NCBI GenBank assembly: GCA_017506865.1
Contig: JAFCMP010000511.1
Span: 186,001-250,000, forward strand
Direction: 5' to 3'
DNA length: 64,000 nt
Source: Tribonema minus
Lineage: Eukaryota > Sar > Xanthophyceae > Tribonematales > Tribonemataceae
This document shows, piece after piece, positions 1 through 64,000 of this stretch; position 1 is the first letter of the stretch; every line of letters starts with the position of its first letter. The translations under genes were made by a program, and so were the position numbers. The notes beneath the pieces were generated by a model, which saw only the letters and a program-made list of their open reading frames with translations, did not search any database and was not told the origin of the DNA.

Positions 1-536
1 GCACTGTTCTGACACCGCAGATCCAGCGAACTGCGTTGAGTGCAAAATCAGCTGTGATATGAACGCACACCGTACAACACCCAGGGGACGCTGCACTTGC
101 TGTCAAGTCGCCAAGCCCCCGCTGCAATGATCAAGCCTGCATGAATGTCCTACAGTAAGGTCACCTCATCCTGGATTCTTGGATGGGTAGCCTCAACAGG
201 GCCAAAGCAGCCAGTGCATCTATCACTGATAAGCACTGCTGTGCACACGTCTGTTGCCTGTGAGGGTAGCACTCGTGCCTTAGGAGGGAGGGGGGGTGCT
301 GGCAACTCGAGACTCATGACTTGAGGGACTCGCAGAACATGAGCGCCTCATCCGACCATTCATGAGACCTGTTTGCAACAACAGGCTGAAGGCACTTCCT
401 ACCCCCCCCGAGGTCAACCTGCAAATACAACATTTCTGTGCCGCAGGCGCAAAGGCTTGCAAAGCAGGGCAATGTATAAACCATCCCTTGTCACCTAGAG
501 CTCAACGATCTTTTGATTCGTTTTTCATATATCATC
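1..536. other. 3' flank of the first gene, no feature seen
   Basis: No open frame here has convincing protein character on either strand. The stretch is presumably the 3' untranslated region and downstream flank of the minus-strand gene that begins at 5828. A second or longer terminal exon of that gene could lie here but I could not support one. Confidence 0.4.
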
Positions 537-3500
537 TCAGTGTGGCTGAGAGACCGGAGCGAGCACAGGTTGTCAAGCACGTCTATTCAAACTGCGCAGC
601 GTCTCGTCCGTACCTGTCCGTACTGCTGCTGCGACGGCACGCCACCCGCCGCGCCATACTGATCCATGCCGCCGTAGCCCATCATGCCCGCCGCCGCCGC
701 GGCGTTGCCCCCGTACTGGTCCGCGCCCGGGTACCCGCGCGGCCCCCCCATAGGGTACACACCCCGCCCCCCCTGCGCCCCCTGCTGGCCGTAGCCGCCC
801 GCCGCGCCGGGGTACTGGTGCTGCTGCGGGAAGTAGTACGGCTGCTGCTGGTAGCCGCCGTACAGGCCGTAGTTCTGCGTGTAGGGCGAGTAGCCCTGCT
901 GCAGCGCGCCCGGCATGCCCGGCGGCGGCACGCCGTACGCGCCTGCCTGCTGCTGCGGCAGCCCCGCGCCCGCGCCGCCCATGGTGTGCTGCGGCGACGC
1001 CTGCTGCTGGCCGTACATGCCGCCCTGGCGGCGCGCGCGAGAGCAACAAGAGATGATGGGGGATTGAGCGTGCGCGTCGAGAGTGGGCTTGACTGGCGAC
1101 AGGCGCATCAGAGGTGTTCATTGGGGGAGCGGCGGCGCGCGTCAGCGGCAGATGATGGGGGGTTGAGCGTGCACGTCGCGACGGGCGTGATTGACGACAG
1201 GCGCGTCAGAGGTGTTCCTTGAATAGCTGAGCATGTGTGAACTTTGAGCCATCAGACTATCGGGTATCATGTAGCTGGCTGACTGACTCTGCCCCCCGGG
1301 CAATGCACTGAAGACTGGGTTGGAATCACAGCCCAACAGGAGCCGTGCGCAACATCGTGCAGTGTCAAACACTGACCAAAGCTACCGATCACGCTGTCCG
1401 TTACATGCCAGCCACCTGCACGCCCCTGTGACATTGCTACTATGACATTGCTACTAAGATTTCTCACTAGCTGCTGCCAATGCGTATTGTTATGGCACGG
1501 CCAAGCACAGCATCGGAGAATGCGGCACAATGGCTGTGTAAGGTTTCAGTTTATGTGTATCAGTAACCAGAGGCTGGGGAGGTACAAGGCGATCGCTTTG
1601 CTGCTGATGTTGACTGAAGTCAAGCAATGCCTGAACACCTGCAAAAGCCTACATATGCATCAGACGCGCGCGCTCAAAGAAGCAGAGTGGTACCCGAAGC
1701 GTTTATCAAAGCATGTCATCCCACTACTGTGCAGAGTGGTACTTGAAGTGCTTCTCAAAGCATGTACTCCCACAGTGTGAATAGCCGGAAGATGCAAACC
1801 ATGAATGAATTGACGCTTCTTGCCTCATGCCTCATGCTCTGATTGCAATCATTCCAGGTGACCAAGATCTATATGGTTTATCACAACAATGCTCAAAGCG
1901 CCGAGGTTCATGCCTGACTGTCGCCTGCTGCTGGGGTATGCCCACACCAGTATACATACCCTCCAACTGAATGATACATACCCACCACTGCATAACATCA
2001 ACTCGCTGGCCTTAAGCGCCCACATTTGGCGGTGCAGCCCCTGCCGCCGCAAACAACTGTTCAGCCCGTCACGCAACCAATTAAAGCAGATACCTCGACG
2101 CAGAAAAAATGCACCGACAGCGGCCATAGACAGTGACCCCTCGAAATGCAACAGTTACGGCTGCAGAGCACTGCTGCGCACCTGCTGCCCGGGCATGCCC
2201 ATGCCTCCGTACATGCCGCCGAGGTGCGACATCTGCCCGCTCTTCTGGTTGTGGTAGCCCTGCGTCGCCTCCTTCCTGGGCTTGCTGGCGCTGCCGAGGC
2301 CCTCCGGCTTGCTGGGCTGCTGCTGCGGCGTCGAGTGCTGCTGCTGCTGGTGCAGCGGCTGCTGAGCGTGCAGATGGTGCTGCTGCTGCTGCTGCTGCTG
2401 CTGCTGCGTGTGCGACGCCATCTGCGGAAGCAGAGAGCGCAGCCTACGTGTGAGAAGGACTGCACGTGACGCTCGCGCTTCATGGTTCAAGTATGTAGAA
2501 TTGCGCACTACTGGTGTTGATACACCCTGCAACGTACCCCGAGAAACGAACCAATACGTCATGTATACAAGTACATTACATGCCGAGCACAGCAGCAATA
2601 GCTAAAAAAATTAAAAGCAGAGAACTGACGCTGATGTCATGTGAGCCACCAGACAGCTGTCGCTGCTTAAGGCAACGTTGAAATGAACGACATGATCAGC
2701 TGAAGCTGCACTTCTGTGAAGTATAGCGTCTCTGATGTCAAACTGTTTTGCAGAAGGCGCCAAGTGGTGCGGCTGGCGATAGTGCCTTGGCTGTCCATGA
2801 GACAAGATGTGTTTGTTGCAGCAGTCGACTTCTGATGTACACGCGTCAAAAGTATCTACATCACATGCTTGGTCAACAGTATCGCGACGACGTGTTCTGA
2901 TAACCATTTTGTCTACAAAGCCAGAACAGGGAGTTCCCATGACAGCAAATACTTTTGAAGGAAACCTAAATACTGAAGGTAAATAAGTTCTGCTCATAGA
3001 TACGGTTGAGAAAAAAAATGAAACCTCACCAGAAGGTTTTTAAAAGAAAGCGGCTCAATGATAGCATGATTCCAAGCAACTGATGCACATCATTATAGTG
3101 TGATCCTGACATTTGATATGAAGGTGCTTCTGCATGGTAGCTGTAGTGCAACACGATGAAAGGTGACCATGTGGCTAACTTCAAGTCTTGACTACAACAC
3201 ACACGTGCACATGGACATCGCCCCGCTGCTAACGTGTGATGGTGTGGCACAGCACGTGCAAGTTTCCAAAAGAAAGCTCAAGGTAAGACCATACCTGACA
3301 CTGACACTACCAGGTCAGAGTGCAGCACAATTTGAGCTGCCACACGCCACTCAACTTGAGGAGACGCACCTGCTGCTGCGCCTGCTGCTGCTGCTGCAGC
3401 TGTTGTTGATGGGCCTGCTGCTGCGCCGCTGCCTGCGCCTGCTGCTGCTGCAGCGCTGCTGCCGCCGCGGCCGCCTGCTGTTGCTGCTGCTGCTGTTGTT

Positions 3501-5828
3501 GTTGCTGCTGCTGGAGCAGCGCCTGCTGCTGCGCCAGCAGCGCCGCCTGCTGCTGCTGCTGCTGCTGCTGCGCCGCCGCCGCCGCAGCCGCCGCCTCCGC
3601 CGCCTTCGCCCGCGAGTCCATCTCCGCCTCCAGCTCGTGCACCGTCTTGACGGCGCCCAGCGGCGGCAGCCCAGGCGGCGGCCCCGCCTGTGACGGCCCC
3701 ACGACAGGCGACACCGGCTTCGGCGCCGGCGCGGGAACGGCGCCAAACCCCGGCGGCGTCGTCATGGGCTTGGACGCGAGCCCCGCGGGCTCCATCGCCG
3801 CCGTCGGCGAGGGGAACGAGAAGCTGGACGCGCCGCCGCCGCCGCCGCCCGCCGCGCTGCCGACGCTCGTGTCAGCGACTTCCTGGCCCCAGCCCGCGGC
3901 GCCGAGGCCGCCGGAGCCCCAGCCGTTGCCCGCGGGGGTGGCGGCGGGGGCGGGGGGCGCGGGCACCGCAGCTGCCGCAGGAGGGGACGCTGGCTGAGGC
4001 GGCGGCGTGGGCGTGCGCGGCAGCGGCGGCGGCGCGGCGACGGCGGGCTCGTCGATGGCGCCGAAGCTGAGTGAGCCGAACGAGAAGGACAGGTCGGCAT
4101 CGTCCGCGCCGACGCCGAGCCCCGTGTCCCACTTGCCCATGCGCAGCCCCTCCGGGGCCATGACGGCGGCGGGCGACGCCGGCGACGCCACGAGAGCCGC
4201 TGCCGGCAGCGGTGGCGACAGCGACCGCGGCGGCGACCGCGGCGGCGGCGACGGCATGCGCAGCGGCTCCGGGGACGCCGTCGGCGGCGGCGTCGCGGCA
4301 CGCAGCGGGCTGAACGCGGTTTGCTGCTGCTCGTCTGTGCCGAGCGACGCTGCCTTCTCACTGTCGTACGTCGGCGGCGCGCTCAGGTCCAGCGCCGCGG
4401 CGGCGGGCGGCGGCGGCGAGGGCGAGCGCGGCGGCGACGGCGCGTGCGGCGACGGAGGCGTCGCGAAGTGCGGCGAGACTGGCGGCGAGCGCTGCTGCTG
4501 TTTCGGCGACGGCAGCGGCGACGCGTGCGCCGGCGATGCTGCTGCGGCCACGGGCGAGCTGTCCGCGGCGTATGCCGGTGCTGCGGGCTCCGCGGGCGCG
4601 TACGATGGCGGCGGCTTGGGCTTGGGGTTGATGATGGCGGCGGAGCCGCGGCTCCACGCAGACGTCGGCGGCAGCGCTGCTGGGGTCCACGCTGTGGCAG
4701 CGGGCGGCTCCGGCGCCGCCTGCTGCTGCTGCGCAGGCGCCGGCGCCGGCACTGGCGCCGCGGCGGGGGCAGCGGGCGCGCCCCATCCGCCCGTGTCGCC
4801 CGAGCCCCAGCCGCTGCTGGCTGGCGCGGGCGCGGCGGGAGCTGCCGGCGCCGGCGCCGCTGCGGGCTTGGGCGCCTGCACTTGACTCGCAGCCTTGCCG
4901 TGCGCGACTGCTGCCGCCCAGCCGCCGCTCACCACGCTCGCGGGCGCGCCCTGACCCCACGCTGATGGCGCCGGCGCGGCGGGCGCTGCGGCGGCGGCAG
5001 GAGCGCTCTCGGCGGCGGCGGGGGCGGAGGGCGCGCCCCAGCCGTCATCCGCGGAGGCCCCCCATCCGTCCTCTTCAGCTGCTGGCTCCAGATGCTGGGG
5101 GGGGCTGCGTGGCGCAGCAGCAGCGTAGGCCGACGGGCCGACAGACATGCCCCTGCCCGGCGCACCCCGACCGCCGCCACGGAAGCCCCGCCCTCCGGGC
5201 GGTGCGCTGTGTCCTCGGAAGTCATCGCGGCGCGGGGGCGCCCTGCTGTCGTTATAGGAGGCGCTGGGAGGGGGGCCGCGAGCAGATCCACGACCCCCCC
5301 TCGGAGCGTTGACTGGAGGTCCTAACCCCCACCCCGCGGTGGCAGCCTGCTGCGGCGCCTTCTTCTTAGACTTCTTGTCCGTGGTCACCCACTCAGAGCT
5401 GGCATTTGGATCATTCCACAGGTCCTCTATTGCGGCATTCATCTTGACGGTGTCCCCTTTGCAGGACTTGATTAGTTCTGTTATTTCCTGCTCCGTGGTA
5501 CTGGCGGGACATATCTCCTTGTACTGTGAGGCATCGGCAGAGGGGCAGCGAGAGCGGCGGGTGAGTGCCATCACAAAGATCGCTGGAGAAAAACAGTGGG
5601 CGGTAACAACTCTTGATGTGTCCAACAAAACGTCGACGCCGATCGTGCGCCGCGAAACCAGGCTGAAAGCAGGACGCACAGCTGATAATCCGCAGGGCCC
5701 CGTGCCGGCAGCAGGTGCGAGGCTGTTGCTGCCCGGCAATCCACATCTTTTTTTATACTGGCAAGGTATACGCCTGCCACTTGACTCACCTTCTTTAGCA
5801 ACGAGTTCGTCTGGGCTTGCGAAACCAT
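537..5828 (-). CDS. UBA-like (GIP1_N/DEF1/Lingerer type) low-complexity Q/G/P-rich protein
   Basis: Five exons can be read on the minus strand: 5790-5828, 3370-5523, 2182-2421, 614-1024 and a proposed 9-nt terminal exon 537-545. All junctions are phase 0 with GT-AG borders; the first donor is GTGAGT and the stop follows a good CTCTCAG acceptor. The spliced frame is about 950 codons. Exon 1 encodes MVSQAQTNSLLKK and joins YKEICPASTTEQEITELIKS in exon 2. That gives a short helical UBA/CUE-like domain (about residues 14-70) resembling the N-terminal module of plant GIP1, fungal DEF1 and animal Lingerer/UBAP2, ending in a KKSKKK basic patch. The rest is disordered: RGG-like repeats, WG dipeptides, long poly-Q and poly-A, then Q/G/Y-rich tails (GGMYGGMGMPGQQ). 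Such proteins act in ubiquitin- or RNA-granule-linked processes; the exact role is not shown by the sequence. The terminal exon is the least certain part. Confidence 0.68.
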
Positions 5829-8599
5829 CGTGATTCCAGGGCTACCACAGGCGCCGGGAGTTGCGCCGTGTGTGCCCAGCTTGTGTGCTTTTTCAAGGTG
5901 TTTGCAGCCAGCCCTGATGACGATGAGGAGCACTGCTTTAAAACTGAGAGAAAAAAAGAGTGATAAGAGGAGAGGACGTGGAGAGGCGCGCTCAGTGGGC
6001 AAGCAGGCGATGCAAAGAGGCTGATGGCGCCACCACCGGAGCTGCCATCTGCTTTCAGTCAACGACGGCCGCCATTATTTGCAGTGAGCTCTGTGCCTAC
6101 ACACTTTTTCGGGCAACAGCGCGGGCCTGCAGTGAGCGTCATTCAAGTGTGCCAGGTTTACCAGCAGCACAAGCACACCTGGAGCGGGGAAACCAGACGT
6201 GCCCGCATTGTCTGCTTTGCTCCCAGCGCAAAGGCAATGTCAACAACTGCAATCGGTGCAGCAGCACAGTTGCAGGATAGACAGCCGAGCTCATGCATTG
6301 GTCGTGCGATGGCAGCACTGAGCTGGCTGGAAACCCCCCCTGACAACGCTGCACTTAGTGGCTGTATGTTGGTGCCAGCATCGAACAGCAAGCGCTCAAC
6401 GTGCCTTCCTTGGGCTGCAGTCCCCCCTCAGGAATGGTGTACCGGCCGTGAATTGCTCAACAGAGGCCACAGCAGCAAGCACTCAGCTCTGCAGGGATGA
6501 AGCTAAAATGAGTGGCGCGGCATCAGCAGCGCTCAGCTCAGCAGACGGTGCGCTGGCAGTGCTCGTCCGTAGTGCAGCTGCCAGTGCTGACAGGCGGCGC
6601 TCTCGTCAGTGCGCCTCGATGTGCAGCAGTTCTCCTGCCTCTGTTCGCGCTCCGCGCTCGCCACATGTCCCATGTTGCTGACACAGCAGTGGATAGTGTG
6701 GTACAGCACTGGAGTGCACAGTTGCAGACGCGGCATCGCACAGGGTGCTGACATAACGCACTGCCCGGTAGGAAGGTGTGCTTGCAGGTGCGCCCTGCAT
6801 CCTACAGGCCGCCACATTCACCGGCGTGTACAAAGAGAAGCTGCTGATCACGCAGCGCCCGCGTGGGGAACTGTTGCACTTGTTGAGGTGACTGCAACAG
6901 AGTCTGCGCAGAGGGAACAAGACTTTGCAGGGCTCTCTGAAGCGACGTTGCAGTGTATTCTTTGCCCTCATGACGCTTTTGGCATATCAGCGACCGTATT
7001 CATTCACAATATATTTTTACCGCAATGGGCACAGCGCCCCTGCGAGCTTGGTGCCAGCGGTTGATTGATCTGGATGTTGTAGTCTTAATGTCAATCAAAT
7101 TCCTGCAGAGTTCATGTGTGCGGGCGGCCCCTATGCTCACCCCCTCTCTTCCTATCGAGCCCAGCCCTGTTGGGCAATCATGATCGTACTGAACGTTGCT
7201 GGCATTGGGGACGGAGGTGTGGCCGCTGTGCTGCGAAAGACGCACCGCGTTCCAAGCATAAGCCATGTGGAAGACCGCGAGTGACGCTTCTGCCGCAGTG
7301 GCTTGCCACCCAGCTCCATGTCAGCTGTCACGGATGCTTACTGAACTTTCTGAAGCGCGGCCACCGCACTTCCAATGCAAGCAAGAGTGTAGGGCCCCAC
7401 CATAAGGGGAGAGCATTGGTTGTCATATGTGTGGACATGTGCAGATGACCAGCTTCTTCCAATGACAATCGCAACGGTCCCGAGCATTTGTTGTGTACCT
7501 GTGCTGAGACCGTATGCCGCATGCAGATGATGTGCATGTCATCTAAGGGTAACCAGTGGTAGCAAACACCTTGCAACCTAAGGGGTGGAAGGTGTCAAGG
7601 ACAGGGTACCCGTGTTTTCTTGCCGAATCCACGCAATCGCTTCCGTTCAGCATCTGCAGATACCCCCCGCAGCTGCCATCTTCTGCATGCACAAGCATCT
7701 GAGGCGTCCACTTCAGCAAGGCACGCAAGCGCACCTGCACATGTCTGGCAAGTAACATGCAGCACCCAAGCAGTTCAATTATGCCAATTGCAGCAACCCT
7801 GTCAGGTGACCGGCATCGCATCATATTTGCAGAGCACACAATGCGCAAGATATATCTGATCATTAGGTCAGATCAAACAGTTGCAAAAATTGCTGTGCAA
7901 GTGCCCAGAAGCATTATTGTCGCGCCATTGCAAGCGTCGAGCAAATTTGCTTCAACCGCCACTCTGTTACATTCAAAGCACCTGCAGCTGGAGCCCACTC
8001 CCTGGCTGCCATGCAGCCAAACACAGCTGGAGCCCACTCCCTGGCTGCCATGCAGTGCGTAACTTCTGGGCTGCAGCCGACAGGCACGCTGTCGCGCCTT
8101 GACGCTGCTGCGACACCACGGCTGCTGCAGACACTGCGCAGCAACAGACGCCCAGACAGCACAGCCAGGCTGCGCTACGGGCGGCATGCGGCATGACTGC
8201 CGATGACACACTTTGAGGTGAGGGGAACGCGCACAACTGGCTGTGTGTATGCACATTGTTCTGTACTCTCATCGCAAGCGCAGCGCCATACAGTACCTGC
8301 CTCAAATACGCATAATGGCGGGCGTGAGCCCATTTGCGCGTCGCGTCGCGAGGAATGCCCGCTGACTGGTGCGTGTGGAGCGCTGTCGCAGCAGGCTGAG
8401 GCAGCGCTCAGGCTGGATGACAGGCAGCCAATCCCCACTGAGAAAAAGCGCCCGGTTCGGAAATGTGTGCAACTTGTATTCCACGTCTACCACCAGTATC
8501 GTAGCGCCTGTGCTGCGAGCCTTGCCGCTCGTGACGGAATAGATACTGTACGCTTTGTTGGAAGTGCATGCTGGTATCCTACATGTACCGCTGGCTATG
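5829..8599. other. Intergenic region between UBA-like gene and SDR gene
   Basis: The first few hundred bases should hold the promoter and 5' UTR of the minus-strand UBA-like gene, but no clear TATA box or other site stands out. Frames of up to 158 codons (for example plus 6024-6500) have cysteine/serine-rich, non-conserved-looking translations and no splice-joined partners, so I do not call genes here. Confidence 0.4.
7985..8055. repeat. Two-copy direct repeat, 32-bp unit
   Basis: The 32-bp unit at 7985-8016 is repeated exactly at 8024-8055, separated by a 7-bp spacer. It looks like a small local duplication of no evident function. Confidence 0.85.
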
Positions 8600-10431
8600 C
8601 TACCGCCGCATGGCCTGTGCTGCGAGCCTCTCCATCCCCTTGTAGTTCTGTGTGCCCGAGCAGCTGGCGTCTTCGAGGGCCTCCACAGCGGCTGCTGCCA
8701 GAGTCGTTACGCTCACTGGCCTGTCGATGAAGGGTATGCCAATGGCGTTGGCAGCCGTGAACGCGGACACCGCCTGTGAATTGCGTATCGAGCGTCAATA
8801 CATTGAGAAGCTGATACACTCGTACAGGCTGCCGTGCTCATGGGGGTTAGGGTATCTTGGGTAAGGTGTACATGACACTGGTCCCCAAGTAGACAACTTG
8901 TTGGAGTAGGTACTCTATTGATGACCGGAGTAGTACCTACATCAACACTCTACGGCAGGCACCACGCTTTTTTAGGTACAGGTCTGCGTCTTCCAACATT
9001 CTAGAGCATTGGCGATCCACTACAGTAGCAGTATGCAATGAGCTCAGATGCACAGACGCGGTGGTCAAGCGCCGTCCTTGGTCCTTTCAACTGGCACCGA
9101 AACTGTCACCTGACAAGCCTCATGGCCGCATCTGAGCGCATCTGAACCTATGTGTGCGTGACGTGTGCAGCTGGCGGTACGATGCGCTACATCGACAGCA
9201 CCAGACTCCAAAAGCAACACGCAGCTATCGGCGCGCGGCTCTCGTACGCACCGGCAGCGCCGCGGGACGCTCCTTGGTCCAGACCAGCGACGGCCGCAGC
9301 ACCGTCGCGCGCAGGTTCCGCGCGTCCGACAACAGGCGCTCCTCGGCGGCGCGCTTCGCCACCAGGTAGCGGCGCAGGAACGCCAGCGGCGTGCCCTCGA
9401 ACAGCGCGTCCTTGGTCCACGCGGCTTCCGCCGCCGAGACGAAGACGAACGGCGTCGGCGGCTGCGGGTGCATGGGAAGAGGCAGCGTTACAGTGTGTCA
9501 GGAAGGATGTGATATCTTCTGCGACAACAAGTTCAGATAAACGAAGGTGAGCGGAAGCAGCAGCAACGCCAACATTGGCACATAAAGCGCGGGCACAGAT
9601 CCCGTGAAGCGCCTTCCTGGCTCACTGTACACATTTTGCATACTCCCAAGCCGTGCGGCCGTATTGAGGCGCGTTTGATATTTGGGTGAACCAGCAGAGG
9701 GCTGCGGCTGCTGCGCCACCAGCACTGCTTCTCCCTCCGCCTTGAGCGTCACTTTGCCATGAAAGCATGGCCCTTCCAATACCTTTGAGCAGTTCAGTGG
9801 TGACATGAGCTCGACGCTTCCGAGCACTTGTCCCAATCTTGCGGCCACTGCCTGTTCGAGTCACTCTACTGTGTGTCACTTTTGCACAATCCGCGCTGTC
9901 TCTAAAGCTTTAGTATAGGAGTAATGCAGCAGGGCCCACCTGCCCCGCCTTCCTGTTGCTGACCACCGCGTCGGCTGCAGCAAACACAGTCTGTCTGGTG
10001 ACCTGGTCGTAGGTGGCGCCCTCGCCAGGCACAGATCCTGACCCTGACGCAAAGCGGTTCAGGCTGTTGTCCAGCAGCATGCCGATCGCATGCACAACAG
10101 CATCGAATTCGCCTTCCTGCACCACCCGTGCCACTGTTCCTGCATCGCTGGCGTCTCCTTCTAGCCAAGTAATTCTGTCATCGGCGTCGTCCAGTCTCCC
10201 TCGCCTGCTCAATGATGTAACCGAATAGCCGCGGTTGACTGCTTCCTGCGCTATGGTGCCACCCACAAAGCCTGTGCCCCCAAGCACTAGCAGCCTGTTG
10301 GCTGCAAGACTGCTGCTGGTGGCCATCATGTGCAGAGCTGCTGGCAGGTGGAGCTGCTGCACAGGAGACACCAACGCAAATGCTGGCACCAGCAACAGCA
10401 TCAGCGCTGGATGATACAAACATCGCATCAT
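8600..10431 (-). CDS. COQ11-like atypical short-chain dehydrogenase (NDUFA9-type SDR)
   Basis: Three minus-strand exons, 9940-10431, 9252-9461 and 8600-8773, join in phase 0 to a 291-residue protein. Residues 1-30 form a hydrophobic leader ending in AFALVSP, suggesting organelle or secretory entry; the AFA motif recalls heterokont plastid precursors. The Rossmann nucleotide loop is GGTGFVGG (51-58). It is followed by VVHAIGMLLDN and TYDQVTRQT, both typical of COQ11, then FVFVSAAEAAW, the YLVAK catalytic pair (Y196, K200), LRATVLRPSLVW and a C-terminal PFIDRPVSVTTLAAAAVEAL block. The family binds NAD(P). Yeast Coq11 belongs to the ubiquinone biosynthesis complex, and plant relatives (At1g32220 type) are plastidial. 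The SDR assignment is firm; the choice between a COQ11 role and a plastid relative is inference. Exon 3 was found by its conserved C-terminal pattern and phase match. Confidence 0.82.
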
Positions 10432-11291
10432 GATGCAGATTGCAACACTTCTGAGAGTACTCTCAGGTCTCGCTTTGCTAAGGCTCGCGCCAACTGTCGG
10501 GAAGATGACTCTCCTACTTTAAGAGTTTGGAGTTGACAGACTGAACCCTGACATCCCCCAGAGCAGGCTGCAGTTTTTCGGTGCCCACAACGTCATGCAC
10601 TACAACACAATATGAACAGACCAGAAGGAAACATGCACAGCGTCACAAAAATACATGTCGATTACTCGCTATTATTGGGCATACACCCTGTCGCTATGGC
10701 CAGCACCAGTATGATCTTGACACACATAGGCCTTGTCATGGTAGGATTCATCATGGTTACGGGAGACGCAAGGGCTGTCATCATCAAATATTGCGGTGCG
10801 CAAGAACGCCCTTTTGTGTGCTGATGCCAGCCATCCTCATCAACTCGGCCGATTTGGCAATGGAAGCATCAAACACAAAGGAGCCACATTTGCCGCCTTT
10901 TGACAGACAAAATGAGCCCGTTAGAGCTGGGTTGAGCTGCGCAACACTGCGCCAGTATGCGGCTTCCTTGCCAGCACACTTGATGTGTGTGTTGCTGCTG
11001 CACCTGCCGCTGCGCGTCCTCCATGGCAGATGTCTGTTGCAGATGGCATTCTCATGCAGCGTCTGCCGCATGGCCTCACTGGGCTTCCGCCCACAAAGTG
11101 AAGGTCTGCTGTGACGTCGTCTGCCGCGCATGGCTGCACGTGTAGCACGCGCGCACTGAATCTGCATCAGTCGATGCCTCGTGCGCTTCGCAAAGCGCGC
11201 CAGCCGGACCGCGCCCGAAGACGCATGCGCCCCCGCCCGCTCCGCTCCACCGCGCTCCGCCGACCCCGTCCCGCGCGCGAAAGCGCAGCGC
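10432..11291. other. Intergenic region between SDR and REI1 genes
   Basis: This 860-bp gap separates two minus-strand genes. It should contain the 3' UTR of REI1 and the promoter of the SDR gene. I see no coding exon, repeat or RNA gene in it. Confidence 0.4.
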
Positions 11292-13398
11292 TCAGCACTC
11301 AAACACGCGCGTGAACGTGCGGTTCAGCTTGTTCTGCTTGATGCCCAGCTTGAGCGCCTCGCGCTGCGCGAGCCACTGCGCGCGCCGCACCTGGTGCATC
11401 TCGCGCGGCCCCGCAAAGCCGCCGGCGCCGCCGCCGCGCGCGCCTCCGCGCGCCATGAGCGCCCCCCCACCCCCCTGTGCGCCGAAACCGCTCTGTCCCC
11501 TGGCGTCACGGCGTCGCCGCTGCCGAGCAGCAGCTCCTGCTCGCGGCGCGCGGCCGCGGTGCTCTCGCGCGTGTCTACTCTCGGCGCTGCCTGCTTGTAG
11601 TACCTGCGACGATGAGAGCGCGCGCCAAGGGGGCGCAAGGACGTTGATGCCATGTTGTACCTGAGGGCTGACGCAGGATCGACCCTGATTGACTCTCTGT
11701 GCATGATACTCAATCAACCGCCAAATCCTGTGGTACACTGGACATACATCCAGGTTTCCATGAAACCGACCGGCACTTGAGGTGCTTCAAGTGCAGACCA
11801 GACACGCCGTAAGAAAATGCAAGTGAAGGCGCTTCTCCGCTGCACCCGTATATCCTGCTTGTTATTGCGGCAACTCAACAGGCCACGCTCGTCAAGGCAT
11901 GACGCAGGCGAATGAGAGGTGTGAACGAGAGCAGCTCCCAATGCACTGTAACCCGCGCTGCTGCTGCGTACCAAGTGTGGCACTCACTTCCCTACAACAC
12001 ACACAAACCGCGCGTGCGCACCTGTCAACCCGGGTGTGCTGCACCTGCGCACCAAGTAATACTCAATTCGCTGCGGCGCAGCGTGCAAGCGCGCACCTGT
12101 CGTACTGGCGGTGCCCCACGACGCGCCCGTCCAGCAGCTGCAGCTCGCCGAGGTGCGTCACCTCTATCTGCGGCACGCCCGCGAGGCCCGCGTCGCCGCC
12201 CTCCCCGTCCTCCATCACATCCCCCTCGCCGTACGACGGCCGGAAGTCGTAGAACGGCTCGAACTCGTGCAGGTCCTCGCCCTCCTCATAGCACAGGCGG
12301 CAGTGCCCGACGTCCGCCATGTGCTGCTGCACGGCGCGCCAGCCGCGGAAGCCGCGGCCGCGCCCGTTGCACACGAGGCACAGGCGCCCGAGCTTGACCT
12401 TCTCGCCGCAGTACGCGACGAGCCCCGCGCGGTCCACCAGGTACTCGGCGTCGGGGATGAAGAAGCCGTGCGCGGCGAGCATGTGCGCGCAGTTGTCGGC
12501 GACGTCGCGCGCCTCCTTGTTGCAGAATACGCAGATGTGCGCGCCAAGCGGCGGCTCCGGGCCGTCGTCGTCATCGTCGCCGTCGCTCTTGTCTCCGTCC
12601 TCGTCCATGGCCGCGGCGGCTTTGGCGGCGTGGCTAGTGCCCGCGGCGGCAGCACCAGTGTCTTGCGATAAAGTGCTGCCGCCGCTCGTGGCAGCGGCGT
12701 TGGAGCCGGATTGAGCAGGTGTCTCCGCTGCCGCTGCTGCTGCAGATGACACCTCGGGTGCAGGCATGTCAGCTTCAAGTGTGTCTTGAAGTATTGGCCC
12801 TTCTGATCCCCCAGCAGCTGCCGCTGGTGAAGCCGCCGTAATGGCCTTCTTGGCATTCGCTGCCACAACCTGCTGGTGTTTCTTCGTCTCGAGATGCTGT
12901 GCATATAGCTTCTCGCTGCCAAAGCTCTTGCGGCATTCCTTGCAGTGGCCCCGGTAATCTGATTTGGTCACTGCTGCACCGGCGATGGCTGCCAGACGCC
13001 GCTCAAAGTCCTGCGGATCAACAGTAGCACCGACAAAACATATGCGCATCGTGAAGGTCGATACTACGCAGTGAGCGGACAAATTCCCCAAAATTCCGAA
13101 ATCAGCAGCAGGTTTACTCTAAGCGCTCGATTCAGCGACAGTGTAGGTGTAAGGAACACACTGCCGTGCAGCAAGCACCGGATCTGGCGTTCGGACAGAC
13201 CAGCAATACAAGCTGCTGCAGCTCATATGCAGCCATTCAGGAGATGCCTTGGGCCACACTCACCTCTTTGCTAACTGGTGCCAGAGAAGCGACCTTCCGC
13301 TTGAGGTTGTATCGGTGCCAGTCCAGCTTGTAGTGCGCCCTCTGCTCTTCACTGGACTGGAAAGTGCTGGCACATGCTGTGCAGGTATAGCTCGTCAT
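11292..13398 (-). CDS. REI1: REI1/ZNF622-type cytoplasmic 60S ribosome biogenesis factor
   Basis: Exon 1 (13264-13398) encodes [20 protein letters not shown] and then [16 protein letters not shown], the hallmark N-terminal C2H2 finger of REI1/ZNF622. It ends at GAG|GTGAGT and joins exon 2 (12097-13010) at DFERRL. Exon 2 holds a second finger ([23 protein letters not shown]), a poly-Ala/acidic linker, a third finger ([20 protein letters not shown], then [13 protein letters not shown]) and the [12 protein letters not shown]...[13 protein letters not shown] and FYDFRPSY blocks. Exon 3 (11292-11603) restores GHRQYDRYYKQ and ends [20 protein letters not shown]...TRVFEC. REI1 releases and recycles the anti-association/export factor Arx1 from cytoplasmic pre-60S subunits and inserts its tail in the exit tunnel. 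The summed exons are one base out of frame: the start and end of exon 3 read in different frames, with C-runs (plus strand) at 11462-11475 in between, so a sequence or assembly indel is likely. Confidence 0.9.
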
Positions 13399-13894
13399 CG
13401 GCAATGCTGCGAAGCCGTCGCTGATGGGATTGGTGTGTGTTCAAACACTGTTCGAGGAAGTGTGTGTGGTCAGTCTAATAAGCTTCAACCCTAAACTAGA
13501 AAGAGACAGTCTAATTTTTTTTCTTTAGAAAAACCCACCTAACTGGGGGCATTGCGGCATTGCTTGAAGTAAGCCATCTTACATGTTTCCCAGTGCTTGT
13601 ACTCGCTGTTTGCTGTGTTTCATCAGCTTATCGGTGCCCATCCAATTTTCCAGAAAGCTCGTTTTTTAGCTTGTGATGGAGTTTAACTCTTTCTTAAAAG
13701 AGTTGAGTTTGCTGGCAACTCTGAGACTCAAGGCCCAGAAATAGAGACATGTGCCATCATATTGCAGTGATTCATGTTGCAGGTCTGCTGCAGCAGCGCC
13801 CAGACCCTCGGAACTGAGGACCATGACGACCCCCCTGAACAACCGTGACATGCTGTTAGTGGGTGTGCTCGGTGAGAGCGTGTGTTGCAACCTG
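13399..13894. other. Upstream flank of REI1
   Basis: Presumed promoter and 5' UTR of the minus-strand REI1 gene. It is AT-richer than the exons, and I recognise no regulatory motif. Confidence 0.35.
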
Positions 13895-14049
13895 CCTGTG
13901 AAAGGCACAAAAGTGCTACCAGGCACTGGACCAGGATGATGGATTGTTTAAAAAGTAAACGCACTGCAGCTCAGCTGCGATATTTCTAGCCAGGCCCTGC
14001 TCCACGGGCATGCACCTAAGTATTACTAACTCAAGTTAACCTCAGCTGA
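13895..14049. repeat. Repeat family E, copy 1
   Basis: About 155 bp that recurs nearly identically at 24365-24521, containing GGCACTGGACCAGGATGAT and ending in CAGCTGAT. In both copies it is followed immediately by ATAGTAC and a family-A sequence, so the E/A border is shared. Confidence 0.75.
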
Positions 14050-14262
14050 TAGTACTGTCATACGACATGTAGATTCCTTACAGCTAGATGCCAATCATCT
14101 GGGCTTTTTCGCGCCCTGAGCGAGAATTAATAACAAGTACTTTTTTTAAGTACTTTTTATTGATTCTTTAAGTACTTTTTTATTTTAATTCTCGCTCAGG
14201 GCGCGAAAAAGCCCAGATGATTGGCATCTAGCTGTAAGGAATCTACATGTCGTATGACAGTC
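14047..14262. repeat. Tail-to-tail palindrome of LINE 3' ends
   Basis: The left arm (about 14051-14140) is the near-perfect reverse complement of the right arm (about 14176-14262). Both arms are the 3' terminal segment of the family-A LINE. The roughly 35-bp AT-rich centre holds three AAGTACTT(T) words at 14135, 14148 and 14170. The structure is best read as two A copies inserted in opposite orientation at the same palindromic site. Confidence 0.85.
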
Positions 14263-14286
14263 TGAAAGTGTCGCAACGACAACCAC

Positions 14287-16545
14287 TCAAACGCCGCCGC
14301 CGCCAAATGGCATCTCGGGGTCCTCCCCTACGTCCTCCTCCATGTGCCCCCCCCCCCTGGATTCTGCCATGTGTGTCATGACACGGCCAGAGTACACCAT
14401 GTGGAGCGCTGCCGACAGTGCCGAGCGTAAGCGCGCCAGGGCGATGCCCTTGAGAGCTTCAGGGCGCGCTCCTCCGGGCACTGACATCCTGCTGGCATAC
14501 TCCGTCGCCACAGCCTCCAGCAGCTTCCGCCCCTGCTCCCCGATGCTGCCAAATGACCCTATTGCCAAAGTGGCAAGTTTGTAGCAATTCTGATCATAAT
14601 GACCAGAATAGTGGGTAGTCTTGGCGGCCTCTTGGTCGCGGCAGCATCGCTCGGGGTCTGCTGCAGTCTTCGCCGCCCGCGATGCCACCTGTGCCTCGAA
14701 GCAGGTAACGTCCACCATGAGCGGTAGGTGGCGTGTCGGGTCGTCGTAGCCGGTCACCGGGAAGGCGTCGGCAGGCAGCACGATGTCCAGCCTGCGACTC
14801 CCCGGCGGCCCGGCGGACCCCAGAAACGGCGTGTAGTCCTCGTCCACCAGTCCCGTTTTGAGGTATTGCCGCAGGATGCGCTGCGTGGCCCTCTTGACGC
14901 TATTGTGGACGATGGCGTCGTGCGCCTTGACGCGTGGCGCTTGACACAGCCGTGCATGCAGGGTGCCGCCCGGCGACTTCCCGCACAGCTTGCAGCCTGC
15001 CGTCTGCTCCTCTACTCCGATGGCGCGTTTGACGGCCAGCTGCCAGGATAGGCCATCGAACGAAGCCGTTGTGGAGTACATGGGCTCGTTGAGGAATGCC
15101 ATGCCGATCGAGTGCATGTGGCGCTGCGACCGGAATCGAGCAAGTGCTTGCGTGCGTTGCGTGCCCTGCGGCAGCTGTTGCAGGTCCGCCTCCACCTTAT
15201 CTGCAAGCTCGGTAGCGATGGCATCTGCAAGCGCACTCTGATTGGGGCGCTTCAGGCTACACTGCAACTGCAGAGCACTGGCGTCAAGTACGCAAGCAGC
15301 ATCCGCACCAGTGCCACCACCTGCTGTCGGCCGCAGCGGCGGCTGCTGCGTAGGTGGTTGCTGCTGCAGTGGCGTTAGCGCTGGTGGCAGTATATGTTCC
15401 AGCTTGTCACCTGTTGCGGCACGTAGAGATGTGGCAGCTGTGGCGATCGTCCGCATGAGGGGCAGGCGCGCCACCTCTGCTGCTGCTGCGCCTTGTAGCA
15501 TTGCTGGTGTGGAACGCGCAGCGCCTGCATTGACGGCTGCCGCTGCTGCGTGCGCTGGTGCTGCAGCTGCGCCGCCTGCTGTTGCTGCTGCTGCCAGTGG
15601 TGTTGCTGCTGCCGCAGGTGTTGGTGCAGCACCTGCCGCATTGGCCGCTGCCACCGCCATTGCCGCTGTCGCAGCCGGCACGGTTGCGGCGCCGCCTGCC
15701 GACGCTGCTCCTGTTGCAGGTGCTGCAGCAGCCCTTAGGCTAGTAGGGCCTGTAGCAGCTGTGTTGCCTATGCCCGCAGCCGCTGCTGTTGATGCTGCAG
15801 TTAGTGTCAGTGATGCCGCCGAGGCCACTTGAGGTGCAACATGTGCTGCCGCTGCTGCAGCAGCCTCTGATGCTGGAGCAGCTGCTGCTGCCGCCGCTGC
15901 TGCTGCCGCCGGAGTAGTTGCGCCGTGCGCCGCCGCTGCTGCTGCTGCCGCTGGTGCCGCCTGTGCTGCCGCCGCGGCCCCTGATCCAGCGGCAGCTGCG
16001 TCGTGTGTTGCCGGAATGGCTGCGCCATAAGCGCGGCCAGCCGCTGATGCAGTTGCCGCTGCCGGAGCGGTCGCGCCTCCACTGGCAACCGCCGCTGCCG
16101 CTGTAACAGTTGCCGCTGCTGATGCTGCTGGTGCTGGTGCTGCTGCCGCTGCTGCCGGTGCCGCTTGTGTTGCCGCATCCTCAGCAGCGTTGTCTGCAGC
16201 CGCTTGAGGAGCCGCCTGCTGCAGCACACCCGCCCATCCAGAGAGTGCTGGTTGCAGCGCTTGCAACGTGCCCGCCACATACGCAGCATCAGCGATGTCG
16301 CAGGCGCTGGTAATGCCAAGGCCGCCATGCCGTGTTGGGAGTTGCGCTTGCTGTAAGGCTGGGCCGTGCGCTGCCAGATGGAAGTGGGCCCCACTTTGCT
16401 CAAACTGGCGCCAGGTCTGGCCTGGTGGCTGCAGGCCCATTGAGTGCTCAAGCACCCACTGCGTGACCCGATCCCACTCCTTGGCGGCTGGCGCTGTCTG
16501 CATAGTGGGAATGGTGCGCAGGCAGTACGTCATGCGAGGCACCAC
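14287..16545 (-). pseudogene. LINE C-terminal segment: thumb, Ala-rich linker, CCHC and RLE-like endonuclease
   Basis: This 752-codon open segment starts with MTYCLRTIPTM, the post-RT region, and carries LPTRHGGLGI. A long A/P/T-rich linker of about 270 residues follows. A conserved tail has CKLCGKSPGGTLHARLC, matching CxxC-x8-H-x3-C, and then RRLDIVLP...LMVDVTCFEAQ...K...Y, which fits the PD-(D/E)xK-like nuclease of R2-type LINEs. It ends in a glycine-rich PEMPFGGGGV. This frame is intact over its whole length, and the last 95-186 residues stay open in the truncated copies at 43.3-44.5 kb. Confidence 0.82.
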
Positions 16546-16745
16546 GCACTATAGCGCAGTAACCTGAACATAGCCCTCGGAGATGTCAGGCGCGCGCATC
16601 GCTCTGCATATCGAGCCCCTGCCCCGCTTGCACCCGCTTCCCTGCGCAGCCATGCGTCCACAAAGCTGCTGTGGCCCACCGGCACCCCCAGCAACACCGC
16701 TCCACGGTTCTGATTTTCATCCGTATCCCCCACTAGCTGAACGCC

Positions 16746-17435
16746 CTACTGCTGCAGCAGTTGCCGCTCGTGGTCTGTCACGACATGCCCCCTGCCAGGC
16801 AGCGCGCGTGACTTGGTGAGGTTTAGCTCCAGCCCCACCTCCGCAAAGTGTTGTTTGAGCTGCGCCACCGCCTGTATGTCATCCTGAGTCAGCGTGCAAG
16901 CGCCTGTTCGGACGTTGGCATCGTCCATGTAGGCGCCCATCCGCCTCCGCGCGCGCTGCGCGGCCGCCGCCTCATTGAACCGTTTCAAGCACTGAGCAAT
17001 GGCGCCGCAGAAGAGCATCGGTGCCGCGGGGTCCCCCTGCTTAAACCCGCGCTGAGACATGATGATGCGCGTGGAGCCGTCGACGTGCTGGAACAGCAGG
17101 CGTGGCCGAGTGCGAACGTATGTGCCGATGAAGTAGTCGAGGAAGTCCGGCAGCTGTGCTGCTACCCATTCCGCTGCCGCCAGGACGAACACCATGTTGA
17201 AGGCATTCTTGAGGTCCAGCATGAACTGCCAGTGACCGAGCTCATACGCGAGTTTGCCGGCCATGGCCGCTTTCTCCGCTCCTGCTGAGACGGCTACCCC
17301 ATACTGCCCGTCTGGCTCAAGGAGCTCCGCCAGGAAGTATTTGCAGTCTGCCACGTACACCGAAGTGCACAGTCGCTGCAGCACCTCGCCGCAAACGATG
17401 GGCCGCTGCTTAGCTGTACCATCTTCCTTCTGCAA
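16746..17435 (-). pseudogene. LINE reverse transcriptase core segment
   Basis: This 229-codon segment contains the RT finger/palm motifs in order: RPIVCGEVLQRL, FMLDLKNAFNMVF (first catalytic Asp), RGFKQGDPAAPMLF and MGAYMDDANV (catalytic DD). A partly overlapping segment (17410-18138, other frame) supplies the upstream SPYSGAGPSGLRYSHLQ motif, and 16530-16733 supplies the downstream LLGVPVG motif. Together they show a complete RT domain spread over several frames. Confidence 0.85.
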
Positions 17436-18150
17436 GTGGCGTCAGGCGCCCCGCGCCATGCAACTGCCAGAAGGCATCCGGCAGCCGCGCAGCCTCCCGC
17501 ATAACGGTCTGAAGCCACCGTGAGAGGACAGCAGCAAACTCATGCCGTCCCCAGCTTGTGCGTAGCGCATCCTGCAGGTGGCTGTAGCGCAGCCCCGATG
17601 GGCCTGCTCCACTGTAAGGGCTTGCTCGCTGGATGAGCTTGGCAACCGTCTCTGGCTCAATTCCCTCCCCCTGTAACAGGCTGAGTTCTGCTGGCATGTC
17701 GGCTGCTTTCGCCACAAGCTGATCAACCATGCCGGATAGCTCATGGAGTTGTTCCCCTGGCGCAGCGGGGGGGGTGTTTGGACTGCATGGCGGCAAAGCA
17801 GTCATCATCAGGTATCGCCACCGTTTTGGGCTGAAGGAAACGCGCTGCCTGCTGTAGCCCCCCCCGTGTGCCCACTGGCATGCACTGTAGGACGTAGGCG
17901 TTGATCGCTGCCTCCGTTTGCTGGCGCGCGCGCCAGCGCCGGTGCGCACGCGCGTGTGCGAGGAGCGCTGGCACCAACCGGTCAAGCTCACCGCGTGCCA
18001 ACATTCTGATTCTGTCGGAGCGAGTGATGCCAGGTGCGCCATCGGTGGAGGTGATGAGTGATGGCATGAGGTGGTGTAGAATCGTGGATCTTTGCAGTCG
18101 CTGCACCCGCCCTGCGGAATCTGGCTCCCGCGCCGCATTGACGAACATCG

Positions 18151-19635
18151 TCATTGTGTGTGCCAACAGATGTGTTGCTGCGTTCTCCAGTGCAGCTCCC
18201 ACATAGCGACGATTGCGTGGTCTAGCACGGCTTCTAGTTGTCGCGAACTGCAGCTTGCACAGCTCATCGAGGCTGATGCTGTCAAGCACTGCTGCGACTG
18301 CAGGGGTTGAGATGGTCCACGTGAAAAGCCCACCTGCCCTACCTGCTGCGCCTGCAGGGCCTGGCGCTGCCGCTGCTGTCGCCGCACCTGCCGCTCTGGG
18401 GCCCCCTCCGCCGCCGCCGCGGCCGCCACGACCACAGCCTCGTCCGCCGCTGTCGCTGCTGCGACCGCTGCCACGGCCACCGCGGCCGTTTTGAGTTCGC
18501 GCGCCACTGCCGCTGTTGCTAGCACCGCACTGCGGCTGCTGGCATCACTGCTGCGGCCGTTGCCAGCGCCGCTGTCCTTAGTACCGGCTGCACTGCCGCC
18601 GCCGGCACTGCTGCTGCTGCCGCCTCCGGTTCTGCTGCCGCTAGTCGCTCTGCTACTGCTGATGTCTGCATCATTGCTGCCGCTGCGAACGCGTCCTCCA
18701 TTGCCACGTCCGCGCCCTCCACTGCGACCCCGACCCCCTCGTGTAGCACTGCTGCCCCTGCGTTCCGGCCTCTTTGAGCTGCCGGAGGAGCTGCTGCCAC
18801 CAGCCTGAGCAGCAGGTGCCTGCTGCGCGTGCGCTGGTCCCTTTGCGTAGGGGTTGCCGATGGGTGTGCACGCCGGTTGCTGCTGTGGCAGCGACGTGGT
18901 AGCTGTTGCCGTCGATGCATCAGGTGCTAGCGGTGCTGCTGATGCTGTTGTTGACAATGTTGCCGCCACTGCAGCGGGTGAAGTGATAGGCCTGCAGTTG
19001 CGGCAGTGCTTGCCCACGCTGGTATCGCTGCTGTCCCCTCTGAATGTCTTGTTGGCATGAAACAGGTTTTTGCACAAGGCACACTCGGTGTAGATGGTTT
19101 GCAAGTGTGAGGTGCTGAGGTCGGAGCGCTCCAGGAACGTTGTTGCTGTCCCACTGTGGTGTTCGCGCTGGTGCTTCGCCGCGATGTGGGCGTTTAACCT
19201 CTGCTGTAACGAGAGCAGCGACATGCCCTTCTTCACCACGAGGTCGCATAAGTTGCACTTGTACTCCGGGTCCGCACTGCCTCCACCTCCAGCTTCGTCG
19301 TCTAGCATCAGACGTTGCTGTTCCAGACTGTTATGACCTGTTCTAGAGCGCTTGACTGCACTTTGCCCGCCCGTGTGCTCCCCTTCGCCTGTTTGATCGG
19401 AAATTGACCAACCGTCATTCTGTACCCTCTTGCGTTTGTGCGCTGCGCGTCCGTCTCCAGTTGCTCTGCTGCTGCCACTCGTGCCATCGTCTTGTTGACA
19501 AGCGCCATTGCCATCTGCAGCACTGGTGCTAATATCCTGCGCTTGTGCGCACGCTAGATCGGATTCCTTGCATTTCTGCGCTGATTCAGAGTTGGCAATA
19601 CGGGCCTCCCGCCGCCGCCATGATATTCTTTTCAT
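18151..19635 (-). pseudogene. LINE N-terminal segment with zinc-finger motif
   Basis: A 494-codon open segment beginning MKRISWRRREARIAN. It has basic patches (KRKRV) and a CNLCDLVV...LNAHIAAKH finger of the C2H2 kind that R2-like LINEs use for target DNA recognition. A CALC...CRNC pair and long Ser/Gly/Ala/Arg-rich tracts follow. The frame changes before the RT domain; an overlapping segment (17741-18289) continues with a conserved helical linker. Confidence 0.7.
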
Positions 19636-19740
19636 GATCTCTGCTACGCCATGGTGCTACATGCTACAGCTACATACCTATCCGCATCTCGTGCAGGCTG
19701 TACTATGCTTTGTACCTTTGCTTTGCTGTACTTGTAGGGG

Positions 19741-20820
19741 AATGTACTTTTATTATATTCCACTTGTGGCTGTGGAAATGCCATGTTGTAGGTGTGTCGC
19801 CTTGTTCTCACTCTTGGATGTAGCATGCAAAGCTTGCACGCCACACCCCGCCCCCCACATCACCCCCAACAAAGCACCCGCAAGCGACTGTCCCCCACAT
19901 ACTAGCAGGGATACCAAACAAAGCTACAAGACTCTCCACCCACAGACAGACCCGTCTTAGGGCCACCCAGCTCCACGCAGACTCCATCTCAAAGTTTTCA
20001 TGCAGGCCAAGGTCACCATAATGGGCCCTGAACTGGAGATTGTGGCTATCTACGTGAACCCCGATATCATAAAGATAAGCAGAGGGAGTCACTGGGCGCC
20101 AGGCGCTGACGCTAGAAAGAAAGGCTATATAACTAAGCAAAGCATCGCCTCCTTGATGAGCGGGACGGTGGTTCACCGGGCCTCCCATATCACCCCCAAC
20201 AAAGCATCCGCAAGCGACTGTCCCCCACACACTAGCAGGGATACCAAACAAAGCTGCAAGACTCTCCCCCCACAGACAGACCCTTCTAAGGGCCACCCAG
20301 CTCCACGCAGACTCCATCTCAAAGTTTTCATGCAGGCCAAGGTCACCATGATGGGCCCTGAACTGGAGATTGTGGCTATCTACGTGAACCCCGATATCAT
20401 AGATATAAGCAGAGGGAGTCACTGGGCGCCAGGCGCTGACGCTAGAGAGAAAGGCTATATAACTAAGTAAAGCATCGCCTCCTTGATGAGCGAGGTCACG
20501 GCTCACCGCAGGCTGCAAGCCTGACAAGATATTGCCATTTACCGCTGCGAGTAACTTGTGGTTGGTGCCGTGGTGTGCAGCCGACTCCGCTTGCTCTCCA
20601 AGCACGCCAAGCCGCTGCCTGTCCCTCCTCCGCACGCCAGCCAGGGCTTCCGAGACACCACCACACGTTTGAAGTTCTCTCGAACTTGAAGGGGCTACGC
20701 ACGCTGGCATCACCTGAGGGCCGCTGGTGCTAGCTCCTGCAAGCCCTGCAGCCCAGCCCACCCACCAAACCAGCCGCATTCGCTGCCACGCCTTTCGGCG
20801 TTAACGAGCTTGGGACGCTA
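19741..20820 (-). repeat. Repeat family B, full-length copy 1 with internal duplication
   Basis: About 1.08 kb, nearly identical to 40756-41830. It begins on the plus strand with ATGTACTTTTATTATATTCC and ends near TTAACGAGCTTGGGACGCT. A segment of about 310 bp is duplicated in tandem (about 19850-20160 and 20170-20470). The minus strand holds a 323-codon open frame (19808-20779) shared with the other full copy, with repeated blocks such as AHQGGDALLSYIAFLSSVSA; the plus strand is also open over part of it. No known domain is seen. With its tail like that of family A, it is most simply a non-autonomous retroelement. Confidence 0.75.
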
Positions 20821-20838
20821 GTGTACTTCGCAGCTCGC

Positions 20839-20968
20839 TGTACTTTTTATTAAATCTCGCTCAGGGCGCGAAAAAGCCCAGATGAATGGCAACTAACTTG
20901 AAGCTTGCTGTACGGAATCTACATGTAGTGTGACAGTCTGAAAGTGTCTCAACGACAACTACGCCTGA
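20839..20968 (-). repeat. Family A' short element, copy 1
   Basis: A 130-bp unit starting TGTACTTTTTATT, with CTCGCTCAGGGCGCGAAAAA as in the LINE 3' end and then a diverged segment. It ends at AACTACGCCTGA, the same end point as the copy at 24522. The shared 3' part and fixed 5' end suggest a SINE-like passenger using the LINE tail. Confidence 0.7.
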
Positions 20969-21559
20969 TAGTACTTTTTATTCATTCTCGCTCATGCTAC
21001 TAGCTAGGCTATTAGTCTACCAATAGTAAGCGCTTGCAAGCGGCGGCATCATCATGTGCCTCTCCCAACAACCAGACATTCTGAGATACCATACTACACT
21101 GGCAATACAACCATTCAATGCTACCGAATGTACGTGTGCACACGTGTCGTCTAATGAGTCTTATCTTCTGTGTTGCAGAAAATCGGAGATGCATGCCACT
21201 CAGTGACTGCCAGCCCCTTCCCGTTCAAGCAGTTGAGAAGTTCGTCCAGCCAAGCACCGAAGCTTTGCTTTGCTGGCGGCTTTCGTCCTGCCGTTGGCCA
21301 CCCCGCCCTGCAGCTGCTGGCCAGCCTGGCCTCGCAGACGTGCTCGCACTTTTTGCGCCGCCCGCCGAGCCGCCAAGCTAAGCCGAAGCCAACAAGGCCG
21401 CCGAAGCTTTAGAGTGGTCCACATGATTTTTCTCGCAGGGGTTGAAGAGGCAACAACTTCTGTACATGCCAACTTCGAAGCTACATTGCACACACACAAC
21501 ACACCTTGAGCAGCAGCAAAAGGAGCGCATAGCCAGCGCGCAGGAATGCAAGAGCAGGT
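20969..21559 (-). repeat. Repeat family F, copy 1
   Basis: About 590 bp, nearly identical to 33424-34014. It begins TAGTACTTTTTATTCATTCTC on the plus strand and ends at GCAAGAGCAGGT in both copies, so both termini appear natural. It contains no recognisable coding domain. Confidence 0.8.
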
Positions 21560-22154
21560 TGGCCTTCGCCGGTGAACAGCAGAGCAGCAGAAAGGCCGAC
21601 ACTGGTTGATTGGTGGGGGTGAGGGCCACAACACCAGTGCTGCTGTGACAGGGAAACTGAAGTGTGTACTGAAGAAGGGCGAGGAGGTGACACTCCACTA
21701 GGGTTTGAACTTATGAGCCTGCACCTAGGGCTTGGAGCCCCTATCCACGTAATTCCCCCTTCGACAAAGAGAGCTGCGGGGTCCGAAAACCTTCCGGTCG
21801 GCAGGGGAGAAAACGGTACCCTCGAACTAGCTTAGGGCGTCGCAGGCTTCGTGCCCGCTTCAAGGGTTAGGCTCATGGGTTACCAACTTCAAGTGTAAGC
21901 CAGCACAATCTGCGGCACACTCAGTGATGCGTACGCGCTTGCACACATCACAACCAATCGCTGGGAACGTGCTAGTGTCCACACCTATAGCACGCACCAC
22001 CTTGCCTGCTCCAGACACACATGCTGCTAATGTCACAGCAAGTTGAGATCTGTCTGTGTGCAAGTGCAACAGCGGTAGACGCAGAGCTTGTCATGTAACA
22101 GCAGGTACCATGACATTGCCTCCTGACGCCTTCCACATCCGCTAAGCAGAGGCT
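21560..22154. other. Repeat-rich spacer, no gene seen
   Basis: Nothing coding is recognised. The segment near 21686-21745 (GGTGACACTCCACTAGGG and following) recurs in diverged form at 24296-24355. On the minus strand it resembles a degraded tRNA T-arm (GTTCAAACC), so it may be a SINE remnant. Confidence 0.35.
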
Positions 22155-24005
22155 GCTGCTACCCCTGCGACTGTGGTTTGTACATATGGTGGTGCACTGC
22201 ATGCACTTGCCCATCATCTTCTGGCGGTACGACCACCGCTACCCAGCCACCCCAGTGGCTTCCACTATTGCCCTTCTGCGTGCGCTCGCCAAAAGGCGCC
22301 TTGCGCAGTCGCCCGTCCAGTTGCGCTGTGCTGAGCGTCACCACTGTCCCAATTTCTACGCCGCCTGTGGCCTGCGTCGACGCCTCCCGCGTGATCCCCG
22401 CTTGCGGTGCCCTCGTGCCGCATTGGCGCCACATCTCCCTGGCCAGCCTGTGCACTCTCTGCGCGACGCTTGCGCATTGGCAGATGGCCGACTGCCCGTG
22501 ATGCTATTATGGTGCCCTTGAACTTGCGGCGCTTCTCCCGTGCACTCATGCTCTGTGAAACTGCTGCTTGCCGGCTTCCAGCAGTAGTAGCACACATGCT
22601 GTCTGCGCGCTTTTGCGAACCTCGCGTCATGCGCCTCACGAATACTCTGCAGACGCTCAGCGTCAGCTGCCATCATGCGCCCATACCGCGCCCTGCCACA
22701 TGAGGCGAAAGCAGCAGTGGCGGCAGCAACCGGATATGCATCGTCATCAGCGTCACTTTCGTCACCAGCATAGTGCTGCTTGTGAAGCGCGTCGCTGCAA
22801 CGTCACGGTGCTGCGCCCTTTGGTTCATGGTCTTAAGGATATTATTGTTGCTCACTTCCACATACGCTGCAACCTTTCAATAAATTGGTCCGCAGGCATC
22901 TCAACAGGGTTGGCATCTTGCTGATACACCTCCCGCGCCTCTTCAGGGAAGCCTCTCAGCAGTATGGACTTCGCCAAAGTACCATCATGATTGGTGTCAG
23001 CGCTCAACCTCACCAGCAACTGCACTTGCTGATCGCGGAATGCCCTGGGCTCTTCACCTCTCTTCGCTTCTTATATTCACCATTTCTTGTGCAGCTTCAT
23101 GCTGAGCATGACTGCCTGCATATCTGTTCACAATGTAGCTTCTTGCATTTGTGTACATGTGCCCTCATGAAAGGGGGTCCCTCAAACAGCCTTCCCCTCC
23201 TGTCAACGGATGGAATGGTCAGGCATATGTACTTGTCTTGCTCCACACTCTGCAAGTATTTCAACTGCCTTTCCTCCTCTGTGAGCTTTGGCCTCAGGCT
23301 CAGCTTGTCACATCTGCAGTGCGGTTCCACAGGGGGCTGCAGTCAATCTTAGGCAGCTCAAGCTTTGTCTTATGTTCTTTCTCAGCGTCAACCGCGACGC
23401 GACTGCTCTGTGTGCTCCGCGCGCCGCGTGGCCTGACCGGCGTGACATGACCTTGCGCCCCATCTGAGCTGAAAGCAGCGTCAACCACTGGTGCATATGC
23501 AACTGGTATGTGAGCAAAGCGCACTGCGCGCCTCTCCCGCTCCCGTTCGTCCGCAAAAGCTCGTGCTGCGTCCCTGCTCTCGGGCACCCGCGCACTGCTT
23601 GGGAGTCACATGGCCATCACAATGGTGTCTGCGTCTGCGAGGGCATCATCTGTTATTCCTGCCCGGAGGCCACAATTCCATCATTTCAAGTGGTCTCCAA
23701 TTTCACGTGACCGTCCCGTCATATGCAAACGCCATCTTTTCTTCATTGAGCACGAACTGATCCTCCCCTGCTGACATCTGCTCAGATAACCCTGTGGCAT
23801 ACTGGTCCCATGCCTTCAAGTACATCACATAGTATCGCTTCTTACTGCGTCAAGCGCCAATCTTGAATCAAGCGCTCCGCTTCATTGCGCGCTGCAGTGC
23901 AGAGTAATTGAAGGCGGCGTTACTCATACTGTTCACGGCCTGCGTAGACAGGTCAATGCGAGTTGTCAAGCCCAGTTTGCGCACGCCCTTCATAGTGTGC
24001 CTTGT
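22155..24005 (-). pseudogene. Unidentified degraded coding block
   Basis: Protein-like segments appear on the minus strand in shifting frames: near 23880-24003 (RKLGLTTRIDLSTQAVNSM), about 23720-23850 (KKRYYVMYLKAWDQYA), 23300-23587 (ERERRAVRFAHIPVAYAPVV), 23097-23330 (LRPKLTEEERQLKYLQSVEQ), about 22880-23060 and 22159-22676 (HVCYYCWKPASSSFTEHEC; then GSHWGGWVAVVVPPEDDG). The Cys/His cluster could bind zinc. The block sits among mobile elements and is broken in several places. I do not recognise the family; a lost transposon gene or a decayed host gene are both possible. Confidence 0.4.
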
Positions 24006-24364
24006 GAGTCCTTATTGTTCCATCGCTTGCTCTTATTAGCTCAACCAGGTGTCTTGCCTTTATATGCCGCACCACGGCATGTAGTCACAGCCTGCCCTTC
24101 CCTGCGGCTGCTGTCTGTCATTATCAGCCTCATTCCCCTTCGGGCGCTGCGGGCCGCCCGCTGCTGCTGCCCGTCCCGGCGCTGGCAGCTTGCCTCTGCC
24201 CTTCCGACCGTCACCTCCGCTCTTGCAGCCCACATGAGGCCATCACGCCTCTACAATGCCAGGATGAAACCCAAATCAGGCCTCCACTCCGCGAGGAGGT
24301 GACACTCCACTAGGGCTTGAAGTTGGAGGAGCCTGCCTTTAGGAGGAGCCTATCCACACAAAGC
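24006..24364. other. Spacer upstream of the degraded block
   Basis: No coding exon is recognised. It contains the second, diverged copy of the 21.7-kb tRNA-like short repeat (about 24296-24355). Confidence 0.35.
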
Positions 24365-24521
24365 TGTCTATGAAAGGCACAAATGCTACCAGGCACTGGA
24401 CCAGGATGATGAAATGTTTAAGAACTAAACGCACTGCAGCTCAGCTGCGATATTATCTGCCAGGCCCTGCTCCACGGGCATGCACCTAAGTATTACTAAC
24501 TCAAGTTAACCTCAGCTGATA
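24365..24521. repeat. Repeat family E, copy 2
   Basis: Near-identical to 13895-14049 and followed, as there, by ATAGTAC at the start of a family-A-type unit. Confidence 0.75.
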
Positions 24522-24652
24522 TAGTACTTTTTATTGATTCTCGCTCAGGGCGCGAAAAAGCCCAGATGAATGGCATCTAACTTGAAGCTTGCTGTACGGA
24601 ATCTACATGTAGTGTGACAGTCGGAAAGTGTCTCAACGACAACTACGCCTGA
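24522..24652 (-). repeat. Family A' short element, copy 2
   Basis: About 130 bp, matching 20839-20968 with a few substitutions and ending at the same AACTACGCCTGA point. Repeat B begins directly after it with GTACTTTTATTATATTCC. Confidence 0.7.
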
Positions 24653-24816
24653 TAGTACTTTTATTATATTCCACTTGTGGCTGTGGAAATGCCATGTTGT
24701 AGGTGTGCCGCCTTGTTCTCACTCTTGGATGTAGCATGCAAAGCTTGCACGCCACACCCCGCCCCCCACACCACCCCCAACAAAGCACCCGCAAGCGACT
24801 GTCCCCCACATACTAG
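24653..24816 (-). repeat. Repeat family B, copy 2, left part (interrupted by MULE)
   Basis: The first 164 bp of a B repeat, ending in CACATACTAG. The same B copy resumes at 33113 beyond the MULE, starting with the same 10 bp. Intact B copies at 19.9, 40.5 and 40.9 kb give the uninterrupted sequence, showing precisely where the MULE inserted. Confidence 0.92.
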
Positions 24817-25002
24817 CGAAGCCCATATTTGGGCCAGCCTGGCCCAAATATCTCGTGGGCCAGGTAGGCCACGTCATCCGCTGAGAACTGCGCTGCTGTC
24901 GCACCCGAAGAGACACTCATTGTGCCCAGCAAAGCGCCCTGGTGGCGTACGACAGCTACTACACCAGCAGAGCGTTGGCGGATGGGGCGAGGCTTGCAGA
25001 GC
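24817..25002 (+). repeat. MULE left terminal inverted repeat
   Basis: Starts CGAAGCCCATATTTGGG. At positions 9-35 it holds a perfect palindrome with 13-bp arms (ATATTTGGGCCAG) around one base, a plausible transposase binding site or hairpin. It matches the reverse complement of 32912-33112. Confidence 0.93.
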
Positions 25003-25286
25003 TTGATACACTGACAACTTTTGAGGCCTTGGCGACCGCCACAGCTCTCCAGGTGCGGCGTCACGCGAAATGCACCTCTCACTGCGCCAACTGTCGTTGC
25101 CGCACTACTGCTTGTCTGTGTGTTCACGTTGGACAAGTTGCTTGTGCACCATTGAGTGGAGCACACAGCACCAAGCAACGCATCAAGTTACGTACATTTA
25201 TAAGTATGCGCTTGAACCCTGCGTGAGCACAAAACGTATTCGCTTTTGCTGAATTCAGTTCCTGTTGTGGCGCCACAGATCCTGAG

Positions 25287-28200
25287 ATGGAACAGCTCCA
25301 GGAGCTGTCAGCGCCTTCGTTACAGACTGCTGCGGTCCACAACGTGACAGACGCTGAGGTACGTGTCTGGTTCCTCTGTTAAGGAGCGTATATACCTGTC
25401 TGTAATGCAATACTTGCCTTAATCTGTACAGCATCCCTGCCTGATAGCTTTGCTGTTTCTGCCTCGCCATTTTCAGGTCTGTGCTGACCTCAACAGCAGG
25501 CTGTTTGCAACCCGGCAGCATGCCATCGATGCGGTGCAGACGTATGCTGCCAGTGCTGGCTTCAAGGTATACTGCAAGAGCAAACAACGCAGCCCTCCTC
25601 TGTTCTGGATTATCTGCCATTGTGCTGACAAACCACCTCGCAAGCGCTCAGAGACGCACCCAGAAGCGCAGCGTCGTGCAGTCGCAAGCACATGCATCAA
25701 GTGCGAGTGCAAGTGGCTTGTAAAGCTCAGACAACAGTCAGTGTCAAAGGAGCAGCACATAGCACCAGATGAGAACTCATGCCAGAATGCCAGCCACGAG
25801 CCACCATGGGCAATTTCCCAACTCACATCATTCCACGAGGGCCACAATCACGCGCGGAGTGCCATGACTGAACCGGTGGCGCCACCTGGTAATACAGGTC
25901 GCATCATCACCAGGGAAGACCTCACAGATGACATCATCCAGAACGTCAGGAACTGGAGTGCCGCACCAACTATGAGTGGCAAGGTGCTTCAGCAGACTGT
26001 CGTGACTCATCATTTCGGCGGTGACTTCACAGCGGTTTTTGATCAATCAGCTCTCGCCCTGCTGAACAACACAAAAGCTGACGTCAGAGCACGCATTGCA
26101 TTCACCAAGGGTGATAGCAAAGAGTTCATCGCAGCGCTCTGCGAGGTGAAGGCCAACGGAGGACACGCATCATACGACCTTCAGGAGGACTGCACGTTCA
26201 GGCGCGCTTTTTGGGCTACTCAGGAGCAGGTCGAGCCGCTAAGGACTTTGGCCTAGATGTAGTCCAACAGGTATGCTGCTGTTACTGCACCGGTGATGCT
26301 TCCATGGCTGCTGCACTCAACTCATGCAGCATCATGACGTACCTAGTCTTAAGGCAGTATACTTTGTCCCTCTTGCCACCCCATGGTCTGAATATTTTGA
26401 CGATGTACTGTATGTAATTGCTAGTGCGCTGCAATTGACTGGTGTCACCGTGTCATTGTCATCGCTTACTACTTGATCAGCAGCTGCCTCTGGAAAACCC
26501 AGCACCAATGCGGTCACAGTGTGCATACTGAAACTCATATTTGCCCAAATGATTTGGCTCAGCTACATTCGCACACCATGATGGAGGTGGTCATCAACGG
26601 CTCATAGGAAATTATCGCTGTATGACGAAATGACAACACATCATGTTCCGCTCAACTTCTATGCTTTTGTGCCGCCTGTGCAGGACTGCACTTTTGGCAC
26701 CACCAAGTATGGCCTGCCACTGAGCGTGATCGTTGGAGTGAACGGCGAGAGCAAGTGAGCAGTATGTAATAATGCTGAATGCATGCCGTCACCAAACTGC
26801 AGTGATTGACATGGCAGTCAGCGATACTGTATAGCTGCCAAATGCTGATGGACTACACTGCTTTTTCACTGTTCTTAACAATTGACTGCATGTTGCTGAG
26901 CGATGCATTCATTTTCTCACTGCGACTCACTGCGGCGCTCTTGGTGTACAGGACACGACTCTTCTGCCAGGCAGTCTTGGACAAGGAGGACACAGAGGCA
27001 TTCATGTGGTTCTTTGACCACTACGTGAAAATGGTGGACGGCAAGCACCCTCGTGTGTGCTTCACAGACAGGTGTGCGAATTATGGTGGGGATGTCAATG
27101 ATATCATTGTCAGTGTGCCCAGTAGCCCGCCTTGCGCACAGCCGTCTCACATGCGCATGCAACATCTGCTTTTCACCTCCATTGCAGGGATTTTGCTGCG
27201 GAAGCTGCCATGGGGCTTTCCTGGCCAGGAACAGTGCACCTCATCTGCGAGTGGCACTTCGTCAAGAATGTGAAGGAGAAGCTCAAGGGGAAGCTGGGCG
27301 ATTCAACATGGCAGGCAAGTGCAAATTTTGCTTGCCCGCTTGACTTGATGTTGCATTACTGCATAGCTGGGGCATGATTTTAAGTTCACGTAGGCATTGC
27401 AACATGGGCTCATAATATTCATTTTCCCCGTCTTTGACTGCGTGGGAGGGGTTATTCTTCTACATACTGCTGAAAACCGTGTGACGTATGGCAAATGTTC
27501 AACTTGAAGGTGAAGTTGCCGATCCGGAAGTGATGCACGCATTGAAGTGTTTCACCTTGGTGAACGTGACGTAGGGAAACACGTTGAAAACTACGCTCAT
27601 GCTATCTGTATGTAAAATTAACATACTCAAATGTATGGCAAATGTTTACTCTGAAGTTGCCAATCCGGAATGGTGATGCGCGCATTGAGGTATTTGACCT
27701 TGGTGAACGTGGCGTAGAGAATTTTTTTGCAAACTGCGCGCATGCTATCTGTATGTAAAATATCATACTCAAATGTTTTAAATGTGATAGCGTGAATGAA
27801 CCTGACATCCACGGCTCTAAATTGCTGCCAGCGGTAGTACCATCAACAGCATTGGGTTGGAGCGTGCTGCAAAGCAGAAAGCCATCATGGACACATTGCA
27901 ATGGTATGGAGGCTCATTCACTCATGCATGTTCGGTCCCACCAAGCAGACCGCTGCAGCAGCAATTCACAGAACCCAATATGGCAATGGCCATTCAAGTA
28001 ACACGCATGTTGCGATATTGCCAGCGCAACATCATCGGTCAAATAACATGTCACAAAATGAATGTGCGTGTGGCGCCACCATCATGATTGTCCTTTGCTG
28101 CTGTGCCACGATAATGTACAAAATAGTATCTTATGCACCCATGCAGGCCTTATCTTTGCATCTGCCGCACTGGCTGATACAGCTTCAATGCTGCAGTGTT

Positions 28201-31112
28201 CATCAACTTGAAGTTCACTTACACCTCGATGCCATTGGCAGGTCTTCAAGAAGTGTCTGCATCGAGCATCCAGGGCACCCACGGAGGTTTGCTTTGAGCG
28301 CGCCTGGACCGCACTTCACCGTGCACTTGCGAGTGCTGGCAAAGCCGATGCCGATGTTGTCAAGTACCTGAACACGACCATCTACCCCATACGGCAGCGG
28401 TGGGCATTCTACTTCCGCATCGGCGTCCTCACCTTGGGGATCAACTCTACCCAGCGGTGTGAGGTATATTTCGCCAAGATCAAATCTGAGCTTCACAAGC
28501 TCAGCACCCTCTGCGTCCTTAAGACCACCATTGACCGCATCACCAGCAGATACAGCGCCGAAGACCAGCTCTACAACAAGGCCACAAATCGGGCATATGG
28601 CGTAGCGCTCAAAGGCGTGGATGCAGCGCTTCGCAACATCTATCAGCCGCTTCTGGACGTCGCTCAGCAGGACGGGACGCTGCACTGCTTCACGTGTCTT
28701 GTTCAGGAAGTTGGAGCTGCTGCGCGCTATCATGTTGAGCTGGCGAGGCAGGATCACTGCGACACCTCAGGTACATGCAAACAGGAGTTGTACAATTACC
28801 AAGAATTGATGTTCAGCAGCTTGTTTTTGCTTCAAAAAGTTCCAATTGAGTTTCTGTTCAAGTAGGTAACATGAACTCCTAACTTTAACATCAACGGTTC
28901 GGGTCATTAGGCTAGCTAGAAAGTTTTTCACTTCAATAGTGGCAGTCTCGCAACCTCATTGCATACAAGGAGCATCGTGTCCAGAGCGGCTTGAGCGCAT
29001 ATATCGACCCCAGTGATCATCACCACATCAGTGCTCAATTAGATTGCTATGCTTTTTGTGTGTGGTCAAAGGAAAGGCTGCACAACACAAAATTTGTTGG
29101 TGTCAGCGACCAGCTTAGCAACTAGTTTAGGCATGTGTTACATGTGTGGTCATCTCTGATATCATCACATTTACATTGGCCGTACTTCTGACACTGTCGT
29201 TCAAAACTATTGTTACTGGCAGGCAACAGCAGCATCCTTGCTGCTCAATAGACACTAAGTGACGACTATCGCGCACCAAGTGGTGAAAGTGGAGCAAGCA
29301 CAACGGGTTACTGTGTTCCACTTCACACTGACTAAGCATGATGGTGGCATGTGCTCTTTGCTTGCAGAGTGGGCCGTGGAGGCTGAGCCCGATGCAGCAC
29401 TGGACGAGAATGATCATCACAGAGCAAGCATCAGCATGCTGCAAGCCATCGCAGACAACTACACAGCGTTTGGCGCACAGGAATGGTTTGCTGTAGCTTC
29501 CACTCTTGGCCGCTCGTGCCATTCTGTGGTGATAACTGCCTCAGGAGCTGCGCTGTGCACTTGCCTGGAGACTGTGCGGACAGGCATGCTGTGCCGCCAT
29601 GTCCTCGCGTGCTTGCCGCGAGTGACAGTTTTGCCTGGTGAAGGGGGCAACGGAAGTGGTGAGGAGGAGGGGCAGCGCAGCGGCGGCGCGGATGATGGCA
29701 GCAGCGGCGGCGAGGAAGATGAGCAATGCAGCAGCGGCGCGGAGGAGCGGCAGCGCAGCAGCAGCAGCAGCGGCAGCAGAACAGCAGCATCCATTGCAGC
29801 GGCAGCCACAGGCGGTGCTACTCAACTTCAAGCGTACACTACGCATGATGTATCACTGCGCATGATGGTGGGAGAGAGTCTTGGAGTTGAGCTCGGCTTC
29901 ACGGACAACACGGTCACAGTGCTCAGCTTCACTCGCAACAAATCAACAGGGGCTCTGCTGCCAGCGGAGGAGAGCCGGCGCATTCATGTAGGTGACTCTG
30001 TCACCGCAATTGATGGGCGCAGGCTTCAAGGGCTCATGGCGGCGGACGCAAAGCTGGTGCTCAGCAGTGCACGCAAAGCAAGCCCCAGCACAAACATCTT
30101 GACTGTGTGCTCGCGACGGACTTCGACGCCGGCGCTGGCGGCATCAGTGGTGCGAGCTGCTGCGGCGCCGCCTGCCATTGGGCGCACCATGGACGCGGCG
30201 CCGGCGACAGCAGCGCTGGCAGTAGCGGCGGCAGCGCCGCTTGTGCGCAGCATGTACGCAGTGCCGGCGACAGCGGCGGCGGCAGCAGCGGCGGCAGCGC
30301 CGGCGACAGCGGCAGCGGCAGCAGCGGCAGCAGCGCCGCTTGTGCGCAGCTTGGACGCAGCGCCGGCGACAGCGGCGGCAGCAGCAGCGGCGGCAGCGCC
30401 GGCGACAGTGGCAGCGGCAGCAGCGCCACTTGTGCGCAGCTTGGACGCAGCGCCGGCGACAGCAGCGGCGGCAGCGCCGGCGACAGCGGCAGCGGCAGCA
30501 GCGGCAGCAGCGCCGCTTGTGCACAGCATGGACGCAGCGCCGGCGACAGCGGCGCCGCCGACAGCACCAGCGACGGCGGCGGCGGCAGCATCAGCGACTG
30601 CGGCAAGCCCAGTGCTGACCACGGCGACTGTCGCACAATGCTCACGCGTGCAGCGCTCAGCTGCAGAGTGTATCTTCCGCAACACGCACTCGAGGTGGCT
30701 CCACCCCTCCCGTGTGAAGGCGGCAGCCTGCATTCTCACTGGTGAAGGTAAAGAGATAGTACTAGCAAAAGTGGTGGCGCTTGCTGCAAGGCAATTTGCA
30801 GCTGCCGCATCTGGTGTGGGGGCTGCAGCATGCGATGACTGGGATGCAATGGGGGTGGATGAGCCTCAGCAGCTGAGCGTTGACATAGCGCATGCCCAAA
30901 TCTGGGGACTTGCCAAGAATCTCATTGCGGATGTTAAGTCATTGCCACCTCAGGAGGCGGTGGAACTGATGAAGTACCTTAGCCAAGTAGCACGTGATAG
31001 AGTAGCAGGCAATGTCCATGACCCACTCATCAGGCAGAGGCGTACACAGAAAGTATTGGGGAAACGGGCACGGGGCAGCACAGCTGGCCCCAGTAAGAAG
31101 AAGAAAACCTAA
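25287..31112 (+). CDS. MULE transposase with FAR1-like, DDE, SWIM and PDZ-like domains
   Basis: Seven exons: 25287-25358, 25477-26270, 26684-26754, 26952-27071, 27188-27314, 28242-28770 and 29260-31112, giving about 1190 residues. Order: a FAR1/WRKY-GCM1-like zinc domain (FATRQHAIDAVQTYAASAGF, with C/H ligands to GHNH); a MULE RNase-H core with D in DCTFGTTKYGLPL, D in VCFTDRD, the HLICEWHFVKN block and E in NSTQRCEVYFAKIK; and a SWIM finger, CTCLETVRTGMLCRH. A PDZ-like domain then follows (ESLGVELGF; IHVGDSVTAIDGRRLQG), with a long Ala/Pro repeat region (30120-30640) and a basic C-terminus. Exon 2 is net one base out of phase, with RRAFWATQEQ and RAAKDFGLDVVQQ read in different frames near 26210-26245. 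The intron after exon 5 starts GCAAGT (GC-AG). The PDZ-like part is unusual for MULEs. Confidence 0.85.
30120..30640 (+). repeat. Tandem repeats coding Ala-rich region of transposase
   Basis: Units of roughly 60-100 bp repeat the pattern APLVRS-(L/M)-DAAPATAAA, four to five times, built from GCN-rich codons. The reading frame is kept throughout, so unit number may vary without breaking the protein. Confidence 0.75.
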
Positions 31113-31567
31113 AGCCTCGAACATTTATTAAACGTCGCCACAGCCACAGCTGACGTGCCACCATTTACCAAGGCATGCTCACGATTGTTGAAAGCGTCCA
31201 GCATGCTACGCGCTTCCATCTGCAACTGACGCAGCTGAGGGTGCATCATGAGCCAAGCTGCTCATGATGCACCTGTCGGACAAAACCTGCTGCAGCATGC
31301 CCCTCATGCACATTGCTATGTGCTGCACACAGCCAGATCGCTGGTGGGAGTCACAACAGCTGCGCTAGTGTTGCGCAGCTTTGGAACACCTGCTGCTGAA
31401 GTGTCTGGCGGCTGCGTGCCATTGCCACGCCCGTCCGCGCTTGATTACATCAAGTGAGCAGCACCTTGTGCCGTGCCAGGCGCTGCTGCTCCTCAGGCGT
31501 ATGCGCCCCCGCCTCTTCTGCTGCCGTCGAGAGCACCCGCCCCCCCGGCCCGCCTGCTCGACGCCAG
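31113..31567. other. MULE internal non-coding segment before captured fragment
   Basis: Transposase 3' UTR and spacer. A short inverted repeat occurs near 31230-31270 (TGCATCATGAGC with its complement), possibly a hairpin terminator-like structure. The base composition shifts to GC-rich after about 31490, which probably marks the start of the captured DNA. Confidence 0.4.
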
Positions 31568-31845
31568 GAGTTCCTGGAGGCGCAGACGCTGACGCCGGCG
31601 CAGATGCGCGAGCCGCGCACGAGCGCCGCCATCGCGCGCAAGGTCGCCGCGCTGCACGGCACTGCGCCCGCCGGGCCTCGACGCCACGCCGCAGCTGTGG
31701 CGCATGCTGCGGCGTTGGCACGCGCTCGCGCGCGGCGGCGGCGGCAGCGCGCCGCACGCCGCCGACGCCGACGCCTTTCAGGCATGGCGCTGCTCGGCGA
31801 GTGCGTGGAGGAGCTGGAGCGACGCACCGCGCTTGCTGCACTGGC
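31568..31845 (+). pseudogene. Captured choline/ethanolamine kinase exon fragment inside the MULE
   Basis: After a preserved CTCGACGCCAG acceptor, the plus strand reads EFLEAQTLTPAQMREPRTSA and then AIARKVAALHG. The next frame reads LDATPQLWRMLRRWHALA, and then MALLGECVEELERR. This matches the choline/ethanolamine kinase stretch 'F-l-G-R-tLtp-e-M-R-P-..-IA-k-lA-lH-....-lW..l..W' in order and spacing. The frame changes at least once, and no other kinase exon (ATP site or Brenner motif) is present, so it is a fragment, not a gene. GC-rich codon use unlike the surrounding MULE sequence supports capture from a host gene, as in Pack-MULEs. Confidence 0.65.
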
Positions 31846-32911
31846 GCCGCTGCCTTCTAAGCACGTATCGCCGGTACCGCCATGCGATACAAGTGCCATA
31901 AAAGGCATTATGCTGTGCACGCGGCTGAACCGCAACGGCTGTTATGCACACTCCCATCGCGTGCGCGCACCGCCGCCACTGCTGGCGCTGAGACCATGAA
32001 CGTGGTGTCGCTGCTGCCGACTCATGCGCGCCTGAAAGCGCCGCCACATTAAGCGTTGAGAGCACGGCTGAGCTGCTGCTGTTGTCGCGCACGTCCCTGT
32101 CGTCCCTCTCGCACAGCGCGCTGAAAATGCGGCTGCAGTGCGTCGTTGGCAGGTGCATCGCCGCATGCATGCGTGCATAGAGGCACCGGCGCTGTCAGGG
32201 GTTGGTATTCAGATGGCTTCAGACATGAAGGCGCCATGCGTTCAGGCGTGGGCAAAGGACACCACTGATTTTTCCAGGCAGTCGTAATCTAACACTGCAT
32301 GGCACGAGGAAATTGTTCAACGTCTAGATACTTGAGGCACATCAAACTAGCAGGGGGGGCAGTAGCAAAGTATTTTGGCGGTTTCTTGGTAGTAAGCCCG
32401 AACTACTTTCTGCACCAGTATACAATGCTGAGTGCTTCACCTTCAACTGCCAACAAGATGCTCAATGAATCACATCACACGCAGGATAAGCGCCATCATG
32501 ATGCTTATGGAAGCGTCCTGCAGCAGTCGCCATTAAGGAATTAGAGGCCCCAAGCCACCCAAAGCCCATACATTTTCGATGATGTAAGAAAAACGAGTGT
32601 TAATATAAGTTAAAACCTCATGGTCATGTAGCAAGAAGACACGCTAAAAGCAGAAACAACATCAGTAGAAACGCGAAAGACCAACGATTGAAGTTTGTGA
32701 AACTCCCGTGCTGCCCTCGACTCCTCGGCTGCCAGCGAAAGCTGGCGCCCTGCATCTTACTTGCGTCTGAGGCAACTGTGATTAACAAGACTTGCTCCAG
32801 GCTCGCACAGGCGATACAGACCGACATGCAAGGCAATGCCATGATGCACGGGAAGGATACGCAACTGGAGAGCTGCAGCGACTGCCAGGCATCACCTGAT
32901 GACTCCAACGT
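31846..32911. other. MULE 3' internal region, no gene seen
   Basis: About 1.07 kb between the captured fragment and the right terminal repeat. No frame shows a recognisable domain; part of it may be further captured DNA. Confidence 0.4.
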
Positions 32912-33112
32912 GCTCTGTAGGCTTCGCCCCATCCGCCAACGCTCTGCTGGTGCAACAGCTAGTGTAGTAGCTGTCGTACGCCACCAGGGGCGCTTTGCTG
33001 GGGCACAATGAGTGTCTCTTCGGGGTGCGGCAGCAGCGCAGTTCTCAGCGGATGACGTGGCCTACCTGGCCCACGAGATATTTGGGCCAGGCTGGCCCAA
33101 ATATGGGGTTCG
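32912..33112 (-). repeat. MULE right terminal inverted repeat
   Basis: Reverse complement of the left terminal repeat, with the same 13-bp-arm palindrome near the tip (about 33078-33104) and a 12-bp insertion near 32950. It ends GGGGTTCG before the target duplication. Confidence 0.93.
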
Positions 33113-33423
33113 CACATACTAGCAGGGATACCAAACAAAGCTACAAGACTCTCCCCCCACAGACAGACCCGTCTTAGGGCCACCCAGCTCCACGCAGACT
33201 CCATCTCAAAGTTTTCATGCAGGCCAAGGTCACCATAATGGGCCCTGAACTGGAGATTGTGGCTATCTACGTGAACCCCGATATCATAAAGATAAGCAGA
33301 GGGAGTCACTGGGCGCCAGGCGCTGACGCTAGAAAGAAAGGCTATATAACTAAGCAAAGCATCGCATCCTTGATGAGCGGGACGGTGGTTCACCGGGCCT
33401 CCCATATCACCCCCAACAAAGCA
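33113..33423 (-). repeat. Repeat family B, copy 2, right part
   Basis: Continuation of the B repeat split by the MULE. It is truncated at its far end, where CAACAAAGCA meets the TAGTAC start of repeat F. Confidence 0.9.
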
Positions 33424-34014
33424 TAGTACTTTTTATTCATTCTCGCTCATGCTACTAGCTAGGCTATTAGTCTACTAATAGTAAGCGCTTGCAAGCGGCG
33501 GCATCATCATGTGCCTCTCCCAACAACCAGACATTCTGAGATACCATACTACACTGGCATTACAACCATTCAATGCTACCGAATGTACGTGTGCACACGT
33601 GTCGTCTAATGAGTCTTATCTTCTGGGTTGCAGAAAATCAGAGATGCATGCCACTCAGTGACTGCCAGCCCCTTCCCGTTCAAGCAGTTGAGAAGTTCGT
33701 CCAGCCAAGCACCGAAGCTTTGCTTTGCTGGCGGCTTTCGTCCTGCCGTTGGCCACCCCGCCCTGCAGCTGCTGGCCAGCCTGGCCTCGCAGACGTGCTC
33801 GCACTTTTTGCGCCGCCCGCCGAGCCGCCAAGCTAAGCCGAAGCCAACAAGGCCGCCGAAGCTTTAGAGTGGTCCACATGATTTTTCTCGCAGGGGTTGA
33901 AGAGGCAACAACTTCTGTACATGCCAACTTCGAAGCTACATTGCACACACACAACACACCTTGAGCAGCAGCAAAAGGAGCGCATAGCCAGCGCGCAGGA
34001 ATGCAAGAGCAGGT
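33424..34014 (-). repeat. Repeat family F, copy 2
   Basis: 591 bp, nearly identical to 20969-21559. Its right border coincides with the first codons of the adjacent Zn2Cys6 gene: the ATG at 34001 lies inside the repeat and the gene-specific sequence begins at about 34014. Confidence 0.82.
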
Positions 34015-37000
34015 GGAGCATGTGGCGAAAATCGTATTTGAGCCAGAGCAGCACGCGGTGGGCGCAGGGCCACGATACTGCTTGCGCTTCCTGGATGCTG
34101 CCGAGCAGCGTGTGGACGTTGCCCTGCGGAGCGACGTATATGTCGATGGGCAGGATCTCTTGGCAGGCGTCAACGTGCAGCTGGCGCAGTTCCTGACCGA
34201 GCTCACGGAGACCAATGACATGTAAGCCAGAAGCACGTGCTTGTGTTAGGTTAGCTCTCTCACGCATTGAACATGATGATCATAGCTTGGGCAACATTGC
34301 CTGGCGCGGGGCGCTGGATGCACGTACGCTTGCCTGCTGTGTGTGCGCGTAGCTAGCCAGCCTTGCATTGATGTTTGGTGAAGCGGGCATTGACGTGCGA
34401 TCGGAGACGGTCTGAGCCCAATTCAATCCATCAATCACACAAAATGAGCAGGCAAGGCAACGTAAGTGGCCAGCGCGCCATTATCACCTCGATGTGTGCC
34501 TGTCAGATAGCGGTCAAATGTGCGCAAGGCAAGATATCCGACTTGACTGCAGTCGAAGGGGCTCTCCTGACACTGGATTCAGTGTGCTGCGGTGGCTGAT
34601 AATTATGTGCTGAGCGTGAGGCTGGCAGCCGGCGGCGGCCGATATTCTGCAGTACGACACATCGAATTTCGGTTTAGCGCAGACCTTGTGTCAAGAGCTG
34701 GCCCTGACGATCATGATTGATCTTTGCGACATGTTCAGAGCCGACGACACTCAGTCTACCTTTAATTTAGTCGATCTGTTGAGTAACTGTAAGTTGAACA
34801 GACTGGGCACGTTTTGTGTTAGCACTCTTAACTGGCAATCTGCCAGGTTTGTGCAACCTGAATATTGCAGCTTGCTGACAAGCACAAGTGTCACAGCATT
34901 GTGTGACGGTGTAATTTGAACTGCCAGTAAACTGTCCGAGTCGCATAGGCCTCAGCCTGACTCGGAGGCTGGATTGTAATTCAATAAGTTTAAGGATTCG
35001 ATCCTGGACCAAAAGTCTTACTGCTCCAACTCGCATATGCACTGCAAGTGCGCTGCTGCACAGGCCTCAGCTGTGTGATGCGCCCAGCAAGGGACTGGTT
35101 TGACGCCCTTCATTTGCGCCCTCCCGCTGCAGCCGCTTGGCGTGCGACCACTGCACCAAGCGCAAGCGCGGCTGCACCGGCAAGGCGCTGCACCCGTGCA
35201 AGCAGTGCGTGCAGCGCAGCATCCCCTGCGTGTACAGCATCAAGCGCACGCAGCAGCGCGCATCGCTCAATGCCGGCAGCAGCGGCGGCACCGCCGCCGA
35301 TCGCCCCCCGTCCTCCAGCAGACTTGCGGCGGCGGCAGCGGCAGCGGCAGCGGCAGCGGCGGCGGCTGCAATGCCTCCCAAGTCCCATGCACTCCGCAGC
35401 CGCACCAGTTGCAGCATGCCGCCAGCGTCAAAGTTGCCCGCCCGCACATTGGGCCCGCGCAGCAGCAGCTGGAGCTCTCGCGCATCCACGGCAGCGCTCC
35501 ACATGCGCGGCGGCGGAGGCGGACTCGGAGGCAGGGGCGCCTTGTCGCAAACCACCGCGGTGACCGCCGCCGTCAGCAGCAGCAGCGGCTGCGGCAGCAG
35601 CGGCGGCGGCAGCGCCCCGCACTCAATGAGCAGCACCCCGACGCACATGGATATGCTGCCGGACTGGCCGTGCACTGAGCAGGTCCTAGAGCTCATGCGC
35701 CAGGCTGAGCGCCGCAGCTGCGACAACGGCCCGGTCATCACGGTCCCGTTCAGCCCCCGCAGCACTGGCAGCGGCAGCGGCATTGGTGGCGGCAGTGGCA
35801 TGGGGAGCGCAGGGGCCCCTACGCCGCGTCCGACCGCCCCTTGTGCGCTTTGCGGGCGCGGCGGCAGCGGCAGCGGCAGCAGCGGCGGCTGGATGTCAGC
35901 CATGCCGCACCAGGAGACGCAGCACGTGTTACTGAGCCATTATGATAGCAGGGACGCGGGGGGCGGCGACGGCAGCATCGCCGCGCCCGCCAAGCGCATG
36001 CGGCTGTCAGTGAGCCACGCGATCGAGCAGCAGCAGGGCGGCCACGTCGGCATGGCGGAGAACGCGTGCGTGAACGCGTTTCTGCGCGACGTCAGCGCCT
36101 TCCTGCCCATCATCGGCGAGGGCCCGCTGCGCCGCGCGATGGTGCGCATGATGGCGGCGCCGCGCGCCGACGTGAACGTTGACGCGCTCGAGGCGTCGAG
36201 CTTTTGGGCCGTCGTCGCGCTCGGCGCGCTGCTGGACGGCGCCGCGGACGAGTGTGTCCGCTACTACGCGCGCCTCAGCTTCGGCGCGGCGGCGCGCAGC
36301 GCGGTGGCGGCAGCGCAGGACGCCACGGGCGGAGCGGAAGCAGCGGCGGAGACGTGTGCGCTGTGCGGCAGCGGCGGCCGTGACACCGCAGCCGCCGCGG
36401 AGCCGCCGCACCGCGCCGCCGCGCTGTTCAATGCGGTGCTGCAGGCGCAGAACCTGCTGCTGCGCGCGTACGTGCACGACTGCCTGGGCGACGCAGCCGC
36501 GTTCATGGCCACCGCCGCGGACGCCCTGCGCATGTGGGAGGAGATCACAGCGGGCGGCGGCGACAAGGAGCTGCTGCTGCGAGAGTGCGGCGGCAGCAGC
36601 GGCAGCGGCGGCGGCGGCGACGCCGACATGCAGGGCATGGCCTGCGCGATGCGTTACCTACAGTACACTGCGGCGCTGCAGCGCACACCTGTGCTGGCAG
36701 CATTGGGCAGCGCCGCTGCTGAAGACGGCTGCGGCAGCAGCGGCGGCAGTGCTGGAGGCAGCAGCAGCAGTGGCGCAGACCTGGTGGCGCTCCTCCGGTG
36801 CCAGTCGGCGGCGCCCTGCAACACGGCGCACTTTCTCGTCCTGCTGGAGCAGGCGTTGGGCGCGAATGCGCAAGCGCTGCTGGCGAGCGCTGACGACGCG
36901 AGCGACGCTCTGGCGCACTCCCTCGCAGCGGTGCACGCGGCGCTGCTGCGCGTGGGCGCGGCGCTGGAGGAGCTGCCGTACGGCGGCGGCGTGCTGCAGA

Positions 37001-38875
37001 GGGTGGCGTACCTGGGCTGGCTGGCACTGGTGAAGGTGCGTTGCGGATGCCGCGTGTTGCGCACGAGTAGCGCTAGGCAGCGCCGTGCGGCATTGCAGGG
37101 AAGCTGAACTTACTCGCGCGGTGTGCTCGGCATCGCCAACGACTGTGAGGCGCGCTCTCTCGGCCATGTGTCTCTCGCGAGCCGCACTGCACTTACTGGC
37201 ACGATGCTGAGCGGCCTGCACCTCGCAGCCCAGGCCAGCCACCACTGCGCTGCCTCGGCGCCACGTGCCATCACTTTGCCGCGTGCAATGCGCTCGCGCT
37301 GCCCCTCCAGCAAGTCTGAGCAGCTTTGCCATTGCCGCGCTCACTGTCCTCCCGGACTCCCCCACTAGACTCGCGCTGCCGCCGCCACCGCTCGCCGCTC
37401 CATAGGGACTTGCACTCACTTCAACTGTGACTCTCCTCTCCGCACGCGCCGCGCGCAGCTGCTGCTGAGCGACGACCACGGCTGGCAGGCCGCTGTGGAG
37501 CGCTTCATCGCCGCGCTTGCAGCCGCGCCGGGCGTGCTGCGCTGGAGCCACAGCGCTCACCGCGCGGAGCTGCTCGCGCTGATCCTGATGCACCGCAACC
37601 AGACCGCACTGTGAGTCCCGCCGCCGCCATGGGCGTTGTGTGGAGGTGCCTGCGCGACGCCGGGCCTTGTCGCGTATACGCTGCAGTGTGCGGAACGTCC
37701 TTGTCAGTCTACGCATGTGTACAATGGTGGCGCAGGACGCCACCGGTGACCGAGTGCGCTTGCCCGCTGCAGAGTACATGCGCGCCTTGTTGCACCCCGC
37801 TGCCGCCTACTGCAGAGTAGTACTTGCATGCGTTCTTAAGATCTTGTCTCGAGCGGAACAGCGCAAATACGCACATCACCGCAGCACCAGACTGATATCC
37901 GCGCCATCATCGCCTGCATGCGTGCACAACAGGCTCGAGCGCATGCGCGACGTCCACATGGGCGCTGCCGCCGCCTGCGGCCGCGCCGCGCTGCCGCCGG
38001 CGCACGCGTGCGTGCCCGCGCACGACTCGTGCGCGCACGCCCTCTGCCGCGACATCCTCAGGAGGGCCGGCGTATTCTCTATGCGCGAGGCAGCGGAGGG
38101 GGCGGCGGCAGCAGCTGCGCCGGCGGCGGCAGCGGCTACGAGCGCCGCCGCGTCGTTGAAGACGGAGGAAGAGGCGGCGTCCGCGGAGTACGCGGCAGCA
38201 GACGCCGGCATGGCCAGCGTACCGGATCTAGACAGGCACGATTCACTGCTGCCGCAGCTGGAGCTCCTGCAGCAGCGCAAGATCGTGGTGACGGCGCACG
38301 AGTGGGCGAACGTCCAGCACCTGCTGCCGCCGCCGCTGCTGCCGTCGTCGCCGCCGCTGCCGCAGCAGCAGCAGCTCGCCGCGGGCTGCGCGCAGTGGCC
38401 GAGCGATGTGCATGACATGCGCATGCATCCCGGCCGCGGCGGCGCTGCCGGCGGCGGCGACTACTTTGCGCTGCGCACCGCGCGCGCCAGCTCTCGCGGC
38501 GGCGCCTACGGGTACGCGAGCGGCGCTTGCAGCGGTGACGACGACGACGACGGCGGCGACGGCGAGGACTGCGGCAGCGCGGTCTGGTCTGACGGTCGTG
38601 GCATATTTAGCCACAGCGATGGCGGCATCTGCAGCGTCAGCACCAGCGCCACGCTCTGCAGCCTCGGCGCCGTCATCGCCGGGCCGCACGGCCCCAGCGC
38701 GTGCTGCGCGCCCGGCGTGGGGCCCGTCCCCGACATGATGGAGGCAGCGCTCAGCGTCTACAACCACCGCGCTGCTGCTGACAGCGACGTGCACGGCGCG
38801 GAACTCGACGGCCACTTCGACCACGCGCTTTCAGATGAGCTGGTCACACTCGACGACCTGCTCGGCGCCGCGTGA
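34001..38875 (+). CDS. Zn(II)2Cys6 (fungal-type binuclear cluster) transcription factor, paralog 1
   Basis: Four exons, 34001-34221, 35133-37035, 37459-37610 and 37933-38875, join in phases 2, 0 and 2 to a 1072-residue protein. Residues 1-73 form a helical module (VEHVAKIVFEPEQ...LAQFLTELTETND). The split codon then leads to RLACDHC: Cys 78, 81, 88, 96, 99 and 106 give CX2CX6CX7CX2CX6C, a canonical zinc cluster with the basic KRKR loop. After a Ser/Gly/Ala-rich linker, a conserved helical region (from about residue 383, FLRDVSAFLPIIGEGPLRRAM; VHDCLGDAAAFMATAADAL) parallels the middle homology region of such factors. Exon 3 adds an all-helical stretch, exon 4 a CxxH/CAHALCRDIL block, poly-Ala and an acidic tail (ELVTLDDLLGAA) suited to activation. 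DNA-binding regulator in the nucleus; targets unknown. The start codon lies in repeat F, so the original N-terminus may be lost. Confidence 0.82.
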
Positions 38876-40346
38876 CGCCGCTGCCGCGCCAGCAGCGCGG
38901 CTGCGCGGCGGCGGCGCGGTTAGCAGCACCGGCACCGCCCCCGCAGCACGGGCAGCTGCACGTTGCCTTTACAACGGAGATTCAAAGCGGCGGGCGATAG
39001 AGGCTTTCACCAACCCCCTTCCCCCCCCCCCCCCCCCCCCTCCGCTGTCCGCGGCTGGCGTGAGTGGACACTACGGGTCCACACGCTCACACCGCCGCGG
39101 CGGCGGCAGCGGCTGCTGCCATGCGTGAAAGCGTGCGCACACGTCGACACGTGGCGCGCGCGTGTGCGTGGGAACTTCAACACGCACGACCCCTTTCGGC
39201 TGTGCTGCCAGTACTTCGCCCATCTGGCACGCCTTCCCTTTGTATCCCCCTTCTGCTGCCAGTAATCCGCCAGTCTGGCACGCCCTCTCTTGCCCTCTCT
39301 CCCAAAGTCAGGTTTGCTCTTTCCCCTGTCTCAGCAGCCATGCGGCCCCATGATGCGGGACACGCCTTGCACCGTTTGGAATGTCAGAAGATCGCCTTTG
39401 TGTCCGTAGCATCAGCCAACCCCCGGCGCAGGTTACCTGTGCCACACCTAGAGCGCCGGTCTCCTGTGGGTGAATGTCGTGGCGGGCAGACATTCCGTCA
39501 GGCACAACAACAACAGGCATTGAGCCTTCTGCCCAATGCCAAGTCAGCGCACCAACCGGTTTTGAACGTCCGTTCAAGAGCCGCAGGTTTACAGCTCCCC
39601 CCCCCCCCCTTTTAGGCGACTTCCCTGTATAGGACGCGATGAAGGAGGAGCTTTGTATTGCAGTGTGCGTAGCCCAAGGGACTCTGGCCTCTCCAAAGGC
39701 TGTTTAGCAGGTGTTTCAGAGCGGTGTGGCGTAAAGCCTCCAGTGAGTAGACAGCCTGCACTCCGTGCTGGCAGTCTGATGCGTGTGCAAGTGCCGTTCG
39801 CTTGTGATAATGAATGAGCCCAATGCCCCTGCCTCTCTGCACCGGCTGCAGGTACCCCGGGTGATCGTGCATCCTTTTGCCCTTCCCCTCGCAACTGCAT
39901 GGTCCATATGTATGTGCGGTCTGTTCTGCGGTCATGCAGGCCGTTGTGAGTGCCCGTTGCGTGCCTCAATGCCCCTGCAGCAATCTGTGCCGCCTTGCGT
40001 GTACTTCTTTGCGCGATCGCATTTGAAGGTTGGAGATGTCATATGCATATTGCTTGTGCGCATGCAGGCGCGGTCACCACGAGCGCAATTCCTGCACGAT
40101 GTGGTGACAACACGAGCAAAGTGTACGCATGCTTGTACCTGCACGACATTTTGTCGTATATGTGTCAGGACATGTGCATCGCGCTTGTGTTCGGCACCTT
40201 TACAATGTCATGATGCTGTCGACACACAAGCGCAATGCATGTCTTGTACATGTGCGCCATTGCGCGAACACAAGCACAGTGCACGTGTTTTGATGCTAAT
40301 TGATGCTTGAACCTGTGCAGTACCATGGCATGACACCAAGATGACA
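38876..40346. other. Intergenic region downstream of paralog 1
   Basis: No supported gene. It contains a C-rich homopolymer stretch at about 39019-39041 that may be mis-sized, and a cluster of short imperfect inverted repeats around 40070-40290 made of CAC/GTG-rich words. Confidence 0.4.
40070..40290. repeat. Cluster of imperfect inverted and direct repeats
   Basis: Variants of ACACAAGCGCAATGCA recur on both strands: as its complement at about 40170-40190, and directly near 40223-40240 and 40265-40285. Together they could fold into alternative hairpins. No gene or known element is attached. Confidence 0.45.
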
Positions 40347-40755
40347 TATGTACTTTTATTATATTCCACTTGTGGCTGTGGAAATGCCATGTTGTAGGTG
40401 TGTCGCCTTGTTCTCACTCTTGGATGTAGCATGCAAAGCTTGCACGCCACACCCCGTTCCCCACATCATCCCCAACAAAGCACCCGCAAGTGACTGTCCC
40501 CCACATACTAGCAGGGATACCAAACAAAGCTACAAGACTCTCCCCCCACAGACAGACCCGTCTTAGGGCCACCCAGCTCCACGCAGACTCCATCTCAAAG
40601 TTTTCGTGCAGGCCAAGGTCACCATAATGGGCCCTGAACTGGAGATTGTGGCTATCTACGTGAACCCCGATATCATAAAGATAAGCAGAGGGAGTCACTG
40701 GGCGCCAGGCGCTGACGCTAGAAACAAAGGCTATATAACTAAGCAAAGCATTGCC
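40347..40755 (-). repeat. Repeat family B, copy 3, 5'-truncated
   Basis: Starts ATATGTACTTTTATT and runs 409 bp, ending at AAGCAAAGCATTGCC, where the next B copy starts with TATGTAC. Truncation at the side opposite the common tail is as expected for target-primed reverse transcription. Confidence 0.85.
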
Positions 40756-41830
40756 TATGTACTTTTATTATATTCCACTTGTGGCTGTGGAAATGCCATG
40801 TTGTAGGTGTGTCGCCTTGTTCTCACTCTTGGATGTAGCATGCAAAGCTTGCACGCCACACCCCGCCCCCCACATCACCCCCAACAAAGCACCCGCAAGC
40901 GACTGTCCCCCACATACTAGCAGGGATACCAAACAAAGCTACAAGACTCTCCCCCCACAGACAGACCCGTCTTAGGGCCACCCAGCTCCACGCAGACTCC
41001 ATCTCAAAGTTTTCATGCAGGCCAAGGTCACCATAATGGGCCCTGAACTGGAGATTGTGGCTATCTACGTGAACCCCGATATCATAAAGATAAGCAGAGG
41101 GAGTCACTGGGCGCCAGGCGCTGACGCTAGAAAGAAAGGCTATATAACTAAGCAAAGCATCGCCTCCTTGATGAGCGGGACGGTGGTTCACCGGGCCTCC
41201 CATATCACCCCCAACAAAGCATCCGCAAGCGACTGTCCCCCACACACTAGCAGGGAGACCAAACAAAGCTGCAAGACTCTCCCCCCACAGACAGACCCTT
41301 CTAAGGGCCACCCAGCTCCACGCAGACTCCATCTCAAAGTTTTCATGCAGGCCAAGGTCACCATGATGGGCCCTGAACTGGAGATTGTGGCTATCTACGT
41401 GAACCCCGATATCATAGAGATAAGCAGAGGGAGTCACTGGGCGCCAGGCGCTGACGCTAGAGAGAAAGGCTATATAACTAAGTAAAGCATCGCCTCCTTG
41501 ATGAGCGAGGTCACGGCTCACCGCAGGCTGCAAGCCTGACAAGATATTGCCATTTACCGCTGCGAGTAACTTGTGGTTGGTGCCGTGGCGTGCAGCCGAC
41601 TCCGCTTGCTCTCCAAGCACGCCAAGCCGCTCCCTGTCCCTCCTCCGCACGCCAGCCAGGGCTTCCGAGACACCACCACACGTTTGAAGTTCTCTCGAAG
41701 GGGCTACGCACGCTGGCATCACCTGGGGGCCGCTGGTGCTAGCTCCTGCAAGCCCTGCAGCCCAGCCCACCCACCAAACCAGCCGCATTCGCTGCCACGC
41801 CTTTCCGCGTTAACGAGCTTGGGACGCTGC
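40756..41830 (-). repeat. Repeat family B, copy 4, full-length
   Basis: About 1.08 kb, nearly identical to 19741-20820, with the same internal duplication of about 310 bp and a 321-codon minus-strand open frame (40823-41788). It ends TTAACGAGCTTGGGACGC before the next TATGTAC unit. Confidence 0.85.
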
Positions 41831-41920
41831 CTATGTACTTTTTTACTTTCGCTTCGCAATGCGAAAAGCCCTCTCTTTGGATGTGCACTCAATGCAACAT
41901 TCCTTCTCCGAAGAGAGACT
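41831..41920 (-). repeat. Array unit C, short
   Basis: A 90-bp unit between two TATGTACTT starts (41833 and 41920). It has its own sequence (TTTCGCTTCGCAATGCGAAAA, with an inner palindrome) and is seen only once. Confidence 0.55.
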
Positions 41921-42450
41921 ATGTACTTATGATCTTGTATTTATAGCAGCCCCAAGGTGGGCTTGATGCGTTGGATCAGATTGCAAAAAACTAAAATCGG
42001 ACGGGCCCTTAGAGCCCTGCGTTGCAGGCTTGTACTAGACTCATGGGGGGCAGACACAGCGGCACCCAGTCTGAGCCACACCTATCGTAGCCGATGTCTC
42101 CATCTCTTGAGCGAAAACGCCGGAGGACCGCGGTTATGCCTCTAGTATACATTTGGGCCAGAGGCGCCCGGTCCTCGATTCCTTGCCTAAGCACGCCGCT
42201 GACGTGCCTGGCCGAGGTTCTCTTTCTTGCGTGTTCAAGCAAACGATCTACAGTGTGCCCTGATGCTATCCGTATCCCCATGTTCCAATATCCCCTGCTG
42301 CTGCCCAAAGCCGTATCCTCAACACACGCGACTCCGCAGCTCCTGCTCACAGCCAGCATCTCCCATCCCCTTGCTGCCTGATGCACCCTCGCCACCATCA
42401 GCGCCACCGCGAGCGCTGCCGCACCTCTCGGTGCTAACGAGCAGAGTACT
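41921..42450 (-). repeat. Repeat family D, copy 1
   Basis: About 530 bp starting ATGTACTTATGATCTTG and ending GGTGCTAACGAGCAG. Near-identical to the next unit. A minus-strand frame of 132 codons (42009-42407) is kept open in both. No domain is recognised. Confidence 0.8.
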
Positions 42451-43010
42451 ATGTACTTTTTACTATGTACTTATGATCTTGTATTTATAGCAGCCCCAAG
42501 GTGGGCTTGATGCGTTGGATAAGATAGGCAAAAAACTAAAATCGGACGGGCCCTTAGAGCCCTGCGTTGCAGGCTTGTACTAGACTCATGGGGGGTAGAC
42601 ACAGCGGCACCCAGTCTGAGCCACACCTATCGTAGCGGATGTCTCCATCTCTTGAGCGAAAACGCCGGAGGACCGCGGTTATGCCTCTAGTATACATTTG
42701 GGCCAGAGGCGCCCGGTCCTCGGTTCCTTGCATAAGCACGCCGCTGACGTGCCTGGCCGAGGTTCTCTTTCTTGCGTGTTCAAGCAAACGATCTACAGTG
42801 TGCCCTGATGCTATCCGCATCCCCATGTTCCAATATCCCCTGCTGCTGCCCAAAGCCGTATCCTCACCACACGCGACTCCGCAGCTCCTGCTCACAGTCA
42901 GAGCCAGCATCTCCCATCCCCTAGCTGCCTGATGCACCCTCGCCACCATCAGCGCCACCGCAAGCGCTGCCGCACCTCTCGGTGCTAACGAGCAGCTGGT
43001 GTGTACAGGT
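42451..43010 (-). repeat. Repeat family D, copy 2
   Basis: A 14-bp TGTACTTTTTACTA stub is followed by the second D copy from about 42464. Its 134-codon frame (42554-42958) differs from copy 1 mainly by a 6-bp in-frame insertion. It ends GGTGCTAACGAGCAG like copy 1, so both look full-length. Confidence 0.8.
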
Positions 43011-43145
43011 CTATGTACTTATTATTAATTCTCGCTCAGGGCGCGAAAAAGCCCAGATGATTGGCATCTAGCTGTAAGGAATCTACATGTCGTATGACAG
43101 TCTGAAAGTGTCGCAACGACAACCACTCAAACGCCGCCGCCTAAG
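43011..43145 (-). repeat. Family A (LINE) 3' end, truncated copy
   Basis: About 130 bp of the LINE 3' region only, beginning CTATGTACTTATTATTAATTC and cut at AAACGCCGCCGCC. Confidence 0.85.
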
Positions 43146-43836
43146 TCTATGTACTTTTTATTAATTCTCGCTCAGGGCGCGAAAAAGCCCAGATGATTGG
43201 CATCTAGCTGTAAGGAATCTACATGTCGTATGACAGTCTGAAAGTGTCGCAACGACAACCACTCAAACGCCGCCGCCGCCAAATGGCATCTCGGGGTCCT
43301 CCCCTACGTCCTCCTCCATGTGCCCCCCCCCCCTGGATTCTGCCATGTGTGTCATGACACGGCCAGAGTACGCCATGTGGAGCGTTGCCGACAGTGCCGA
43401 GCGTAAGCGCGCCAGGGCGATGCCCTTGAGAGCTTTAGGGCGCGCTCCTCCGGGCACTGACATCCTGCTGGCATACTCCGTCGCCACAGCCTCCAGCAAC
43501 TTCCGCCCCTGCTCCCCGATGCTGCCAAATGACCCTATTGCCAATGTGGCAAGTTTGTAGCAATTCTGATCATAATGACCAGAATAGTGGGTAGTCTTGG
43601 CGGCCTCTTGGTCGCGGCAGCATCGCTCGGGGTCTGCTGCAGTCTTCGCCGCCCGCGACGCCACCTGTGCCTCGAAGCAGGTAACGTCCACCATGAGCGG
43701 TAGGTGGCGTGTCGGGTCGTCGTAGGCGGTCACCGGGAAGGCGTCGGCAGGCAGCACGATGTCCATCCTGCGACTCCCCGGCGGCCCGGCGGACCCCAGA
43801 AACGGCGTGTAGTCCTCGTCCACCAGTCCCGTTTTG
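43146..43836 (-). mobile_element. Family A LINE, 5'-truncated copy with endonuclease C-terminus
   Basis: 691 bp. It keeps the C-terminal 186 codons in frame (43263-43823, DEDYTPFLGSAGPPGSRR to PEMPFGGGGV), almost identical to the long copy at 14.3 kb. Truncation at CAGTCCCGTTT is followed directly by the next copy's TGTACTTTTTATT. Confidence 0.9.
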
Positions 43837-44066
43837 TACTTTTTATTAATTCTCGCTCAGGGCGCGAAAAAGCCCAGATGATTGGCATCTAGCTGTAAGG
43901 AATCTACATGTCGTATGACAGTCTGAAAGTGTCGCAACGACAACCACTCAAACGCCGCCGCCGCCAAATGGCATCTCGGGGTCCTCCCCTACGTCCTCCT
44001 CCATGTGCCCCCCCCCCCTGGATTCTGCCATGTGTGTCATGACACGGCCAGAGTACGCCATGTGGA
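43837..44066 (-). mobile_element. Family A LINE, 5'-truncated copy
   Basis: 230 bp of 3' sequence, identical over most of its length to 43151-43380 and cut at CGCCATGTGG, where the next copy begins with ACTTTTTATTAATTC. Confidence 0.88.
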
Positions 44067-44500
44067 CTTTTTATTAATTCTCGCTCAGGGCGCGAAAAAG
44101 CCCAGATGATGGTCTAACTTGATGCTGCTGTACGGAATCTGCATGTCGTGTGACTTCTGAAAGTGTCTCAACGACAACCACTCAAACGCCGTCGCCGCCA
44201 AATGGCATCTCGGGATCCTCCCCTACGTCCTCCTCCATGTGCCCCCCCCCCCTGGATTCTGCCCTGTGTGTCATGACACGGCCAGAGTACGCCATGTGGA
44301 GCGCTGCCGACAGTGCCGAGCGTAAGCGCGCCAGGGCGATGCCCTTAAGAGCTTTAGGGCGCGCTCCTGCGGGCACTGACATCCTGCTGGCATACTCCGT
44401 CGCCACAACCTCCAGCAGCTTCCGCCCCTGCTCCCCGATGCTGCCAAAAGACCATTGCCAAAGTGGCAAGTTTGTAGCAATTCTGGTGATAACCAGAATA
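44067..44500 (-). mobile_element. Family A LINE, 5'-truncated, more diverged copy
   Basis: About 430 bp with LINE C-terminal coding sequence (95-codon frame, 44182-44469) and a more diverged 3' end that resembles the A' variant. It is cut near CCAGAATAGTG and followed by a weakly similar TATTTTTATTGGGTCTTGCTC start. Confidence 0.82.
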
Positions 44501-45324
44501 GTGTATTTTTATTGGGTCTTGCTCAGTATATGTGCAGTGCACTTGTACACAACACTCCACTCAACATACTTGCAGCGCCGCTTTCATTGCAATTCTTGAC
44601 ATTGAACAACCTGCCTCACAACGGGCGTGCGCACGACTTGTTGATGTTCATGGACTTGTCAGTGATGGTGTTCAGCGTTACATCATTGTAAAGTCAAGTG
44701 AATATTCTTGTGTCAGCTGATATGGGTACAACCAAAGAAGTTGCACTGCAGTGCTGCTGGGCCTTCTTTGAATCTGAACGTAGCAAGTAGATTCCAGCCG
44801 CATGGATGGCATGGCATGGCATGGCATCGGAGGCAAAAGAAGATGCCTGACAGGAAGCGTCCTCTGTCACGTCGCCCCCACAAGGAAATGCAGGCTGATG
44901 CCATAATCACGTCACGTCACGTCACGTGCCACCGTCCTCACGACTTTCGTCGGCAGAGAGCTCTCGCCGATATACAGTTGAGTTCTAGAAGAGACGGACA
45001 GCATCACTCGGGGACACTCTGTCATGTGTGAGGGCTCAGGATCGCCATCGCCATCAGCACCGCAAACACAGTAGCACTGCAGGAGAGCGTGCATTACATC
45101 GTGAGAGTTTGAGGTCAGCAACTAAAAAATTTGCCCCCCCGCCACGTTGCACTTCAAAGCTGGACAAAACACCGAGGCGCTCGCGCAGCAGCCGACAGAC
45201 AGACCCGACAGACACACTGGGACTAGACACACAGCCACCCACACCAGGTGCTGCTGCGAAGAACATAGCGACAGGTACCGGTATGTGGAGTTGAACTTCA
45301 GGGTCACACGTCGACGTCGACGCC
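44501..45324. promoter_or_regulatory. Upstream region of Zn2Cys6 paralog 2 with CACGT repeats
   Basis: No coding exon is seen. A run of four overlapping TCACG(T) units at 44907-44928 ends in CACGTG, about 400 bp before the start codon; such ACGT-core sites bind bZIP or bHLH factors in other eukaryotes. A four-copy GGCAT run lies at 44807-44827. The regulatory role is inferred from position only. Confidence 0.35.
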
Positions 45325-48300
45325 ATGAGGACAGGCAGACGCAAAAGGCCAGCTGAATCAGCTGATGGGGAGCTCTATTTGGACGATCTTGGCGAGGTGG
45401 ACGGGGAGGCCATAAGGCTGGTGTACGAGCCTCTGGAAGACGATGACGGCTACAGCTTTGCTCTCCTCCACAAGGACGCACGGGTCCCTCTGCCTCTTGC
45501 AGAGAGAGTCGGCGAGGGCTTCGCCTCCGCCCTGGAGCAGGCTTTGAACGGCAAGCTGGAGGCGCTGCTGAAGCATGTGCGGCTGAGGTGAGCCGAGCGC
45601 TTCTTATGGAGCTGATCGATGCTTACGATCTGCTCGTACCGCATGGCTGCTGCTGCTGCCTTGTCGGCTGAAAAAGCAATGGGGATCTTTTGAGGGCTCT
45701 TCCAATTACTTCATTTTTTTCCTGGTTAGATGTTGTACATACAGCGCACCAGCTCAGAGCGTCTCTGCTCGCTCCTCATATCCCAATAACATGATCTGAT
45801 ATCGTTCGCCGCTGTGTCTGCATTCGTGCCCTGGCTTTGCTGCAGCTGCGACTTCTGCACGCAAGCAAAAAGAAGGCAAGTGATCCAAAAAGCTATTTCT
45901 TTTGCTGCAATGTCAACTTGAAATTGGTGGCTATATGGAGGTGTTTGGCATCCTTCGTGTCAACAGGCATGGAAGCACGCAGATGAGGGATAAGCCTCGC
46001 TCTCTTCTGGTTTCAGCTCAAATCACACCTGTGCATGTTCTCATGCTGCTGCCATCAAGGCTGCCAGGGACGATCTCTAACCGCACACCTCCGTGCACGC
46101 TGTGCTGCACTGCAAGTGCAGATGTAACGGCAACGCCCTGCAGGTGTGCAGCCAGTGCGCGCCGCGCAGCCGGCCGTGCATCTACTCTGGCCGCAGGAAG
46201 CGGCAGCTCACCACCGCGCAGCCGGCCCTCAGCAGCGACACTGAGCCGGAGCCTCAGAAAACGGCGGCGGCAAAGGCGGCGGCAGCGGCAGCGGCGGCGC
46301 TGGAGGCTGCAGCGCCAGCTGGCGCGCGCGCGGAACAGAGGCGCGGCAGCACCGGCAGCAGTAAGTCCGGCGCTGCTGCCCGTGCGCCCGCGGCAGCACC
46401 GCTGCTGGCGGCGGAGGGCGCGCGGCCCAAGGCGCACCTCAAGGCGCTGGCGCTGCTGCAGAGCCGCGCGCCCGCCGCGGCCGGCGTCAGGCGCTCGGTC
46501 GCGCGCCCGTTGCCAGCCGAATGGCAGACGTTCGAGGAGGAGACCGCGGCTGTGCACGCCAAAAACCTGAAGCGGAAGGAGCCGCCGCCACCGCCGCCGC
46601 AGCGCGCCGCCTCCGCCGCCGCGGACGCGACGTCGCCTCTGCGCAGCCCTTCTGCGCGGCGCCGGCGCAGCTGCGGGCCTGCGCAAGTGGCGGGCGCGGA
46701 AGCGGCGGCGGCGGCGGTGGCGAAGGAGGAGGAGGAGGAGGCGACGACACTGCGTGCGGTGCCGCCGTCGCCACCTCTGGCGGTGCTGGTGGAGGAGAAG
46801 CGGTTGGGCGGTAAGAAGCTCAGGGCTGTGCAGCGGCACTACCACCAGCACCACCAGCAGCAGCAGCAGCAGGATGAACTGGTGGTGCGACAGGCGGTGG
46901 CGGCAGTTGAAGAAACCGCCGCGGCAGCGGCACAGATGGCGGCAGGCGCGGCGGAGCAGCACTACCTGTCTGTTTTTGTGCACGAGTTTCTGCAGCTGGT
47001 CCCGATCATGGACGAGGCGCCGCTGCGCGCAGCACTGGTGCGGACTTCAAGTCCCAAATCACCAACTTCATTCGATCACGGCGCAGCAGCAGCCGCCGCG
47101 GCGTCATTTGACGACGCCGCCGCGTGGTGCGCGGTCGCGGTCGGCGCGGCGCTGCAGGGCGCGGACGACGCGCACGTTCGCGCGTACGCGCGGCGCTCCG
47201 CAGCCGCCGCCGCTGCTGCCGCACACGGCGGCGGCGGCGCGCAGGACACGGACGCGGCGCTGCTGGGGCGCGTCCGCCTCCAGCTGCTGCGCTCATGCGT
47301 TGCCGACTGCCTCGGCGACGCCGCCGGCTTTGCCGCGGAGACGGCGGCGGCGGGCGCGCTGTGGGACCGGCTCGCGGCGCGCGCGCGCATGGGGTCTCAG
47401 ACCGTCAGCGCCGGTGACACGGCCGCCGCCGTCCGCTACCTGCTGCGCGCATCGCAGCTGCGCGCGGATTCGCCGTCGGCTTGGGCGGCGGCGGTCGCGG
47501 ACGCTGCCGGCGCGGCAGCAGCGCATGTGCCGCCGGAGGAATGGGACGACGCGCGCGTTGACGCGCTGCTGCCGCCGCTGCCGGCGGCGCTGCGCGCGCT
47601 CCCCGCGGCGCTGCTGCAGCCGCTGCAGCGGCGCGACGCGCGCGCCTTTGTCGTCGCGCTGCAGGAGGCGCTGGCGGCGTCCGCGTGCAGTCAGCTGAGG
47701 GGCGCGGCGGCGCCGCCGGGCGGCGACGTTCTAGTGCATTGCGTGGAGGCGGTGCAGCTGGCGTTGAGCCTGCTGACGGCGGCGCCGCAGGCGGCGCAAT
47801 GCGGGGTGCTGCTGAGGACGGCGCTGTCTGGCTGGCTTGGCTTCTTCAAGGTGCGTGTGTGTGGCACGTATTTCATTGTGCGCTCCTAGCGCGTGTCACT
47901 CTGGAGGTGCGACCCTGTGCAGCATCACACCCTTGTCGTATCATCGCCTGTGGAACGCGTGTTGTCCAGCGTGCAGTCGGGTCCGGTGGCGTGTCTTGAT
48001 CCTGCACAGTGCAGCCATACATGCTGATGATGATGTGCGCGTTGCGCATCCCCGCCCGCGTCGGTGCGTGCTGCGCTCTATGTCTCCCTTGTGCCTCTTT
48101 TCAATGCCTGTCCGTGTGGTCTGTGCCACCATCAGCTGCAATGACGCGGCGCTGACGATGCGTGCTGTGTTGCACATATTGTGGCGCCGACGCCGCCTGT
48201 GCTGCAGGCAAGCATCGCTCTTGAAATTTGCCTCACGTCGTCAAGCCTGGCCTGGCCCTGAGTTGCTTGCCCCGCTCCCCACCCATTTGCCTACACACAC

Positions 48301-49733
48301 CGTCTGCTTCCCATGCTGCCGCGCGCACTCCCTCACTGCCTTTAAAGCCCGCAATGCGCCTCCGACCTTGACGCGCCGCCGCACGCGCCGCCATGCGCCG
48401 CTCTTCGTTTGTGTGGCGCGTCATCACTCCCCCTACCCCCCCCCCTCCCCTTCCGGCGCCGCGGTGCCGCGCGCAGCTGCTCGTCGGCGACGAAGATGGC
48501 GCGCTGAGCGCGCTGCGCGCCGCCGTCGTGGACTTCGAAGGCCTGCCCGGCGCCGCGCGCTGGCCGCCCGCGGCGCACCAGCTCGAGGTTACAGCGCTGC
48601 TGCTGCTGCGCCGCGGCCGCGCGCAGGAGTACAGGCGCCTGCGCGCCGTGCACGCCGCCTTTGCGCGCGGCCGCGCGCCGCTGCCGCCCGCGGAGCGCTG
48701 CGAGCCGCGCCGCGACGCGTGCGCGCACCCGCTGTGCCGCCACGTGCTGCTGCGCGCGGGCGCGTTGCCGGCTGCAGCCGCGGGCTTCGGCGATCACGCG
48801 GAGCCGCGGCAGCTGCCGTCGCCGCCACCGCAACTGCAGCAGCCGTTCTTGCAGCAGCTGCTGCAGATGCCGTTCCCCATGCAGTCGTCGGCGGACGCGC
48901 AAGACGGCGCAGGCTACGACATGGATGCTGCTGCGGTTCCGTGGCCACAGCACCAGTTCCACTTTGGCGGCGACTGCAGCAGCGGCGGCGGCAGCAGCGA
49001 CGCCTTGCAGCAGCTGCTGGCGCCTGGCGCGCTGCCGCCGCCGCCGCACGCGCCGCTGCAGCGGGACGCAGCAGCGGAATACGCTTACGGCGCTCGCCGC
49101 TGCAGCCTGCCGGCAGTGCCGTTTGGCCATGCAGCCTCCAGCTGCGGCGGCATCGACGCGGATGGCTGCCTCAGTGGCGAATGGCGGCACAGCAGCAGCC
49201 ACTACCCCGGCGAGCAGCTCGGCGGCACGGTGCGGCGCGCCAGCTTTGAGCCCATTGGCAGTATGGATCTCTGCGGCAGCATCGAGCATCTCGGTGCCAT
49301 GGAGCGGCGCAGCAGCTTTGAGCCCAGCAGCAACGTTGAGCGTTGTGGCAGCATTGGGCGTTGCAACAGCATCGAGCACCTTGGCAACGCCGGGCATCGC
49401 GGCGGCTCTGAGCACCCCAGCAGCATTCAGCATCGCGGCAGCATCGAGCGCCGCGGCAGTGCTGAGCACTTCGCCAGCAGCGCGCGCCGCACCAGCGCCA
49501 CCAGCAGCAGCAGCGACATGCCGCAGGCGCTGCTGCCGCCGCCGCCGCCGCTCGCCGGCAGCGGCGCGGACGACGACTTTGCCTTCCTGGCGGCGACCGC
49601 GGACATCTTCATGGGCGGCGAGGGCCCGCTGGACGCGCTCGACGTGACGGACGCGGCGTTCGAGCCGCCGTCCGGCGATGCCATGCCGCTCGCGCTCGAC
49701 CCGCAGCTGTTCCCGTACCTCGACTGGGGGTGA
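45325..49733 (+). CDS. Zn(II)2Cys6 (fungal-type binuclear cluster) transcription factor, paralog 2
   Basis: Four exons, 45325-45587, 45846-45875, 46122-47850 and 48477-49733, give 1092 residues. The N-terminal module (EAIRLVYEPLEDDDGYSFAL...LNGKLEALLKHVRL) aligns with that of paralog 1. The zinc cluster is split: exon 2 is only 30 nt and gives CDFCTQAKR, and after a GC-AG intron (donor GCAAGT) exon 3 gives CNGNALQVCSQCAPRSRPC. Joined, Cys 89, 92, 99, 107, 110 and 117 match CX2CX6CX7CX2CX6C exactly. The middle region (YLSVFVHEFLQLVPIMDEAPL; SCVADCLGDAAGFAAETAAAGAL) and the helical exon 4 start (LLVGDEDGALSALRAAVVDF) correspond to paralog 1, with the phase-0 intron at the same site. The C-terminus has degenerate SIEHLG/ERRSSFEP repeats and ends LFPYLDWG. 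Nuclear DNA-binding regulator; targets unknown. Confidence 0.84.
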
Positions 49734-51599
49734 GGCGTGAGGGCGCGTCGCTCAGTCTGCGCGCAGCTGCCCCCCCGGGGGTGATATCCATGTGATGTTT
49801 TTTCTTTTGTTTGGGGGGGGGGGGGGGGAGGGGGGGCGCAGGCATTGAGGGGTTGTTTGCAGGCGAGTGCATGGCACCGCACAGCCGCAACGGCAACACT
49901 GTGGACTTCAGTGACGTGTACAAAGTACAGCGGTGTCCACAAGTGTACACACGAGCGTTGTGGGGGGGGGGGGGTAGGGGGGCGGAGGATTGGGGCTATG
50001 TTGAAGCAGTCCGGAGGGTCCATGACGCGCATGCCCACGGTTTACCGGCAATTTACTGCTTACACACATATCCCTTGTCGTACTGATAGTGTTTGGTTCC
50101 CTTCCTTTTCGAGCACGGGCCCGCAGAGCCGTGAGACGAGTCATCCGACGAGTCATCCGACGCACTTTGCGGGCATTGCTACGGTAGCTGTTGTGCTCTG
50201 CGGCGCAGCGCGAGGTTGTCCCTGTGCTCCCTGCAGTCGATGGGCCGCCGGTGCAGCAGCGGCGGCAGTAAGCATGTGTCCATAGCCCCCATGGGTGCGC
50301 TATTGACTTTAGAGCACTGCCATGTGCGATGCAGCGGCCTTTGCCAGGTCTCTCGTGGCTGAATAGATTGAGGTGCCCCATTGCGCTGGGAGGTGAACCG
50401 TGCAGACATGATGACTCGTGGAGTTTCTGGTGTACCTAGGACCTCAAGTGCCTTCAATTGAAATCTGCCCAGTGCGCCGCTGTCATTTACACCTTCACCA
50501 CATCATATGCTCTGAGCGCTTTCCTGTCTTTTGCCTTGCCTCCGTTGCTTCAAGGGCACAATTGGTTCTCATTGTACATGGCTCTCTCGAGCTGTCTATG
50601 CTAGCAGTGAGTGGGCCTAGCTGGCTGCAAAACTGTGTCCTCGGTTTCATGACTCGTTCGCTGCAATGCAGATGAATGCGCTCTCCGCCTCTGTGCATGA
50701 AAAATGTTGCAGCGTAGCATCTGTTGCACGCACGCACTGTCCTGGGACTGCATTTGCTACATTTCTGCTGCTCAAGTAATTTCACGCTGTGCTGTACAAC
50801 AAAGCTTCGGCTCTGAAACGTTGATGCAGTTTCGGCGTGTGCGTACACATGTATCTGGCAGAAATCTGCCAGTGGCGGTGGCACCATCTGCACATGGTGA
50901 CATGACACTGCAATGTATGTCAGCCAAAGCATCTGACATCAGCAATTTTCAAGCGCCATCATCACCCGCACAAAAAGTCCTCCTGCCAGCTGGCCATCAC
51001 CAAGCTTCATTGCTCTTTCGTCATGCCCGCTGCATGCTTGCTCAGGAGCTCTCACAAAGCTGAGGTATTTCTGGTGCATGCAGGATGGCTGACCTAGACT
51101 TGGACTCGTGGCCGTAGGGTGTTAAGCCTGCGCGCTTGCCAGCAGCAGCAGCTGCAGCAGCAGCAGCTTTCCCGGACCTAACTGTGACGGCACCATGTTG
51201 TGGGGCTTACTGCACAATGGCGCTGAAGTGTCGCCCGCGAGCTGAGGGCGGACATCATGTGTGCTGGAGCTCGAAGCAGTTTGGTGGGAGTTCAGCAACT
51301 GCGGGGGAAGGGTATGTAGTGGTCATAGTGGTAGCTGTGAGTGGGAATGGGATGCGCTGTGGGAATGGGATGCGCTTAGGCACACCCTGTGTGCTTTGGG
51401 AGCCGTTGCTAATGGTATTGTGTCTATATTGCATATGCTCTGCACACGATTTTCTTCATAGTCAAGCGCGCTGAACTTTTTACAGCAGCGCATTGCTCAG
51501 CCGCACACAATCCCGGGTTGGGTCTGGGTCTGGGGCCTACGACCCAGGACTCGGCAGCGACTTTCTAAGTGTGTGTTGAAGCTCAAACGGGCAGCAGCT
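49734..51599. other. Intergenic region upstream of PWWP/PHD gene
   Basis: No supported gene. It contains two long G-rich homopolymer runs (about 49814-49836 and 49962-49974) that may be mis-sized, and a small direct repeat of GACGAGTCATCC near 50133-50160. The last few hundred bases should include the promoter of the next gene. Confidence 0.4.
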
Positions 51600-54372
51600 A
51601 TGGCGCCCGGGTCTGCACAGGTTGTGTGGGCCAAAATGGGCTCGTTCCCTCCATGGCCAGCCCGCACTGCGACTGACGACGAGGCCAGCACGATGCTGGG
51701 TGCAAGAAGGAGCCCCGACCAAGTGTGCGTATTTTTCTTCGGCAGCAATAACTTTGGTGAGCGAGCCACATTGCTGTAGCAATGTCGACCGTTGGCCTGT
51801 ACATTGAGCCTGGCGCTTAGCCCTTCTCGTCTGGTCAGCATGAGCATGAGCATACGTTGAGAGCGGCGTTAAATGCGAGCACCGCAAAGCCTTCTGTGTC
51901 TGCTGGTTCAGTCCGATTTGCCGCAGGGCGTTGCACACTTCTCTCACGTGAGTTGCATGGCCATGCCCGTGATGTCTCTCAGGATGGGTGTCGCCAGGCA
52001 ATATCGTGCCCCTCGACAAGAAGTCTTTGTCAGCTCCAGACGTCACCAAAAACCAGAAAAAGGCATTTCAACAGGGTGTCAAGACGGTTGCCGAGATGCT
52101 GCGCAAGCTACCTGGCTCCAACAAGAGGCAGCGCGCTGCGGCGGCAGCAGCGGCAGGAGCCATCGCTGGTGCTCACAACGATGGTGGACTGTGCCAGGTG
52201 TGCAGCGCAGGCAGCGAGGATGGCGTTCTCATAGTTTGCGACGGTGAGTGACATCCTTGAAGCGCCGGCCTTGAAGGCCTCAGCATATACTTTCAAAATT
52301 ATCTGATGATGTCAAGGTGCAGCATTCCTCATACAGTTATGAACATAATTCATTCAGTCGCGGTATAGGCATGAGACGGGTAAATGGGGCCTGGCAGCTC
52401 ACACTTCGCAAGTGATGCTCCATGGCCGCCTCTCCAACAATAATTGCGCTACTGGACAGCTTCAGTGCATAATCCTAGAAGTTGCTCTGCATTCTGGTTC
52501 CATAGCTTCAGAGGTGCCTGTCATACCAAATTGAACTAGCAGAGGCGGTCCGGTAAATCCCAAATTGAGGAGATACGCTGCGTCCCATGTATAATTGCAT
52601 GGTGCTCAGCAGCGAGCACACAAATAATGTAGATACATCTATGTTTTACTCATTATAGATGCGGAATTACTGAAATCAAACATGAGGCTGTCAGCAACAG
52701 TGCGGGGTATATTTCGCTTTCCTTGTTCGGAATGTTCGAACACAGAGAAGGACCTTCATCTTGAATACTCAGGACATTCATCAATGCAGCACATACAGCA
52801 GCGTTCTCCACGCATGATGGTGGTTCAAATTGTCAACACCATGTAATTTGAAGATAGTTATTACCCTCTCAAGCAAATCTATCATCAGCTGGATGACAGC
52901 CGAACGACATATATTGAGGGCGCCTTGCCATATACTTCGAAGTATATATATATATGTGTGTGTGTATGTACCTGTATATATATAGTGTTTGGCGTCAGGA
53001 GCAGACCTTTTTTTATCAGGCAACTGGGCAATGCTCTAAAGAAAATAAGATGCGTCCAGTCCAAGACAGTGTAGATGTCTGGGTTGCATACGAATGAGGT
53101 TGCACTCAGCAGTATTTGAGGTGATCCGGTCATTTGTAGTCAGCAATGGCAACTCTGGCATGCAAATCAAGGGGCTTGGAAGGTACACACAATTACGTTC
53201 CTACTCAGCACACTGTAGCGGATGTATGTACCAGATGTTGAGTGTAAACAGAAATTACCGTATATCATTTAGGCTGTCAGCATCTGAAGCAATTACAGTT
53301 CAGCTGTTCCTGTTGGAAAACAATAAAACAATCTCTAGCATCTGGTGCAAGAGCTCGGAAAACATTCACAGTTGTGTGCCTTTATTAGCACAAAGAGTAG
53401 CAGATCGATAAGCTCGGGTGCGCATGTCATGACACGAGAAAGGGGTTTCACAAAAGCGGTCCTTCTTCATTTTCAGTTACATTTTATTGTGGCGCATTAT
53501 GAAACGCTGTGGCTTGCAACGTCGTTCTTGAGGGGGTGAATTGTTGAGAGTGTCAGTCAATGGCTCTTAAATTGGGCGCCATTGTTGTTTTGCGAGGGGC
53601 TCCTCCCAGTACCTAGCACTGCACCACACAACAACAAAATCTAGGCTGCTATAAACTTTCGTTTCATCTCAGCTTTACTGGTCAGGCCTTCACAACGTCA
53701 CATCATGGCCAGAATGTCCAAATCAATAAGTCGTCTGCAATCGACAGCCGTTTTCAGGCTTGACGGCAACACTGTGGCAGTGCCCGATTGTTCAACGCAC
53801 GGATGCAGCAGTCGCCAGTTACCTTTCAACCTCAGTTACAAAGCAACACCATATCATGTCATTTCAGTCCAGCAATCTCATTTTTAAAGTCATTGCCAGT
53901 TGGCACAAGACTGCTCGCGGCCACCTTCAACTTTAACTTTAAAAACAGTCACAGCATGGTGTCAGGACTCTTGTCGACCATCTACGGGCGCCCGGGCCGC
54001 ATCGCAAGTCATCCCAACTCTAACCTCCGTCATATGAGTACCTATACGCTCTCACATAGCCACAACTCTGCAGCGCAGCGGCTTAGTTTTTGGGCTTTGG
54101 CTCAAAACACGAATGCAACGAAGAAACAAAAGGCCACGCTCAGAGCGGCGGCGGACGCCGCAGCGGCGCGCACCTCACCCCCCACCCCCCTCGCGCAACC
54201 CCCCCCCCCTCCACCCCCCTCAGGCTGCGAGCTGGAGTACCACCTCGGCTGCTGCGACCCGCCGCTGGCGCGCCGGCCCAAGGGCGACTGGCGCTGCCAC
54301 GCCTGCCACCCGCACGCGCGCCGCCGCAAGAACTCGGTCGCGGAGGCGCCCGCGGCTGAGCGCGTCGGCGGC

Positions 54373-54405
<33 letters not shown>

Positions 54406-57400
54406 GGCGGCAGCGGCGGCGGCGGCGGCGAGCCTGCGCGGCCTGGGCGGAGGCCCGGCAGACCGCCGAAGAGCCCGCGGCTGGAGGCGGGGAAGGCGGA
54501 GCCGGAAGCTGAAGTTGCGGCGCTGCGCCGCTACGCGTCCAGAAGCTGTGAGTCACGTTGATGATGCGGCTTTGTCGGCGGCGGCGGCGGTTGAGAGAGA
54601 GAGACAGATACCACCAACCAATAGTGTGTGGTTCTGGCACGAGAGACACATGTGCGAGCGTGGAGTTTTGCACGTGTCAGAGCGGCACAGAACGGGTTTG
54701 AGTCTGATGCCTGTTGAGCGCTCGTGCCTCGTGACTCTAATTAGTCATCGCCAGATACCACTGACAGCAGCAGCAGCGTCGGCGACTAGAGGCAGTCACT
54801 GTATGAATTACAAGGCCGATAGCAGCACTCGATGCCACACAAAGCCTGTAATTTGATGTGATGTTGCTGACTGGTGTTCCGCGTCGCTTCCCCTCGCCGT
54901 TGCAGCCATGAAGATCGAGTCCCCCGCACCCGCCGCCGCCGCTGCCGCCGCTGCCGGCAGCCCCCGCGTCGGCAAGAAGCGCGGCCGCAAGTCCAAAGAG
55001 GAGCTGCAGGCAGCAGCGGCGGCGGCGGCTGCGGCGGCGGCCGCCGAAGAGGCGGCAGCGCGCGCGGGGGTGCGCACGTCGTCGCGCCGCAGCGGCGCGG
55101 GTGGCGACGAGGCGCTGCTGTCCGGCCTGCCGATGAAGCGGCGGCGCAGCAGCGTGACAAAGACGGACGCTGCGGAAGGAGACCACGACGACAGCACGGT
55201 GGAGGCTGCCAAGGCAGAGATCGCAAATGAGGACCTTGAAGGCAGTGGAGGCGGCGGCGGCGGCGGTGGCGGCAGCAGCGGCGGCGGCGGCGGCGGCAGC
55301 AGCGCTGCCGCAGCAACGGAGAAGGCTGGAGCGGCTGTTTTGGTAGCAACGGCGGCGAAGGCGGCAGCACCGGCGGCGGCACCAGCAGCAGCGCCTGACG
55401 TTGAAGAGGAGAAGCCGGCGCGAGGCAGGCGCGGACGACCGCGTTCAAAGTCGGTGTCACAGCCGGAGTCCGCTGACAGCGCAGCAACGGCGGCGGCGGC
55501 GGCAGCAGCAGCAGCGGCAGCGGCGGCGGCGGCAGCGGCAGCAGCGGCGGCGCCGCGGAAGGTGATCGTGGAGCTGCAGCCGGCAGCGAAGCGCGCTCTC
55601 GCGGACGTGCAGCAGCAGATCAGGGCGATCCAGGCGGTGCCTGCGGCGCTGCTGCTGGGAGCGCGCGGCATGAGCGGCGACGGCTCGGCGGCAGGGTCGG
55701 GGACGGGGAGCGAGCCGCCGTCGCGGCGCGCGTCGCCGGTGCCGACGCCGGCGATGGCGGTGTCCGCGGCGGTGGCGGCGGCGCACGCGGCGGCGTACCA
55801 CCAGCGCGACTGGTACGTGCCCGTCGCGCATCGTTCTCACGTCACTCAGGCAGACTGAAGTAGTGTATAGAAGTGTATCATGTTGTCGGTTGTTGGCGTC
55901 GACGGTGTCGGCCGTCCCTGCGGCCAAACGTGTGGCGCGAGACGGTTGCGTGTTTGCTTGCGTGCTGATTGACTCACGTGCCTGCCCACAGCGGGCTGAA
56001 CGGTCCCATGGCCCAGGTTGATCCTTTGCTGACGTCGGTGCTGCACATGGGTTCAGCACAGGCAATCTGCTGTGGAGTCCGAATGCCTCGACTGTTTCCA
56101 CGAGAAACGCGATGTCTGCTTGACATTACGGCCTGGTACACACAGATACAGACACACCTTCAGTACTGAATTTCATCGCAGCCCCGTGCTGCTGAGATTT
56201 ATGCACTGACCGCCGACCCGGCACGTGTGCCTGCACCAGAACTGTGCATCTCCTCGCACGCCACTGCCAAAGCTGTCGTTGCAGCTTGCCACGCGTTCGA
56301 CATATACATGCACTGGCGCCCCGTATGTATATACTGTCCCGCGGCGCGTCATCGACGCCAGAATGACGCCATACCATACCTAACGCTTGCGCCCGCCTCC
56401 GTCGCGCGCAGCTTCATCTGCAAGCAGCCCGCGGAGGGCTGGCGCGGCAGCAGCGGCGGCGGCGGCGCCGCAGGCGCGCGCGGCGGCAACGGCGCCGGCG
56501 TCCGGTGCGGCGTGCGCGGCTGCGGCCGCATGTACCACGCCAACTGCGTGCGCCACACGCTAGGTCCGCGGCGCGCCGGCGCACTCGCGGGCACGTACAC
56601 ATGTCCGCGCCACCACTGCGCCGTGTGCCACGTCGCCGACGGCGGCGTCGCGCGCGCGTGCTACGAGGACGTGCACGCGGTGCGCGACGGCGGCGGCCTG
56701 GCCGCTGCTGGCGGCGGCGGCGCCGCTGGGCCGCCCGCGCACCGCGCCGAGACGCGCCTGCTCACCGCCGCCGCCGCCGCTGTTGCCAGCGGCAGCGGCG
56801 CCAGCAGCGACAGTAGCGCGTGCGACGGCGGCGGCGCCGCCGCGGCGGCTTGGTTCTACTGCGCAGAGTGCACGGCGGCGTACTGCGCGCGGCACGCGCC
56901 GCTGTCGCGGGCGCCGCCGGCGGAGCACCACCACGCCGCGGCGCGCGGCGGCGGTGGCGGCGGCGGCGGCGGCGCGCGCAGGGGCAGCGCCGCCGCCGCC
57001 CACGGCGCCGCCGCCGCCGCGCACGCCGCCGCCGGCCCGCTGTGCTTAAACTGCGCGGCGCCGCCGCCGCGCGTGCGGCTCGCGGCGCTGCTGGAGCGCG
57101 CATGGTCGCGCGCGGGCAACAACTACCTCGCGCTCCCCTTCCTGCGGCCGTTCCTCCCCGGCGTGGAGGACAGGCGGCCGAGTTCGCTCGCGCGCGGCAG
57201 CGGCGGGCCCGCGCGCGACCTGCTGGAGGTGCTCGAGCGCGTGCGCGCGCTGGCGTACGCGACGCGCGCCGCGTACGCCGCCGATCTCGAGGCGCTCGCG
57301 GAGCGCGTCAAGCGCGTGTGCATCAACCACGGCGGCGCGTCCGCGGCGGACGGCGCGGGCGACGGCGAGGTGCGCGCGTCTTGCGTTGTGTCTCGCGTGC

Positions 57401-60400
57401 GCAGGCAGGCTCAGGCTGTGTGTACTTCAACTGTGAACTTCACCCCAAAATAGCAAACTTCAACCTTAACTTGAAGTTTCAATTGTGTTCCGTGCTCATT
57501 ACAGAATCCTGGAGAGTTGTTTTTTCCGTACAACAGCGCTGCATTGCGCAGCGGTTGCCGCCGCCTATCGCCTGCGCATGGCCCCGAAAGCCGGTTCAGA
57601 CGATGCGTAAGTGGCCGCGCTGATTGCGGATGGGCGCCAGCGCGCGTCTGCAGGCGGGTCTGGCAGTTTGATTATAACCCATCTACTTCTATTTAATTTA
57701 TGGTGCTCAGGCGTACCTGTCACGGGACGCGCAGAAGGTCTGCTGCATCATCTCGCCGTGCATTGCGACTAGCTGTCGTCGCCTGCTCGCGCGGCGACGA
57801 GCGTCGTCGCTGCATCACCGCTCACCCGGACGCTTGAAGCCTGTCGCCGCTGACACGTGCTTCAACGGCCGCGCCACCACCGTGAGCGGCCTTCAAGGCC
57901 TCTTTTGGCGAGTGGCGCACTGCTGTTTGCGCAACTCGCATGCAGCAGCAATGCTCATCTACGCACCCATTCTTGGTAATCTCTCTTCAGATTCGCGGCC
58001 CGGAGGACGACTACTGCGCGGTGCTATGGGAGGCGACGGAGACGGTGCTGCAGGCGGGCATGGGGGGGCTCGAGACGTCGCTTGAAGCGGCTGCCGCGGA
58101 GGCCGCGATCAAGGTACCATTTAATCTCGCTGAGTGAGCTGTACAATCATTCAACGTTTCTGTCACATGCTTCTATAGAGTGGGATCAAGTGTGTCAGCA
58201 GAGTGCCACACGCGCTCTGCAATTATGCGCAATATCAGGCACCGGGTCTTGCAGCGGAGCGCAGTACAGACAGCATCAGGGCTATATTGTCGCTTCGATG
58301 ACTGGTGGCAGTTACCGTGGCACTTCAAGCTGGTGGTGACAAGTTGAAGTACAAAGTTCCTACTTCAAGAACTTGAAGTATCTCATACTTCAAGCACTTG
58401 AAGTTGTGCTGCCATTTTCTAAGCTGGTTGCAGACTGCAACCATGCGTTTGTGATTGTTACAGCAGCACTTCATAAGCTTGCTCAGTCGAGTATTGCAAG
58501 TTTCAGCAAGTTACAAACCTTGCTCGCTCAGCAACAACAGCACACCAGCGAAGCCATGCGCAAGTTCGTTGCAAGCTCCGCACTGTTGTGAATCATTTGC
58601 TGCATTATGAGCAGAATGCTCATGCTGACATACCATCAAACACACCGCAGAGCGCATTGCGCGCATGCGCTGCCGCTGCGTGCGCTCTCAGCAGACCACG
58701 CAACAATGCAGCACCCAATCGAGCAACACAACGTGTGTCATTTTCTGCTGCTTGACTCGCGCTCCTCCGCGCACCAACGCAACCGCCGCAGGCCAGCGAG
58801 GACGCCGCCACGGGCGCCGATGTGGCAGAGGACGCCGAGGCGCGCGCGCGCTGGCGCGTCGAGTGCATGCACACCATCACCGACGCGGAAAACGCCGACG
58901 AGGCGCGCGCCGCCGCCGCAGGCGCCGCCGCCGTGCCGCCGCCGCCACAGCACGTCGTCGACCTCGCCGCCGCGGGCGCCGGCGGCGACGCCGCCGTCTT
59001 CGCCGACACGCCGCCGCGCACCCTGGCGCAGTGGCACGAGTACTTTGCGCTCGCGCCGGCGCTGCGTCGTACGACGGGCGCCGCGATCCCCGGCGCAGCG
59101 CTCCGGCTCAATGGCCGCGAGGTGCTCGGCGCGGAGAGGGCCCCCGCGGGGCGCGGTGGTGGCTTCCGGGGGCGCGAAAGGGGAAGGGGCAGGGGGAGGG
59201 GGCGAGGGCGCGGCCGCGGGCGCGGCGCTGCTGCTGCTGCCGCCGGGACAGCGGCAGCGGCGGCCGAGGCCGCGGCGGCACCTGTGCTGATTGCGGGCGA
59301 CGGCAGCGGCGCACTCGGCGGCGGCGGCGGCGGCAGCAGCAGCGCCGGCGTGATGAACGGCAGCGCGGACCATGGCGCTGTGGTGCCCGTGCAGCAGAGC
59401 GGAGGCGGCGTAGCTCCAGCCGCAGCAGCAGCGGCAGCAGCAGCAGCAGTGTCGCCGCCACCGCCTGCGGCAGCGGCGGCAGCGGCAGCGCTGATGGCGG
59501 GGCCGCCGGGGTGGGAGGAGCTGGCCCGCGCGCGGCAAGCGCTCAATGGCCTTCCTAGCCGTCCCACGCGCACGATCGCGTCGGCGCCGGAGATGGCCGC
59601 TGCGGAGCTGGAGGTCCTCCTGGGCATGCAGGCGGAGACGCTGAGGGCTATGTGAGTGCAAGCCGGCTGTCAGCAATGTTGCTCATGCCGAGTTGTCTGT
59701 AGCTGCAGCTTGCAGTGCAAGCCACTTGTGTGTTGATGTAGGCACGTGCGGAGCGCTGCGCGCCGGTAGTCGCGGTCAGTCGATGAGCCGAGCGGGCAGC
59801 TACGTGCCGCTCAATCGCCACTAGAATTATTAGGTCTAGAGCAACAGCTCATCAGATTGGTCATTTGGGTGCCGGTGTGGAGCCCGCATACAAAATCGTC
59901 ACGCCTGCAGACGCACCATATGCGGCCCGCAGACACTTGCGGTAAGGTTTAGGGTTAGGGTTAGGGTTAGGGTTAGGGCTCGATGTCAGCGCACCATCCC
60001 CTCCGCATGCCCAGTCCCGCCCCCGCTGACCCCACTCTGCATCGTGCGTGCGTACGCGCTGCGCAGGCTGCGCCGCAACGCGTTCGCGCGCCAGATCCTG
60101 ACGCAGCACCGCGAGGCGATCCGCGGCCACGGCTGGGGCGGCGAGGGCGTGCTGCCGCTCGAGCAGGCAGCAGCGCTCGGCGAGCTGCAAGCCGTAGACG
60201 CCGACCGCCGCGCGAAGATAGCGTCACTTGAGGCTGAGAAGGCTGCACTGCTCGCGGAGCTGGCGGGTGATGACAGTGCTGTGGGGATCAGCGGTGGCGG
60301 CAGCGGCGGCGGCAGCGGCGGCGGCGGCGGCAGCGGCGGCGCTGCAGCTGCGCTCACAGCTGCGGAAGGAGTGGAAGGCGCAGCGGCTGCAGCGGCCGTG

Positions 60401-61507
60401 GCGGCAGCAGCAGCATCTGCGGCGGTGCAGCATGCGGTGCAGCAGGCGCAGGGGCCTGCCGCAGATGCCAGCGTCAGCAACGGCCACATCAGCAGCAGTG
60501 GGGGCAGCAATCTATTGAACGGCGGCAGTGCTGCGGTTTCGGCGCATCCTGCCGTAGCATCGGCCCTTGGTGCCTCGGCTGACGCCACAGCTGCAGTGCG
60601 GAAAGAAAACAGCATGGCAGCGGAAGGCACGGCACGCAGCGCAAGTGTTGCGAGTGCCTCAGCTGCTGGAGACAAGCGCGAGCGCACGCCAAGCGCAACT
60701 GCGGTGGAGCTCTCTGCCGATGCCATGAGCTCACAGCACGCGCAGGCATCTCAAGGTGAACGCCGGGAAGCCACCACCACCAGCAACGGACCTACTGCTG
60801 CTGCTGCTGCCAGCAGCAACGAGCGCGCCACATCGACGCCAGTGGCTGTCTCATCTCCAGCTCGCTCAACCAGCGATGATGTGGCAGCGGCGGCGGCAGC
60901 AGCGGCGGCAGCAGCTGCTGCTGCCTTCGAGACACTGGCCGCAGCGGCATCGGTGGCAGCTCCAGCGCCTGCACTTCCTGCAGCTGCGCCCGCTAATGGA
61001 GCAGTCGCCAACGAGCCGGCATCCGAAAGTCCCCCACCAACAGCGGCAGCAGCCGTAGCAGCAGCGCCGACACCGCCAGCACCAAAGCCACACGTTGCAG
61101 CACCGCCCGTGGCAGCTGACGGCCCAACTTCACCACAAGCAACAGCGGCAACGCCTGCGCAAAGTGTGCAAGCAGGATCAGCCACGCAACCACCTCAGCT
61201 ACCAGCCACGGCTTTGCAACCAGCAGCCGCAGCCGTGCCTGCAGCAGTGGTAGCGCCGCCAACTTCAGCAACAGCACCGTCCCCGCCGGCACCTGTTCCC
61301 GCTGCTGCCGCTGTTGCGGTGCCAGCTCTGGCGACTGCAGCGGCAGCTCCTGCGCCTGCAGCAGCCGCTGCGGTGTCGCCAGTGGCGGCGCCTGCAGCTG
61401 TCGCCCCTGCAGCACTGGCATCAGCCACCAACGTCCCAACCGCTTCATCCTCAACTGCTGCAGCAGCACCCCCAGCGCCGGCTCAAGCAGTTGCTCTCCA
61501 GCGGTAA
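51600..61507 (+). CDS. Multi-domain chromatin reader: PWWP, PHD, AT-hook, second PHD-like cluster
   Basis: Nine exons join in consistent phase to about 1685 residues: 51600-51756, 51983-52243, 54224-54547, 54906-55812, 56412-57369, 57711-57737 (weak donor), 57991-58113, 58792-59651 and 60067-61507. PWWP: VVWAKMGSFPPWPAR, FFFGSNNFGWVSPGNIVPL (about residues 8-75). PHD1: CQVCSAGSEDGVLIVCDGCELEYHLGCC...WRCHAC (about 121-170). Exon 4 has basic GKKRGRKSK and an AT-hook-like RGRRGRPRSKS. From about residue 549 a second Cys/His cluster, CFIC...CGMYH-type (GCGRMYHANC), CPRHHCAVC, FYCAECTAAYCARH and CLNC, resembles the NSD/ASH1-type PHD series. The rest is RGRG and poly-Ala. PWWP and PHD modules read methylated histones; no SET domain is visible, so it is a reader or scaffold, not an evident methyltransferase. 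The stop at 61505 could instead be bypassed by a GTAATG donor. Confidence 0.8.
52943..52984. repeat. TA/TG microsatellite in intron 2
   Basis: Alternating TA and TG dinucleotides, about 42 bp, within the longest intron (52244-54223) of the PWWP/PHD gene. No exon is recognised elsewhere in that intron. Confidence 0.85.
59948..59978 (+). repeat. Interstitial telomeric repeat, one TTTAGGG plus four TTAGGG
   Basis: An uninterrupted run lies in the last intron (59652-60066) of the PWWP/PHD gene. The TTAGGG unit is the vertebrate/heterokont-type telomere repeat. It is a short internal block, not a chromosome end, since coding sequence continues on both sides. Confidence 0.9.
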
Positions 61508-63133
61508 TGCCAGCAGCGCAAAGCAGGACGCCGCCAGCAGTGCTCCTCCTGCTGCTGCTTCAATCTCACGGCATCAGCGACAGCTACGTTGCTGCTCTTG
61601 CAGGTGCCGCCCCCGCAAAAGCAGTAGCAGCAGCAGCGACAGTGGGGGGCGCCAACCGAGGGCCCACAATGCCTCATCAGCAGCGTTCTCTACCCGTGTA
61701 ACACAAGATCATGCACATGGTACGAATAGCGGCTTCCAGCACGCGGTATCCGGCGGCTTACACTTCTCAATGTGCCGGAACGCGCCATTCGACGGCGGCG
61801 CTGCCTTATGCAGTGTCTCGTTGGCACAATTCGCGATGAACAGCCATGCAGCTGGGGCCCTTGACAGCCACATGCAGCCCACAAGTGCGACAGCAGCGGT
61901 GCACTCTTGCCGTGGCATCAGTAGCTACCATGTCATCAACTCGGGCCACAAGTGCAGGAGCTGAGGGCGGCTAGCGGCAGCCATCGTCGGCGCCTCTCTC
62001 ACAGGCCGGGAAGTGGGGCACGTAGCTGTTGCGGCCTGACGATGCGGGGGTAGCGCTGGCATCTGCGGCGCAGCTGACGCAGCATGCAGCCAAAGCCGCA
62101 GGACGGGCGCAGCGCGCCACTCGTGCCACCCTTCGCTTGTTGGAGCACTGACGTTGCGCACTTATCATGGGGGGGGGGGGGGGGGTCGGATGAGTTGCCT
62201 TAGCACATACGAAGGAACGCCGCAGCTGTGGCATGCATGCCTATAGTAAGCATGACGTGAGGCCATCCGAGCCATGCAGGCCAGTGTCCTCAGTCTGTTC
62301 CACGCAGCAGCGCCATGTATCCCGTTCACATACGGTCGATGCATGCATACCACTTTGCGACCCTTTTGTGCCAACTTGGGCGGTGCGCTGTGCGGATGCC
62401 GGTCTAATTGTACATGTGTTGTCTGTAGCCGCCGCTCAACTCTTTGCCCCGTGTTCACTTGTCATGCATGATTGTGTTGCTCATATCTGAATGGCAGTGA
62501 CGATGAACTTTGCTTGGTATACGGGATGCTACATGATGAATGTATGCCGACTTGCCGGATGATTAAGCACACAAAATGAGTGCCTCATCGATGTTCAGGC
62601 ATAACAATGTATCGAATCTGCACAGGTTGTGTTTTTTGTGAGGACACAATACTGCAGAAGCCTGCGTGATGCACAACTACAGCAGTGTTGTAAGAAGTAT
62701 GATGAAAACCATGTCGCATTCTAAAGATTTGGCCCGCATTGCGCCATACTATGCATGCTGCCCACTCAACAGTTTTTACTGTTAAAACAAGGTGTACTCA
62801 AGGACTTTTAGTAAAGGACTCCTGTGCACAACAGTACTTGTGTGGCCCGCTATTGTGGAAGTGAAGTGGTTTCTTCCAACGCGCATTCCTGCGCTTTCTG
62901 CTCCATGCAACGAGGCCCAGTAAAACCAATGAGTAGTGCAATCGTCAAGTGCGACATCGGTGAATATCATGTGATATCAACAACGCCCAACAGAACGTGA
63001 CTTGTCAATATGTCACACAATAGCAATGCGTCTCCCTGACCCCGCAGCGACGCCAATTCCCCTTCACAGCTGGACAGAAACCACCTGCACACGACGCGCA
63101 CATCACATGCCGTTGCCACCAGCCTCTTTCTAG
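61508..63133. other. Downstream flank of PWWP/PHD gene
   Basis: No recognised gene. The first 450 bp still carry GCA/GCC-rich sequence in several open frames, possibly further exon or 3' UTR. A run of 18 G residues lies at 62169-62186. Confidence 0.4.
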
Positions 63134-64000
63134 GGCTTAGTTAGGCCTGCCTTAACCCTGCTTGTGTATGACCTCGACCCCGCCTCGCCGCCCCTCTCTC
63201 ACACATCCGGGGCGGCCGCCGCACACCGCAGCTCCGCCAAGTTCACGTTGCGGCTCGACAAATTCGGCCCTGAGTATTGTGGGAGCGTCGTCAACGGCTC
63301 GTGTCAAATGAGCCCGACCGTCACCCAGGTCAGCGCCGCAACAGTCCGCTGCTGCCGCCGCCGCCGCCGCCGCCGGCCGCGCCGCGCACGCACGCACGCC
63401 GCCGCGTCGCGCCGCGAGGGCTGCTGCAAGCGGCGCCCGCCGGCACGGGCGCCAAGACGTCGACCGTGCCCAGCAGTACGCACAGCGGCAACGCACGACG
63501 TGCGCGTCGAGGAGGTGTGCTCGCAGTGATTCCAGGAGCAGAGTGACCCGAGTGTGGCGCACTTCGTTGTGTACCGCGTCGCCAAGTCAAAGTCAAGGAA
63601 GGTTGAAGGAGGGCGGGCGAGTCAGCAATTGGGACGGCGCGTCTTACTATGCTGTTCAGTCCACTCTCCGCGCAAGACACCACGATCAGATCAGCGCCAG
63701 CACTCCAGCCTGCGACCATGGCCAACCCGCAGCACTACTAGTATACTACGCCACCAACGGCGTCCTCACAATGCGGGTGAGTCGCGACTGCCTGTCTTCT
63801 TTCACGGTAAGCAGGCGTTCTGTGTTGACGAGGCTGGCATCACAGACCGCAAGACCAGCTGCTGGTCATCTGGCTCGCAACAACAGCAAAGATCCTGTGC
63901 ACGAGTAGATTACGGCATCAGGCCGCAGTCGCCAGCGTCTTCGCACCAGCCAGTTTAATTGTCCAGGCAGCAGTCGTCAAGCGAAAGGAGTGTTCTGTCT
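63134..64000 (+). CDS. Unrecognised gene, partial at right edge
   Basis: Gene-like exons appear on the plus strand. The first (about 63134-63328, after TTTCTAG) reads VYDLDPASPPLSHTSG...FTLRLDKFGPEYCGSVVNGS...SPTVTQ and ends at a GTCAGC donor. A second (from about 63542, phase 0) reads SDPSVAHFVVYRVAK. A third has LLVYYATNGVLTMR followed by a GTGAGT donor at about 63776. I do not recognise a family. The paired Cys and beta-strand-like pattern could be an extracellular or secreted domain, but that is a guess. The gene continues past the window, and further exons upstream are possible. Confidence 0.45.

Follow-up and report, generated by a model that had tools for sequence, protein, structure and literature searches.

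How can retroelement units with different bodies come to lie head to tail, in one orientation and with one common end? The question is raised by positions 40347–44503 (array 2) of the window, a 64,000-nucleotide stretch of Tribonema minus DNA, for which a preliminary description had listed nine consecutive units (B, B, C, D, D, A, A, A, A) in the same orientation. We found all nine where they had been placed (Table 1), together with one tail-only unit of 17 bases. Element sense in array 2 is the minus strand, and the 3′ ends read ...AAGTAC. Nearly all units had been said to begin on the plus strand with (TA)TGTACTT; indeed, TGTACTT is found at the start of 8 of the 9, the ninth (A4, at 44067) beginning at ACTTTTTATT following GG, and TATGTACTT is found at the start of 7 of 9. 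The proposed truncation points (40755, ~43145, ~43835 and 44066) were correct within a few bases, and no two of the five truncated units are equal in length. The absence of unrelated DNA between units also held: units cover 4138 of the 4157 bases, counting the C unit (86 nt) and the 17-nt tail-only unit, and the remaining 19 bases fall into three gaps of 3, 13 and 3.

Table 1. Units of the two arrays in the window and coding parts of the longest A copy.
Feature	Position	Strand	Details
Array 1
E-like unit, 5′ fragment	13896..14053	-	AGTAC-TAT precedes in element sense
A 3′ end, inverted copy	14054..14140	+	87 nt; beside palindrome AAGTACTT
AAGTACTT tail-only repeats	14141..14171	-	
A, longest LINE copy in the window	14172..19741	-	Zinc-finger-like N-part, RT, RLE-like C-part (N- and C-part by eye)
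C-terminal part of A	14287..15186	-	CCHC-like and RLE-like motifs (by eye)
RT domain of A	16746..17441	-	Pfam RVT_1, E 9.8e-13
Full-length B, array 1	19742..20819	-	98.8% identical to B2
A″, short A-like unit	20839..20967	-	5′ end as in the unit at 24524
E unit	20968..24521	-	~3.55 kb; nested insert possible
A′, short A-like unit	24524..24650	-	
B unit split by DNA transposon, first part	24651..24817	-	
Split B unit, second part	33113..33422	-	5′-truncated
5′-truncated E	33423..34013	-	Marks the right-hand limit of array 1, as judged by eye
Array 2
B1, 5′-truncated B	40347..40755	-	409 nt, 98.3% identical to B2
B2, full-length B	40756..41828	-	Internal direct repeat, spacing 330 nt
C	41832..41917	-	86 nt; known by tail hairpin and AAGTAC
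D1, full-length D	41918..42444	-	
Tail-only micro-unit, D2/D1 boundary	42445..42461	-	TAAAAAGTAC and ATAG
D2, full-length D	42462..42995	-	96.8% identical to D1
A1, truncated A	43009..43141	-	133 nt
A2, truncated A	43145..43834	-	~690 nt, C-terminal coding sequence included
A3, truncated A	43835..44066	-	232 nt
A4, truncated A	44067..44503	-	~437 nt, ~92% identical to other A copies
Possible decayed older tail adjoining A4	44502..44526	-	8/25 mismatches to A tail

Several families with different bodies had been claimed to take part, and four are present in array 2; in blastn, B, C and D gave no match to A. C has no second copy in the window and is recognized by its tail alone. Unit pairs are mostly 1–8% different, the exception being A2 and A3, which are identical (100%) over 232 nt. 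B2 has a stop-to-stop open frame of 328 codons, the meaning of which is uncertain. At the edges of the array, the 3′ flank of B1 is AAGTAC-ATATGTC, and the tail of A4 is AAAAAGT, without AC. The sequence adjoining A4 is possibly a decayed older tail: outside the arrays, none of the positions compared (n = 95824) came within 9 mismatches of the A tail, but the control strings, reversed and complemented, reached 9 and 8 mismatches, respectively.

A second, larger array, which the preliminary description had overlooked, occupies ~13.9–34.0 kb (array 1), and both arrays fall within a span of 31 kb in the window. Except for one inverted piece, its units are oriented as in array 2. The coding pieces of its long A copy lie in different frames, and no second copy defines the 5′ end of this unit. 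A DNA transposon splits one B unit cleanly, with an 11-bp duplication. At the 5′ flank of the last E unit (34013) no GTAC target was seen by eye.

Judged from its sequence, A is probably a LINE of the R2 group with a restriction-like endonuclease (RLE), membership of that group being unproven. A Pfam match to RVT_1 (E 9.8e-13) shows a reverse transcriptase (RT) in A, and the best PDB sequence match of this domain, a weak one (E 0.046), was 8gh6, which we take to be R2Bm. N-terminally, C2H2-like stretches were seen by eye. In three pieces upstream of RT (18151–19656, 17410–18150 and 17744–18544) Pfam matched no endonuclease, AP endonuclease included; 18151–19656 returned 0 families, and 17744–18544 returned only Piezo_cap (0.078), under its cut-off. 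After RT we found, by eye, CX2CX8HX3C, one residue off the published spacing of the CCHC knuckle that follows RT in RLE LINEs, CX2-3CX7-8HX4C (PMC5678591). The same source describes the RLE motif as a PD-(D/E)XK variant with a distant K in KX2KY and with GXW following the fourth strand (PMC5678591). Compared by eye with this rule, the C-terminal part of A reads RLD...VDVT...KTTHY and has no W at the place expected for GXW; we therefore call A a probable, rather than a full, RLE member. The putative endonuclease part of A matched 0 families in Pfam and 0 PDB sequences up to E 10, and the 753-residue C-terminal frame gave 3 weak, unrelated PDB rows (E ≥0.075). A structure prediction for the C-terminus was unusable (mean pLDDT 37.6) and was discarded.

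Selection gave no clear signal. The synonymous to non-synonymous ratios between A copies were 3:5 (189 codons) and 3:7 (104 codons), with no clear purifying selection, and those for B were contradictory, 1:6 between full copies and 7:7 between the internal repeats. Relatives sought in viral contigs gave no pattern match for RT and 7 pattern matches, 0 confirmed, for the C-terminal part. In prokaryote genomes, 42 pattern matches to RT were found, of which 1 was confirmed (35 residues, 40%, in a Lachnospiraceae MAG), a match that we judged uninformative.

What the families share is their ends. Tails are A-rich and end in AAGTAC, and those of A, B and C also carry a hairpin 11–17 nt upstream; the tails of A and E differ at 2 of 25 positions. 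The minus strand of the window carries the motif A[AT]AAGTAC 18 times and the plus strand never, 18/18 being within the array regions as we drew their boundaries. For TGTACTTNTTATT at ≤1 mismatch the window has 11 occurrences, of which 10 are on the + strand; in 100 shuffles the mean was 0.05. Results for single hairpins were modest (2–6% of shuffles for A and C): the score was reached in 13, 14, 11, 31 and 13 of 500 shuffles for the five A-type tails and in 12 of 500 for C, as against 4 and 9 of 500 for the two B tails, which have identical sequence. In D and E the search detected no hairpin, and whole-tail folding energies were unremarkable (z −1.00 to 0.66, 8 tails). In viral contigs the tail pattern had 0 matches.

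Full-length B and D units, which had been described as ending in related sequences, do have a common 5′ end: a 29-nt degenerate pattern built from their four 5′ ends was found, at ≤3 mismatches, in those four places only. RNA folding of 5′ ends gave z −1.54 to 0.56 (6 ends), and the minimum-energy fold of D1 lacks the B/D hairpin. Rfam returned 0 families at gathering scores over the whole window; below threshold it gave 7 rows within 40300–44600, Actino-ugpB on the D 5′ region (E 0.07; 19.5 bits versus a cut-off of 42.5), and 0 rows at the array-1 B 5′ end. Thus, this search detected no known ribozyme in the B and D 5′ regions.

The bases after GTAC follow the array and not the family. GTACATAG is present at 7 of the 9 junctions of array 2 (AAAA follows at 1 of 9), and GTACTAT at 4 of 7 junctions of array 1, where AGCG, ATTC and TTAA make up the other 3. 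Across the 16 junctions, the likeness of suffix 8-mers within arrays was equalled by 7 of 20000 permutations, and their likeness within families by 12594 of 20000, in a test picked after the data were seen; Fisher tests gave p 0.0014 (ATA) and p 0.019 (TAT). The fourth suffix base in array 2 is G, and the host flank after B1 differs (ATAT). The suffix is probably a target-site duplication.

We propose, with a probability of roughly 0.7, that the arrays arose by serial target-primed reverse transcription by the family-A LINE into a GTAC-centred target at the 3′ ends of existing copies. The A element, probably RLE-type and of the R2 group, would prime on this target; at each insertion a new unit, often 5′-truncated, would land beside the old one; and the presumed cut positions would regenerate the target as a duplication of ~7–8 bp, GTACATAG in array 2 and GTACTAT in array 1. 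Since each insertion would restore the target, it would never be exhausted, and its variable half would pass from unit to unit along the array. The likeliest reading of B, C, D and E is that of non-autonomous families which would use the machinery of A, because they have the same A-rich tail ending in AAGTAC. The common 3′ end, single orientation and varying 5′ truncation points of array 2 count for serial insertion, as do the tail-only units at 42445–42461 and 14141–14171, and the palindrome beside the inverted unit would suit a target that can be read on either strand. Against it stand the junctions with other suffixes, the G at the fourth suffix position, the identity of A2 and A3, the failure to find hairpins in D and E and the unremarkable whole-tail energies, an endonuclease that no tool confirmed, the lack of clear purifying selection on A, and the E flank at 34013. 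Repeated target-primed insertion into the same site just beyond the previous copy had been suggested earlier. The part of this suggestion with most support is insertion at an existing unit's tail, because families and 5′ truncations vary while the 3′ end is common and the suffix goes by array; the growth direction is not established, because the pattern would be identical whichever junction copy of the target had been used.

The suffixes also bear on one-shot concatemers, in which the RT, on reaching the 5′ end of one RNA, would continue at the 3′ end of another within a single insertion and with no new cuts. Truncated units that adjoin with little filler would suit such jumping, yet suffixes would then be expected to come from the source locus of each RNA or from random additions, whereas in array 2 ATAG follows the tails of four families, and the B tails of array 1 carry other suffixes. 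As the suffix goes by array, not by family, serial target-primed insertion with a 7–8 bp duplication fits better, and we regard template jumping as unlikely. Growth at the DNA level, with older units copied by unequal exchange, break-induced replication or slippage, seems to us slightly less likely again. It is known for MoTeR arrays, where recurring identical truncation points mark it (PMC7367193), and the identity of A2 and A3 is what a local DNA copy would give; in array 1, a common 5′ end is also seen in two short A units. These two, however, differ in their 5′-side neighbour (E versus B), the truncated units of array 2 are of five lengths, and neighbouring units there come from four families, so that there are no multi-unit block repeats.

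That the repeat region was collapsed or misjoined in assembly is very improbable. It is rich in repeats, and the sequence is that of the assembly alone, but most unit pairs are 1–8% apart (A2/A3 excepted), the suffix is consistent, and the transposon sits cleanly within the B unit, between copies of its 11-bp duplication. We give hardly any weight to the idea that A is a Penelope-like element with tandem copies made via internal initiation. Such elements are found tandem or partly tandem in genomes (PMC11167929); GIY-YIG, however, had no match in the scanned pieces of A, the order of RT and then a CCHC-like motif is LINE-like (by eye), and B, C and D lack a blastn match to A.

The arrays had been likened both to Zepp and to HeT-A/TART. 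Zepp and ZeppL of Coccomyxa and Chlamydomonas form tandem arrays by nested self-insertion, mostly of 3′ ends owing to 5′ truncation (PMC8226300; nested clusters also in PMC3446292). The arrays here are likewise of the nested-insertion type and mostly of 3′ ends, self-insertion itself being our reading; in mechanism Zepp is the better comparison. The likeness does not extend to element type: Zepp is described as belonging to the L1 LINE group, with one cluster per chromosome at probable centromeres, whereas A looks RLE-type (motifs by eye) and the present arrays lie among gene-like open frames and contain several families with unrelated bodies. HeT-A/TART/TAHRE of Drosophila also form head-to-tail arrays that mix several families (PMC5537684), but they are attached to chromosome ends, and the present arrays are interstitial. 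This part of the comparison found no support: Pfam-matching open frames flank both arrays (9.9–13.1, 35.1–37.1 and 56.2–57.5 kb), and a search for six two-unit telomere motifs gave TTAGGG alone, at 59949–59978. Because no telomere repeats occur between the units, we rejected a telomeric-array reading.

Tandem copies are described for other elements too. MoTeR1 and MoTeR2 of Magnaporthe oryzae, related to the CRE clade of the R2 group (PMC3636483), form head-to-tail arrays with truncated copies and a non-autonomous partner with common ends (PMC7367193); they are reported in telomere repeats, with TTAGGG tracts between copies, unlike the units here. GilM and GilT of Giardia are non-LTR elements in one-direction head-to-tail arrays, some 5′-truncated (PMC5537684), placed by their RT in the CRE clade (PMC10088271). 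They sit between subtelomere and telomere repeats, whereas the present arrays are interstitial, and the descriptions available to us mention no inherited array-specific junction. Utopia, a target-specific RLE LINE of the NeSL clade, has a member, Utopia-1_NVit, that is occasionally tandem in U2 genes (PMC4640811); its target is a host gene, whereas the elements here would target one another's tails.

Stacking of this general sort is therefore already known, in algae and at telomeres. Distinctive here are the apparent use of one target by unrelated bodies and a junction sequence that seems to be inherited within each array. We tentatively suggest that at least five families with unrelated bodies may have converged on their own regenerating GTAC tail, with arrays beside genes and host sites spared, in which case the heritable junction could be a barcode of the founding insertion. 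They offer a sequence-based test for the growth of head-to-tail LINE arrays: should the target's variable half be passed on inside an array, genome data alone can separate serial insertion from template jumping. Such growth would extend self-targeting of the Zepp kind to a LINE that is probably RLE-type and to hitch-hiker families that share only the tail, a state midway between dispersed site-specific LINEs and arrays at telomeres or centromeres.

All nine consecutive same-orientation units (B, B, C, D, D, A, A, A, A) that the preliminary description had claimed are present at 40347-44503 (array 2), together with one 17-nt tail-only unit. Units make up 4138 of its 4157 bases, the other 19 forming three gaps of 3, 13 and 3; C, a single copy of 86 nt, was counted as a unit from its tail alone. 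The claimed common start, TGTACTT, was seen on the plus strand in eight of the nine units. Since an open-frame search placed the coding frames of A, the family with a reverse transcriptase (RT), on the minus strand, this strand is the element sense, and the common end of the units is thus the 3′ end, ...AAGTAC. Allowing at most one mismatch, TGTACTTNTTATT occurred 11 times in the window, against a mean of 0.05 in 100 shuffles. The window's minus strand has 18 instances of A[AT]AAGTAC, every one within array regions whose borders we drew ourselves; its plus strand has none.

A second array (array 1, ~13.9-34.0 kb) holds families also found in array 2. The transposon inside one of its B units is presumably MULE-like, judged by the size of its target duplication; a Pfam scan of three frames brought up nothing above cut-off. 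The ~2.6 kb between two alike stretches in E is perhaps a nested element.

Features of the arrays and their surroundings (array 1 units in listed order)
Feature	Position	Remark
Array 1, E-unit 5′ fragment		first
Array 1, inverted A tail	14054-14140	only unit in opposite orientation
Array 1, tail-only repeats		between inverted A tail and long A
Array 1, long A copy	14172-19741
Array 1, B unit		after long A
Array 1, short A unit		after B
Array 1, E unit		3.55 kb
Array 1, second short A unit		after 3.55-kb E
Array 1, interrupted B unit		contains 8.3-kb DNA transposon with 11-bp duplication CACATACTAGC
Array 1, truncated E		last
DNA transposon	24818-33112	~8.3 kb; terminal inverted repeats ~90 bp
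Alike stretches in E	21690-24365	two of ~75 nt, either side of ~2.6 kb (by eye)
B/D 5′ RNA-like motif	20781-20809
B/D 5′ RNA-like motif	41790-41818
B/D 5′ RNA-like motif	42414-42442
B/D 5′ RNA-like motif	42965-42993
B stop-to-stop frame, minus strand	40823-41809	328 codons
B stop-to-stop frame, minus strand	19808-20800	330 codons
Open frame	35104-37107	fungal-type Zn2Cys6-like N-terminus; Pfam Zn_clus, 4.1e-06
Open frame	46081-47889	fungal-type Zn2Cys6-like N-terminus by eye only; no Zn2Cys6-type match in Pfam search
TTAGGG tract	59949-59978	short; distant from arrays

After AAGTAC, array 2 has ATAG at seven of nine junctions (exceptions AAAA and, on the host side, ATAT), and array 1 has TAT at four of seven (exceptions AGC, ATT and TTA). 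For the 8-mer suffixes, the bases directly after GTAC, at 16 junctions, within-array similarity was equalled in 7 of 20000 label permutations and within-family similarity in 12594 of 20000; the test was picked after the suffixes had been seen, and junctions within one array are related through the mechanism put forward here, so the permutation figure is purely descriptive. Excluded were the junction of the last A unit of array 2 (A4; AAAAAGT), the AGTAC-TAT junction near 14050 and secondary AAGTAC at 20828, 19733, 14155 and 14142; the secondary AAGTAC at 42458, belonging to the tail-only unit, was included.

The simplest reading of these junctions is that the suffix is a 7-8 bp target-site duplication, GTACATAG or GTACTAT, remade with every insertion. 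Unit tails would act as targets for new insertions, each regenerating the duplication; families would become mixed through insertion at each other's tails, the variable half of the target would be handed on along the array, and tail-only units would be the most extreme 5′ truncations. The palindrome AAGTACTT adjoins the inverted A tail, which suggests that the target may be cuttable from either strand. Next to A4, 44502-44526 resembles a tail with 8 of 25 mismatches; none of 95824 windows outside the arrays had nine or fewer mismatches to the tail. Reversed and complemented control strings reached 9 and 8 mismatches over the whole stretch, and it is therefore position alone that makes this sequence notable.

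Template jumping by the RT, documented for R2 enzymes in an excerpt of PMC11371274, would fail to produce array-specific suffixes across four families. Copying at the DNA level, documented for MoTeR arrays in an excerpt of PMC7367193, is possible for one unit, because the neighbouring A units A2 and A3 show no difference over 232 nt, whereas the other unit pairs compared are 92-99% identical; against such copying, truncation in array 2 has left units of five different lengths, and no block recurs there. That the arrays were created in assembly is unlikely.

In the tails of A, B and C, a hairpin of 6-7 bp stops 11-17 nt short of the AAGTAC end. Of 500 shuffles per tail, 13, 14, 11, 31 and 13 matched the hairpin's score in five A-type tails, 4 and 9 in two B tails of the same sequence, and 12 in the C tail. 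The same search on D and E tails found none; A and E tails agree at 23 of 25 positions. The 5′ ends of B and D have in common GCTCGTTA, a 5-bp hairpin with a GNRA-type loop, and GGCAGCG, and a pattern built from these four ends matches those four places alone. Between B and D, two of the five hairpin pairs have both partners changed (compensatory), and one B copy has a broken pair; the minimum-energy fold contains the hairpin in three of the four ends, D1 being the exception. Rfam gave no family at or above its cut-off for this motif, possibly a ribozyme or RNA-binding element. Coding evidence for the B frames is contradictory, with no Pfam match, and both full-length B units have an internal repeat spaced 330 nt.

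The RT of A matches Pfam RVT_1 (9.8e-13), and its best PDB sequence match, a weak one (E 0.046), is 8gh6, which we take to be R2Bm. By eye, C2H2-like stretches lie upstream of the RT, and CX2CX8HX3C, RLD...VDVT and KTTHY downstream. These motifs resemble features of LINEs with a restriction-like endonuclease (RLE), compared as described in an excerpt of PMC5678591, from whose pattern the CCHC spacing deviates, by eye, by one residue; the GXW motif expected of RLE LINEs is, by eye, missing. The RLE-like motifs were confirmed neither by Pfam or PDB sequence searches nor by a structure model, which was of poor quality. Changes of frame, at least two among N-part, RT and C-part, separate the coding pieces, and the window's long A copy is therefore probably broken; introns or programmed frameshifts may also explain the changes.

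Excerpts of PMC8226300 and PMC3446292 describe Zepp arrays as nested insertions into existing copies, in which 3′ ends predominate. MoTeRs and Giardia elements form telomeric head-to-tail arrays (excerpts of PMC7367193, PMC5537684 and PMC3636483), and MoTeR2 has ends in common with MoTeR1. The arrays in the window are like Zepp in their way of working, but differ in that they sit between gene-like open frames, that their element looks RLE-type, that one tail is common to several bodies, and that the junction suffix is specific to the array.
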